64,000 bases of DNA from Sipunculus nudus (Eukaryota; Annelida; Sipuncula; Golfingiida; Sipunculidae). The position numbers and the translations under genes were made by a program. Positions 1 to 64,000 of the stretch are shown in pieces. The stretch lies in NCBI GenBank assembly GCA_026874595.1, contig CM049317.1, positions 11,752,382 to 11,816,381 of the forward strand, read 5' to 3'. The notes beneath the pieces are model-generated. The model was not told the origin of the DNA. It saw only the letters and a list, made by a program, of their open reading frames with translations, and did not search any database. Every line of letters begins with the position of its first letter. The stretch's first letter is position 1.

Positions 1-2684
1 GATAATCCTACTGACGAGCCACAAGAGACAGATAAATCTGCAATTGATAAGTCGAAAAACTCTCAATATCCAGAATCAAAATACGAGTGTGTGTGGGGGG
101 GGGGGGGGGGGGGGGGGGCGATATAGCCACGACCTCAATTGACCTGACGGGGAGTGCGTGATCGATAGGTCTATTAGCCAATCAGCGAACGTGTTTGCCT
201 GACTGAAAACAAATACCGTCAGTAACCGTTTACAATGGCAAGGATACAAGTTTAGTTGTATCGTTTGTTTTTTATTGTAACCATGTTGAAAAACAGTGGG
301 CATGCGCTCATCCGCATTCAAATATGCATGACCGCTGTTACCGGTGTTAATATTAATAATAATATTAATAATACTGTTATAGTGACACTTATGTATAAAC
401 AGATACGGTGATCGATATTATTATTCAAAATACAAAAAAATACTTAGGATCAGCAAGAAACTATCGAAAAGCAATTAAAGGTACATTCTTGAATAATTGA
501 GTTATTCTTTAATAAAATTAGTACGCGTAAATGTCGGCTATAAATAGTGAAATGGCCATATTATTGCAAAAATGTTTCATAGAAATTATGTCTGTTCATT
601 TCTCTCCTAGCTGTCGATCTGAATGTTGGAAGTATTACCAAAATAATTAGTATATCTTAATACTAAATTTAATTTTGCCAAAAGTGACATAAATTTAAGT
701 ATTAAAAAACTAATTAATCATGGCTGTCATCGTTTGTTGAATTATGATTATAAGAAAAAAAATACAATAATATTGTATTGTATTGTCGCACGTATGGGGG
801 CATGTTGAGAGAAGGTGAAGGAAATAAATCTATTTTTCTGGTAGCTACTTAAAAAAAGGGAAAAAAAATCATATTTGTCATTGAAATTTCACTTGAAATC
901 ACACATGTATATGAGATAGTACCTATAGTTGGTACTAATATATTCTATTATATGTGGCATGTTATGAGAGCCATAAGTAATAATAAGAATTAATCATTCA
1001 ACAATCAACTAGGTATATAATATTCACTGACAATACATGTTTACCCGTGTTATGTAATTTTCAGTGAAATATTGTGAGAAAAATTTAAAAGTTAAATTAC
1101 AATAAATTAAGGCATGAATGAAAGTTTATATAAATATATACGGTATATAAGAATATATATTTATATATAAAAGACAATAACAACAGATTTAAGACTCACA
1201 AATAATATCCATATCATACATGCTTTTAATTTTCTTCTTGTGCACACATCTTTCTCCCTGAGTATAAACAGGGTGCTTCCTATTAAAAACATATATATAT
1301 ACATGCAATATTTGATAATGATTTTAATTTCAGGTTCAAGTCTGTTTTATATTTAAATTGTCTCACTATTTTATATTATCACATACATTAACATACACGA
1401 TATATGATTAACCACGTTGTAATGTTCACACGTCATCTAGCATTGATTTAACTTGACCTTCAAAAATGTATTGATTGAATATTTTAGGTACTGGCACTAG
1501 CTTAATTATTATTTTTCATTTCAGTTTATAGATAATTTTGACAAAAGCATCTTTAAAAAATTAAATAAAAAACTTCTTGAGCAATATTTCGTAATAATTT
1601 TTATGATAGAGTGACAAAATGATATCGACACTATTCAAATTCTTTGGCTAAACATGTAAAACACAGCATAAAAATTAACAAATTATAAAAAATTAGCAAA
1701 TGCCAGACCTGGCAAAAAGGAATATTTTTTTTTTTTCAAAATATTATGATACCGGTATATTTAATTTATTAAAATAACAACATCGACTCTATATCGGTAA
1801 TTTCTACTGGGGGAGTTAAAATTGATGAGATGCACGGTGCTTCATAAATAAAAAAAAAATATGTTTAGCCTAAGTGTTATAAATAGAGTGTATGGGTACT
1901 GCTCTTATTCAAGTCACGAGACAGTGTTGCGCCTACCGGGCAGACGAACAGACGCCAGACATGAATAAACACTTGAATTGTACACTGACTATCTCGATAA
2001 GGTAGAACTGCCATTCGTAAAAATTTATTGATGTTTCTTTGTTCAGTTTTTCTATATGAACCATACTGTAAATATACTTAATACTTTTTAATCTCACAAA
2101 TCGTACATATGAATAAGTTCAAAACACAATTTTCGTTTTTTATAGAGAGAGAAACCAGTCTGTTAGATATGTCCTTTATTTACCCATAATCCTTTTCGCG
2201 AGAAGCACACTGCAAACATTCCTACGCAAATATAGTGCCGACGCGATTTTATGGAGGGTGGCCTGGGGCCACCTTTTGATGCCATCTGCAAGTTAACGCT
2301 CCCTGACAGGTCTGCAGTGGTGTCTTAAACCGGCGCACGATGTCGCATAACTCAGTAGACCTTAGGTCATTTATAAATCCGGAACTCAGTGCAATAATGT
2401 GGACCCATATTTCTGTCTATAAAAAGTGTGCCCACATTTCAATGAAATATTTTACGCATTGACGCATAGTGTTGACGATCCTTCGGCTCCACTGGTTTAT
2501 TTTTCTTGTATGTTTAGGGAAAAAATAATTTTGCTGCTATATTCGAAAAATGGTTGTTTGATGTAAAAACGAAAAGGACGGCTTGACAAAGATGTCCGGA
2601 GACGACGTCATGCATAAAACTTCATGTAAATGTGTGGCCTGTTAATTAGGAAGATTATGTCGAATAAACAATAATGTCGATATA

Positions 2685-2690
<6 letters not shown>
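1..2690. other. Gene-free AT-rich stretch
   Basis: No exon-like frame with splice sites is visible on either strand. The stretch is AT-rich, with short runs of A or T and small direct repeats. A slightly GC-richer patch at about 2230-2350 shows no coding pattern. I see no gene here. Confidence 0.6.
95..118. repeat. Poly-G run
   Basis: An uninterrupted run of 24 G follows a short (TG)n stretch. It is a simple repeat. The proline run it produces on the minus strand is not a gene. Confidence 0.95.

Positions 2691-2749
<59 letters not shown>
2691..2749. repeat. (TA)n microsatellite
   Basis: About 30 TA units, followed by GGAAAGTTAAGATA. The same GAAAGTTAAGATA tail follows the (TA)n run at 6932-6988, which suggests the microsatellite travels inside a dispersed repeat. 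Confidence 0.9.
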
Positions 2750-2751
<2 letters not shown>

Positions 2752-4045
2752 AAAGTTAAGATAAACAGTGACGCCTTTTAGATAGACGAAAGTCCGTTTC
2801 ACCACCTGCTGACCACCTGTTTTTTGTTGTTAATTTTCTTAAAAGTTTTTATTTTTCAATTATTTCCTGGAAAATTACATATGGAAGTGACAACCTAATA
2901 TTGCAATTAAGAATTTTACCAAAAATTCCCTGTTTATGTTTCACAACATTTTAGTCTCTTCACCATGATATGACAGATAAGATGTGTCCCTCCTTAAGTA
3001 ACCATTTTTGTTTTAGCTGATTATATTTTTTGGAGTGTTTACATGAGATCATCCAATCAGCAGCTGTCAGTTGAGGCTGTTTTGCATGTGACCAATGACC
3101 TTGACCGCCATAAGTAGGTCTGATATGTTGTAAAATGTAGACTGATTTCTCATATTTTCAGAAAATTCTTTTTCTCAAATAAGGTATAAGGAAGGTATTG
3201 AGTAACCTCGTTGAAAATTAGGTTCTTTAATTCTCTGCTCTACCCTGTGATTGTTTCCCTTGAAATGTAACTAATAAACATTTTCATAGCAAAAATCAGG
3301 TGGACATGGGGGGATGAAACGGACTATAACTGGTTTATTAACACAGGAGCTTTCGAAGTACAAAGACTTCTTCGTCAGGTGGTGATTAAGTGGGAACGTG
3401 TACAGAGATTATATATGATGGAACGATAATGTATAGAGTCCATAATGCCAGAAACAGTGTATTTATATGCTGATTGAATATTTAGTAATATTATAACCAT
3501 GGTGCCCTGGGTGGGCGGGGTATGGTGAGAACAAATCGCTTCACTCGGGAATTGACCTATCCATGAACTCTATGCGACCTTAATCGCAAATTCATTCAAT
3601 GAATAAACATAAGCATGGGACTAAGGAGCAACTAATCAGGTGACCTTAATCATTGTAAAGCGTCAATCATCTGACAAAAACAAAATTTTGCATAATTTAA
3701 CAGAGCTCTGTCAAACAGAACACGTGTAGTCTGTAAATACTACCAGTACCCATGTCGTCATGTTTTCCGGGATATTTTATTATATGAAGCAGACAGTATA
3801 AAACGTTTCTAGGCTATAGGTTGCGGGAGCCATTCCTCCGACTACCGAGTGAATAATAATGTCTTACCTGACACATGATTCGTATGGGACAAATAATCCA
3901 ATATATATTGCAACACAGTTCATATATGACTGCGATATAGTAAACAATGGTCAGGTGATACCAGTTGATGACGTCAGTCAATATGACGTCGAGCGCCATC
4001 GCCCTTTGTGACATCATTATTATGTTATAATCAGCTCTCGCTACC
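2750..4045. other. Non-coding, repeat-like DNA
   Basis: No exon is supported. The part from 3310 to 3390 resembles the end of a Penelope-like retroelement (separate entry). The rest has no recognisable feature. Confidence 0.5.
3345..3379 (-). ncRNA. Hammerhead-ribozyme-like motif, Penelope-like remnant
   Basis: On the minus strand the order is CTGACGA, then the inverted repeat GAAGT-CTTTGT-ACTTC, then GAAA followed by GCTCC. This is the hammerhead core order (CUGANGA, stem II, GAAA). Hammerhead motifs are known in the terminal repeats of Penelope-like elements. One extra A sits before stem II, and I could not find convincing complementary strands for stems I and III. An active ribozyme is therefore not supported; a decayed Penelope-like end is a reasonable reading. 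Confidence 0.35.
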
Positions 4046-4480
4046 GTGGGCTTGGAAGTCCATTTGTGTAGGAGTGTTTTGGGGGCTCATTATAATAATA
4101 ATAAGTTAAAAGGGCGGAGCATTTGGGCTGTGGTGGATAGGTCAATTACGCGAAACCGAATGAAGGTCGACGTCATCCATATAATGACGTCACGTCGAAG
4201 TGGCGCCCGGTCTAAAGTGCGGCCCTCCGTGGTACAGTCCGCCATTTCCAATGGTAGTCCCTAACCGAGTCCCCCGTCGAATGCCAAAATCGTTCTGATT
4301 AATCGGTCGAGGGTGTGCCGCAAGCCGGATACCCAACCCTACTCCCTCTATGAGGGAGCAGGAGGTACGATTTCCCAGTGCTCTGTCCGGCCAAGGAGTT
4401 GTCTCTCCCGCCCCGACCATAGGGCCCGTTAGATGTTCCATGCTAGGCCGTCGGTATGCAAAGAAAAAAATAAACATGAA
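4046..4480. other. GC-richer unclassified block
   Basis: This block is clearly more GC-rich than its flanks and has open frames on both strands, but none shows a recognisable domain or splice boundaries. TGGCGCCCGG at about 4200 looks like a retroelement primer-binding site, but no LTR lies next to it. It may be a fragment of an old repeat. No function is assigned. Confidence 0.35.
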
Positions 4481-4565
4481 CGTATGGTAGAGACGTCAGA
4501 GTGCTACCCACCATATGTGTCGGCACTGTAGGCGACTGGCCATGACCCAAAACAAATCTTTCGGT

Positions 4566-4682
4566 GGCATTTTTTTGTTCTAGGCTGGCAATCGAGCTAT
4601 AAAGTATTTGGCTTATCAAAGCTCTTATTTTTGTCAATATATGTTGGTAAAAAATCTGGTCACACCAAATGGTACCACATTT

Positions 4683-4745
<63 letters not shown>

Positions 4746-4935
4746 GTAACACAAATTTTTATCGTCAAATAGAATGTGGTCATACCTTATTTTTGTCAAT
4801 ATGACACTCCGCGGCCCACATTGTCGGCTGCCTAGACAGTTCAATATTTATATACCCAATATAAAAAAAAAATTATATTTAAAATGTAGTCACACCTTAC
4901 TTTTGTCAATTTTCATTGGTAAAGTACTTGGTTTG
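4566..4935. repeat. Diverged tandem repeat around a (TA)n run
   Basis: Similar segments carrying TGGTCACACC or TGGTCATACC next to TTTTTGTCAATAT recur at about 4633-4675, 4768-4801 and 4880-4930. They flank a (TA)n run at 4684-4744. They look like decayed tandem units. A related TGTGGTCACAC occurs near 22995. Confidence 0.5.
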
Positions 4936-6653
4936 AAAAAATGTGTAGGATTAAATATTGAAAAAAAGAAAGGATATTAGGCATTAAAAAAACAAAGTTT
5001 GGTTCTCAGGCCCTCTTTCAGGCCAAGCTTACATGACATTGAAGCAACCATTAAATATCAGATGTGGTTAGTACCAAGTTAACATAACACTTACATCTTA
5101 ATAAAACCCATCATGTAGTTGTCATAATTTTTTTATAAATATTTGCACTTAAGAATTAACCGTTATATTACATGTTAAACATTTGTTCCTCACCAGTGTT
5201 CTTCACAAAAGCTCATCTTGACTTTCTAAAAGAGTTTATTTGCAGCTTCAGTAGATGTGTATGATTTCTTGTTGTGGCCACCGTAAACATATACACAGAT
5301 AATGGATGTGTATTTTATTTTAAAATTAAATAATATATTCGGACACCTACTTTTGACCAAGCAATGGTTTTTACATCCCCGTTCAACAAATTTGAAATTT
5401 TGGGAGTTCTGGTACGCTTTTACATTTATCTCCAAATTGCAATTGAAAAAATGAAATTCATCCCTAACAGATATATTGACTGCCATGGTGCTGACAGGTT
5501 AATATTAAATACATGGAATTTCATATACATTTATATATGTATAGTCCTAAATTAAAAGTTGCGAGATCAACATATATATTCTGTATTTACTCGCTCAGTA
5601 CTCATAAAGAACTCTCTGGCCACGGGTTGTACAAACTTATCACCATGGGGGTAATCAAATGGTAGGGCAAAATAAACACACTATCAACAATGTATACACT
5701 GCCTTAATAATAAACTAAACTGGTCACTGAAAAAGTACATAAAATTCAATTACCTGTTTATGAAATAAAGTAAGACTATTTAGTTGCAGTGCATGAGAAT
5801 GTTTTGCACATGAACTGAATATGGTCATGCAAAACATGCCCACTTCTGTTTTATTTATAATGCATGCAATATGTTACTGGATGTAGTGGTATTCAAGTTC
5901 AAAATTTAATTTGGTTACATTTTTTTTTATATTTGATAATAGACCATTTCAGCATCTCGCCACTCGCAATGCATGCTAGTCAGGGTCAAAGGTCACCATA
6001 ACCAAAACACTTTCCTTGACCAAACATGTGCAAGGCAGAAATGGCGGAACGTCACGTTCCAATCCTTCCCATATATCTATCAATATTTTCAGTGGACGTC
6101 CTACCATAGAAAATGGCACCCTTTAAAAGTGTTACACACTGCTCCTAAGCAGGTAAGAGCTCTTCTGCTGGACTTTTTCAACAAAATGTAACAAATACGG
6201 GCACTCGTGCAGTCGCTCACACCAACTTGGCATCAGGCATAACTAAAAAAGACTGGCCTCTATCCCCCCCCCCGTTGGTTTCCGATTTTCTTCTGAAGAC
6301 TGATGAGACAAACTGTATAAAGCTAATGGTAAATATGAAATATAAATATTTTTAATGTTTCTTAGGGTCAGTTTCTCATCAAATATCTTGCATAATCAGA
6401 CAGACAGGCACTGTGGCCTCCTGTTTCTTGCTTTTCATCAATTGTATATCTGTTTTGTAATATTTAATGTTTTTAGGCGAGGTATTTTTAATGTTGCAAG
6501 TGTTTGTTTAATCTCAACCATTACCATTTTACCTTCAGCTGTTATTGCTGAGTATAATATTTTTATTAATCATAATGAGGAGATAAATGGCAGTGTCCAC
6601 ACATTTAAGAAAACAAAAATAAAACGTAAGTAAAAGATGGGTAATACAAATTG

Positions 6654-6654
<1 letters not shown>
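4936..6654. other. Gene-free stretch
   Basis: Short open frames exist but none has a domain, a credible start context or matching splice signals. A poly-C patch lies near 6264. I see no gene here. Confidence 0.55.

Positions 6655-6703
<49 letters not shown>
6655..6703. repeat. (TA)n microsatellite
   Basis: A perfect alternating TA run of about 45 bases in AT-rich DNA. Confidence 0.9.
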
Positions 6704-6707
<4 letters not shown>

Positions 6708-6927
6708 TCTAATCTAATGCACTTTTTATAATATCAAAATATATATAATATTATAATATAGTTCAATATTAATTATAAAAAAAAAATTATTATAATATAG
6801 TTCATAGTAATATGTTTATTTTTGATTAAAAAATATTGAGTTGATAAGTAAAAGTTACATATCTGTTATTTTTTAATTAAAAGTAGTTGTAAAATAAGTA
6901 CATGCAACAAGAATATATAGTTACGGC

Positions 6928-6931
<4 letters not shown>

Positions 6932-6991
<60 letters not shown>

Positions 6992-7016
6992 AAGTTAAGA
7001 TATATATATATATATA
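6932..7016. repeat. (TA)n microsatellite at retroelement boundary
   Basis: A long TA run, the GAAAGTTAAGATA tail, then more TA up to the first base of the LTR at 7017. The right flank of the element is also TA-rich. The element therefore probably inserted into a TA tract, and the target duplication cannot be told from the microsatellite. Confidence 0.8.
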
Positions 7017-8116
7017 TGTCACCCCTGACTTAACGTGATAACTTTACAACGGATATTTCTCTAATCAAGAAATTAGATCCCGGTCATTACAGGTGACATT
7101 TCCAGGTTCTTTTAAGGACGTGTATAAAAATACCAGACAATCATACACCCAGATCAATAGAAACTATGAGCCATCAGGTTAAATTCACAAATATAATTCA
7201 AGACAATACATACAGAGACATAGATGTGAGTGTGTGTGCGTTGATGTGTCAATACGACAGTCCTTCACATTAAAATTACAGGATATTTACTGAGTCCATG
7301 GTTTGTATAAAAATAATAAAGTCCAGACCCTTCAGAGCTCCCGTTACTGTTTTGGGTAGAATCTAGCGTATGGTTAGTACCATATAGTCTTTCTGAGTTT
7401 AGCGATCTTCAACTGATCTTGCTCGACAGCGACCCGGGTAGGTTTACGTTCACATGAATGGTAATAGCTCTCTTTGTTTACATATGAGCTTAGAGTCCTT
7501 GACCTTACTCGTGTAGCAATTGTTTCACGGCTTACAGCGATTATATATCTAGGTCAAGCTGAACTTGGCCGGCAGGTGACGCGTGCGCACTTACTTTACC
7601 GCCAATACGATGCTCTGTCGGCAGCACGGCTGTGATCTCGTGGGCTGGGCCCTTGCCTCATGTAGAAGCTTGCTTCTATGCCGTTCCTGGCGGGTTTAAG
7701 CTTTTCAATGTTCTTTCTGCCGTGCGTGCGTGCTGCCTCTTCAAGCTTCAAGATCCAACCCCGCAGCGTCCCGCGTCTCTCTCTGAACTCTGACGTCACA
7801 ATCGCCTGTGCACTGTGTACGGCGATCCGGTTCTCTGATTGACTTATGGCTCAAGTGTCCCATATAAGGATATATGTGATCTAGTATGACTGCTAGCCTC
7901 ACCATGGCGACCCACATACCAGACGTAATACACGCAATGCGTGACACAGATAAATCAGCTGATAGCCGATGGGATTTCATACAAGAATACACAATATATA
8001 AACAATCAAGACATGTCAACGCTTTAGGATGACGCTTCACGTCAATATCAAAAGAGAACAGACTTCGTTAAACTATGATACAAAACACCGTACATATTGT
8101 CACCGATTTTCTGTCA
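7017..8116 (-). repeat. 3' LTR of the Gmr1-like element
   Basis: This 1100-bp copy matches 13646-14787. In element orientation it starts TGACAGAAAATCGG and ends GGGGTGACA, giving TG...CA ends and a short inverted TGACA/TGTCA terminus. It differs from the 5' copy by a 42-bp block that is missing here, plus scattered substitutions. Confidence 0.85.
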
Positions 8117-8128
8117 CCCCCTCCTTTT
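8117..8128 (-). other. Polypurine tract of the Gmr1-like element
   Basis: On the minus strand AAAAGGAGGGGG lies directly against the first TG of the 3' LTR. This is where the primer for plus-strand DNA synthesis is expected. The match in position fixes the internal edge of the LTR at 8116. Confidence 0.7.
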
Positions 8129-8333
8129 AAAGAAAATACACAGTATTTTCTCGATACATCGTATCGTTCTATCTCACAGGGTCCAGCTAAACATATTTAC
8201 ATATAGCAATACATAGCAATACATAAGGGTCATGTAACAAGATGTCATTAGTACATGCCCACGGTCCATGACACAGGGCAAAATCCTGTACATGTTTAGA
8301 CTTAACTGGCTAAACATTATAGCTCATTACATC

Positions 8334-9705
8334 CTAACACTCAGGCAGTCTGCTAAGAAAGTCAGGTCCATGGTTTAGTTTACCTGACACTGCTTCAATA
8401 TCAAATCTAAACTCTTGTAGAACCAGTGCCCATCTCATTACTCTCTTATTAGCACATTTAGATTTGATAATACACTTTAATGGTTTGTGGTCGGTCTAAA
8501 TGGTGAACGGTCTACAAGCCAGGTACATCTCAAATTTCTGTACAGACCATACAATTGCTAATGACTCTTTCTCGATGGTGGAGTAATTTCTCTCCCTGGG
8601 CAATAGTTTACGACTGGCATAAGCTACTGGGTGCATGATCCCCTCGTGTCTTTGCATCAGGATACAGCCAATACCCACATCAGATGCATCACATTTCAAA
8701 TAAAATCGTGTACTGAAATCAGGTAGCTTCAGTATTGGAGGGTCTGACAGTTTAGCCTTTAGAGAACAGTACGCGTTCTCGTGTACGGGTTTCCAGTCTA
8801 GTTTGTTAGGTTGACCTTTCCGCGTTAGATCAGTCAAGGGCACCGCTATTTCCGCATAGTTTGGCACGAATTTTCGATAGTACCCTGTAAGACCTAGGAA
8901 TGCTCGCAAAGCCTTCTTTGTCTTAGGTCTATCAGTGCTCTGTATTCTCTTGAGCAAAACCGGATTAGTGGCCAAGTTGCCCGTGCCTACAAGGTGTCCC
9001 AAAAACTCTAAGCTCTGGTAGCCTATGATGGTTTTATCTGGTTTAGCTGCTAAGTTTGCACATTCTAGTCTAACTAGCACTTCTCTAAGAGTTCTTAAGT
9101 GCTCGTCCCAAGTCTCTGCGTGTATTAACAGGTCATCTACATAACACACTACATTCGGCACGTCGCTGAACATTTTCCGCATCATGCGAGTGAAAACCGC
9201 AGTTACCAGGCCGAATGGCATGACCCTAAATTGGTTATGGCCATCGGGTGTAACAAAGGCCGTCTTAACCCTGGATTCCTCAGAAACAGGGATCTGCCAG
9301 TAACCTTTCGTCAGGTCAAGCTTTGTTAATACTGGCTTTTCGCGACTTCGACAAAAAGTGTGTTCGGATCCGGCATGGGTTCAGGATCGAACACGACTGA
9401 TTGGTTCAGCTTTCGGTAGTCTATCACGAATCTAGTCTTACCGTCAGGTTTCCTAAGCAGGATACAGGGGACGCATAGCTAGAATCTGACTGTTCAATAA
9501 TGCCTAAGTTTAACAGTTCCTGGATTTCTGTTCGCATTGTCTCTCGCAGTTCAAAAGGCACCCTATAGGGCCTAGTTTTTACAGGTACATCAGATGAGAG
9601 TTTAATGCTACATTCTACAACATTGGTGAGCTTGGGTACATCTGTGAATACATCCCCATATTGCCTAAGCAGACTAAGTATTTCATGGCGCTGACGCTTG
9701 CTTAG
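8334..9705 (-). pseudogene. Reverse transcriptase and RNase H of the Gmr1-like element
   Basis: The RT start lies in the frame that ends at 9424, with an SSYASP motif. The palm domain with the YVDD catalytic loop lies near 9140. A connection domain (GYYRKFVPNYAEIAVPL) and an RNase H domain with CDASDVG, KESLAIVW and TDHKPL motifs follow. The C-terminus reads FLSRLPEC and stops at 8334. The frame is broken near 9475 and again near 9345, and a TAG interrupts RNase H at about 8494, just before TDHKPL. The catalytic residues survive, but no full-length enzyme can be made. RT lies downstream of integrase, which is the unusual feature of this lineage. Confidence 0.85.
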
Positions 9706-9808
9706 GTCGGCATTTACCTGAACATCTCGCTCAGTCTGGCGGCGCGCATACGACGGTAACGACATGTGGGCATCCTCATCAATCCCTTCTGGGTTTAACT
9801 CTCCGAAC

Positions 9809-11088
9809 ACGGGAGGCTCTGTTTCACCGTCTACACCGTCAGGATCATGTATGGAATCAGGTGCGCCCTGGGCTACCGCTGCCAGAATATGCTGGGGCTC
9901 GTTCCTAGCATGGTACCGTTTCAGCATATTCACGTGGAAGGTTTTAACCATATCGCCAATCTTAATCCGATAGTCTAAGTCCCCAACCCTGTTTACAATA
10001 GTATAGGGGCCTTTCCACTGTACCATTAATTTGTTCCGCTCCGTCGGGAGTAACAACAAAACTTCGTCTCCGGCCTCAAACTTGCGCGTGCATTTACCTC
10101 TATAATATAACAGTTTGTGTCTGTTCGCTGATTTGTTCAACGCCTCTCTAGCTAACGCGCATGTGTCGCTTAGTTTGTCTTGTAGGTCCAGGACGTATTG
10201 GTACGTGGTTTTAGTCTCGACGCTAGTATCTCGCTTGGTCCACAGATCCCTAAGAATCCGCATCGGTCCTCTAACGATCCTACCATAGAGCAACTCAAAG
10301 GGTGAGAACCCTGTGCTCTCATGTGGCGCTTCTCGCTACGCAAAAAGCACAGCGCTGAGGTACCGATCCCAATCTCGCGGTCTTTCCTCGCACATCCGTT
10401 TCAACATTAACTTTAACGTGCCATTGAATCTCTCCACCATTCCTTTGCACGGGAGGATCTGTTTCACCGTCTACACCGTCAGGATCATGTATGGAATCAG
10501 GTGCGCCCTGGGCTACCGCTGCCAGAATATGCTGGGGCTCGTTCCTAGCATGGTACCGTTTCAGCATATTCACGTGGAAGGTTTTAACCTTATCGCCAAT
10601 CATAATCCGATAGTCTAAGTCCCCAACCCTGTTTACAATAGTATAGGGGCCTTTCCACTGTACCATTAATTTGTTCCGCTCCGTCGGGAGTAAAAACAAA
10701 ACTTCGTCTCCGGCCTCAAACCTGCGCGTGATTTTACCTCTATAATATAACAGTTTGTGTCTGTTCGCTGATTTGTTCAACGCCTCTCTAGCTAACGCGC
10801 ATGTGTCGCTTAGTTTGTCTTGTAGGTCCAGGACGTATTGGTACGTGGTTTTAGTCTCGACGCTAGTATCTCGCATGGTCCACAGATCCCTAAGAATCCG
10901 CATCGGTCCTCTAACGATCCTACCATAGAGCAACTCAAAGGGTGAGAACCCTGTGCTCTCATGTGGCGCTTCTCGCTACGCAAAAAGCACGGCGCTGAGG
11001 TACCGATCCCAATCTCGCGGTCTTTCCTCGCACATCCGTTTCAACATTAACTTTAACGTACCATTGAATCTCTCCACCATTCCTTTGC
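9809..11088 (-). repeat. 640-bp tandem duplication within integrase
   Basis: Positions 9809-10448 and 10449-11088 are head-to-tail copies offset by exactly 640 bases, with about ten mismatches by eye. The unit covers the end of the integrase core, the C-terminal domain and part of the linker to RT. 640 is not a multiple of three, so the duplication also shifts the frame. Both copies carry the same TAG stop (about 10976 and 10336), so that stop is older than the duplication. Confidence 0.9.
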
Positions 11089-11640
11089 AAATAGGATAGT
11101 AAGGAGTAGTGGTGAGCTGTTTTACAGACAAAACACGGCTAACTTCACGCATGAAGTCTGACGTAAATTGTGTTCCCATGTCGGTAAGCACCTCTGACGG
11201 CACTCCTATCCACGCATAAATATCAACTAGCGCATCAGCCAAAGAGACAGTATCTATGTTCTTTAAAGCAAAAGCCTCCGGATATCTAGTGGCATAATCC
11301 ATAACGGTCAGAATATACCTGTGACCTCTCTCCGACGCTGGATGGATCGGCCCAACCAGATCCATCGAAATTCTACGCCAGGGCTCATCAATAAATGGCA
11401 TCTGGCCTAACGTAGCTCCAGGCACCTTGCCTTTCGGTATGGTTTTCTGGCAAATGGGACAGGACTTGCAAAACTCAGCAATGTCATTATACATCCCTTT
11501 CCAGAAAAAGTGAGTTCTCACGCGGTCGTGCGTTTTGTCTATGCCCTGATGGCCCGCCATAACCGCTTCGTGGCCCATCCTCATGACGTCGTACCGTAAC
11601 GTCTGGGGTACCACCACTCGAGATCCATCTTAATCTCCCC
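10319..11640 (-). pseudogene. Integrase of the Gmr1-like element
   Basis: The zinc-binding HHCC domain is visible (GHEAVMAGHQG, then CKSCPICQ). It is followed by the catalytic core with Asp in MDLVGP, Asp in TDMGTQF and Glu in MVERFNG, so the D,D,E triad is intact. The core then ends at an in-frame TAG near 10976, where a Tyr codon is expected. The C-terminal part (GDEVLLLLP and FHVNMLKRYHARNEP motifs) follows in two tandem copies. The frame sits between protease and RT, the reverse of the usual Ty3/gypsy arrangement. Integrase would join element DNA to the genome; this copy cannot supply it in full. Confidence 0.85.
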
Positions 11641-11699
11641 GTTTATCACTCACAACCAGAACTAAATATCCGTCCTCAATTCTAAATGGACTATCATTT

Positions 11700-12170
11700 C
11701 TAGCCTCTCTTGCTAGCCTCCAATACGGCGCTAAAGACTGATCCTCCTCCTGCGCCTTCAAAAAATTCGGCCGGACTCACATCGGCAACTTGGCTTGCAA
11801 CATTCAAGCTACGCGTCGGTATCTGTTTCTCACGTGCAGCGCGCCGTGTCTCCACCGCGGACGACACCTCCTTTTGTGACTCTACAACGTCACACACTAT
11901 GCCTGAGGACCGCTCAGACTTCCACGTAGGGTCGGGATCATACGGATCACGCGCTCCCGCTACGTTACCTAGCGCTAAATAACATACAGCATCCCCGACC
12001 ACCATTGCCTCGATAGTACCGACAAAGTACGCACAGTCCACAATAATCCTAGCCGTAGGAAATTGTCTTACAGACCCGTCGAACAACCTACACTCGACCT
12101 GGTGTCCGGTGAACTGATTCGGCCCGACTTACGACTCACGTATTCCTGCCGAGGAACATCCCGAATCCCG
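11700..12170 (-). pseudogene. Retropepsin-like protease of the Gmr1-like element
   Basis: The N-terminal part, at the end of the gag frame near 12150, has LRDSGCSSAG, a DSG-type aspartic protease active site. A stop at 12129 separates it from a second frame (12086-11700) with the substrate-flap region and an ALGNVAGARD motif typical of proteases in this lineage. The enzyme would process gag-pol. The part following the protease fold is rich in Glu, Ser and Arg and is probably linker. The gap between the two frames makes it a pseudogene. Confidence 0.7.
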
Positions 12171-12960
12171 CAGCGCCCTCGCTGACTTACCATTCACCAG
12201 CCCTTCACACACAGGTAACGAGTTTCCGCCTTCTGTCTGGGCAGCAAATCCAAACGACTGACTCGGACTCTCTACTTCCGGTTTCACCGCACCGACTGTC
12301 TCCGTTTCCGCCTCGACTACTGCCATTGACATAGTGTCAGGCTTCTGTTTTGGGTTATACGGGGGGCTAAAATTAGTCCTATACCTCTGCTGATCGCCAG
12401 CAGCACGCCCTACTTGAGGGGAAGACCTAGGCCTCGAACGGGCACTAGTCTTACATTCCTGCGCCTTATGTCCCAGTTCATTACATAAGTAACATCTGAT
12501 GCCTCCTGATGGCTTAAATGTCTGACCGCCCGTCCCTAGCGCCTTACCCCGCAGTAACGGACTCAGGTGTAACGCCCAATTCTCCCTATCATAGTCTTGA
12601 CATACAGTTAACCGTTCAAATCGCTCAAGAAACGCATCAAGCTGATCGTGAGCCTCATCAAAAGGTGGAAGCTGGATTTTCGGGAATACATCCGTACTTC
12701 TCTCTTCTTTAACCCCAGAGTCAGACTTTAACCTTAGAACCTCTAATTCGTGGGCTCTAGCCTCTCGCTCGCGCACTTATTCCCGCTGTTCACTCTCTAT
12801 TTCACGTTGCCTAGCTCTTTTCTCACGTTCCTCATCCGCACGTCGTCTAGTCTCAACATAATCTTGTAAAGCCTGGTCCTTAAGTCCCAAGGCCTGTCCG
12901 CATCTAACAAGTGACTCGAACGACTCAATGGTAACGCTCTAACCTAGTAAGATTCAAGTA
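12129..12960 (-). pseudogene. Gag of the Gmr1-like element, internally deleted
   Basis: The start is a charged coiled-coil stretch rich in Arg and Glu, interrupted by a TAA just upstream of 12776. The capsid-like region begins with IQLPPFDEAHDQLDAFLERF and continues to LLRGKAL. It then jumps directly to the linker and a zinc knuckle (CYLCNELGHKAQEC). The rest of the capsid domain, of the order of 150 residues in comparable proteins such as the gag at 18901-20223, is missing without loss of frame. Gag forms the particle and packages RNA; this one could bind RNA but is unlikely to assemble. Confidence 0.75.
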
Positions 12961-13625
12961 TCTAGTAATATCCGCTCTTAAAAATCCGTAAATATGTACT
13001 GTTAAAGCCAACCTAACGAACCGGCGGTATCCGTACAATTGCACTACGGTAGCTCTACGCATCAAAATCTACTTATACGGACGGACGGACGGAAGGTCGG
13101 ACGAAGGGTCAGACGGATGGACGGATGGATAACAAGATATCAATAAACATCATGCATCTATGATTACCATGCTAATCGGGAGGGTCAAACTTACCTGCCA
13201 AGAGACCCTACCACGTGACCAATCACAAACCAGTGTAGAAAAAATTATACCAGGGCGTATCCAACAACATCAAAAATTTTCACTCTAATCTGGGTTTATA
13301 TTAAGTAATGATGTTCAGGTATCACTGTTCTAGCATTACTCACAAAACATGCATGTGTTCTAGCCAAATCTACAAGGTATATGCTATTCCTGAAACATTG
13401 TTGTGCATCAGGTAATATTCTCACTGAATAAATATTAACTCCTAACAGTGGGGTAATTCCATTGTGCAAGTATACGCTATAACATCAGTTGGTGTCATAT
13501 CCAATTATTAATTCAGATCAACTCTAGTTTGAGTATATGAATGTCTGGTTTCAGTACTGTTTTCTCAGTTCAAAATTTCTGAAACTTACTGTAATTAGCC
13601 AGTTTTTATTAAGGCTAATTATATC
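12961..13625 (-). other. 5' leader of the Gmr1-like element
   Basis: This is the untranslated leader between primer-binding site and gag. It has no open frame of note. A (GGAC)n/(GGAT)n microsatellite lies at 13079-13130. Confidence 0.6.
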
Positions 13626-13640
13626 CTGGCAGGCTCGCCA
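13626..13640 (-). other. Primer-binding site of the Gmr1-like element
   Basis: On the minus strand TGGCGAGCCTGCCAG lies five bases downstream of the 5' LTR. It starts with TGG, as expected for pairing with the CCA end of a tRNA. The tRNA was not identified. Confidence 0.65.
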
Positions 13641-13645
13641 TTCAA

Positions 13646-14787
13646 TGTCACCCCTGACTTAACGTGATAACTTTACAACGGATATATCCTTTAAAACAAT
13701 AGGATGGGTTTACGCTCGCCACTTGATTTCTCTAATCAAGAAATTAGATCCCGGTCATTACAGGTGACATTTCAATGTTCTTTTAAGGACGTGTATAAAA
13801 ATACCAGACAATCATACACCTAGATCAATAGAAACTATGAGCCATCAGGTTAAATTCACAAATATAATTCAAGACAATACATACAGAGACAAAGATGTGT
13901 GTGTGTGCGTGCGTTGATGTGTCAATACGACCGTCCTTCACATTAAAAATACAGGATATTTACTGAGTCCAGGTTTGTATAAAAACAATAAAGTCCAGTT
14001 CCTTCAGAGATCTCTGGTTACTGTTTTGGGTAGAATCTAGCGTATGGTTAGTACCATATAGTCTTTCTGAGTTTAGAGATCTTCAACTGATCTTGCTTGA
14101 CAGCGACCCGGGTAGGTTTACGTTCACAAGAATGGTAATAGCTCTCGTTGTTTACATATGAGCTTAGTGTCCTTGACCTTACTCATGTAGCAATTGTTTC
14201 ACGGCTTACAGCGATTATGTATCTAGGTCAAGCTGAACTTGGCCGGCAGGTGACGCGTGCGCACTTACTTTACCGCCAATACGAAGCTCTGTCGGCAGCA
14301 CGGCTGTGTTCTCGTGGGCTGGGCCCTTGCCTCATGTAGAAGCTTGCTTCTATGCCGTTCCTGGCGGGTTTAAGCGTTTCAATGTTCTTTCTGCAGTGCG
14401 TGCGTGCTGCCTCTTCAAGCTTCAAGACCCAACTCCCGCAGCGTCCCGCGTCTCTCCCTGAACTCTGACGTCACAATCGCCTGTGCACTGTGTACGGCGA
14501 TCCGGTTCTCTGATTGGCTTATGGCTCAAGTGTCCCATATAAGGATATTTGTGATCTAGTATGACTGCTAGCGTCACCATGGCGACCCATATACCAGACG
14601 TAATACACGCAATGCGTGACACAGATAAATCAGCTGATAGCCGATGGGATTTCATACAAGAATACACAATATATATACAATCAAGACATGTCAACGCTTT
14701 AGGATGCAACTCACGTCAAAATCAAAAGAGAACAGACTTCGTTAAACTATGATACAAAACACCGTACATATTGTCACCGATTTTCTG
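13646..14787 (-). repeat. 5' LTR of the Gmr1-like element
   Basis: This 1142-bp copy is longer than the 3' LTR by one 42-bp block at about 13687-13728. Its outermost bases differ from the 3' copy (CTGGTGACA instead of CTGTCA on the plus strand), so the outer end was altered after insertion. Confidence 0.85.
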
Positions 14788-15296
14788 GTGACAATATATA
14801 TATATTTCTTTTTTTACGGTTCTCTTTCAAACGACAAATCTGACTGGCCGAACCATAACACAAAACCTCAGATACATATTCTCATATTAACACAACAAGA
14901 GTTTAAGTGCAAAAATAGAGCTCTATTAATATACAATAACAAGTAATCAAAGAGTTAACATATAACTAATACTAATGAAAGAACGTCTTTCGAAATGGCT
15001 GCAACAAAATAAATACTAAACTGTAGTGCAAATGTTAAACTGAAGATTCCCTGGTCCATAATAACACAAGGAGGTATGCGAATATAAATAAAAAGTCCTT
15101 CCTCTTCACAAATAACAGTCCATGGTTTCCTATGGGGAGGAAGACCCACAAATAAAGGATCTCCGTATCCCCGGGGTTGACAAGTCCACAAGAGTCCACA
15201 AAAGAGCGAGTCCCGTGGCAGGGACAAAATAACAGTTGGTTATCCAGCGGACGACCTTCTAAACAGTAGGGGGCGATACAGAAGAACAGTACGGGT
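14788..15296. other. Spacer between two retroelements
   Basis: There is no coding signal. The right half (about 15160-15296) is GC-richer and may be part of the LTR of the next element, but I cannot match it to a second copy. Confidence 0.45.
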
Positions 15297-15370
15297 GCGG
15301 CTGCAGTGGTTCACAACTCCACGACGTCCATGCAGAAGAGGAAAAGTCGTGCGATACAAAGGGTCCACAA
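15297..15370 (-). repeat. LTR remnant, 3' side of the second element
   Basis: This matches 20227-20302 in the same orientation, including GAAGAGGAAAAGTCGTGCGA. The true LTR is probably longer, but its limits cannot be set from this window. Confidence 0.55.
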
Positions 15371-15659
15371 CACTCTCCACCTTGTACGACAGAAGGTGAG
15401 GAGAACAAGGCATGAGTAATTGTTAAATTACAATCTTATAAATTGTTAATCATTATTATTATCATAGCACAACACTCAAATTATCATTATTATCAATATA
15501 CACATAAAGACATAACAAACCTACTTTTGAGTAGGTCAAAATACACATTAGGACAGAGCAAACCTACTTTTTGGGTTATAACAAGAGACAATTATGTCAC
15601 AATTCATGACATCTCGATAACGTGTCTACGATTATGTTATAGGTGCCTTTGATATGCTT

Positions 15660-16077
15660 AATAATAGGTTAAATTCTGACAGAGCTAAGCTTCATCTTAC
15701 CAGTCTCTGATTATAATTCTTCACCTTATGAAGGAGCGTGATTAGATTATGATCAGTATAAACAGTGATATGGTAAGGTGTAGAGCTTAGGTATACTTCA
15801 AAGTTCTGTAACGCCATCAGTAATGCAAGAGTTTCCTTCTCAATAGTGGAATAATTCTTTTGACGAGAGAGGAATTTATTCGAGTAGTAATAAACTGGAT
15901 GACCGTTGTCAAGGTCATCTTCTTGAAAAACACAGCGCCTACACCATGATTGCTGGCATCTGTAAGGAGTGAGAATGGTTTGTCGAAATTTCGAGACAGT
16001 AATACAGGTGCACTTTGTAATATTGCCTTGTCAAAACCACATTGACATTTTTCATCCCTGTGAAATTTTTTGTTCTT
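15660..16077 (-). pseudogene. RNase H remnant of the second element
   Basis: Minus-strand frames downstream of the RT carry pieces resembling a Ty3/gypsy RNase H: a nucleotide-binding start with TDASNHGVGAVF, a KETLALL-like stretch and a TDHNL-like stretch. They are split among frames by indels and stops. Position and order after RT support the call; no continuous frame remains. Confidence 0.55.
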
Positions 16078-16795
16078 TTACAATTTGTCTGTTAGTGGAC
16101 CAGCTACCTCTGCAAAATTCTGACAAAATTTTCTGTAATAACCAGACATTCCTAAGGATCGCATCAGTTCCTTACGGTAAGTAGGAACTGGAAATTCTAC
16201 AACAGCAGACACCAGACTGCTGGTATTTATTTTTACACAACCTTGACCTACCTCGTGCCCTAAATATGTTACTTTGGCACGACAAAAGTCACTCTTGGTC
16301 AGGTTAACTGTTAACCTAGCTTTATCTAACAGACTTTGTTTATGGTCTTCCCATGTCTGGTTGTACACAATTACATCATCAATATAACAACTGTAGTTTT
16401 CTAATCCAGACAATACACAGTTCATTAATCTCATAAAGCAAGATGGTGCATTTTCATTCCGAAGGGCATGAATTGTATTGGTATAAACCATTTGGTGTTA
16501 CAAAAGCGGTTATTTGTTTAGCCCGTCCAGTAAGAGGCACCTGCCAATAGATTTTCAACAAATCAAATTTGCTAATATATGTAGCAGATCAAATCCTATC
16601 AATACAGCCTTCTACTCTAGGCAAAGTATAAGTATCTGTTCTTGTTACATCGTTAAGCTTTCGGTAATCCGTACAAAACCTGTAAGTCATATCAGGTTTC
16701 TTGACCAACAGACATAGGGAACTCCAAACACTACTACTATTCTCAGTGATATAAATCTCCATCATATACTGGATTTCTTTATTAATAGTATGCAA
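16078..16795 (-). pseudogene. Reverse transcriptase of the second element
   Basis: Two frames (16795-16589 and 16491-16078) hold RT motifs in order: the fingers with FCTDYRKLNDV, the palm with CYIDDVIVY (catalytic YIDD), then YLGHEVGQG and GYYRKFCQNFAEVAGPL. The region between the frames is shifted. Catalytic aspartates persist, but the enzyme is interrupted at least twice. It lies downstream of integrase, as in the neighbouring element. Confidence 0.8.
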
Positions 16796-17024
16796 CTTTT
16801 GGGGACCTGCCCTTTATGGTTCCTGTTTAATGGGGGAGTTCTCCCACGTCTACATCATGTTATAGTACGTTTGGTCTACTGGGGACATCCGGAAATAGAG
16901 AGGCACAATTTAGAATGATTTCTTTTAACTGTGAGAACTGGTTGAAATCCAAATGTGAAAATTTCCGATCCAAACTATTCAAAACACAATGAGTCATTAA
17001 GTTTTATGGAGTGTTCAGTTTTGT

Positions 17025-18255
17025 TCATGAAAAATATTTTTGTACCAAATTCGTGTGGGGATTAGGTGGAGATACTTTCAACATGTTTATATGACAGAGT
17101 TGTTGGGACTTCCTGCGATCAGCATGATATTCATCCAACATGTTTATATGACAGAGTTGTTGATATTCATCCAACATGTTTATATGACAGAGTTGTTGAT
17201 ATTCATCCAATATGTTAATATGACAGAGTTGTTGGGACTTCCTGCGATCAGGAGTATCAATCACATAGTTCAAATCAGATCTCTTTTCTACTACTTTATA
17301 TGGACCTGAATATTTGGCTTGCAGGGGTTGCCCTGGAATTGGAAATAATGCCAAAACTTTATCTCCTGGTTGGAACTCTCGTTTAGTGGTCTTTTTTGTC
17401 ATACCGCACTTTCCTTTTATTTTGAGAATTCTTTAGTGTTCTTGGGCCATTTCATTTGTTCTAAGTAATTTATCCTTAAAATCTTGAACATATTTTAGCA
17501 GACTGTTCTGACTACTCTGTCCCAACCACATATCTTCAGTACCGCCAGGGGGCCTCTCACGCAGTTCCCATACACCTATTCAAAGGACTAAACCCTAGGC
17601 TTTCTTGTACAGCTTCTCTGGCTGCAAATATCAAAAAGGGTAAACCCTCATCCCATTGGTTTTCAGTATCAAGACAATAAGCTCTAATCATGTTTTTGAG
17701 GGTTTGATGAAATCGCTCTAGAGCCCCTTGACTCTCAGGATGGTATGCACTGGATATGTAATGTTTTATACCTAATTCTGCCATGACCTGAGCAAATATA
17801 TTTGACATGAAATTTGAACCCTGGTCAGTTTGTATGGTTTTAGGTATTCCAAAAGTGGTAAAAAATTTAATAAGAGCTTCAACAATTTACTTTCCTGATA
17901 TTGTTCTGAGAGGAATGGCCTGTGGAAATCTGGTTGCTACACATATGATAATTAATATATATTCATTACCATGTTTAGTTTTCCGTGGTGGTCCAACACA
18001 ATCTAATATTACTGGCTCGAACGCATCATGTGTAGCTGGTATGGGTAAGAGTTGGGCAGGACTAACTTGGTGGGCTGGTTTACCAATCACTTGACACACG
18101 TGACATATTTTGCAATATTTAGCCACGTCGTGCGCAAGTTTTAATATTCCTGGGCGATATTCAGGGGGAACCACAATATGATAAATTGTTTCCCATGTTT
18201 CATTAGCCGGAATGGCGGGAGGTCTGTATTTCCTAACCAACACATCGTTATGCAA
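17025..18255 (-). pseudogene. Integrase of the second element
   Basis: The first frame (18255-17887) has a CKICHVCQ zinc-binding half and VILDCVGP with the first core Asp. The second (17808-17557) holds the third core residue in a GALERFHQTLK motif. The third (17402-17025) is the C-terminal domain (GDKVLALFP, then LCHINML). The part with the second Asp lies in the gap near 17810-17880 and is frame-disrupted. The C-terminal domain is lengthened by an in-frame minisatellite. Confidence 0.75.
17075..17240 (-). repeat. In-frame 36-bp minisatellite in integrase C-terminus
   Basis: The unit encoding QQLCHINMLDEY is repeated about four times, with a longer flanking unit (ADRRKSQQLCHINML). The 36-bp period keeps the frame. 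It probably arose by slippage on a coding sequence. Confidence 0.85.
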
Positions 18256-18649
18256 TGTGAAACAAGTAGGAACTTTATCCGCTTCCTCTTTAGTTAACGC
18301 ATTTTCTCTTAAGGACGCAATATCAGGATCTTTCTTTTGCAGTTAAGTCAAATTATCAGTTTTCATACTAGGTCCTACATTCTCTACTCTCCTCTCTTTC
18401 TCTTTCGATTTTTGACCATTTTGATTTTTTCACGCCGTTATTACTCATTGTATTATCCAGGAGACTGGTATTATGGGGTTGATTACCCTGTACTACATTT
18501 GTAGTAGAATCCTTTGGACTCAGTGTGCCACATGGGTCACATGTATTATATACGGGCGATTTTACATTTAATCGCGTATTGGGCTTTAAGCCTCTGATGT
18601 CATCATTTGAATTCGCCATTAAAGTTTGCGATAGGTCAAGTATAGAACT

Positions 18650-19110
18650 CTATGGTTTCAGACTTGCCTTTCTACTTATAGCTCGAGTCACCGCACAGGC
18701 TGGAAATACGCCCGGAAACTCCTGCTGGAGCAGGTCTGTGTCCCTTTCAGTGCTCGGCAATATTGTCATTCTGGGATCAATTTTCACTCGATCACCTGCT
18801 AAATCGTTGCGTAGGAGGAGCGAAACGCCCTCTACTGGCAACGCTTAAGAAACTCCTACTGTTTACAAATTCAGAGACTAAATCGGACTCTAGTTTCACT
18901 CTATGTAATAAAACGTTTAAGAATTCCGAACTGACACCCTGTACTAGAACCGATCATCCCGTGTAACTCTTTAGAAAAGGATAAAACAAATTTAAGAAAG
19001 AGGCTTTGTGTTGCCCCGGTATTCCTTAAGATTTTAACACGAGCCGTCCTTGAATGGTGTCCCTCTAACTGAACAAAACATTCTGACACAAAGGGCTGTA
19101 AGCTCTCAAT
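18650..19110 (-). pseudogene. Protease remnant of the second element
   Basis: The active-site motif reads LRNTGATQSLFL, so the expected catalytic Asp is Asn. A second frame (18841-18650) has PVEGVSLLLRNDLAGD, typical of the end of such proteases. The Asp-to-Asn change alone would inactivate the enzyme; the intervening frameshift does so too. Confidence 0.7.
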
Positions 19111-20223
19111 GGCAGGGTTTTGTTTTACACCTTTAGTCCCTAGATTACTGGGCATTGTTTCCTGATTCACGCTCTGCGTAACAGTTAACGCATAAGGCTT
19201 ACTCTGGCTTTGTCTTTTCTTTATACGACATATAAATTCCCTATGCCCCATGATCCTATAGAATGCACATCTATCAGGTTCAGTCCAACGAGGCCCCTCT
19301 TTTTGAGCAGGAGAGTCAGGCTGACTTTTAAACTGCGACCTACCATTATTGGACCGAGGTTTATTTTCGCCGGAGGAACCTCGGTAGGAGGGACTACCCC
19401 TTCTCCGACCAAATTTTGGCCTTCTACTGCCCTCTCCTTTCTCACCATGCCTTCTTCTATAACTGGTGTAACTGGGGCGGTGGGATAAGGCAAACTCGTC
19501 CGCCAGAACACCAGCCTCATTTACATTGTCTATCTTGTGTTCATCCAAAAACATTTAATATCGTTACGGACGTGTCATTTAAATTCTTTTATCAAAATTA
19601 ACTGTTTCAGTTTTTCAAAATCATGACCAATTTTCATGGACTGACACCACCTGTTAAACAAACTTTCTTTATCTTTGGGGTATTCTACATGTGTTTGATT
19701 GTCTTTCTTTGGAACGTTCCTATACTTTAAGCGATGTGCTTCAGGCACCAATCCATAGGCTCACAGAATGGCCTCCTTCACAACAATGTTATTTGTACAT
19801 TGTTCGTCTGTGAGGGCAGTGAAAACGTCCTGTGCACGACCAACCAGAACGCTTTGTATCAACAGGGTCCACTGGCCTTTTGGCCAAGCCATTAAAGTGT
19901 GCACCCGTTCAAAATAACTAAAATAACGCTCCACTTTGTTTTCGTTGGACTTCGTTGAAGGGAGGAACCTTAGCAGAATTTCTGAATAGGAATTCAGAAT
20001 GGTAATTTATTTTTGGAGGTTGACGGTTATGTAATTCTAGCTCTTTCAATCTTATTTCCCTTTCAATTTCTTTTTCAATTTCACACCTACGGATTTCTGT
20101 TTCTTGCTCATATTTTAATTTTAATTCATATTTTCTAAACTCTAGTTCCATAGGGTCAATTGCTGTTGCATCGATAAGGTTCACAATTTTTTTTCTCAAA
20201 ATCAAATTCATCTCTTGTATCAT
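18901..20223 (-). pseudogene. Gag of the second element
   Basis: The N-terminal frame (20223-19918) is a charged coiled coil rich in Glu, Arg and Lys. The middle (about 19920-19560) reads as a SCAN-like capsid region split over frames. The C-terminal frame (19554-18901) is an Arg/Ser/Gly-rich linker with a degenerate zinc knuckle (CAFYRIMGHREFIC, second Cys lost) and runs into the protease. It lacks a continuous frame. Confidence 0.65.
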
Positions 20224-20226
20224 CTC

Positions 20227-20302
20227 TGCGGCTGCAGAGGTTCACAACACCACGGCGTCCACGCAGAAGAGGAAAAGTCGTGCGATACAGAGCAGTCCAC
20301 AA
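20227..20302 (-). repeat. LTR remnant, 5' side of the second element
   Basis: A direct repeat of 15297-15370. The gag start lies only a few bases away and no primer-binding site is seen, so the rest of the LTR and the leader appear to be deleted. A TA-rich sequence replaces the outer side. Confidence 0.5.
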
Positions 20303-20574
20303 CAATATATATTAATGTATTAATATATATATATATATATGCATATAAATCTGATTATATTTTTCTTTTTCTGTGTTTCGAAAGAGAGACAGGTTCAACG
20401 TTTTACTTATACTAATAGTAATACTGTTATAGTACTATATTAATATTAACTATTAAACTAAACGTAGCCACACAACTTTATTGGACAGAAATCCCTGCTG
20501 TTAATGTTGCCATAAATTTACACATTTGTAAGAATGTACCGCTATCAGTAAAATTTTCTCCAGTATTTCTTGTC

Positions 20575-20627
<53 letters not shown>

Positions 20628-21759
20628 CATTATAATAAAGTCTATACCATTTAAAACAAAAATTATTTATGTCTGCGCCGATCTGCTTGCAATTTGCACC
20701 CACATGGGCGTGACACGGCCTTGGTGCCTTCGTTCACTGATCAGAACTCGCACAACTCACGTGTTGTTTCCTGTGTTTTGTTCACAGACTAGCTTGCTTT
20801 GTTTTCAAAAACCGTGTGTACCATTGATACAATGTTTCACGACATTGTTTAGAACGACGTATGTTAAACCCCGAGAAATAAGTGACACAGTGCATCTGCT
20901 ACGTCTGACGAAGGAAGCGGCAGAAGTTGACAGGACAGCATGTAGATTGTTTTGGTAATGGTGACCTTTTTAACTTGGGCTCAAGGTCGGTCATCGCACA
21001 TGCTCGCCTGTCATGCCAATATGGTCTATTAATCTGTGTTCAGTGTCATTTTACTAAACCTGAAACAGTGATGTACTTTGCACAATTAAGGTTTCAATAA
21101 ATGGTGTTTGAAAATAAAGTCAATCATGATTTCATAGTGAAGTGGACAGAATTAAAGATGCTGAAATATCAGAACCGTAAATGATACACACAATTTATAT
21201 CATATGAGTGTGCATGTGTATCCAGACGTTACAAGACCTTCTTATTCCAACAAAAGCATAATAGGCTAAGCAGTGTTGAGAGTGTGTAAAGTCTAGACAG
21301 CCGACATTATCGGGTGCGCAGGCTGCCCTTACTCTGACACTCTATGGCCGACATTGTCGGCTGCGTAGACAGTTCCATGATTATATCCCAACATGGTCCC
21401 GTGTTTGTCCTACGTCCTCGATTTATGTGGTCTATCACCCATGGAAGATTTTCACATTTGAATGTCCTGACATACAGCTAACAGGAAAATTAGAAAAAAA
21501 ACATAATAAGATAAATATTTTAAATGTAGTTTCTATACATTGTCCAGAAAAAGTGACTCTACAATAATTTTTTCATTCATTTGTAAACAAATGAATAAAC
21601 ATCAGTCGAATAAACTCACACTCGACAGTTGTTTACGATTTGATGGCACGACGTCGTGAACTTGTATAAAGCCTTGTGAAATGTGGATACTTTGAGGTAA
21701 AACGGTGCCTTTATCTATGCACGAAAAGATATATCACTTATCCCTTTTTAGCACTCAGC
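20303..21759. other. Non-coding stretch with microsatellites
   Basis: It contains TA runs at about 20318-20342 and 20580-20626 and a palindromic repeat at 21297-21395 (separate entry). Open frames here have no domain or splice support. Confidence 0.5.
21297..21395. repeat. Palindromic dispersed repeat
   Basis: GCCGACATTGTCGGC at about 21343-21357 is a near-perfect palindrome, with a variant at about 21300. The segment continuing GCTGCGTAGACAGTTC also occurs at about 4818-4842 (GCTGCCTAGACAGTTC) before ATTATA-type sequence. This suggests a dispersed short element. Confidence 0.5.
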
Positions 21760-22772
21760 CCTTAGGCTGATGGGCTATTGTCGTCACCCAAGCTGTCCGT
21801 CCGTCCGTCCGTCCGGCGTCCGTTAACTTTTACTTTGTGAGCGGAATATCTTGAAAAGGATTCACCGTCAGAATTTAATTTCCTCGGTAAAGATGTATAT
21901 CGACAAAATCTCGGTCAAGTTCGAAGATGGGTGACCTTGACCTATTTTTCTACATTTTAGAGCTGATTATAGAAAAGCACTTAGATGGTTATTACTCAGG
22001 AACCATCTAGTGGATTTTCACAAAACTTACTATGATTATTGGGACTAATAGTTTGTACCTGCTACACAAGTTTGGTGGTGCCACCTAGAATTTCTGATTT
22101 TTAATAAATTTTTATCCGATTTTTCAACTTTGGGCTTGTGAGCGGCATATCTCTAAAAGGATTCGCCATAGGAATTTTATTTTTTCGGTGCAGATGTATA
22201 TTGACAAAATTTCGGTCAAGTTCGAGATGGGTGACCTTGATCTATTTTTCTGCGTTTTAGAGCTGATTATACTAAAACATTTCGAAAGTTTTTTTTCTCA
22301 AGAACCATTGGGTGGATTTTCACAATACTTACTATGATTATAGGGACTGATGGTCGTAACTGCTGCACAAGTTCGGGGGCGCCATCTGTAATTTCTGATT
22401 TTTTATGAATTTTTCTTGGATTTTTCAACTTTAGCCTTGTGAGCGGGATATCTCTAAAAGGATTCACAAAAGGAATTTTATTTCTTTGGTGAAGATGTAT
22501 ATCGACAAAATTTCGGTCAAGTTCGAAGATTGTTGACCTTGGCCTACTTTTCAGGGTCACAGAGCTTGAAATAGAATAAAACTTAGAAGCAGGAAGCAAT
22601 TGATGGATTGTTATGAATCATGGTACATACCTCTCCATTTTAAATTTATAACTGAGACATGTGCAGATATACATCCATGTGGGAACAGATATTTAGTACT
22701 TGTTACTGTTACCACCTCTAAACACTGTTCTTTTGGCTGAGGGCTTTTGTCAGCTTCTGCTGATATTCTAGT
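21760..22772. repeat. Three-unit tandem repeat, ~301 bp per unit
   Basis: TTGTGAGCGG recurs at about 21834, 22136 and 22437, and the following ~300 bp align unit by unit (AAAAGGATTC, TTTCGGTCAAGTTCGA, GTGACCTTG, TGGATTTTCACA). A (GTCC)n run sits near the left end. The outer ends have related GGCTGATGGGC and GGCTGAGGGC sequences. It appears to be a non-coding repeat family with an internal tandem structure. Confidence 0.85.
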
Positions 22773-25022
22773 TTTTATTAGGCATAATCGTTTTGTTTAA
22801 CATGGTATTTTGTACATCACCGTGGATTCATCATCTTGGTTCAGGTCTTTGATACGACGCTGTTTTCTGTATTTTCAGCAAACTCCCATTTTTTGACAAA
22901 ACTAATTTATATTTAACTTTCAGAAATATGATATCAGTAGATTTGCAGGATCATCAACTTAAACATATAAAAAAAACATTTGTTTGAAATGTGGTCACAC
23001 TTTTTTTTGCGAGAGACAGAAATATGGGCCCGCAATATTGCACTATTGCCGTTTATGCATTTGTTATTTTGACTTCTGTACAAAATATTTCTGATGGATT
23101 GACTTGTCTGATATGAAAAGACAAAATTGAGTAACGTATTCCAAGAACATTTAGTGCTGATGTGGGTTATTAGTAAACAATATTGTTTAACTGGGAAAGT
23201 TGTTTAGGATCAAGATGTGAAAGTACGTTTATTGTTATCTGCATACTTGTCTTGGAATATTTGAGAAAATATAAATGGGTTTCAATGATATTCTATGGGA
23301 AGGTGTCAAAAAGGTCTTGACTAAGGAATATGTTTTTGTTTTTATTTGATACATCTCAGAATTGTGACCTCAGGTCATTGACATTGCATCATGGAAAGGC
23401 ACGTGTTTGTTAACAATTACTCTCATCGGGCAGTGATGCTAAAAATAATAACTATTATATTTATATTAATTATCGAACACAGAACTCCAACCTGAGGGAT
23501 TAGAGGCGAACAAATAATTTACCAACCGCTTCCGCGGGATCATCTGGCTGCGTACACGATATGCTAAATTATTTTACCAATCGGCGGGACCGATTGCAAA
23601 CACCAGTGAATGAAAAGCGGGCTGCCACTATGAAACATTTACACCATTCGCAATTCATATTCAAAGAAAATCCATGATAATTCGACCCGTTCGGAATTAA
23701 TTTTCAATCATACTTGGTCTAATAACCTCTCAAGCTATAGTGAGATCATGAATTCAGACCTAACATTTCCATCTTGTAACGTCTCGAATTCGGTACAGGT
23801 GCCTTCTAAAATAACATATAGCCACAGCCTTATGAACAAGAAATGTTCACTAAGGTATTTATTTCACAAAGAAATGCGCTGAACAACAGTAATATCAAAT
23901 CAAATTATGACAAAATGACAAAATATATGCAGAATAAAATCCTTTGTTCGTCATGAATGTTATGGTTATACTAGAAGTCTGAGGGTTTCAATCCAGGGGA
24001 TTTATTTGAAATAAATATACACAATGCCCTATTGGCATTTAGGTCTTAGGTTAAAACTTTGATAATTCATACATAAGCTCATACATACATTACACAATTC
24101 ATAGATGTTAAAATCAATAACGTAAACTAGCTTTATATGTGAATAAAAAAAGACGTCAATATAAGAATTAAAATGAGAGTGCAAAGCTTCAGTAATAAAC
24201 ATCATATTATTGTAGATGGCACCTCTAAGTAAGATTGCTGAAAATACATGAGAATAGGTCTTGTTATTGGAAAGGTCAGTTCATTCAAGAATCTACAAAA
24301 AAGAAGCAGTAGAATGCGTGCGTCACAAGTAGGATTATTCCCAGGATTTTATTACAAATCTTCGTACTAGTTCCTCGATCTGGAACAATAAAAAGAAAAT
24401 TTTCGTAGTTATCAACTAATGATTTGATCAATATAGAATACTGTCTACGTCTGAATTCATTAAGGGAGTAGCAAGAATTTAGGAGGGGTGAAGTTATGTT
24501 GAATTATTGGTACAGGAAATTAGTGCACATGCATAATGTGTCAGATACAGAGCACAGCTTGAAGTCTAAGATTATTTAAAATTCTCCTTGGCAGGATCTT
24601 CCAAGAATGTACCAAGAATCTGAATATGTTTGCAGTTTGTATAGCTAAATCCGCCTTTTTTAATGTTAACCTGTCAAGGACTCTTATTCCATGCAAATCA
24701 CAAGTACTTATTTACACCGCATAAATAAAACTTTAGACTCGATAAAATGTATGAAATATAAACATAATATCTCAATATTTCATTTCTTAAGTTTTCTTAG
24801 TCGTATCAAGGTCAATTAAGACATGATCTCCTATGGATCCACCTCCTTTTTTATAAAGAATATGTTTTAAATGAATAACAAAATAATGAAACGAAGGTAT
24901 ATGACCCATTTTCAATGTTTTGAAAATAATAATTTATAATTATAAAGCTAGCAGATATTTAGTGTCTAGAATAATTAATACTATGTTCCAAAAATTATAA
25001 AATTAAGAGTTTTATCAAGGGG
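22773..25022. other. Gene-free stretch
   Basis: AT-rich DNA with no coding exon that I can support on either strand. It would contain the 3' untranslated region of the gene ending at 25023, but no clear polyadenylation signal was identified. Confidence 0.5.
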
Positions 25023-25363
25023 TTAACTTATTTTAACAATGTATACAGAATCATAACGTTCTGTTTTATATACTGACCCTCCACTAAAATGATGCGACAT
25101 TTGATTCATCGGCAACCTTGGACCAAATTGTCGTGGCTGTTGAGGCATTTGCGGTGGTTGCTGCGGTTGTTGGGTTGGGAGCGGTGGCCTAGGATTGAAC
25201 TGTTGCCTTGGGTTTTGTTGCTGTGGCGGTTTAAAACTGGCATACGGCAACATTTTTTCGTTTGTACGGTTGACTGGCATATTTTCACTACTGTAATATC
25301 CATTCGTTAACCTCGGCATCCTTGAGTGAGACGTGTTGTCACATTCATTTTCCAGCAAATGAT
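25023..25363 (-). CDS. Pro/Gln-rich terminal coding exon, function unknown
   Basis: A minus-strand frame of about 113 codons starts at a good acceptor (TTTTTTTC...ACATTACAG before ATCATTTGC) and ends in a stop at 25023. The encoded segment begins HLLENECDNTSHSR, has a middle of repeated Pro, Gln and Arg (QQQNPRQQ, QQPQQPPQ) and ends with Ser/Tyr-rich sequence. Entry phase is 1. Low-complexity Pro/Gln tails are common in RNA-binding and transcription factors, but nothing here identifies the family. The 5' LTR of the retroelement at 25506 lies only 142 bp upstream, so that element probably sits inside the preceding intron. Upstream exons were not found. Confidence 0.5.
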
Positions 25364-25501
25364 CTGTAATGTAAAATTTTGAAAAAAAAGGTTTGCCAAA
25401 ATAAGAGCACAAGTGTGGACACGATTACACTGTTTGGTTATTTCAGTGATACAAAATACATATTCAAGTAACAGAGTAGAGGCGTAATCTTGGAATGTGT
25501 A

Positions 25502-25505
25502 ATAT
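25502..25505. other. Target-site duplication, left copy
   Basis: ATAT precedes the 5' LTR and recurs at 35265-35268 after the 3' LTR. One base is ambiguous: AATAT is also possible if the LTR ends one base earlier. Confidence 0.65.
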
Positions 25506-25728
25506 TGTAGTAGATTTGCATTACTCCAAGAATTTGGCATTGATGGCTGTGTTTTGGTGGTCCCGGATGATCAACTGACGCATGCGCAGAAGACCCGACG
25601 TTCAATGGAAGACAAGAAACCCTATTATTTGAGAAGACTTTATCCGCAGATATCTCAGGTTCATTCTGCCATCGGACCTTGACGGTAAGCCAGATTGTTG
25701 CTTACCTATGTAAGTGCAAACACTTACA
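25506..25728 (+). repeat. 5' LTR of the TatD-bearing element
   Basis: It starts TGTAGTAGATTTGC and ends CACTTACA, 223 bp long. It matches 35044-35264 except for a 3-bp insertion (AAG in TTTGAGAAGAC), one further 1-bp indel and a few substitutions. It is short for a Ty3/gypsy LTR. Confidence 0.9.
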
Positions 25729-25730
25729 TC

Positions 25731-25745
25731 TGGCGACGAATAAAC
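25731..25745 (+). other. Primer-binding site of the TatD-bearing element
   Basis: TGGCGACGAATAAAC begins two bases after the 5' LTR. The TGG start suits pairing with a tRNA 3' end; the tRNA was not identified. Confidence 0.6.
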
Positions 25746-26652
25746 CGGTTGCTAGCGTAATATTTGCTAGTCCTCGGTGGAGAAATTTCACTGGGAATTT
25801 CATGATTCCTGGTGAGCTCAGATCTCACTTGATCACCTCGGATTTTCTCTTCCGAGATTAATACCTTACCCTTGCCCCTTCGTCATATGGTAATATTTGT
25901 ATTGACGAATCTTACCACGTTTATGAATCGAGTTGTCATTTATTCCTCGCTTCGGGATTACTGAAGTTGTGGTGGCGCGCTCTGTCATTATCGCCCAGGC
26001 GCGACTGACGTTGCATGGACGTATTTCCTGATCACTGAGATCAGCTGTGTTTTCAACCTATTATCGCCCAGCCCCGTTGACGCCTATTTCTGGCTTATTA
26101 CTGGTGTCCATCAATCAGTCATAAGCAGTGTTGACAGTCTTTCCGTCTTTTTAACGGATTGTTGACATTGTTATTTGTTTTTCACAGCTGACAATCAGTT
26201 TATTCCAAATTTTTGTTGGCAAACATTTGTCAGTGTCCTAGCTGGCTATGTTTATATTCTGACAATTTGTTTACAGTCAGATAAGTTATCAGAAATTTTA
26301 TCGGATTTATTTTTTCACAAATTTTGATTAAACTTGCCTGATTTCATGCCAGTATATTTATTATTGACTCCTTAATCATCAAAACAGAGCTTGCCACTAC
26401 CTTGATCTTGATATAATATATAATAGTTTATATTATATATTTGCTATATTATTCAAAATTCTACCGCCGCTTTGCATATTGCTTTGCCTTTTATATTAGA
26501 CCTATTAGCTGTTATTAAGAATTTTCTCTCATTCTGCTCATATTATTCTGCTGCTTGCATTAATATTTGGTTTCATCCCCCCCCAAAAGAAAAAAAAAAA
26601 ATTTCAAATAAAATAAAAATACAAATAAACTTGCCGTGATCAGGTACCAAGA
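25746..26652 (+). other. 5' leader of the TatD-bearing element
   Basis: An untranslated leader of about 0.9 kb. Its 3' part contains a C run followed by an A-rich stretch (26577-26630). No frame of note occurs here. Confidence 0.6.
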
Positions 26653-28986
26653 ATGGCAAAAATGCCACTCAACCTGCGCACCGTGACTGTTAAGGAATTA
26701 TCCTCTGCATTCCCTTCGCTGATCAATATGGATAATGTTCAACAATTCATATCACTTAGACAAGCCACTCCTGGCTTTGACATTTCCCAGCTAGCACAGG
26801 CTACTGGCACACAGGACAGCGCTTGGCAGGAGCTGCTAAATGATGACAAGGTAACATTACCTGAGTACTTGGACCCACATGTGACATCTGTGGATGGTGA
26901 ACAGTTCAGCGAAAATCAAGCCAGATCCCGCCATCGCCAAGGGGAAATTACTGAAAACACTACCCCCCTCTCCAGACATATATCACACAAGCGGGATGCC
27001 CCTTTGCCCCATTCTGATCCTGCCATACAACAGGTGATTACTGGAAATAGCTCAGCCTTTAGACGGGGAATTTATCATAAACCTGACTGTGTGGAACCAA
27101 GTCCAGCAGCTACCTTGCCATATGGCTATTCTGATGATGAAGGTCAAGGTCATCACAGTGCGTTCCGACGGCCTATGAAGGACCATGCTCACAACCCAGG
27201 CCCCCTAAAATCTCAAACATTCACCGGTAAATATGATCGAGAAGGCTCATCCATGGATTCGCACTGGGAGAGGGACAGGCCACACACAAAGGGAATTAAA
27301 CTTGCCCCGGGTCAACAGCACAAAACATCCCAGACCCAGCGGTCCAGATACACAAGCAGTCAACTTAGACCAGAGGGCCAGTCTAGTCAGGGACCCCCCA
27401 GTGACTTGTCTCATTCGCTGCATCCGCGCGAATTTGACCACAGACAACGATATGATCACGAACACACTGAACCCCCTACCAGTTGTGCAAGGCCATCTGA
27501 CCCTGACTACTATAGTTGTGATCCAGGATCTTACCCTGACCGCCAAACCAGTGGCAATGTGAAAAATAAAAGAGTACATAGATCTCATGGCAGCTCAGTT
27601 GAGCGGAATGATTCGGCTGGTCAGACGCGTGGATACAGGCGGCATGGCCATCCATCCCGTGATCAACAGGACCCAGAACAGCCTGGTAAAAGGGACCGAG
27701 GCACCAACCAACATGGCCGCAGAGGTAGGCCAAAGGATTTTGGCCCGGAATACCGCCATATCCGTACCCCAAAACATCGCGATTCTAGTAGTAGTTCTGG
27801 CGGGAGCAATGTCGGCTGCCACTCCTATAGGAGTCGAAAGCTATCCAGTAGCCCACAAGAATCAGACTCAAGTGGTTGTAGGAGGAGACATAGGGGGCGC
27901 CACCATACATCGAGGTCGAGCAGCAGCTCATCCAGTTCTAGTGCATCGGACTACAGACCCCGTAATGCGAAAAAACACTCACGCAGGCGTCGACAAAGTC
28001 CGCTTTCCCCCAAGCTAGCTATGTTCAGTGGTGACGGAACCTGGAAGGCCTTTCTTTTCCAATTTGAGAGATATGCCTCTCGCTATGGATGGTCATCCAT
28101 CAAGAAGGCAGATAGGTTGGTGGACTGCCTTTCTGGCAAAGCCTTGGAGTTTGTAAGAAAGCTTAGTATTGAGCACGACTACAAACTCCTAAAACGGAAA
28201 CTGGGAAAGAGATTTGGGATCGAGGAAGACCCCATTACTGTAAGGAGGGCCCTGCAATTTGTTAAACAGAGGGAAGGAGAAACTCTCGAGGAGTTCAGCC
28301 AAAGGGTCCTGTTTCTGGTCATGGATGGTCTACCAGGTGCCAAAGAAAGTACTATCGAGCAGATAGCGGTTGAACATTTTTTGAGGGGCTGTTCTGATAA
28401 AAACGCAGCAGCCTCTGCAATGGACAAAAACCCACATAGTATAAACACTGCATTGAAGCACGTGAGCAGCTACATCAACAATAGTCGTGTGATATTTGGT
28501 AAACCCACTCACGCAGCAAGGCACGTACATTTTGTCCAGAATCCTTCTGACATATCTGACAATGAACTGGAGGTGAAAGCAGCTCAATTCAGGCCCTTCA
28601 AACCACGAAATTTCAACCAGCAATCACGACAAGGGACCTCAAGGAGCAAAGAGTCAGAGGTGACACCATCCGCCTCACCACAAAAATTTCCTGACGCTGC
28701 TTTAGCAGAGAAGAGATACCAGCAACAACAACAAAATAACTCTGAGATTTTACAGAAAGTTTCTGTAATGGAAGAGAAACTGGAGATCCTGTTTCGAGAT
28801 AGGCAGACAGGACCCCCCAAACGAGCCCAAACGCCACCTCCAGGCACAAATGCAGCCACTGCTGTCTGCTACAACTGTCAGCAAAAAGGACATTTTGCAC
28901 GAGATTGCCCAGAAAAAAAGACCATAAGTCCTCCCCAGCCAGGGAAAATACAGGGAAACAACAAGAGCGATTCTGATTTAAACTAG
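26653..28986 (+). CDS. Gag polyprotein of the TatD-bearing element
   Basis: A single open frame of 777 codons. Residues 1-90 form a predicted small helical domain (VKELSSAFPSLINMDNVQQF and following) faintly like a helix-hairpin-helix; that similarity is speculative. Residues 90-455 are very rich in Arg, Ser, His, Asp and Pro, including SR-type runs. A retrotransposon gag capsid domain starts near residue 457 (MFSGDGTWKAFLFQFERYAS) and runs to about 620. A Gln-rich stretch follows, then a CCHC zinc knuckle (C739, C742, H747, C752). The ~450-residue extension before the capsid domain is unusual. The frame is intact, so particle and RNA-binding functions may persist. Confidence 0.9.
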   Translation: MAKMPLNLRTVTVKELSSAFPSLINMDNVQQFISLRQATPGFDISQLAQATGTQDSAWQELLNDDKVTLPEYLDPHVTSVDGEQFSENQARSRHRQGEITENTTPLSRHISHKRDAPLPHSDPAIQQVITGNSSAFRRGIYHKPDCVEPSPAATLPYGYSDDEGQGHHSAFRRPMKDHAHNPGPLKSQTFTGKYDREGSSMDSHWERDRPHTKGIKLAPGQQHKTSQTQRSRYTSSQLRPEGQSSQGPPSDLSHSLHPREFDHRQRYDHEHTEPPTSCARPSDPDYYSCDPGSYPDRQTSGNVKNKRVHRSHGSSVERNDSAGQTRGYRRHGHPSRDQQDPEQPGKRDRGTNQHGRRGRPKDFGPEYRHIRTPKHRDSSSSSGGSNVGCHSYRSRKLSSSPQESDSSGCRRRHRGRHHTSRSSSSSSSSSASDYRPRNAKKHSRRRRQSPLSPKLAMFSGDGTWKAFLFQFERYASRYGWSSIKKADRLVDCLSGKALEFVRKLSIEHDYKLLKRKLGKRFGIEEDPITVRRALQFVKQREGETLEEFSQRVLFLVMDGLPGAKESTIEQIAVEHFLRGCSDKNAAASAMDKNPHSINTALKHVSSYINNSRVIFGKPTHAARHVHFVQNPSDISDNELEVKAAQFRPFKPRNFNQQSRQGTSRSKESEVTPSASPQKFPDAALAEKRYQQQQQNNSEILQKVSVMEEKLEILFRDRQTGPPKRAQTPPPGTNAATAVCYNCQQKGHFARDCPEKKTISPPQPGKIQGNNKSDSDLN

Positions 28987-28994
28987 GACTAGTC

Positions 28995-29660
28995 GTGTCA
29001 GGTGGCCGTGGCACGACAAATTCATTAGGTCACACCCCATTAGCACATAAGTTCATTGTTAGCTCGGAGCCCAAGGTAGCCACTACAACATCAATTGGGT
29101 CTCACGGAACTGCAGAGGAGACACCTGACAATTTTGCGGGAAGTTATACCACAGTAGCGCAATCAGTCGTTGACTCACACTTGGGAAGCTTACCAAAGGA
29201 TGCCAATGTTTATGCAAACAAGTGCAAGGGCTTAAGTCTTACAGTTCCGGTCACCATCAACAATCTGGATACAGTTGCTACAGTGGATAGCGCAGCACAA
29301 GTCACTATTGTCAAAATAGATTTGCTCCGGGATCTTGTTGACTCCAGTTCAAAAATAGTTACCCTATAGGGGATAGGAAAAAAAGACTCGACTATCCCAG
29401 CATTCCGGGTTAACAATGTGGAAATAGGCCTAGGTAAAACAAAGTACTTGTGGGATGTCTACGCTGCTGACATCAGCGATTCAGTACTATTGGGATTGGA
29501 CTTCCTCGTCGGTCAACAATGCAAAATAGACCTGAATGCTTTGGTAGGTCCTGTCGTGTTTATGAAGTTGCAACCTGCGCCAAAGTCCGTATTCCGCCCG
29601 CATCGCTTACTCCCGTTTCAGTCAAAATCATTGATCCAGGTGGAGATCAGGAGTACGTGA
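28995..29660 (+). pseudogene. Retropepsin region of the TatD-bearing element
   Basis: This follows gag in a different frame. A retropepsin-like segment is visible with VATVDSAAQVTIV, where DSA stands at the expected D-(S/T)-G active site, and a later SVLLGLDFLVGQQCKIDL stretch typical of the end of the fold. An in-frame TAG lies at 29367-29369, and the frame is lost again near 29575. The DSA variant could be functional or degenerate. The enzyme would cleave gag-pol. Confidence 0.65.
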
Positions 29661-30199
29661 TTGAACTACAGGACAGTCTCAAAGGGTTGTTACCGGCCAA
29701 TGCGGTGATCAACAATAATGGGCTAATAGATGTACTGAATGACACCAATCACAGCGTGAATCTGAAGTCACAAGCCCGTATAGGTACAGCAGTCGAAGTT
29801 GACCAAGTGATTGGGACCATTACCAAACAAGCAGTTTCGGATGAGAACTTAGCAATAAGGGCCATGGCAGCTGGCGTAATCACAAATTCCAAGAATGATG
29901 ACACCCTGAGTAGCTCGTATTTGAGGGAATCGCAATCCCTGTGTGAAATGGAACAACTGCTGCCCGATCATTTGCATGCACTCTTTGGAGACTGTAAAGG
30001 CAAACATTCGGAGAAACATCTTAAGACCGTATGCGAATTACTTTTAGAGTATTCAGATATCTTCGCTAGCCATGTTCTTGACCTAGGCCGCCTCCAAGGT
30101 GTTAAACATACCATCGATACTGGCTCTGCACCTCCTGTCAAGCAAAGAATGCGCCGTACACCTCTTGGATTTGAGAACGAAGAGAGAGAGAGCATTTAG
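29519..30199 (+). pseudogene. Protease-RT linker and RT N-terminus
   Basis: This frame continues from the protease after a shift near 29575. It contains a long linker, then LLEYSDIFA and a stretch ending KQRMRRTPLGFENEERES, which is the usual entry into a Ty3/gypsy RT. It stops at 30199 because the (AG)n run at 30178-30192 puts the following RT sequence in another frame. A small change in repeat number would explain the break. Confidence 0.75.
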
Positions 30200-30204
30200 A
30201 CAAA

Positions 30205-33120
30205 ATGCTAACAGCAGGGGTCATTCAACCATCATCCTCCCAATGGGCATCTGCTCCTGTGCTTGTAAGAAAAAAAGATGGAACAGTCAGATGGTGCATC
30301 GACTACAGGCAGCTGAATGAAAAGACTGTACAAGATCAGTACCCACTGCCAATCATTGAAGATTGTCTTGACATGCTGGCAGGTACTCAGTTTTTCAGTT
30401 GCTTAGATCTAGCCTCGGGCTATTATCAGATAGAGCTGGAAGAGAGTTCGAAGAAGAAAACCGCGTTTATCACCCGCTACGGTCTGTTCGAGCATGCCAG
30501 GATGGGCTTCGGCCTCTGTAACGCACACGTACAAGGCTATGCCAAGTTAACAGCTGATCTCTACTCCTTGGTTAAGCCGAAGGCAGCCTTTGTTTGGAGT
30601 CAATCGCATGACGAGACTTTTCAGCTCCTGAAAGAAACTCTCGTGTCTGCTCCTCGCTTGGCCTTTCCCCTCCCATCTGGACAGTTCATCCTCGACTGTG
30701 ATGCATCGGAAAAGGCAATTGGCGCAGAACTGGTACAGGTACAAGATGGCATCGAAAGAGTGATCTCATTTGCTAGTTTTGTTTTGCTGCCGTCTCAAAG
30801 GAAGTACTGCACAACCCGGAAAGAGCTCTTGGCTGTGGTCCGCTTCTGTCGCCACTACCGACATTATCTATTAGGAAGACCTTTCTTGATTCGCAGCGAC
30901 CATAACAGCCTTGCTTGGTTAGCACGGTTTCGCTTTGTGGAAGGTCAGCTAGCTAAATGGCTGGAAGAGATGGGACAATATGACTTCAAGATTCTGCATC
31001 GTCCCGGCGTGAAACATTCCAATGCAGATGCCCTGTCACGCATCCCAGACCATTTACAGAGCTGTAACTGCTATGAGGCGGGTGTAAATCTAGCTGATTT
31101 GCCATGTGGAGGTTGCAAGTACTGCACCCGAGCCAGCCAACAGTGGGAGAGGTTCGGGTTGGATGTAGACGACGTAGTGCCCATTGCCATGAGATTGACC
31201 CAGGTGGCCGACACATCTCACGCCGCTCAATCGGCTAAGCTGGCGAGTGGTGGAGATGTTCTTGACACTGGAGCAACAGGTCTGCCAGTACCAAAACCGG
31301 AGAGCTTGGCTCAGTCGGCAAAGCTGGAGGGCCATGATCCTGATGGGGACGGTACTGGTTTGGACCAAAGAAATTTCAAAGTTTTCAAAGTGCCAACTAC
31401 TGAAACTTCAGACCATGACATAGATCCGGATTCAACGGAAGAGCCAGACTCCGAGTCTGACAAGAAAGATGATAGGCAGTTTGACCTGCACATTAATTGG
31501 ACAAGTTCTTACTCTGGGAGCGAAATTGCGGAGTGCCAAAATCAGGATCCAGACATTCAGTCCATCTTTCGGTGGTTAAACGAGGAAGAACCAACACAGG
31601 CAGAATGGCAGCTCTCGAGTCCTGGTACCAGAGCACAATGGACTTCTCGGAAGCAACTATGTGTAAAAGACAAGGTTCTGTACTACAATTGGGAAGACCC
31701 TCATTTGCCTCGCTTACTGCTTGTATTGCCAGGATCATTGAAAAACGAAATCTTAGAACTGGCACACAGTACAAAGACGGCAGGCCACCTTGGCAGAGAT
31801 AAAACAGTAGATCGGCTAAAACAGAGCTTTTATTGGCATCAGATGACCAGAGATGCCGACCTATTTGTCAAGTCTTGTACAACCTGTAACAAGAACAAAA
31901 AGAAGTCTGGGAAAATGAAAGCTCGGCTAAAGTCGTTTCATGCAGGATTCCCCATGGAGAGGGTTCACCTAGACATATTGGGACCCTTTTCACCAAGTGA
32001 GGCTCACAACAAGTACATCCTGATGATTACAGACCAGTTCACAAAATGGGTGGAATGTGTCCCCATTCCAGAACAGAGTGCTGAAACAGTCGCGGAGAAG
32101 TTCTTTGTCAACTTTGTCTCCACCTTCGGGTGTCCAATTACCATACACACGGACCAAGGAGCAAACTTTGAATCCAGTCTGTTCAAAGAATTCTGTAAAT
32201 TGATGGATATAGCTAAGTCTCGTACCACGCCATACCATCCGGCCTCTAACGGTCAAGTGGAGCGCCAAAACAGAACGCTAATGCAAATGAATAGATGCTA
32301 TATCCAGGATAATGTGAAGGACTGGGATAAAGATCTACCCATCCTCAGCATGGCCCTCAGATCAAAGGTCAACCGTGCCACAGGACACTCCGCTAATATG
32401 GCGATGCTTGGCAGAGAAGTGTTTCAGCCGATAGATGTACTGTTGGGCACAATCAAAGAGAAGGTACAGCCCACCACTGTCAGTCAGTGGGTCTCAGATC
32501 TGGTGAAACGGCTAGGAGATATTCACCAGCATGTAAGAACTAAACTTAAGAGTCAACAAGCCTCCCAGAGCCGACAGTATGATCAGAATGTCAATGAAAC
32601 TACCTATCAACAAGGAGATCTGGTATACCAACTGGATAAGTCTGTTAGGAAGGGGGTCAGCCCAAAGCTACGCCCAATATGGAAAGGGTCATACCTGATC
32701 ATCAAGGAAAGACACCCGATCTATCTTGTCCGGTCAAGGAAAAGATATAAGTATATCCATCATGATAACCTGAAACCTTGCACAGATGGATGCATCCCCT
32801 TATGGCTTAGGAGAGCCAGGAACAAGTATTTCAAGGGGGAGGATGCTCTTGACCAGGATCTGGGGAGTCAAACAAACGGCCAAGCTGGGGTTGACTCTCC
32901 TGTCCTGGATTGGGACGCGTTCTCATCCTTAGAGAACCAAGATGGTGTTGACACAACAGATAAAAAACCAGAATCTAGCAACACCAAACCTGTAGCACCA
33001 GATGGACCTGAAGGATTAAACCCCAACCAGTATGGTGATAAGTTCCAGACCAAGACAAGGAGGGGAAGGACAATAAAACGTCCAGGGCGGTTCCAAGACT
33101 ACTCGCTGGATTCGCCATAA
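30205..33120 (+). CDS. Pol of the TatD-bearing element: truncated RT, RNase H, integrase
   Basis: This open frame of 971 codons starts inside RT (motifs SQWASAPVLVRKKDGT, CIDYRQLN, SCLDLASGYYQIEL, then MGFGLCNA). It then jumps at about 30525 to GYAKLTADLYSL, near the end of the RT thumb. About 100 residues, including the YxDD loop, are missing, yet the frame is kept. RNase H follows with CDASEKAIG (D166), TRKELLAV and RSDHNSLAW. A ~170-residue acidic linker separates it from integrase. Integrase has an HHCC domain (HSTKTAGH, CTTC) and a D590, D650, E686 triad with 35 residues between the last two. The C-terminus has GDLVYQLDKS. RT must be dead; integrase and RNase H could be active. Confidence 0.85.
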   Translation: MLTAGVIQPSSSQWASAPVLVRKKDGTVRWCIDYRQLNEKTVQDQYPLPIIEDCLDMLAGTQFFSCLDLASGYYQIELEESSKKKTAFITRYGLFEHARMGFGLCNAHVQGYAKLTADLYSLVKPKAAFVWSQSHDETFQLLKETLVSAPRLAFPLPSGQFILDCDASEKAIGAELVQVQDGIERVISFASFVLLPSQRKYCTTRKELLAVVRFCRHYRHYLLGRPFLIRSDHNSLAWLARFRFVEGQLAKWLEEMGQYDFKILHRPGVKHSNADALSRIPDHLQSCNCYEAGVNLADLPCGGCKYCTRASQQWERFGLDVDDVVPIAMRLTQVADTSHAAQSAKLASGGDVLDTGATGLPVPKPESLAQSAKLEGHDPDGDGTGLDQRNFKVFKVPTTETSDHDIDPDSTEEPDSESDKKDDRQFDLHINWTSSYSGSEIAECQNQDPDIQSIFRWLNEEEPTQAEWQLSSPGTRAQWTSRKQLCVKDKVLYYNWEDPHLPRLLLVLPGSLKNEILELAHSTKTAGHLGRDKTVDRLKQSFYWHQMTRDADLFVKSCTTCNKNKKKSGKMKARLKSFHAGFPMERVHLDILGPFSPSEAHNKYILMITDQFTKWVECVPIPEQSAETVAEKFFVNFVSTFGCPITIHTDQGANFESSLFKEFCKLMDIAKSRTTPYHPASNGQVERQNRTLMQMNRCYIQDNVKDWDKDLPILSMALRSKVNRATGHSANMAMLGREVFQPIDVLLGTIKEKVQPTTVSQWVSDLVKRLGDIHQHVRTKLKSQQASQSRQYDQNVNETTYQQGDLVYQLDKSVRKGVSPKLRPIWKGSYLIIKERHPIYLVRSRKRYKYIHHDNLKPCTDGCIPLWLRRARNKYFKGEDALDQDLGSQTNGQAGVDSPVLDWDAFSSLENQDGVDTTDKKPESSNTKPVAPDGPEGLNPNQYGDKFQTKTRRGRTIKRPGRFQDYSLDSP

Positions 33121-33204
33121 ATTAGTTACAAGTCCCTACTCATCTAGTTAAGTAGGGTAAGTTTAAGAAACAAAGGAAAAGCATAAACGTTATTTTTTTA
33201 TTTT

Positions 33205-33885
33205 TTGCAGGATTGCACGTTCGCAACAAAACAAAAAAAAAAAAACAGAAAAGAAAATATATGTATATACATAAAAGAATATAAAGAAAAAAGAACAAGG
33301 ATTATAGTTAAAATGGAGGTTTATGATGAATCCCAGTTCTGCCCAGACTATGAGGAGGACATGATGGCAGAACTTCCCCCTGTAACCCTCGCTTCAGCTA
33401 AGAAAATGAAAAAGAAGCGCAGACAAGTTGTTGTTTGTCCTATCTGTCAAGCTCAGGACTCACACATGAGGCGACATGTTGTCAAGACACATCTGCCCTG
33501 GTGGTTCCAGCTAGGGACATCATGCTGGGCCTGCCATGTCCAGGAGGGCCATGCATCTTTCCTAAGGAAACATGATGATCATGATCTGGGCCAGCAAAGT
33601 AATCAGTGGGAAATGGGCTGCAAGGAGCTTATCACAACACTCCAACAGTTGCACAGTAAACCTTCCTTGCAGGCCCTTCTGGAGTTTGCGGTGTGTGAGG
33701 GCATTCACACAGCAAAGGGGTTTTCGCCTGAAGAGCAAGTCAGTTTGAAGACCATGTCTGCCACCCATGGATGGGAGAGCCCCAGTGCACCCATTTTAGC
33801 AAACCCGCCTAACTGCGTAGCAGGTTTACTTCATTGGGAGACTCTAGCATTGCTAACCGAAAGTTATTGTGGAAAATTTCCCTGA
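33205..33885 (+). CDS. Accessory zinc-finger ORF of the TatD-bearing element
   Basis: The likely start is the ATG at 33313, giving 190 residues; the frame is open from 33205. An acidic N-terminus is followed by a Lys/Arg cluster (KKMKKKRRQ) that could be a nuclear signal, then two zinc-finger-like motifs: CPIC followed by RRHVVKTH, and CWAC followed by RKHDDHD. The C-terminal half is helical and unrecognised. The frame ends at 33885 with CCC-TGA and overlaps the TatD frame, which lies in +1 and has no ATG before the conserved start. The two may be one fused protein split by a frameshift, or joined by programmed +1 frameshifting. The position matches that of env in other elements, but there is no signal peptide or membrane segment. 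Confidence 0.75.
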   Translation: MQDCTFATKQKKKNRKENICIYIKEYKEKRTRIIVKMEVYDESQFCPDYEEDMMAELPPVTLASAKKMKKKRRQVVVCPICQAQDSHMRRHVVKTHLPWWFQLGTSCWACHVQEGHASFLRKHDDHDLGQQSNQWEMGCKELITTLQQLHSKPSLQALLEFAVCEGIHTAKGFSPEEQVSLKTMSATHGWESPSAPILANPPNCVAGLLHWETLALLTESYCGKFP

Positions 33886-34687
33886 GTTTGAGCCGTTTTC
33901 TGCACCAATATTAATTGACACCCATGCACACATAGACATGTTACTATGTCGTTCCCATGTTGAAAGCCTGCCTTCATTTGAATCGCGCGCCAGCTCCGGC
34001 CTTAACATCTCCGGGATTGTGGCTAACTTCGTTTACCCGGAACATTGGCCAGATCACCTTAACATCAAGAAAGATATACGTGTTAAATGTTCCTTCGGGA
34101 TACATCCTCGGCTCCTTAAGGATGTTTCCCATACAGAAGGCTACATCGCAAGGTTGACCCAAATGCTAAGATTCCCGTACTGTATTGCCATTGGTGAAGT
34201 TGGCCTCGACTGGTACCAGTCCTCAGTTGCAGACCGCTTTGTTCAACACAAGTTCCTAGAGAGGCCGTTTGAGGTAATGAAGAACTTTCCCAGTACGGTT
34301 CTGATACTGCACCGCCGGGATAAAGGTGATGGGTCCGCCGCCAAACAAGTACTGTCGCTACTCCAGGACAAACAGCTACAAAGCCACAATATCCATCGAC
34401 ATTGTTTTACTGGTGATGTGATTGAAGCCACTGCCTGGTTAGCCACCCTGCCAAACTGTTATTTTGGGATCACCACGGTTCTATTCAAGGCAGAACAACT
34501 TAGGTCGGCTGTGCAAACCATTCCGCTGGAGAGACTCCTCATCGAATCAGATTGTCCTTACTTGTCACCATCACCATGGGACATCCTTCCCATCGCTGCG
34601 GAGTTAAGCAAGCTGAAGCAGGTCCCACTGGCCTTCCTTGTGCAGCAGCTGAACAGCAATGCTGCTCGGCTGTATGGCTCATTCTAA
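33869..34687 (+). CDS. TatD-family metallo-deoxyribonuclease carried by the retrotransposon
   Basis: The frame is 272 codons counted from 33869, with no ATG before the first conserved block. TatD motifs occur in order: DTHAHID (H19, H21), FGIHP, AIGEVGLDWY (E110), ILHRRD (H148), HRHCFTGD (H178) and LLIESDCPYLSP (D228), with a helical end containing SNAARLYG. These are the two-metal ligands of the TIM-barrel TatD nuclease family, all retained, and the length is normal for the family. TatD enzymes are Mg-dependent DNases with 3' exonuclease activity, known in DNA repair and apoptosis. It lies between integrase and the 3' LTR. Family identity is well supported; its role in the element is inference. 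Confidence 0.88.
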   Translation: MENFPEFEPFSAPILIDTHAHIDMLLCRSHVESLPSFESRASSGLNISGIVANFVYPEHWPDHLNIKKDIRVKCSFGIHPRLLKDVSHTEGYIARLTQMLRFPYCIAIGEVGLDWYQSSVADRFVQHKFLERPFEVMKNFPSTVLILHRRDKGDGSAAKQVLSLLQDKQLQSHNIHRHCFTGDVIEATAWLATLPNCYFGITTVLFKAEQLRSAVQTIPLERLLIESDCPYLSPSPWDILPIAAELSKLKQVPLAFLVQQLNSNAARLYGSF

Positions 34688-35030
34688 CGGGGAGGGTGCT
34701 TGCATGCAACTAACAGCGACCTCGGTCCAGTCGGCCAAGCTGGAGGACCAAGGCTACTGTTTCCTTTACTTCTCCTGGATTATTGCTTATACATTACTAA
34801 CCAGGGGGGTTCTAAGCTTTATTGGTCAATATATGTAGAACTAAGAGTTTCTCAAATTTGCTGTTTCAACATGTTCATTATTTTTATTATATTCGTTGGT
34901 GTGTAGGATGTTCAGGAACAAGGCTTGTAGGTCGGTCCTATATTAATTGGATCTATAAGACTATTTGTATACCTTTGCTTTATTGTTGAAATGTATATCA
35001 GTCTTGTCCATCACGGGGGCTTGTGCTTCA
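34688..35030 (+). other. 3' untranslated region of the TatD-bearing element
   Basis: This lies between the TatD stop and the polypurine tract. It holds a third copy of a ~20-bp motif (CAGTCGGCCAAGCTGGAGG at about 34728) also present at 31229 and 31311 within pol. No frame is supported. Confidence 0.6.
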
Positions 35031-35043
35031 AGCAGGGGAGGAA
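35031..35043 (+). other. Polypurine tract of the TatD-bearing element
   Basis: AGCAGGGGAGGAA abuts the TG of the 3' LTR, as expected for plus-strand priming. Confidence 0.75.
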
Positions 35044-35264
35044 TGTAGTAGATTTGCATTACTCCAAGAATTGGGCATTGATGGCTGTGTTTTGGTGGTC
35101 CCGGATGATCAACTGACGCATGCGGAGAAGACCCGACGTTCAATGGAAGACAAGAAACCCTATTATTTGAGACTTTATCCGCAGATATCTCAGGTTCATT
35201 CTGCCATCGGACCTTGACGGTAAGCCAGATTGTTGCTTACCTATGTAAGTGCAAAACGCTTACA
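35044..35264 (+). repeat. 3' LTR of the TatD-bearing element
   Basis: A 221-bp direct copy of 25506-25728 ending GCTTACA. ATAT follows immediately and matches the bases before the 5' LTR. Confidence 0.9.
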
Positions 35265-38200
35265 ATATCTTGTTCGTACCTTTTTTCTCGGTGGATTTGA
35301 CAACCAGAGCTAATTTAGATGAAAATTTTCTTATCTGCAACTGTGAAAAGTGATGGTTAACTCATCATGAGCCCAAAATTAACAATGTATATTGGAAAAC
35401 AGAAAATGTAATATCTCTAGTACCAGTTATGCTAGAAAGACAAAAAATGTCTTTCTGACTAACTTTGGTATGACATATTTACTAAAGTAGTTATTGTAGG
35501 GTTCCAGAATGATCCTAATCCTTACACTCAAAATGACCATCTACGCCATCTTGAGAAAACCTTCAAAATGTAATTTTCCTGCAACCAAATATGTTGGAAA
35601 GATAAGGGAGGTGTCATTTTCGACACACGCTTTCATGACAAGCTCAGTAAAACAGTTATTGTAGAATTTTGGGATTATTCTCACCTATAAATTCAAATAT
35701 TAGAACTAGATGAATTAGGAGAATGAATTAAGGATCACTGTCGACAAACTGTTGGGTAAAATATCCATCTAAATTTTTATAGGTAAGCTTCGGGAACATT
35801 TATCCAAAAGGACCTGTGACGCCATTTTGTGAAACAGAAAAAAAATATATGTTATTACGACATGATGTAGAAATACAGAAGAGGTGGCATTGTCCTGCAA
35901 CTCTGTCGTGGCAAGTCAAATGGTTGTTTAAGAGATACAAGAGGTGTTTTAGCGTGTCATTCTAATATAATTAGACGAACAAATGTTATAACATTAGATG
36001 CTTATCCGTACAAACATAGGTCAGCATCAAACCTGAGACGTTTGCTTTCTCTCTGGAAAAATCAGAAAAGTCTTTATAAGGGAAATGTTATAGAAATATC
36101 ACCAAACCAGGAACATAATGGAATCAAATAAAACTCATTAGAAATATTACCCTATTGAATATCTCACAAAGATCGATTCCAGGCAAATATATAGATTTGG
36201 TTTCTAATACATTTTTGGGAACTATAAGATATTCCATTAACATTTCTTATTATATTATTGTGTATTGTATATTATCTATAAGCTTTTAAAATATCAAAGA
36301 AATCAGGTGGGCATTTTGCCAACATCCCCGAATTCAATATAGCATACGAAAAATACAATATCAAAGAACAACTTTCTTTTATCAACATCTGCTTAATGTG
36401 CCCAAGTTTTCCTATGGAACGAAACTCTACTTAAACTCCATTCTTTCATTTATAAACGGTAAGTGTCACGATAAAAGCGAGATGATTGAATTTCAGATTT
36501 TCGTTTACCACTGACACGATCGTTATATCGATTTTTCTCAGTTTCCAGAAAAAAATGTCCTTCCCGTACCTGAAAAAGATTCTCTAAACATCCGTGGCTG
36601 AGTCACGGGGATTTACATTTCAACAATTAGTGATTTTTTTTCTGCGCCCATTTCGGTCTTTCTTTCAACCCTTTATCCTTTATCCTTAGTTGCAGTATTA
36701 TTTTAACTAATTTTACCATTATTGACACAGAAGGTTTGCTCACTTGCTAATAATTGAAAATTTCCCTGAAGATTTGTGTGTCCTTGTGTGATTTGTCTGA
36801 CTGAATCTTTTTTTTTTTCACGCAGTGAGTGGTCGTTTCATAACTTGTAGTCTTTGGTCTGGGTGATTTTCGACATACTGAGAATATGTAAATATATTTA
36901 ACATGTAACGTATTTCTGCTTTTAATCTATCGATTGTGCGATAATCCCATCCTTTTCCAGGAACCTTCTTGACCATCCGTCTGCCTCATCAGGCCTCTTC
37001 CTTGAAAGTTCTAAGTGGTCGAATTTTCATGCGTACTAGAAACAATAATTTATATTTCCAAATTTTGGACTGAACTAATCCTCAATGCAAATTAAAAAAA
37101 ACGAGAACCTTGACACCAAGAAAGGTTAAGACTGAAGTTAATTTACATATGCCAACAGACGAATGGCCTGCATGACGAGAGACAAAAGATAATAACTTTA
37201 TACATTAAATCAGCCGAGCTCAAATATAAACACAAAACTGAAGAATGTCTTAAACCAGAGAAAACATCAATTTAAGGACATCTTCTCCACACAGGAAAAA
37301 AAAAAACCCTACTGATTATTTCGTATAACGCATTTTGCACTTCTGTGATAGAATATACTATTCTTCAAAATATTTTGATGCCTGCTTTTATAGGTTTATG
37401 CATAACTTCGTCGATTAACCATTCGTCGACCAGATTAAAATGTTGATCTGGACCTGAGATACATTAGCTGAAACTAGGCGGAGTGAAAGACACTAAATAA
37501 AAGCAGAACGGTTTTATGATTTTTACAGGGTACTATAATAACATTTGTTTCAAATTTTTGATATTTATTGAAACGAGCGTCTTATTGGTTATTGTAATTT
37601 ATGATATTTTTGCATTCAGATTATTTAACTGTGTCATGTTCCCAAGAAAGATCTTTTATTATTACCTGAATCAACCATCGCGTTGATATAATCTCCCTTC
37701 AGAGCGGTTTTGCTAAGTTTTGTATCTTGCATGCATTTTTTATCATTCAGAGTATTATGCTTTTGTCTTTTTCGGGGCTCATTTCACCAGTTCCACTACA
37801 AAAATTCACACAATATACCCAGTATATATAAAATATGAATATATAGAATCCGTTAGTATAATCTTTACTTCCTGGCCTTTTATTTGTTTACATTAACATC
37901 AGTGCTTTGTATTTTTCTTCTTAGGAAATTATCATACAGTTTAAGCTATATATATATATTAATATTAATATTATAATAAATATTAATCCTTAGTATTTAG
38001 TGCAGATCAACTGCGTTTTTTTAAATGTTATCCAGTCACATGTAAAATTCCACGATCATTTAATTTAATTTAATATTAATTTCTAATTATCTTTCTTTTT
38101 TGTATAATTATGAAACTTTGCAATTTCCCTGTCCTAATTCATGTCACTATATTTTGTATCTTATTATTGTTCCTTCCACTCTTTTCATTTTGAATTCTTT

Positions 38201-40760
38201 GTAATTCATGTTTTTCTCCTCTATCCTGTTTTCAACGTATTCAGATTCTATCCTATATCTGGCCGTATCTTGATCCTTTCCGCCAGTTTATCTCTTTACA
38301 CTTTCTAACTTGTGGTTTCCTTAGTATTTAATTGAATATTGTCTTTTTGTATTTGTAAGAAGTTCCTATATCATTCATGGTTCTCGGTCTGTTTCTGTAA
38401 GCTTATTTGTGTGCATCCATTTTAATGTGTGTAAGCAGGCTAAAATATCCTTTTATGCAAAGTATCCCTCGAGATAAAGTGAAAAGTGCCATAATATGTT
38501 AAACAGAAACTCCATTCTACTGACAAAAATAAAAACGACAATAAAAATCAAGTAACTCCTAAACTTTCTTTTAATTTTGAAATCCATATAGAGTTCACAG
38601 TGCAAAGCGTAATTAAAAGGTACTTGTCCCTTTTGATGCTAGTCTTGGATTGTTCACAACATGGAATAGAGGGCTCACCATAGCTATTGTCCTACCCACA
38701 GATAATACACAAATAGTTCCATTTGAGTTATATTCAATGCACTTGCTTTCTACTACCAAAACAATCAGAAAAGTTCCCTACATGTTGTTATTGAATTCAA
38801 GAAGTATCCACAAGAGAATGCCTCACATTTGAAACGAAAGTACAATAAAATGACGGAGTGTTTATTTTTACAAACACTCATAATTCACACTTATAATTCA
38901 CAAATTTAAATTAATATGTATGAAGTTATAGTTTAAAAGCTGTTAATGTAGTTTAGTATACATACATACCTGAATGTGTTAAAACTACTTCAGAAAATAG
39001 ATCTGAAGTTTGAGAGCATTGGGAAAGGGAAGTGATTAGCAGTTTGTGATAGGTGAATGTTTAAATATAGGCTGAATATAGGGAACCTAGTATTGTTTGT
39101 GGCCTTAAGAATGAGTCAGTCAAGAGAAGATTTAGATGAAACTAAACGTCCTATGACCTAAGGTGCCCGACTGTTTCACCCTCTGTCCATTCGATCAGTT
39201 GTGTTTGACATAAGTTGTATTTGGCGCGATACGATAGCTTGCAATGTGACCCACTCGAAAATTTTAAACTGGTTTCAGGTTTCGCCCTTCCAAAACTAGT
39301 TTGGATTAATCGTCTCCGGAGGTGGTTTTAGCTTCGCCAATACCGTCCGCTTGATAAATACTAGTATACTATAAATATACTTTGGGCTAAAGTAGGGCAA
39401 TATAAATTGGCCAGTCACAATTAAAGCTCCTTCTTGATCTAAAATTGCCCAGGCATGGATCTCAAACTTTGATAACATTTTCATCATTAATTTATTTAAT
39501 AATATTTAATACTTTACGACGTTATCATAACTTGTCTCTTAAAACAGAAAATGTCTACTTATAATTACAAGGCGAAACCCTACAGAAATGATTTTATCCG
39601 AAACTGAATCCAGTTTTGAATTTTCGAGTTAGCCTTAAAGCCCTTTGTCCAATGGCGAATATGGTTAAGGGCACTGTATGACATTAACAGCGAAAATTAA
39701 TTAACGTCTATTTTTTGCATTACTCTTGTACTAATTAAAGAAATATACCTATAGCACACTATTTGCATGTTATCTTATGAAAACAGCAGTGAACGAACAC
39801 GTGAAAGTAAATCCATATACCAATGAATTCAATGCTTCTTCTCACTCTTACGGGAACAGATCGTAAGGAGCTTATACTCCAAATCACGTGCTTAAGGAGG
39901 ATGATGACTTAAAATACATTTTAGCCACCAATGTGCAATCGTACGGTGCACTAACTACAATGACGCCATCAGGATCAAAGGTGTATTTTATTAAATATCA
40001 TTAGACATTAGGTGTTATTCCGTCAAGATGATGTTCCTGCTCAATTGAGGCATTATGGCCGTTACGTAGCAATATTTCTCTCTGCGGCTAGGCCGTAAAG
40101 TGTTGACCGAGAGAAGCTCTACTTTCAGTCACTTAAAAACATTTCTTTGAAAAAGACCTGCCTACTTGCCAGTTAACCTATGCTAGTTTACTATATCTGT
40201 AGTTTGATCCATATACAGCGCATAATGCAAGTGACGTCTTGACTAGTTCCCATCTCCTATAATCTATCCATGTAATGAAGGCCATGACAAGTAGAGAAAG
40301 GATAAAACGCATATGCGCCTGCACGGATGATCAAAGCAGCAGCGTTTCATTGTTTCCGCAGATTTGTGGAAAATTCCGCAAGAATTTGCTTAGAATATCC
40401 TAACAGACAATACGTATATGTATTAACTAAATAATGTTTGACTATTTGATATTAATCTACCTAAAACTTGACCCCTGGGCTCTAGAAAATTATATGTAAC
40501 GATTTTTAATTGATAATTTCATAGCTTCACTCGCTTACCTGCCATCATTATATTTACAAGATATCTGTGCATACTACCTGATGAGAAAAATAAATATTAC
40601 TGATAAAAAGAAATAAAATTTTAACCGTAGATTAACATAAAAAGAGCTTGCACATTCGGGAGAGAGAGAGAGAGAGGTAATACATGTTTTTCGCGCCTGT
40701 AAATCGCGGATAGTCCTTGGGGTACTAAAACATATAAAGTTAAACAATGGCAGTTTGCTC

Positions 40761-40763
40761 ATA

Positions 40764-40816
<53 letters not shown>
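40761..40816. repeat. (TA)n microsatellite
   Basis: A TA run with one interrupting GT near its left end. Confidence 0.9.
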
Positions 40817-40820
<4 letters not shown>

Positions 40821-41559
40821 GCTCTACCTTCTTTGGTCTAGAGGTCTTGAGTTCGAATATGAGTTTAGAAGCGATAATTTTACCCTATCAATTTTTGGTT
40901 TCATCTGTTTTCAAAGCAAGGAGCAGGTTATAATATAATCAGAATAATTTGCAGAATTACCATGTTTCATTTCAAAATAGAGAACCGCTATTTATGCCTA
41001 AGGGAGAAAACTGGACAGAATTCAAAATCAGATATATTTAAAATTTTTCCTTGCCATATCATTGTGCCTTCATTTAATAAAAAAAGGTTTTTCGACACTA
41101 TGTTATGTGACCTGGTGATTATCTCCAAGTGAATGGTATTTCTTTATGAATTCTAATCTGAATGATTATTCAATTAATTCCTCTGTTATTTATGTAATTA
41201 TGCGTATTTGCTCCACGGGATATTGGATCAGTGAATTAAGGTTGGATTTATTCTCACATTACAAATGGACTCACCAATATTCCAACGGTTTGCCATCTTA
41301 GCATTCAAGTCTTCTGATGACGGCCTTCTTCGAATAGATCTAGGGCAGTAGGGTTATACCTGGAATGAAAATTTAATTACTTTTATCTCGCGACTTTATT
41401 TAGTAGGGGTCATAATTTGGTCCTCTTAGGATTTATTATCTAAATTTTACCAACATTCAACTTTTGTTAGAGCTCAGAGATTTTAGCGACATATATACTC
41501 ACAGACACCCGCAATTATGTGTTCCTACCAAGAGGAAGAAGGTACTCTGATATATATAT

Positions 41560-41810
41560 ATATAATGCTATACCTCGACTGCTTATCTCATATAACCACT
41601 GGATTTTCCAAAACATCAGTTATGCATAAATTAGGCAACATTCCATTGTTGCATCATACTTTTAGAATATGTTCTACATATAAAGTACGAAATGTCCCCT
41701 TTGTACCTCAGGGATGGTATACCTCGAGTGCTTATCTCATATAACCACCGGATACATGCATAAATGAGGCAATAAACCGTGGTAGTATAATACTTTTAAA
41801 GCATGTTCTG
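41560..41810. repeat. Diverged tandem duplication, ~145-bp unit
   Basis: ATACCTCGACTGCTTATCTC followed by ATATAACCACTGGA near 41570 recurs as ATACCTCGAGTGCTTATCTC followed by ATATAACCACCGGA near 41717. The following ~80 bp also align loosely. A third partial match (CTCATATAACCACTGGATTT) lies at 43547. Confidence 0.65.
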
Positions 41811-43122
41811 CCAAATCAATAAAAGTTACTTTGCCATATATTTAGGCTTCTTTTTAATCCGTTAATGCAAGTTTTACTTACAGAAATTCGAGGACAAATA
41901 TATTTGGTTGATGGCTAGATAATGGGTATAAATGAAACCTAAGTTCTTCAAATTGTTTTGTATATTAAATCTATTCACACACATTTATTAATTTAGAATA
42001 TATAAAATTAGAAATATTTGTTTTTCATTTGTTTCCCATGTTTTCCTTGTAGTTAGTTATAGGTTGTTTGGGAGGGTATTGAAAGAGTTTCCCCCTCCCA
42101 TAGTAGGAATTTGTTTAAATATGCTATCTAGATAAAATATTTTTCGGCACCTGCTACATAAAAAATATGAGGATTTTGTTTTCGTAAAATACTATTCTCG
42201 ACAAAGATTTTGCATATTGTAGTCAAATGTTACGAGGTCCCATCCACTGGAACTCATCTACATATCCAAGGTCATTTCTGTTAATTATCATCTATATTGC
42301 CACCATGTTATCTGATATGATTATCTCAAAATCACAAATTCGAATAGTTTAGTAATTATTTAATGAAGCTTCTTATTTAATATGATTCAGTCAATATAGT
42401 CTTATGAATTAATTTGTATATTTAACATATTTGTATTCAAGTATGTATCATCTGATAGCATCTTGATCAGGACACTATAAAAACAGCTTATCCTGAATAG
42501 GATATTCTGGTTGAATATGAAACATAGATAAAATAATAAATAAATAAATTTAGTCCCTTTCTATTTCTATGGCTTGTGGCAGTAAATGTACACATTCTAT
42601 AAAAGCAGTCCGTAGCAGGATTACATTCCATGCACTATGAACCGAAACGGTTTAAGTAAACAAAATATTTGTTAAATTTAACCAATTTACCTGGTCAAAA
42701 TATGTCAAATGAACTTTAGTTGAAGTCGACCAGAACAAACCAGTTATTAGGTAAGATATTTTTCATATAAACTATTTCCAGTTGGTCAAACTAGTAGGAA
42801 CGTTTATGGGTGCACTGCTAGATTCCTTTTGTAGCTGTTTAGTTCTCTGGATTTATTGAAGGACGAGTTACAAACCATTCTTTAGGTACTGGTTGCTTTG
42901 ATTTGTGTTTCAAGAGGGAAACACAAATTATTATTTTAAAAAATCTGGTACAATCCAGCATATTAAAATACCATCAGTTACTGTTCAGTGATTCTATGTT
43001 CACCGAATCTTAAGTTATATTAAATTGATCTGTCTAGTTTATTACAGAGAATGACTATACTAACTAAACAAAGAACATTTAACAAAAGGGAAATAGCTCT
43101 CATTCTATTACTTTGGGTCCTC

Positions 43123-43124
<2 letters not shown>

Positions 43125-43179
<55 letters not shown>
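43125..43179. repeat. (TA)n microsatellite
   Basis: A perfect TA run of about 54 bases. Confidence 0.9.
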
Positions 43180-43183
<4 letters not shown>

Positions 43184-45935
43184 GCAATTGGTTTTGCCTT
43201 TCCATAAGAAACAAGTAAATATTTATATGAATCAAATATACATGATGCATTGTAAAGTAAACATCCGCTCAATATATAATGACACTAGTTTTAGTTTCCA
43301 GGGTTTTCTTCATGTTTTGTTTCATACATTTGCTTTTCTACTAAAAATAATACTTTATGAACAGGAATTTTTTTTGTGTACAATATTTGAAAAGTAAATA
43401 ATGATGTTTAAAAATAACTGTAATTTAATAATTACCTTGTGAAAAACTATGCAATTTGTTATTGTGACTTTATTTTAGATTTTTGAAAGTAATTGTAATT
43501 GTTATCATTATTAATCTTTCTTTAAATGTCGGGAATAAAGCGCATCTCATATAACCACTGGATTTCCTTCTTGACTAAAGACAAACAAATTTGAGACATA
43601 CCAACATACGACATACCTGTGTGACTGTTATCTTTTGGCCCACCTGTTCGTATCATAGACTTTCACAGATGTCCATATGTGTCTCCTATTGTACCTTAGT
43701 CATAAACATGTTCAATGAATCTTTATTTGAAAACAATTCAGTAATACATGTAATGGTTCATAAAGACGAAAAGAATAATATAAATGATCTACCACGTATG
43801 TGGTTGAAAGTCTATTCCAATAATTATAAACTGAAAAGTATTGTTAAATGAAAATGGAAATAAATATATCATCAGACATCGGCGAAACATTCCATAAAAT
43901 ATTCGCCGAATAATAATTGAGATTATGTAGGCAGTCATTTGGTTGATTGGAGTCAGTAAAGAGAAAACCTTGATGTCAATTAGGCATATTTCCGCTGACT
44001 ATGCGACGAATTCAGGGGGAAAACAATCATATAAACTTTTCAAAAACGATTGAAACCTTTCGAAATATTATGTCCATCTCCTGCCCAGGGCTATCTCTTT
44101 TACTGTCTGAAACGGTGCTTAAAAGAGATTTGTTATTCAAAAATATGATTTTTTCTTTAGCCTTAAACATGGACATCTTACCTTTTTTTTACACCGTCTG
44201 ACCATCATGCAATTAAATAGGAATTCTAAGAAAGCTGTTTTGACTGCGGTAAAAATGTATTAACAGGATTACCAAAAAAACCTTTTAACATATCGTATAA
44301 TTAAATGTATACAAAAAGGTTATATTTTTCCATTCTGTCAAAATTGTAGACCATGTTTCAATATGTATAACCCTTATGTAAATGAGAGGCACGAGTTCAC
44401 ACCAGATGTAGGCTTTGGGTAAATAAACTTCTATACTAAGCAATGCATGGCAGGAGCGCCGACATGTCCATCCTTTATTACATTTGACCGAAAGTTTGCA
44501 TTCGCTGTTCGCGTTTGACAGGTCGTCGTTTAATGAAGGAACAATTTTACTTCAAAGGTATCCGTGCACGGAAAATGGCAATCAACAGCATGTAGTTCCT
44601 TAAGTGGTCACTGAGACCGATTCCCTCTGTATTTCAGTAAAACACGGGTTATACGTATATTGACCACCTGTGTTTCAGAAAAGGAGAATGGACACTAATA
44701 GGACACAGCATTATTCAGAAACTATTCATTTACCCGGGCCTTCCAAATGTCTGTATTTCTTAGTCAAGTAGTACAATGAATTCTGGGACATCAGATATTT
44801 CATATTTCATGAGGCATAGCATATATAAGTCATGTGGTGTACGATCCAGAATAAGTTTTTGTATATTATCTCATGGCTGATCCGCTGCAAACTCATGGAA
44901 ATATTTTTTCTTTATAAATGTACGTCTTATATATATATATGGTCTGTGGTCTATGTAATTTCTCATTTTTGTGTTGTCAACCATATCATATTCATCCCAT
45001 TCGCAATTAATTTGCAACATTGAATGCAGATCTGGAATACGTTTAATTGGAGAGGTCTATCGCATACCACTTGACATATGTGACATATTATAATCAAAAT
45101 TATCATTTTTTTTCGAGACATACACATTGACTAACCCGTTATTTATCTTAAGCTTTGTTAGCAATGTAAAATAACTATTTCGATTAGGTGAGCAAAAGTA
45201 TATGATTTTTTAAGCCTGGCTTTTGACTTTTAAGGGCTACTCCTTGTGATGATTATATGCAAGCTTGGTCATCATTCAAGTGTCAAGGTTGGACAGGTAA
45301 ATACCCAAAATGAGCATATCGGTAAGTATAATACAGAGCTGACGCTCGTCAAATTTACAATATTTATTTACTCAATGGGGTCAAGCAGGGCTTGTGTGAA
45401 GATATCACAGTGTGCACTTTGACCATACGTTTACAAACTTATCTTAAGGATGGCACGTGTGCCTATGACCTAGCGTATAGATCATATTGACGTTATCAAG
45501 CTAGTCTTGACACTAGATCATCAATATATCATTTTCACTTATTTGAGAGGAACAGGATGTAGACACAATAAAACACAATTACATATTGATAAAGTTCCCC
45601 CGAACCATTCACAGTATAAAGCGATCATAAGCATCATATTTATTCAATGATAGTACAAATATGAAAAGAAAATCTGAAATGAGCGTATATCAATGAAATT
45701 CTGCTAGGATTTTGGCGATTTAAATGATGGGCTGATAATCTCTGCAACGTATCCAGCTTTGTTCCTCGATTTTATTCTAATAAGACTAGTGTATTACAGC
45801 TTAGGGCACAAGTAGGAAATAAAGCTCCATTCAGAAACGACAGTCTGCACTGATTAGATATGCTGTTCATTACATCATATTAAACCAAAAACAATGTACT
45901 TGCTGATGCGCTCAAAAGAAATTGGTCATGTGTAA

Positions 45936-46214
45936 TTAGGTAAGACTATCATATGAGTACCAAGTATTATCCATTTTATGTATTATAATGTGTATGCTGT
46001 CTGTAGACATGATACCCTCAGTAACGTTATCAGTGTCAACTGAATAATTACTTGTACGATGATGGTTTTCCACTAGATATTTCATGAGGAGAATTATACT
46101 CTGAGTACTCTTACCAGTACCCTTATCAATATAAAATATTGATCCAGTTGAATTAAGGTTACATAGGATTCGACTAGAAGGTTCATTCCCATTCGTGTGT
46201 TTGTGTTTTTTTCC
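45936..46214 (-). CDS. Terminal coding exon, function unknown
   Basis: It has a good acceptor (GTTATTGTTTTCAG before GGAAAAAAACAC), entry phase 0, and 92 codons to a TAA at 45936. The encoded segment is polar, with GKKHKHTNGNEPSS, several Ser/Thr-rich stretches and two Tyr near the C-terminus (WYSYDSLT). It has no cysteine pattern or membrane segment, and could be the cytoplasmic tail of a receptor, though nothing proves it. Upstream exons were not found within 3.5 kb. It might also be an alternative last exon of the gene ending at 49734, which is on the same strand. Confidence 0.45.
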   Translation of the reverse strand, partial: GKKHKHTNGNEPSSRILCNLNSTGSIFYIDKGTGKSTQSIILLMKYLVENHHRTSNYSVDTDNVTEGIMSTDSIHIIIHKMDNTWYSYDSLT

Positions 46215-48216
46215 CTGAAAACAATAACTCATGCAATCATGAAGACAATCTTATCAAATTAACAGGGCATTTCGGGAATAGGCCAAGGAAGACCGATTAG
46301 TTTAGCATGGAACTGGTACATGGTTCGGATTCAGAACTGTAATCAAGGAATATTAACAAATGCTCAGTTATCCAATACATTTGGTATCAAAACACCTCTT
46401 TATGCAAGGAAAACGATTTTAAGTAACAACAGAGACGTTAAAAAGGCGTTTAAGAATAAGCCAATGTAGCAAAAGTCAGAAGTGTAAACTGAATAGTAAT
46501 GCTCCATCGCACGGCCATGCTTATTTGTGATTAGCACAATCCAGGTTAGGTTCGTTACACAGAGATCATACGTTGTCCTCCATGTAAGCTAGACTCTTAC
46601 ATACATTCCTTTTGGCATTCAAATCACTGTTTATACGGGGTGAATGGTTATGGTTAATTCAAGAGAGGAAGAACAAAATCAGATCATCATCAAGTCATGT
46701 TATACTGTTGTGACATGCATTCATAATGAAGTTAACCAACCAGGACAAATTTTTTTTTCCATTTTCTCAAAGCATCTTTCAGTCAGTATTCAGTCAGTTA
46801 CACCACCAACTTTAAAGACAAACCATCAGTAATAAAGCTTTCCAGTTCTGTATATATATATATTTATATATATATATATATTATATATATATGTGTGTGT
46901 CGAAAATACGTACTGTAGTCTTAATGTTATTGACATTAACATTTTATCTCACTGATTCATCCAGGCATTTCGAGAAGTGACTATAATTTCCAGCCATGAC
47001 ATGAAATGCCTGTTTGCATGGCTCAGTCGTTCAAGGAGCGCCTAATATCTTCTTCGTATTTATATTACTTTTGAATGACAACAAAACGATATTATCGGAT
47101 GGAATCAGTTTATTTATTTGTTTTTGCTGCTGTAACAATTATTACTGCACATAAACATTGCTTTTTTGCAGGAGCACCTATAAGAACGACATGTCGAGTA
47201 CAAATAATACAATGCAATGATTGTTTGGTCGGTTGAGGCCAAACTTCAAAAGTTTGTCATAATATGAAATAATCTCTTATCTCTTAATCTATAGTTATAA
47301 TTGAATCAACATTATAGCACTGGCAACTTTTAAGCTACATATGTTATGCATGGTTACAGTTTTATCGTTAGTCATCCAAAAGTGTGTGTAAGCACCTTAA
47401 ACATTCATAATATTTAAGTATCGACAAGAGATTTGGGAAAGTTAGGTTACCAGATTGTTCCCTTATGTGATGCGACACATAATTAGTTTAGGTGAATATT
47501 TTTATGACAAAGTTTGATTCATTTTTTTTTAATTCAAGCAACATATACTATATTTACAGATTACACAATATTTTATAATCAGTCCACGTTAATTAGAAAA
47601 TCACAAACAAATCTCTGATACTCTCTGTATCATTCAAGTGGAATAAAATCAACGAAATGGCGATATCATCAACAAATGATAAGTGATTGACACAAATGTG
47701 GTCAACTCTTAGTAGTAACTCTTAACGCAACAGTAAATCAGAGGAGGATCTGAGCAGATTAGATATATATTATAGACACAATACCTGTCCTTGCCTTGCC
47801 ATAAATACCTCTTGAACCTCGTAACCTCTATAAAATAAACAGGAAAACATAATTCTTCTGAAAAATTCACACATTTGTGACACATACCAAAACCAACCAA
47901 GAGACATCAAATAGCTAAGCACCGAAGCGCTTCAGTCATCTCGTAAGCGACAGGGAGTCTGACTCGGCTACAATACCAAAAGCCGGTCCTCAACAAAGAT
48001 TAACGACACTGAACAATTGACTCTGGCCCCAGTGAACATACCATAAACAAAAAACCCCACAACCGGGATTTGCAGCAACGGACACTATAAAGTTATATGT
48101 GAGTGTATCACACGCTCTGTGCATGTAGTACGAAACTAGTTAATAATAAAATGGCTGAAAATTTTAAAAGCTTAAACAATTTTTAAAAGTTAATAAAAAA
48201 TACTACCCTTAAAATA

Positions 48217-48309
<93 letters not shown>

Positions 48310-49733
48310 GTACACACAAACCATATATAACACCGATATAACAAAAATATTTTAAAATGTCCATTAAAGTCCCTAATTTGTACGTTTTAATATTCTATTT
48401 TTCCTTCATTTCATGTCAGATAAACATTTAAAAAAATTATTAAATGCATATTTAAAGTCATGATTATGCAGTGCATCAACCTACCAATAAAGAAAGTATA
48501 AATAAGGTTAGAATATATGTTTATATTTTCATTCGAAATCGTCCAGTTATCTGGATCTATTCTAGATTAAAGAGAATAATGAATTGATTGAAATCTAAAG
48601 TGTATTTGTTCATACCAAAGATTCAACTGGCAACTAATCAGCACAAGTTCCGTAAATCATTTCCGTAGCAATTGCTCAGGTAGATTCGTCGGGCATATTT
48701 ACTCCTTGTACAAATTTCATGTGCCGGAAAATAACTTGCATAATTAAATATTAATGCCAACTTATGGCCCTTCAGCAAGATGCCAAAATAGGATGTCCAG
48801 TTGGGGAGAACGCCTTTTCTGCACAACTGCCTCAACATACACATCTACATCTAAAACTTTAATTAATTAATTATTTGTACCTCCTAAAATAAGTCCTCGT
48901 CATGGCCCAATAGTTTAATCTAGTGATCTAGTAAACCGATTCATCATGATGTGATGACAGTTAATGAACAGCTACGTAAGCGCTGGTATGTGTACCTCAG
49001 AGGTACACAACGACATCAACTGAAGCAAGTTCCACTTAAATTTTACGGTTGTACCGTAAATTCCCTCTGCTACACAAGAAATCGTAAAAAGCTTCGCCCA
49101 CATCCATTTACTTATCCTTATATATAATCGATAAGGTATGATACTAGATGCACCTATGTAAAAAAGCAAGTAGCAGGGGTGCATGTCTGAAAAACCATCT
49201 GTCTATTTAGCCCACCTGTCTTTTAAGACCACAATTGAGTAACCCATAAGCATTCGTATAAGTTAAAACTGACTTGTCTAATAGGATCATATGTAAATTA
49301 GGACCGTTTTGTTTTGTCCAACGGGTGGTCTTATTACACAGGTGTCACTGTAGTTTTCCCAAAGGTGGTCATGGAAATCTATACACCCATGTGCATGTTT
49401 AAATATCGAACAACTGCTGTGCATAAGCCTTTACTGACACATTATATAAGAAGTCCCTGGAATATCGTAAGTCCTTTCTGACATGCAGCTATACATGACA
49501 TTAATGACATTCGTGTCAATGATGTAGCTTACAATGATTAAAAGGTAATTAACAATCGTGCTAAATAGTTGCAATCGTGATACATGTTTGCCATTTTATC
49601 TTTTCATTAAAACTAATTATATTTGGCATGAAACGTAAGTTTTGTCAACAGCAATTGTCCATGTGATATACTAATGGCATTTTTCAAGTAGGTCTGAACT
49701 TGTAGAAATTTTGTGTATAAATACACGCATATT
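46215..49733. other. Intergenic or intronic stretch without a supported gene
   Basis: Open frames here are short and lack domains. A TA-rich tract at 46850-46893 and a compound microsatellite at 48222-48305 are the only clear features. Confidence 0.5.
48222..48305. repeat. Compound microsatellite (CA)n(TA)n(GA)n
   Basis: Three adjoining dinucleotide runs: CA to about 48246, TA to about 48279, then GA. Confidence 0.9.
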
Positions 49734-50023
49734 TCAACAAGTTTGTATATTTTGTTCCCCCTCTTCCCCCGAGACGTCTGTAAGGAACAGGGGATCCAAT
49801 CCAGCCACTCCAATCGGAGGCAACGGGGTTGGTTTCCAACAAACCGGACATGTTATGCGGTCGCGCGGCCAGCTGGCACTGAGTTCGTTCACACAGATCT
49901 GACAGAACAAGTGGTTGCATCTCAGTTTTTTTGTCACAGTCACTCTGCGTCGACACTTTTTGCAGTGCACTGGGCCGGTGCATATCTCATCCGATTTCAC
50001 GCCTTGTGTGATATACTCGACAT
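49734..50023 (-). CDS. RING finger exon (C3HC4), C-terminal
   Basis: Acceptor CACTATTTTTACAG, phase 1, 95 codons to a TGA at 49734. All eight zinc ligands are present: CKKC, then C-N-H-LF-C-QI-C, then CPVC, followed by a [14 protein letters not shown] tail. This is the pattern of RING-type E3 ubiquitin ligases, which bind the E2 enzyme. No B-box follows. It is phase-compatible with the exon at 54546, 4.5 kb away. Membership of the same gene is inferred. Confidence 0.82.
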
Positions 50024-50756
50024 CTGTAAAAATAGTGAGGACAAACCGTTTTAAAATGCACTTGCAATATCGAACTTCTCTAGAAATAATGACTTCCAAC
50101 TCCCACGGGTTATTTTGCATTATATAAAAATATGGAAGCCTTTATTAATATACACGTTCATAACCAATATTTGCTACGGAGTATCTACAGGTGGTTTCTA
50201 CAAATAAGACCACTTCTTAAAGATTAAAAAAAGACAAATTAATTTGCACATAAGCATTTTCGTCAGGTATCAAGTCAATAAGCCCAACAACTTTGAAGTC
50301 TTTTCTGCAGTTAGGAGTTTGGCCTAGCCAAATACGTTACTCTCCTTCCTCTATTACTCCTATATCACGCATGGTTATATATTAATGGGAACTGCATAAC
50401 CGCGGCGTTGGTACCCAGATTTTGCCTGAAAAGTACAGAGTAGACGCTAGAATATAAACTGTTTGAAAAGAAAATTAGCGTGTAAAATAAAATATTGTGT
50501 TTATGTATTCTTGTGGCTTCAGTACAGTTAGGTATTCTCAACTATTATTTGTAACTTCAGTTGTATGCTACTGTAAAGTTCTGTTAGATAACTCATGTAC
50601 CGTAACTGTTCATTTGGCACAAGATCCTCTGACTTTCACTACAGGGTCCATGCTTCTTGAAGCAGATTTGTGTCCAGCGTACACAGCTGAACCTCTTTGT
50701 CCCCGGTTCACAGACCATTTTTGGCCTTCACACCAAAATCCTTAATCACCAAGAAA

Positions 50757-50789
<33 letters not shown>

Positions 50790-53700
50790 GCAAAAACAAA
50801 ACATTACAGCCACACTTTGAGTTGTGCGATTATTGGAGCATAACAAAGGAGCTGCAAAAAAGAGAAAGGGGATTTCTTGCTCCGAAAATAGAAAGAAGAG
50901 TACAACTTTAAAGCCAATGAATACACAGGGCAATGAAAGCTGGACCTTACATGGTCTACTGCACTCAGACAACAATACTGGCCAGGGGAAAGTACAGGTC
51001 AGGTTTAGAAAACTAAATGACATGCATATGTGATTCAGCAGTCAACCTGTAACACAGAATTCCCTTTTAAAGGTTTCCACCATGTGGGATTGGTACTGCC
51101 TACGATACTCGAGTCAAATAGACTGCGTGCAGTTTGGAGTCAAATGAGAATAGGCGAGATTAAAAAATATGCTCATAACTCGGTAACTTTTATGCAAAAT
51201 TAGTTAACAAGTGTGACACGATTGCAATTCAAGTCACATTAGTTGTCAAACAATAATTAATGGGATTATCTGGAGTGTTGCTAGTCTACCGTCTATGTTA
51301 GAGAGATCTAATTTTCTTCATAGAGTAACATTTAAAAAGGGCCACAATGTGTACTGTGAAACATACATAAAAGTGTGAAAATGCCTGCGAGTCCGTCACA
51401 TTTTATAGGAGGTCTATTTTTGTTTTTTGGTGTCACCGGATGTGTTTTCTGTGACAGGTACAGTTATCAAATAACACGCCGTTTAAATTTACGCGATTCG
51501 AAAGAGAAAACACACAAATGCATTGTGTGGTATTTAATTTTCTACCCCCCCCTTTTTATCATATCTCACACCTTCTCTCCTAAAGTGTAAATGTTTTGAT
51601 ATAATAAACCACGCATTGGCAACATTGGCATTTTTTCCCACGAATTCAAATACCCCACGATATACGTTTAACACACACACACACACACACATATATATGT
51701 TCGACGAACGTTCAGTTTACTCTTGTTACAAATAAAACCAAACTAAGATGACTGATTGCTGTTTGAGAAACATAACACCAAAACTAGCATTAACAAGACT
51801 GACCAAATTATTATTTTCGTACACAAAACAGTATATAATAATTAATAAATACTGACATAATCAAATAAATTGTAACATTTATAACGCAAGTTAAAGCCGG
51901 TAACACATTTCAAAAGACTAAACAAACTGTGGGTAACACAAATGAGTCAAAGCGGAATTGCCAAAAGATAAATAAACAAAAATAATAATGTGCCATTCTT
52001 ATGATATAATTTCTTTAAATTATATGAAAGAATTCCTAAGAAGTCATTCATCTCTAAATATGTACAAATGATTATCAACAGATTCCAGGATCATAAAATT
52101 TAATACCAATTTTATATCATCTTCTTCACTCTCTCCTCTGAATAATCTATCCAATATCTTCTCAGTTTCCCTAACTGGAAAACAATCTCCTACCAAAAGA
52201 AATGTCTACTTTATTTTGATTCGTCCATACTCTAATCAAATATAATATTGTTCTCCTCTTTACATCGAAAGAAAATAGTTTTCATTATTAAATCTTGTTG
52301 TTTTACAGGAAACTCGTGTTTTAGATATGACAAACAAATGTTTCTTATATACACCCACTGTGCACAGGCTCAATATGGTTTGGGATATTGCTGATAATAC
52401 AAGCTGCAGGCATGTGCAACCAAGTTTTTACTCTCCTGTAGGCTTAAAAAATAAATCTTACAGTCATCCGTTTGACGATCTGTTTTTTGCTCTTGATCGG
52501 TTTCCGTTGAAGCTGTGCCCAAAAGGCCAGGAGCCTTTGCTGTCTTATCCTTCGTAGCTTTATTGATTTCCTTCAAAGAACGCAAATTTAATATAAATTT
52601 TATTATTCACAATATCCTGCAAAATGAGTTTTGTACCTCTAAAGGTCTGGTCTATATGTTAAATTATGAGGATATCTATATAATAGTTTTTTCTACACAC
52701 GTGTTTACCTACATCATCTCTGATTTGACTCTCCGAATTCTGCAAAGGTATTGTCGGTGCGGTCTTCTACGGTTAGTTTGTATGCTTTTGCGGGATTATT
52801 TCCTATTGATATTTTATAATATATTACCCCAATAGGTTCCCCTATTTCTCTGGTGCTTTAAGTTCCTCCATACATTTGACGCTTTTTTTCAGGAGGCGAC
52901 TGAGGGAATGTTCCTGCCATTTGAGCTCACTGGCTTGTTTAGAACAAATCCAGAAAGCATGCTCTGCCCGAGCCAGGAGTTTTCGTACGATATATAGTCT
53001 CGCGGTTCCATTTTAATCTCCATTGTTCCCCACATATCCATTTTACACCTCTAAAGAAATTATGTTCTCCCTCAAAAGGAGGTAGTGGTTTTTATTTCAC
53101 ATGATAAATAAAGACCAAATGACTCCGCTTTCGAAGCGATGGCTTTTTAGTTAGGTCAACACTTAGAGTCGAGACCTGTTGCTCGACCAAAGTTTAAATT
53201 AATTTTTATTGGTTTACTGCTATGTTATTGACCATAACATGATTAATATGTTTTTATGATAAACATGGTATTTATTGTTCGGCAAATGTGTGGATTGTTT
53301 GGAAAAAAAGATTGTTCAAAAGGAAATGAAACACGTGAAACACACTTGGGGGGGGGGGGGGCACAAATATAATCAATCTCCAGGGACGTCGAAATCATTG
53401 CCATTACATCTTTAAACTAACTGATAGAACTCTATTAACAAACCGGTTCTGCTGTCACAGTCTACAAACCACCGCCAAACCCCAATTATGTGTTTAACAG
53501 TACAATTTTCATGTATAAACACTGTCACGCTTCAGTAACCATTTCGCCTGGCAAGCGGCAGTACAAACACATACGAATAGCAGGCTTTTACACGGGGAAA
53601 AAGAAATCGTCCTTTGTCATTATGGTGCTATGTAAAAAAAATCAGCAAAATCCACTTGCTTATTCAAAGTATATCAACAAAGATTAGAACAAATATTTTA

Positions 53701-56700
53701 TTGGAATCTATTCACCTGACCCTGTCTTTTCATTTTTGCAGCTATACGTTGAAATATTTGCGTGCAAAGAGCCTTCACCGACATACATGCCCGTTATCAT
53801 TTTAAATGATGTCCTCTGGGCTTCAATTTATACAAAGCACCTTTTCTTAAAATTTTCAATTCGCTATAGTCTTATAATTTCTCCGGATTGGCGTCCGGCA
53901 ATAAAGATGTCGTACTCATGTTGTTTATCGCAAATAAGTGTCACTCTTAGTTCGTAGACCCTATATGCCTCACGTCTTTGGTGTGATTTGTTAAATAGCA
54001 TAATTAACCATTCTTTGCTGACAGTTTTATAGGGAAAGGAGTGACTATATGGCCGGCTTGGGAGCGTATTGTGTGGGTGAATCTGTGTCTGTTAGATGTG
54101 ACATGTGAGGGAATCTTAGAGAATTCTAGTACAAGTAATATTTATATCATGTTGTGAGCCACATAGTAAGATGTCTTTGCCGGAAGCCTAGGATTAAAAT
54201 ATGAAACATTCAGTCCCTATCAGCTTTTTACAGAGCTATTAACATTCCTATTGAACAACGGATCTAGTGTATTATTAAAATGAGTTTCTAAAATTGGAAG
54301 ATAATTTAAAATAAAATGTTAGTATGGATAGAGCTTCATCGCTTTATTATTATTTATTTTCAAATGATTTCTTTGGATCGTCTTTTCCTAATGTATTAAT
54401 TATATATTTGAAACAAAAGGTATGGCTAGGTGCTTTTTCTGTAAACGATTTCATCTGAAGCATCTTTAATAAAACAAAAATTGCGTAACATACTTCTTGC
54501 CATTTTAAATGCCCACCTCCAGGGTGCTTTTGCCAGTTAACTCACGTGGCACTACAGCGATAGATTGTGCACATTGACGTCTGAGATGTTTATCCCAAGG
54601 CCCATCTGTGGAGAATATTTTAGTGTTGATCACAATTTGCCTTTCCAATACGAAACAAAATCCACCCGAATAATAAAAGCTTTAAATCTTTAAATATTAA
54701 ATAAAATATATGTTTCTGTTATCACTATATCTTATCATCGATTTTTGTCTCCATGATGATTCTTATTATGTTTATTCGTGTATTGTCTTATGTATATTTT
54801 ACCTCTTTCTGGTTTCCAAAGCGACATCCTTGTTAAAAGATAACTTTCAAAATCGAATAATATTTCGATTGGTAATGTAGTTGCCTGCAATGGATCGATG
54901 CCTCGTAATTCTATCAAGTCTTTCTCAACAGCTCTTCTTATTTCACCTTGACTGACCAAATCCCACAGTTCGTCCAAAGCCTGGACTGTTTCACATGAGA
55001 TACTGATCTCTACGCATCCCTCTCGGACCTCTTCAATCCACCTTGATTCACTTTGGAGGACTATATTCAGAGTATTTTCTTCACTTGATATTTTCTCAAA
55101 GTTGATATATAAATCTGTTAAGCTCTTTTTCAGGGCTGCGTCGCCTACGCAAGAATTAGTTAAACGAATTTTCAGCTTTACCTGTTTCTGGGGCTCTGAA
55201 ATTGAAAATCATGTAAATCTCATGAAATAATTTATTTAAAATGTTTTGTTGGGTATAAGTAAAAGGCTTTGACCCTAGTATTTAGGTTGGCAATAGTTAT
55301 GTCATCCGAAACCAAGTCATGACAGTTAAAACTTTCTTTTTCAGGAGTGTTTTTGGGCAAAATATAAAAATCTGAAAAAGAAAAGTTGCTTTATGAGTTC
55401 TTCATTTGTTTACAGTCATTGCTGTTCTATTGTCTGACATTATAATGCGTCATTATAAGATTTGTTCCATTTGTAGGACAAAAATGTAAATATATGACTG
55501 CAAATCACACATACGGTGAGCTATGCAGGACATCAATATGGCTCATTATGGGTCTTAAGTATACATCACGTAATATTAATAATTTGGCATTTTATGTACT
55601 ATTATGTTGAACATTATTCATAGAATATAATTCTCTTCCGTCTCAGGTATGTGCTCCATTTATCATCAAATACCTTAGAAACAACCTTGTATGAACCTGA
55701 AAAAAGCTGTGCTGTCATTTGTTTTTGCATCGATAAATGGACAATTGTGATAAACGACTTATTATAGGGTGGTTTAATAAGCATTTCTATTCATTTTATA
55801 TGTCATATTCTGGTTTCTTCATGTACTGCCATTGTGAAGACTAAACAATATATATGTATCTAAACTAAGCTTGCAATAACAAAGAAATTAGTTCGAGATA
55901 AATATGTTGTTTATCAAAATAGCTCTAGAGGGCCTTATCACAATGTTTCAGTTTGCAAACTATTCAATCACACGATAATGGCAGAATCAAGACACCTATA
56001 TCAGGTGATTCGCACATTTCTGTCAATGTAAATAGTCAAAATGAAGACAAGTAACCCTTACCCTTTTTCAGGAAATCGGCTATATGGCCTTGGTTGGTCC
56101 TATATAGCCCTTCACAGAATTTCACAAAATCAGCTTCCGTTCTTGTTAATAAATGATTCAAGAACATCCGTTTCTTTGCTACAGTGTTATTGCTCTGCAT
56201 TGTAAACATTATACAGACTTGACATAAAACAATAAGAGAGCATACCAAAATTGTAAAGGAGTAAATACTAAACAACATAGAAGTGCAAATGGAAAGATTC
56301 GAGACTTAACAGTATCTTTGTGATTCATTTTTTCATTAATTTGATTTAATAATTTATCAGGAAAACAATGCAGAATAAAGTGCAACTGACCATATTTTCC
56401 ACTTTTTCCTTTGTAATGACTTGCCATTCCATTAAATAATCCAATAGTAAAGTTGTTTCAAGGTCCAACCATTCCATTAATTTGGAACGGTTATCTTCGA
56501 TCTTCTTTTGCCAGTATTCTGTGTAATACATTTTAAAATAGTCTCGCTCAAACGTGCTAACCAACAAGACCATCTTGCGTAAACATATCTCATAGAATGA
56601 AGTAGCTAATCTACGTTTGCTGAATAATTGCCACTTGCGATTGCATCAAATCTGTAACCATATATGTTTCCTTAGCAAAAATAGAGGCGATATTGAGTTG

Positions 56701-59000
56701 AGTCGGGTTTCATTGATAAAACCGCCCTTTGGATGTCGGAAGCAGAAATATTCACATATACCATTTTACGACAGTATTTACAATTAATTTGACATATCAA
56801 ACTAACCAACACCAACGGGTCTTTAAATGATTAAGTTAAAATATTCGATAGCTGGCAGTGTTGTCATCCCATTGTCATTGTCTAACGCTTGATATATCCT
56901 AGATTAGCCATGATCAATCGTTAAATCTGATACGGTCAGCCATTTAATTGGTGCGCCTAACTATAACACTGATTCCCTGATGGAGTTGAGTCAATGATTT
57001 GTGCTTTATGACGAGTCTTTCATTTCCGAACCTCTTAATTATTGAAAGGTTGTCACAGTTGTTGTTGGGAATTTCCTAAGATTAATCTGTCATTTTATTT
57101 AAACACAGATTGGAACAGTTACTTATGTTTATTTGTTTCAACCTGCTTACCTTGTACTGGTGCCTCTTGAGCAGGTTGAACTTTATCAAGACGAGGCTTC
57201 CCAATGTCTATATTCATATCCGAATGTTTAGAAATTGCACCACCACAAATTAAATCATCTCGAGAAGTCCCTAATTCATCATTTAAGATGTCTTCCTCAG
57301 GATTTGTCTGTCTGCTTGATTTCTATGATTCAAATGAATATCATAAGCACCACGTGCATTTACAGAAGATGACTGTCAACGAAGAGGCTTTTACTTCATA
57401 CAGTTAGAACACCTAAGGATGTTCTGTAGAATAACATTTGTCATGTTGTGTAAGGCCCAGTTTTAATGAATGTTTTTAAGGTTATTAATACTAGCATTTA
57501 AAGAGACGTGACCAAAGAAGGATTACCAAGGAATGCCTTTAATTAGTTTTACCCTGGCTAATTTTAATCTCCTTTTATGGTTAAATAGAAAATCTGATTC
57601 AATATTACTCATGACAACATTAATATGTTAAATGTTACCGAGTGAATTGTTGAAAGTTTGTATTTTGTGTACAATGTGAAAGGGCAACCTGTCGTGGTTC
57701 CGTCAAACATTCATAGTATAATTATGAATTCCGGCGCAATTTCTGCTCTTTTCTTGAGAAAATTTTGAGGTTTTGTACAAAATAAATTTCTAATATTTTT
57801 ATGTTTTAATCTGATGTTATTAAATCATTTTAACCATACATTCAAACGTTCAATAAATCTTAGAAATAAGCTTTAACTATTCAATATTACAGTCTACAAG
57901 CTTTGTATCATATTGCATCTTACAGGTATTTTTTTTTACGATTCAACACAGGTAGTTATGTTTATTACTGACATTGATCACTGATTTTAATACTGGTAAT
58001 GATCACTGGGACACTGGAATGTCGCATGAAACACAGAACACAACTTGCAGTTATGGCAAAATAATGGTAACCGGCTTAGCTTTGTTTGGCTTCTTAACAA
58101 AGGTGTCTGTAAACTACGGCAGAACAGTTTAATCCAAAAAGGCCTGCCGTGGCATGATCTAAATCACAAGTGTGTATTTAATAATGTGGTCATTAACTCT
58201 CTCATCTCCGGAAAAAAACACATAATGTCAACAATATTCTCTATTAGCCTATGAACTTTTCCAATACCTAGCTAAGACGGTCGAACATGCTACATCACAA
58301 ATTACCTACTTCCTCCTGTCCCCTGTTTAGATATGGTTGACCTTAAAATTTCTCGTACATATAGTAGTATATTTAAGATATTATTTGTCATGGAATTTAG
58401 CTTTAAACGTATTTAGCTTTACAGATATATCATTGGCTTTATACGTCAAAACTCACCTGGGCTTGCAGTTCAGAGAAGCTCAGATGTCTCATTCTTGATT
58501 TGCTTTCATCGGTTGCTCTCCTACTCATTTCTTGATGATTCTGTTCAAAGATGTCACCACTTTTTCTTCCTTCCGTGACTCTACAGCCCAAACCTGTATC
58601 ACATGTCTCTTGGTCCTGGATAACTCGATGTATTATGTTTTGTTTTTCTGAATTCCGCTTCATATCCATGGTGTCTGAGAAATTGTTTGCGCTGCTTTCT
58701 TCAATTGAAAGTGTATTGTAGGAACTAATCTGCAATATTAAATATGGTTTGCTTTTATATCCATCCCTTCCCCAAGGCAATTTCCCCTGCGATAAATGGA
58801 AAGTGTGTAGTTTACAAAAATAAGTATTATAATACCTCTACTGATATTCTGTTAAAAAAAACATAGGAAAAAAAAACTTTGACCAGTTAAGAAGTATGGT
58901 TTCCTAAGTGGTTAAAACATCATAATTGATTATTAAAATATGTCTTCTGAACAAGAGCCCCGAAGCTAAATGCATCGACCGTCTGCTATTAGTTGTTTTC

Positions 59001-59047
<47 letters not shown>

Positions 59048-60830
59048 AATAATATGAAAAGCACATTGTGTGATTAGGAACCATGTTACTTGCTCATCGA
59101 CACAACGTGCCTTGAAAAGATACATATAGAAAACCTGTGTTCAATAAAAGTTCATTACCAGGACCCACCTAGTTCCTCTAAGGTTTGAGTTTCCCAGTAA
59201 TAAGTAGAGTTTTTCCTGTTGTTGAATCCTGAGATCCTGCTTATGATGGTACTTGGTAGGAATGAAGCGGTACCGTGTGTTAAATGTAAAGGGGTTAAGA
59301 TTCATTGAGTATGAATACCATCACGAATCTTATTTTACACACATGACGTTATGCTGATATGGTACGTTGAATTGGTTTTACTACATGTGAATGAAGAAAA
59401 GAAATGCTACATTTCTTATAAGGAAACATTGGTCATGTGGAGACACGAAAAGAAAAGCTTACAGGAGGCGGACTTATTTCCTGAGGAAGTGTAATCATTT
59501 GTAATACATCGAACTTTGTAAAGCATATGAGGAAATTCAATGGTAAATTTGGGCACGCAGTGTTGTTACGCTTCGAAAGCATTTTCCTTTATGCTGCCAC
59601 TGCTGGCCAGAGTTATCAGATGGGTAAGGCAAAAAAAATAATGAAAATAAATAAAACAAAGTAGGGTCCTCAGGCACCGCCGCGTCAATTTTAACCCCCG
59701 CATCAAAATTTGTATTTCGATTTTCAATAGAAACTTACCAATTTTGAGCTCCAGCCGTTCTGACATTTCTTTCGAGAGGATAAAATAATACAGTTTTTAT
59801 AAGATTTCCCTTGTTATATGGTGCTTATACCTGATCAGCAAAAAAATTCTGTTATTATCATGATTTTCCCTGATCATTTGACATTTTTATAGTTACATTA
59901 AAAAAAGTTAAAAAATGAATAAATAAAAATCGTCCGCGCGCACTGAGAACTCAAGTTTTATTTTTCTTGCCTAATGTTTAACTTTTTAAAAAATGAATGT
60001 CAAATGACATCTTTCAGGTTAAATAAGTTGTTAAGGGTAATTAAATAAATTTTATTGGTATTTTATCAAACACTTTTTGATGACAGCTGAACTTCAGAAT
60101 GATAAATTATTAATGCTAGTGTGTATCATAAAAAGATCAAGATCAAGATTTTGGTAAAAAGTTTTCATGTTCCACAGTGTATAACTATTTTTGATTATAT
60201 AAATGGGCAGCAGTTTGGAAATATTAAGATTAAAATAAACCATATTAATACACATTCAGGTACGAATCAAAATACCTTAAAGAGAAGAAGAAAAAAAAAA
60301 AAAAAAAAAAGAAAAAGAAAACAGTGAGGAAATAGAGTTTACAGGATAAACCACACACGCCCTAGCCGCGCCTTATCGGACGACGCAACCTGTTCTGAAG
60401 GGTTTAAGACCAATCTTTCCGACCTACTACTAACGAGGTACGCATATTTCCATTTCTTTCTTTAGGAACAGCTTCCTTGTATAAACATACATTTAAATCA
60501 TCTTTCTTATCATCCTCACATTAATCTAGCCTTTTAACGTCTAACATTATATTATACCAGTAAAGGATCTTCGAAAATCTGAAAACCCTCCCCGTCCCAT
60601 TCCGGTTCGAAAATGTGAACATCATCAGTGACCATGTCTTCAGGGCACACATATGGATCTTTTGCTACACACAAAATAACTGTAAATTAATTGCTACATA
60701 TCTTATTGATATAGTATCCCAATGAAGGGGTGTATTTTATTTTATCATTCAGAGTAGAAAAATGAGCCGACATTCCACATATGATTTATTACCTCCTACC
60801 CCATTGTAAGCCCGATTACCGGTTTCTCAG

Positions 60831-60888
<58 letters not shown>

Positions 60889-60935
60889 ATGGCTGGAATC
60901 ATGGCACGTAATGCCTGATTATACAGTTTGCTTCT

Positions 60936-60983
<48 letters not shown>

Positions 60984-63152
60984 AATATAGAAATATAGAC
61001 GGAAATGGTATACTCAAGGTCAGTATGTGAAAATGGCTAATGGTAGAAACCTTAAACTTAGAGATCTGTTTGCAAATTGTCAAAAGTTCTTGAGTCCAAG
61101 AGATGTTTACTATCCAGCGACTGTAGAGTTAAAGAATGCCCCCCCCCCGAGTACTTCATCCAAGTGCAGGCTTAAGTTAACCAATAGAATAAACCCGGCA
61201 AATACCAGAGATCCCTGTGATATCGGACACTTGCCTAAAATTCCTCGGGAATCGTTAATTGTTTTTGCAATCCTGACCAACAGCATGCGACTAATTAAAG
61301 TTTATGATTTGTTTTTATTTTATTACTTGCGTAAAATACACACGGCTACCACGGAACCAATGACCGGCCTCAGCTATCCTGAAAAGTTCAGTCACTCCGA
61401 GATTAGGTCAGGTTTTTACAGTCAGGCGCAATGTTACAAACAGTTGACTAGTTTATATCACAGTCAAATTATTTTTCACGTGTAGCATTTTGCTTGTTAT
61501 ACTTATAACAAAGATATGTAATAAATTATGTAATTTCTAAATATTTTTAATATATTCACCATGGAAACTTGCAATCATTTTAAGGCACTATGAAGTATAA
61601 ACAACCGCATATAGCCGCTAAAGCATAGATTATTAACTGTTATGATACTTAATTTCACAGTAAGGCAGCTGTAAAAAACATAGTACACTAGGACATAACG
61701 TCTGATATTTGATATATTTGATCAGAATTTGGAGTTGCTTGGATTCAACTTTTATAATGAAACTGTTTACTAAAATAATTACAAATTAAAAAAAAATACA
61801 GTTATATGTTATCATTTTTTATTGTATATAATCATTTAAACTTTCATGTTTGCATTTAAATAATCAATTCACATAAGGTAAAATTATAGGTGCCAGTTCA
61901 GACCCATCAGACATATGACAGAAAAAAATATTACACAAGCGTCTGGCCTTCACTGTGTTTAAGAAATAAAGATATGACCGATTTTACACTAGGAAAATAC
62001 ACATATTTTGTCAGCAGTTAGAGTGTTGGTATTTTTTTGTTATTTTATCAAATAAATACATTTTGTTGGCGAATTTGCGCTAACAATGTTTACGCCCTTT
62101 CTGCGACAAACCATGTGGCACGTTACCAGTCACGATCTCGGTGTAACCTGAAACACGACGCGTCCACGAGTTATCATTAGTAGAAACAAATGAAAGATTG
62201 ACAATGACAAATGAAAGATTGACTATGACGCTATATGAATAAAATATAAACACTGATACGGAAGAAGAACTTACTGCATCATACATTGTGCAATGAGCAT
62301 AGCAGAAAATTGACAATTTTGTATCTTTATAATCACAATAATTGTTCATATCTGAATACAAATGACTATTTATGTATATTATTAATCTATGATTAACACA
62401 ATATGATCTGTTGGTGCAATACATGCATTGATTATCATTATCCTTTAAGGTCATAGTATTGTCAAAAAAACTTAAAGGTTCCTTTTTTAAAAAGGACCAT
62501 CACATGTTAGACCAGTGTTGTAAAGAAATGTGTCGTTGTTCAACATTATAAAAATGTACCATTTTAGTTTAATAAACAACTACACACCACTTACATATAT
62601 AATTATATTGATGTTATGTTATAAATTTAGAATAAAGTTATAAATTGTTATCGTCGGCTTTGCTTTTATGTTTGGCCAAGGGCGTGAGTTTTAGGTGAAA
62701 TTACGGATTGCCTTCGTTCTGACGAGTTGAGCAAGTGTTATGAAAATATTCTTAAAGGCCTCCGATTTTGATTGGTGACTGTTTTGTTTGAAAGCGGCCA
62801 TTTCCCTTTTACGATACTGGAACTATTTCTAATTCTACATGGTTGGTATTACTATGAACTTGTATTCCGCATCGTTGCAAAGATGTCTTACACGCTTTAC
62901 TACTAGCGTGTTTATCACCGGCCAATATCCATGTTTAGTTTAAGTGGTCGTATATTTGCAGGAACAGACTAATTTGGTACATAAAGTCGTTGCGTAGTTA
63001 ATCTCTAGATAAATAACCTCAACATTCTTCTCATGAAAATATATATTCACATGAATCTTACCTAAAATCACTTCCTTTTCTGATATCTCGGGAGACCAAA
63101 ATACAGGTCGTTCGTTGATCTCTTTTTGTTCAAATAGACAGCACATGCGCAT
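49734..63152 (-). CDS. CARD-TRADD-N-like-RING protein, nine-exon gene model
   Basis: Minus-strand exons, in order: 63152-63062, 60664-60558, 58729-58457, 57322-57151, 56518-56391, 56194-56062, 55195-54803, 54605-54546, 50023-49734. Every junction has AG/GT sites and agreeing phases (1,0,0,1,0,1,1,1). The total is 1647 nt, or 548 residues plus a stop. The first ~214 residues are acidic, polar and unrecognised. Then come a CARD (about 215-302), a TRADD-N-like alpha/beta domain (about 302-433) and a C-terminal C3HC4 RING (ligands from about 473 to 514). This combination suggests a cytosolic death- or immune-signalling adaptor with ubiquitin-ligase activity. The weakest points are the donor at 60558 and the long last intron, which holds other coding-like segments. 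The last two exons could belong to different isoforms. Confidence 0.6.
50758..50787. repeat. (CA)n microsatellite
   Basis: About 14 CA units within the last intron of the CARD-RING gene. A shorter one with adjoining TA lies at 51674-51700. Confidence 0.9.
52460..52570 (-). other. Possible linker exon in the last intron
   Basis: The minus-strand segment [20 protein letters not shown] ends at a good donor (GGATGACT before GTAAGATT) in phase 1. The acceptor is unclear: TTCTTTGAAG gives phase 0 and AATAAAG gives phase 1. The composition resembles a disordered linker. Confidence 0.3.
52887..53031 (-). other. Coding-like segment in the last intron
   Basis: About 48 codons on the minus strand encode an amphipathic helical segment ([20 protein letters not shown], then [18 protein letters not shown]). 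An AG (GGGCAG) and a GT (AAAT before GTATGG) inside it would give a symmetric phase 1-1 exon. It could be a skipped exon or a relic. Confidence 0.3.
53348..53361. repeat. Poly-G run
   Basis: A run of about 14 G in the last intron of the CARD-RING gene. Confidence 0.85.
53864..54017 (-). CDS. Unplaced terminal-exon candidate
   Basis: A strong acceptor (CCTTTCCCTATAAAACTGTCAG) is followed by 50 codons and a TAG at 53864. The segment ([20 protein letters not shown], then [16 protein letters not shown]) looks strongly coding, but entry phase is 2 and does not fit the preceding exon (phase 1). An alternative acceptor 5 nt downstream (GCAAAG) would fit. It may be an alternative C-terminus replacing the RING, or a remnant of another gene. 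Confidence 0.4.
54546..54605 (-). CDS. 60-nt symmetric exon
   Basis: Acceptor AATATTCTCCACAG and donor GTGCCAC before GTGAGT, phase 1 to 1. It encodes about 20 residues ([19 protein letters not shown]). Both splice sites are strong. It could be skipped without altering the frame. Confidence 0.55.
54803..55195 (-). CDS. TRADD-N-like domain exon
   Basis: 393 nt, phase 1 to 1, acceptor GATTTTCAATTTCAG and donor AAGAG before GTAAAA. The predicted secondary structure alternates strand ([10 protein letters not shown]), helix ([18 protein letters not shown]), strands ([17 protein letters not shown]) and helix ([20 protein letters not shown]). The last part resembles the N-terminal domain of the TNF-receptor adaptor TRADD, which has a ferredoxin-like fold. 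Domains of that family occur in many invertebrate immune proteins. The coding character is strong; the family call is moderate because the similarity is judged by eye. Confidence 0.6.
56062..56194 (-). CDS. CARD, second half
   Basis: 133 nt, phase 0 to 1, acceptor GTTTACAATGCAG and donor AAAAAGG before GTAAGG. It supplies helices 4-6: [20 protein letters not shown] followed by [18 protein letters not shown]. CARDs bind other CARDs to build signalling assemblies. Joined to the preceding exon it gives a complete domain of about 87 residues. Confidence 0.85.
56391..56518 (-). CDS. CARD, first half
   Basis: 128 nt, phase 1 to 0, acceptor TGTATTACACAG and donor AATATG before GTCAGT. It encodes helices 1-3 of a death-fold domain: [18 protein letters not shown], then [20 protein letters not shown]. 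The spacing of hydrophobic residues and the V-I-T-K-E loop fit CARDs such as those of IAP proteins. The frame is open further upstream to an ATG at 56573, so a shorter product could start there. Confidence 0.8.
57151..57322 (-). CDS. Linker coding exon of the CARD-RING gene
   Basis: 172 nt, phase 0 to 1, acceptor GAATCATAG and donor GTACAAG before GTAAGC. Only one frame is open. It encodes an acidic linker ([18 protein letters not shown], then [19 protein letters not shown]). It runs into the CARD exon in matching phase. Confidence 0.6.
58457..58729 (-). CDS. Polar coding exon of the CARD-RING gene
   Basis: Ninety-one codons, phase 0 to 0, with acceptor TTTAATATTGCAG and an excellent donor CCCAG before GTGAGT. 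The segment is rich in Ser, Glu, Arg and Asn ([20 protein letters not shown]), with no recognised fold and probable disorder. An alternative acceptor at TATCGCAG near 58786 would extend it in frame. Confidence 0.6.
59002..59044. repeat. (TA)n microsatellite
   Basis: A TA run inside an intron of the CARD-RING gene. Confidence 0.9.
59739..59766 (-). other. Possible alternative first exon
   Basis: An ATG opens MSERLELKI and is followed at once by a strong donor (AAAATTG before GTAAGTTT) in phase 1. This phase fits the CARD exon at 56518 or the exon at 55195, but not the next exon at 58729. It could mark an internal promoter. Evidence is limited to the splice signal. Confidence 0.3.
60558..60664 (-). 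CDS. Acidic coding exon of the CARD-RING gene
   Basis: The acceptor is TTTTGTGTGTAG before CAAAAGATCC, with entry phase 1. The encoded segment has [10 protein letters not shown] and [15 protein letters not shown] and is strongly acidic. It ends at CTG before GTATAA, a weak donor in phase 0. If that donor is not used, the frame stops two codons later at 60552 and this would be a terminal exon. Confidence 0.5.
60834..60980. repeat. Two (TA)n microsatellites
   Basis: TA runs at about 60834-60880 and 60941-60980, separated by 60 bases of unique sequence, in the first part of the CARD-RING gene. Confidence 0.9.
63062..63152 (-). CDS. Candidate first coding exon of the CARD-RING gene
   Basis: The ATG at 63152 opens [16 protein letters not shown] and the exon ends at a strong donor (GATTTTAG before GTAAGATT) in phase 1. 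A GTG-ATT-AGG context lies before the ATG and no in-frame stop was traced further up. It is 91 nt. No domain is recognised. Linking it to the downstream exons rests on phase only. Confidence 0.5.
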
Positions 63153-63240
63153 CCTAATCACCGGGACATCCGGTCAAAACAGAGATTCCATCTTGAACCC
63201 TATTATAGGTCATGAAAAAGGCACGAACCTCCAGGTGCCA

Positions 63241-63345
63241 GGTGGAACCGTTCACTAAAAAAATGGTTCTAACAGGAACATGGTTCTAGAAAGAACCACG
63301 AGGGTTCTAAAAAGAACCACAAAGAACCTTTTTTTCTAAGAGTGT
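63241..63345. repeat. GGTTCT/AGAACC repeat, probable end of a non-autonomous transposon
   Basis: Several alternating GGTTCT and AGAACC words (ATGGTTCTAACAGGAACATG, GGTTCTAGAAAGAACCACG) form a self-complementary stretch ending at TTTCTAAGAGTGTAATG. Such arrays mark the ends of short non-autonomous DNA transposons in animal genomes. No partner end was found before the window edge. Confidence 0.45.
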
Positions 63346-64000
63346 AATGTACATAACATGTTTACACTTTAACACAGCAACATAGGACTATTTCTCTAAA
63401 TAACCGCTGAACACATGTTCCTTTATAGTATTCTTATTTTCTTTTAACCGTTCCTATGGGAAATATTTTCACATCACGGATGACCATGTTACTAAACGAA
63501 TGAGCTACGGATAATGCTAAACTATAAAGTAATCTAGTCTCAAAATTAAATTTTTTTTTTGCCTGTGATAGAGCAACAACCAGATTTACATAGTTCGCCC
63601 TAAAGGCCGACCAGGCTTTTTATAACTGATATGATAAGGCTGACAAGCATGCACTTTTATGTTTCTCAAGTGGAGGATAAATGGACTCTCAGATACAACC
63701 AAGACACCGCCTGTCCCGTCTGTCATGTCCACCATATATCCCCTGAGCTATGGGGCTTGCATTTTGATACGAAACCCTCTGTGTCTTGATAATTAAGACA
63801 TGGATTGCCATGAATCTGTCTTTGAATATTAACCATGACTAGTTTCTTTAGTTTCTGAAAACTGGTGGCTCAAACTGAATTTTAAAAATGTTTGAGCATG
63901 TTCATCCTTTATTTTGATTCGGCTAAATTATATTGATACTTTCAGATTCTTAACTGTGGTTCCATCTAGTATCCTGAAAGCTTGTGTGTTTTATATGACT
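63346..64000. other. No feature seen
   Basis: AT-rich sequence upstream of the CARD-RING gene model and beyond the GGTTCT repeat. No exon or known repeat is supported. Confidence 0.5.

Follow-up and report, generated by a model that had tools for sequence, protein, structure and literature searches.

The env slot is where retroviruses keep their envelope gene, and to our knowledge few enzyme genes beyond gag and pol are known in LTR retrotransposons. The closest precedent for the locus described here is the DEDDy-exonuclease ORF3s of bdelloid rotifer LTR elements. In these animals, the LTR retrotransposons Juno and Vesta carry a DEDDy exonuclease or a GDSL esterase as ORF3 (Rodriguez et al. 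2017; PMC5408684). According to the available part of that paper, the invariant residues of the ORF3 enzymes are intact, a Cys-His-Cys motif occurs in some of them, and their evolution inside genomes shows no significant departure from neutrality, the authors leaving the role open. In Drosophila, Ty3/gypsy elements carry env as ORF3 (PMC5408687, available part). The well-known extra domains of LTR retrotransposons are, in the available part of a further paper, the chromodomain and a DnaQ-like 3'-5' exonuclease (PMC6338049).

The Ty3/gypsy element analyzed here encodes, in the same place, a TatD nuclease with zinc fingers (hereafter zf-TatD). Like Juno and Vesta, it has an enzyme gene as ORF3, and one of the two bdelloid kinds is likewise a nuclease (3'-5' exonuclease). 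The DEDDy fold of the bdelloid enzyme differs from the TatD barrel, however, and no tandem zinc-finger module is described for Juno and Vesta in the text at hand. Like the env of Drosophila elements, zf-TatD is a third gene after pol, whereas env, as described there, is a cell-entry protein. With a TatD nuclease that has its own zinc fingers, the env slot would gain a second nuclease fold, unlike the first. No TatD gene in a retrotransposon was found in the literature searched, which lay outside Repbase and the preprint servers. The word TatD has no match in the text of PMC5408684, nothing on TatD was found in the available parts of PMC12440569, PMC10294476 and PMC8220671, and in the available part of PMC6962438 TATDN2 labels a gene in a squid Hox figure. 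By title, none of the listed papers on TatD and transposons concerns eukaryotic mobile elements. An enzyme as ORF3 is already known, and a zf-TatD ORF3 was not found described in this literature.

The element is 9,759 bp long (25506-35264, plus strand) and lies within a window of 64 kb, the whole stretch of DNA analyzed; its features are collected in Table 1. The sequence-only reading had placed it inside matching LTRs and an ATAT target duplication, and this was borne out. The LTR pair agrees at 217 of 220 aligned bases with 4 gap columns (K2P distance 0.0138). The two LTRs, their TG...CA ends and the short duplication of the target, together with the order RT, RNase H, integrase, are those of Ty3/gypsy elements. 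The ORF at 30205-33120 contains RVT_1 (residues 21-107), RNase H (131-259), Integrase_H2C2 (509-566) and rve (583-679), and an AT-rich gap of 192 bp (GC 0.25) separates pol from the zf-TatD gene. A TatD module in the 3' (env-slot) region was the central claim of the earlier reading, and the domain, the LTRs and the integrase order were all found. We consider it likely, on the evidence set out below, that zf-TatD is a resident ORF3 of a Ty3/gypsy lineage, co-inherited with pol and no chance passenger.

Table 1. Coordinates of the features of the Ty3/gypsy element in the 64-kb window
Feature	Position	Strand	Remarks
5' LTR	25506-25728	+	223 bp, TG...CA; ATAT directly before (25502-25505)
Candidate splice donor ACG|GTAAGC	25685-25690	+	inside LTR; short consensus match only
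Candidate splice donor TAT|GTAAGT	25710	+	inside LTR; short consensus match only
Probable primer-binding site, TGG...	25731-25748	+	2 bp past LTR; by eye
gag ORF	26653-28986	+	777 aa, CCHC zinc knuckle; ORF list, Pfam
Protease and RT amino-terminal part of pol	29196-30196	+	more than one frame (frame-broken); tblastn with P0237
pol ORF: RT, RNase H, integrase	30205-33120	+	YxDD region of RT lost internally, junction near 30523-30525
Candidate splice acceptor	33186-33210	+	T-rich tract, then GCAG|G; consensus rule
zf-TatD gene, first part	33313-33885	+	acidic start, basic cluster, two zinc fingers, helical domain; stop 33883-33885
zf-TatD gene, second part	33869-34687	+	another frame; TatD nuclease domain, six metal ligands
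Probable polypurine tract	35031-35043	+	purine-rich AGCAGGGGAGGAA, precedes 3' LTR; by eye
3' LTR	35044-35264	+	221 bp; then ATAT (35265-35268)

The sequence-only reading described a short zinc-finger ORF with a basic cluster ahead of TatD. The module is indeed present, but it does not form a separate gene, being joined with TatD in the relatives. The nearest database proteins, P0001 (469 aa, 49% identity), P0002 (452 aa) and P0003 (445 aa), have the fingers in front and TatD behind, and among the zf-TatD relatives such undivided proteins range from 445 to 727 aa. In tblastn comparisons, residues 1-190 of P0001 correspond to 33313-33870 and residues 192-469 to 33866-34684 in a different frame; P0002 and P0121 likewise span both window frames. 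Because the relatives span both parts, the two ORFs of the window are one gene with a frame change around 33866-33885, and the zinc finger and TatD as two separate genes are ruled out. The start codon is likely the ATG at 33313, position 33205 being merely the first TTG past a stop. The PDY motif of the acidic start recurs in P0121, P0123, P0127 and P0132, and P0001 has QDY (6 of 14 rows, the window included). The gene would encode one protein of ~450-480 aa, laid out as a basic cluster, two zinc fingers expected to bind nucleic acid, then a helical domain and lastly a putative TatD metal-dependent nuclease.

The TatD domain (PF01026) is complete in the ORF at 33869-34687, matching profile positions 1-253 of 253 (E = 8.7e-42) at 143.7 bits against a curated cut-off of 27. 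Sixteen distinct sequences of solved structures match it, most of them labelled TatD-type. The solved enzymes of S. aureus (2gzx, 6l25) and E. coli (YcfH, 1yix) and the human TATDN3 (2y1h) and TATDN1 (2xio) agree in fold and sequence, at ~17-23% identity to the window TatD model in structural alignments, and no zinc-finger module was matched in them. The residues HxH, E, H, H and D, which we take to be the TatD metal ligand set, were claimed to be present between integrase and 3' LTR, and the alignment confirmed all six in the window. The ligand alignment holds 17 zf-TatD rows including the window; the incomplete P0004 and P0134 were left out (by eye, P0004 ends without the last Asp and P0134 starts without HxH). 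H221, E307, H344, H374 and D425 are found in 17 of 17 rows and H219 in 16. Every row long enough to include them retains the Cys2-His2 set in finger one and the CxxC in finger two. A TatD part that is catalytically dead, and serves only in nucleic-acid binding or as structure, seems very improbable to us. Such a loss would fit the variable position that follows the third His (C345, which is R in the window, S in both P0128 and P0129, and Y in P0133) and the absence of H219 from P0133 and of D223 from P0132, whereas the ligands themselves persist among proteins with 27-51% identity to P0001. Judged from the alignment, this conservation would favor a working enzyme in the zf-TatD family.

A profile built from P0001-P0003 matched 3,938 proteins at E ≤0.001, of which the best 120 were listed. 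Among these, 18 zf-TatD proteins (P0001-P0004, P0121-P0134) score above the block of vertebrate TATDN2, the nearest named cellular family among the matches listed. Human TATDN2 is reported to act on RNA as both exo- and endonuclease and to resolve R-loops (PMC12709183, available part). Vertebrate TATDN2 resembles zf-TatD in joining a TatD nuclease domain to a long amino-terminal extension, but it has 25-30% identity to P0001, no match to the zinc-finger and helical module among 356 fetched proteins, and a place outside the zf-TatD group in the tree. When a profile of the amino-terminal module was run against these 356 proteins, 16 matched at E ≤10, namely the 14 profile members, P0124 and, with a weak score, P0004; neither TATDN2 nor bacterial TatD was among them. 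P0131 and P0134, both short, are without the module.

The tree was estimated from 41 TatD domains, comprising 17 zf-TatD rows, 12 vertebrate TATDN2-like rows and 12 bacterial or unnamed rows; the latter two sets were hand-picked from the match lists, and P0004 and P0134 were not included. One branch (support 93/87) sets the 17 zf-TatD rows apart, and the TATDN2-like rows and the bacterial or unnamed rows each form their own group (100/99 in both cases). All 12 vertebrate TATDN2-like rows lie outside the zf-TatD group, with the 93/87 branch between them and the window. The window belongs to a clade of five together with P0001, P0002, P0003 and P0121 (100/100). We are unsure of the wider zf-TatD group with the long branches P0130, P0133, P0126, P0132, P0128 and P0129, none of which falls in the five-member clade. 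P0129 (666 aa, standing for 21 clustered members) is a zf-TatD with a terminal NADAR fusion (70 bits, cut-off 35).

In the wider databases the gene is not confined to this one copy, zf-TatD relatives having been found there. Because such relatives turn up in other DNA, zf-TatD looks like a real, if unfamiliar, part of such elements and no accident. There is also no sign of the recent fragment of a host TatD gene that the sequence-only reading had considered. The nearest database relatives are other zf-TatD proteins, with 49-51% identity at best, and the cellular side of the comparison consisted of the vertebrate TATDN2-like and the bacterial or unnamed rows. As these rows fall outside the zf-TatD group, a recent host fragment is not favored. 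Some invertebrate TATDN2-like gene predictions could themselves be element genes.

Linkage to pol beyond the window copy was sought through contig sizes. P0237 is the best of 947 pol matches (964 bits; next 872), and it is the sister of the window pol (SH-aLRT 99) in a tree of 61 rows, made of the first 60 of the 120 listed pol matches and the window. P0237 and the zf-TatD protein P0121 come from one contig each, both of 557,787 bp. This is the only contig size shared between the 18 zf-TatD proteins and the 119 typed pol among the best 120 of the 947 pol matches, and the chance of an exact match is ~2e-4 (0.00016) in a rough jitter model of contigs >100 kb (8 and 28). Since both report 557,787 bp, P0237 and P0121 are very probably on one contig. 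This evidence is strong for a shared contig, yet a contig of that size can hold both apart; adjacency of pol and zf-TatD on it is what we infer. For P0001-P0003 and the distant relatives, no pol with an equal-sized contig was found among the best 120 of the 947 pol matches.

That one element copy took up a host or foreign zf-TatD by template switching, with no lineage carrying it regularly, we regard as decidedly improbable. A single copy with full LTR context is known, as this account would have it. It is countered by the equal contig size of the sister pol and a zf-TatD of the same clade, by the position of the gene right after pol and ahead of the purine tract, and by the acceptor-like site immediately upstream of the ORF. 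Improbable, too, is a zf-TatD gene family of its own, whether a host family in many copies or an enzyme belonging to some other kind of mobile element, that occasionally lands in LTR elements. The 13 proteins P0122-P0134, which have no pol linkage in the present comparisons, and the NADAR fusion of P0129 would suit such a family. The equal contig size of P0121 and P0237 argues against it, as does the absence of any organism-named protein among the matches listed above the vertebrate TATDN2 block. Moreover, the listed repeats, with 25 of the 167 inverted pairs, include no further terminal repeats of at least 30 nt on both sides of the gene, and nested insertion of another element found no support among them.

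The zf-TatD gene and pol appear to have changed at different rates. Between the window and P0237, the first 107 residues of the pol ORF are 84% identical and the remaining ones 51%; between the window and P0121, identity is 43% in TatD and 34% in the finger part, and zf-TatD thus seems faster-changing than pol. This lesser likeness of TatD weighs against the resident reading, as do the missing ligand regions of P0004 and P0134 and the defects of the window copy. Viral contigs scanned with P0001, P0122, P0130 and the zf-TatD and pol alignments gave no useful locus, apart from one TatD-like match of 27% (L001). A contig scan with the zf-TatD alignment returned 39 loci, all prokaryotic by title, with 23-35% identity in the TatD part. 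Other pol relatives have additional domains: P0285 has a Macro domain in front, P0298 a zf-CW toward its end, and P0275 and P0286, likewise toward the end, a PHD-like finger that scores just below the Pfam cut-off.

The window copy is defective, its RT core being deleted and its frames shifted. The RT is without the stretch matching residues 626-737 of P0237, where the YxDD motif is present in P0237, and pol frame changes relative to P0237 are located at ~29534-29543 and ~30175-30200. The RT loss is a defect of this copy and leaves its Ty3/gypsy membership unaffected. As the LTRs are nearly identical, the insertion was presumably fairly recent, and the copy was either moved by helpers or broken after insertion.

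Retroviral env is translated from an RNA out of which gag and pol have been spliced. An acceptor-like site at 33210/33211 lies 102 bp upstream of the zf-TatD ATG. The acceptor rule (14 of 16 pyrimidines, [CT]AG|G, no inner AG) was drawn up once the site had been noticed; it yields one site on the plus strand of the element and three on that of the window. Dinucleotide shuffles of the element gave 0.165 acceptor sites per shuffle, with at least one site in 32 of 200. Besides the candidate donors of Table 1, a further GTAAGT is found at 33157. A search of the literature on env splicing in gypsy elements returned nothing applicable. Going by these consensus matches, a separate zf-TatD protein would probably be made, like retroviral env, from an RNA spliced at 33210/33211, which would place the zf-TatD ATG near its front; one out-of-frame ATG (33261) precedes it in the putative spliced RNA. 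The A-rich stretches before gag (26585-26615) and before the zf-TatD ORF (33229-33259) are similar, at 77% over 31 nt. Their likeness may be chance, or may mark the leaders of two genes that are translated separately.

In its most likely role, a resident zf-TatD would serve as an accessory nuclease in the nucleus, trimming or clearing the ends of nucleic acids in the life cycle of the element, presumably to the element's benefit. Candidate substrates are cDNA or RNA 3' ends, RNA:DNA hybrids and abasic sites. Such a gene would hint at a life-cycle step for which additional nuclease activity is needed again and again. In a broader form, which we advance only tentatively, zf-TatD would be an old nuclease family specific to mobile elements and shared by many LTR retroelement lineages. 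Made from spliced RNA where env would otherwise stand, it would act in the nucleus on cDNA ends or RNA:DNA hybrids and so open a new class of retroelement helper enzyme.

Macro and NADAR are ADP-ribose-linked modules met in host-parasite conflict. A role in counter-defense or competition, with the nuclease released against host sensing targets, small RNAs, or the RNA and cDNA of rival elements, would be compatible with residence in the element, but appears to us rather unlikely. That the ORF stands by itself in the env slot hints at a diffusible protein, and the Macro domain of P0285 and the NADAR of one zf-TatD point in the same direction; both cases, however, are distant relatives outside the window clade, and the substrate is only putative.

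Other repeats are found elsewhere in the window. A second Ty3/gypsy-like element at ~7016-14793 has its pol matches on the minus strand, direct repeats of ~1.06 kb (7055-8113 and 13726-14787, 96%) and an internal 642-bp tandem duplication (9808-11089, 98%). More minus-strand pol fragments at 15934-18138 perhaps belong to a third Ty3/gypsy element, and in a tandem array at 21835-22552 a 301-bp unit is repeated 2.4 times, with 83% matches.
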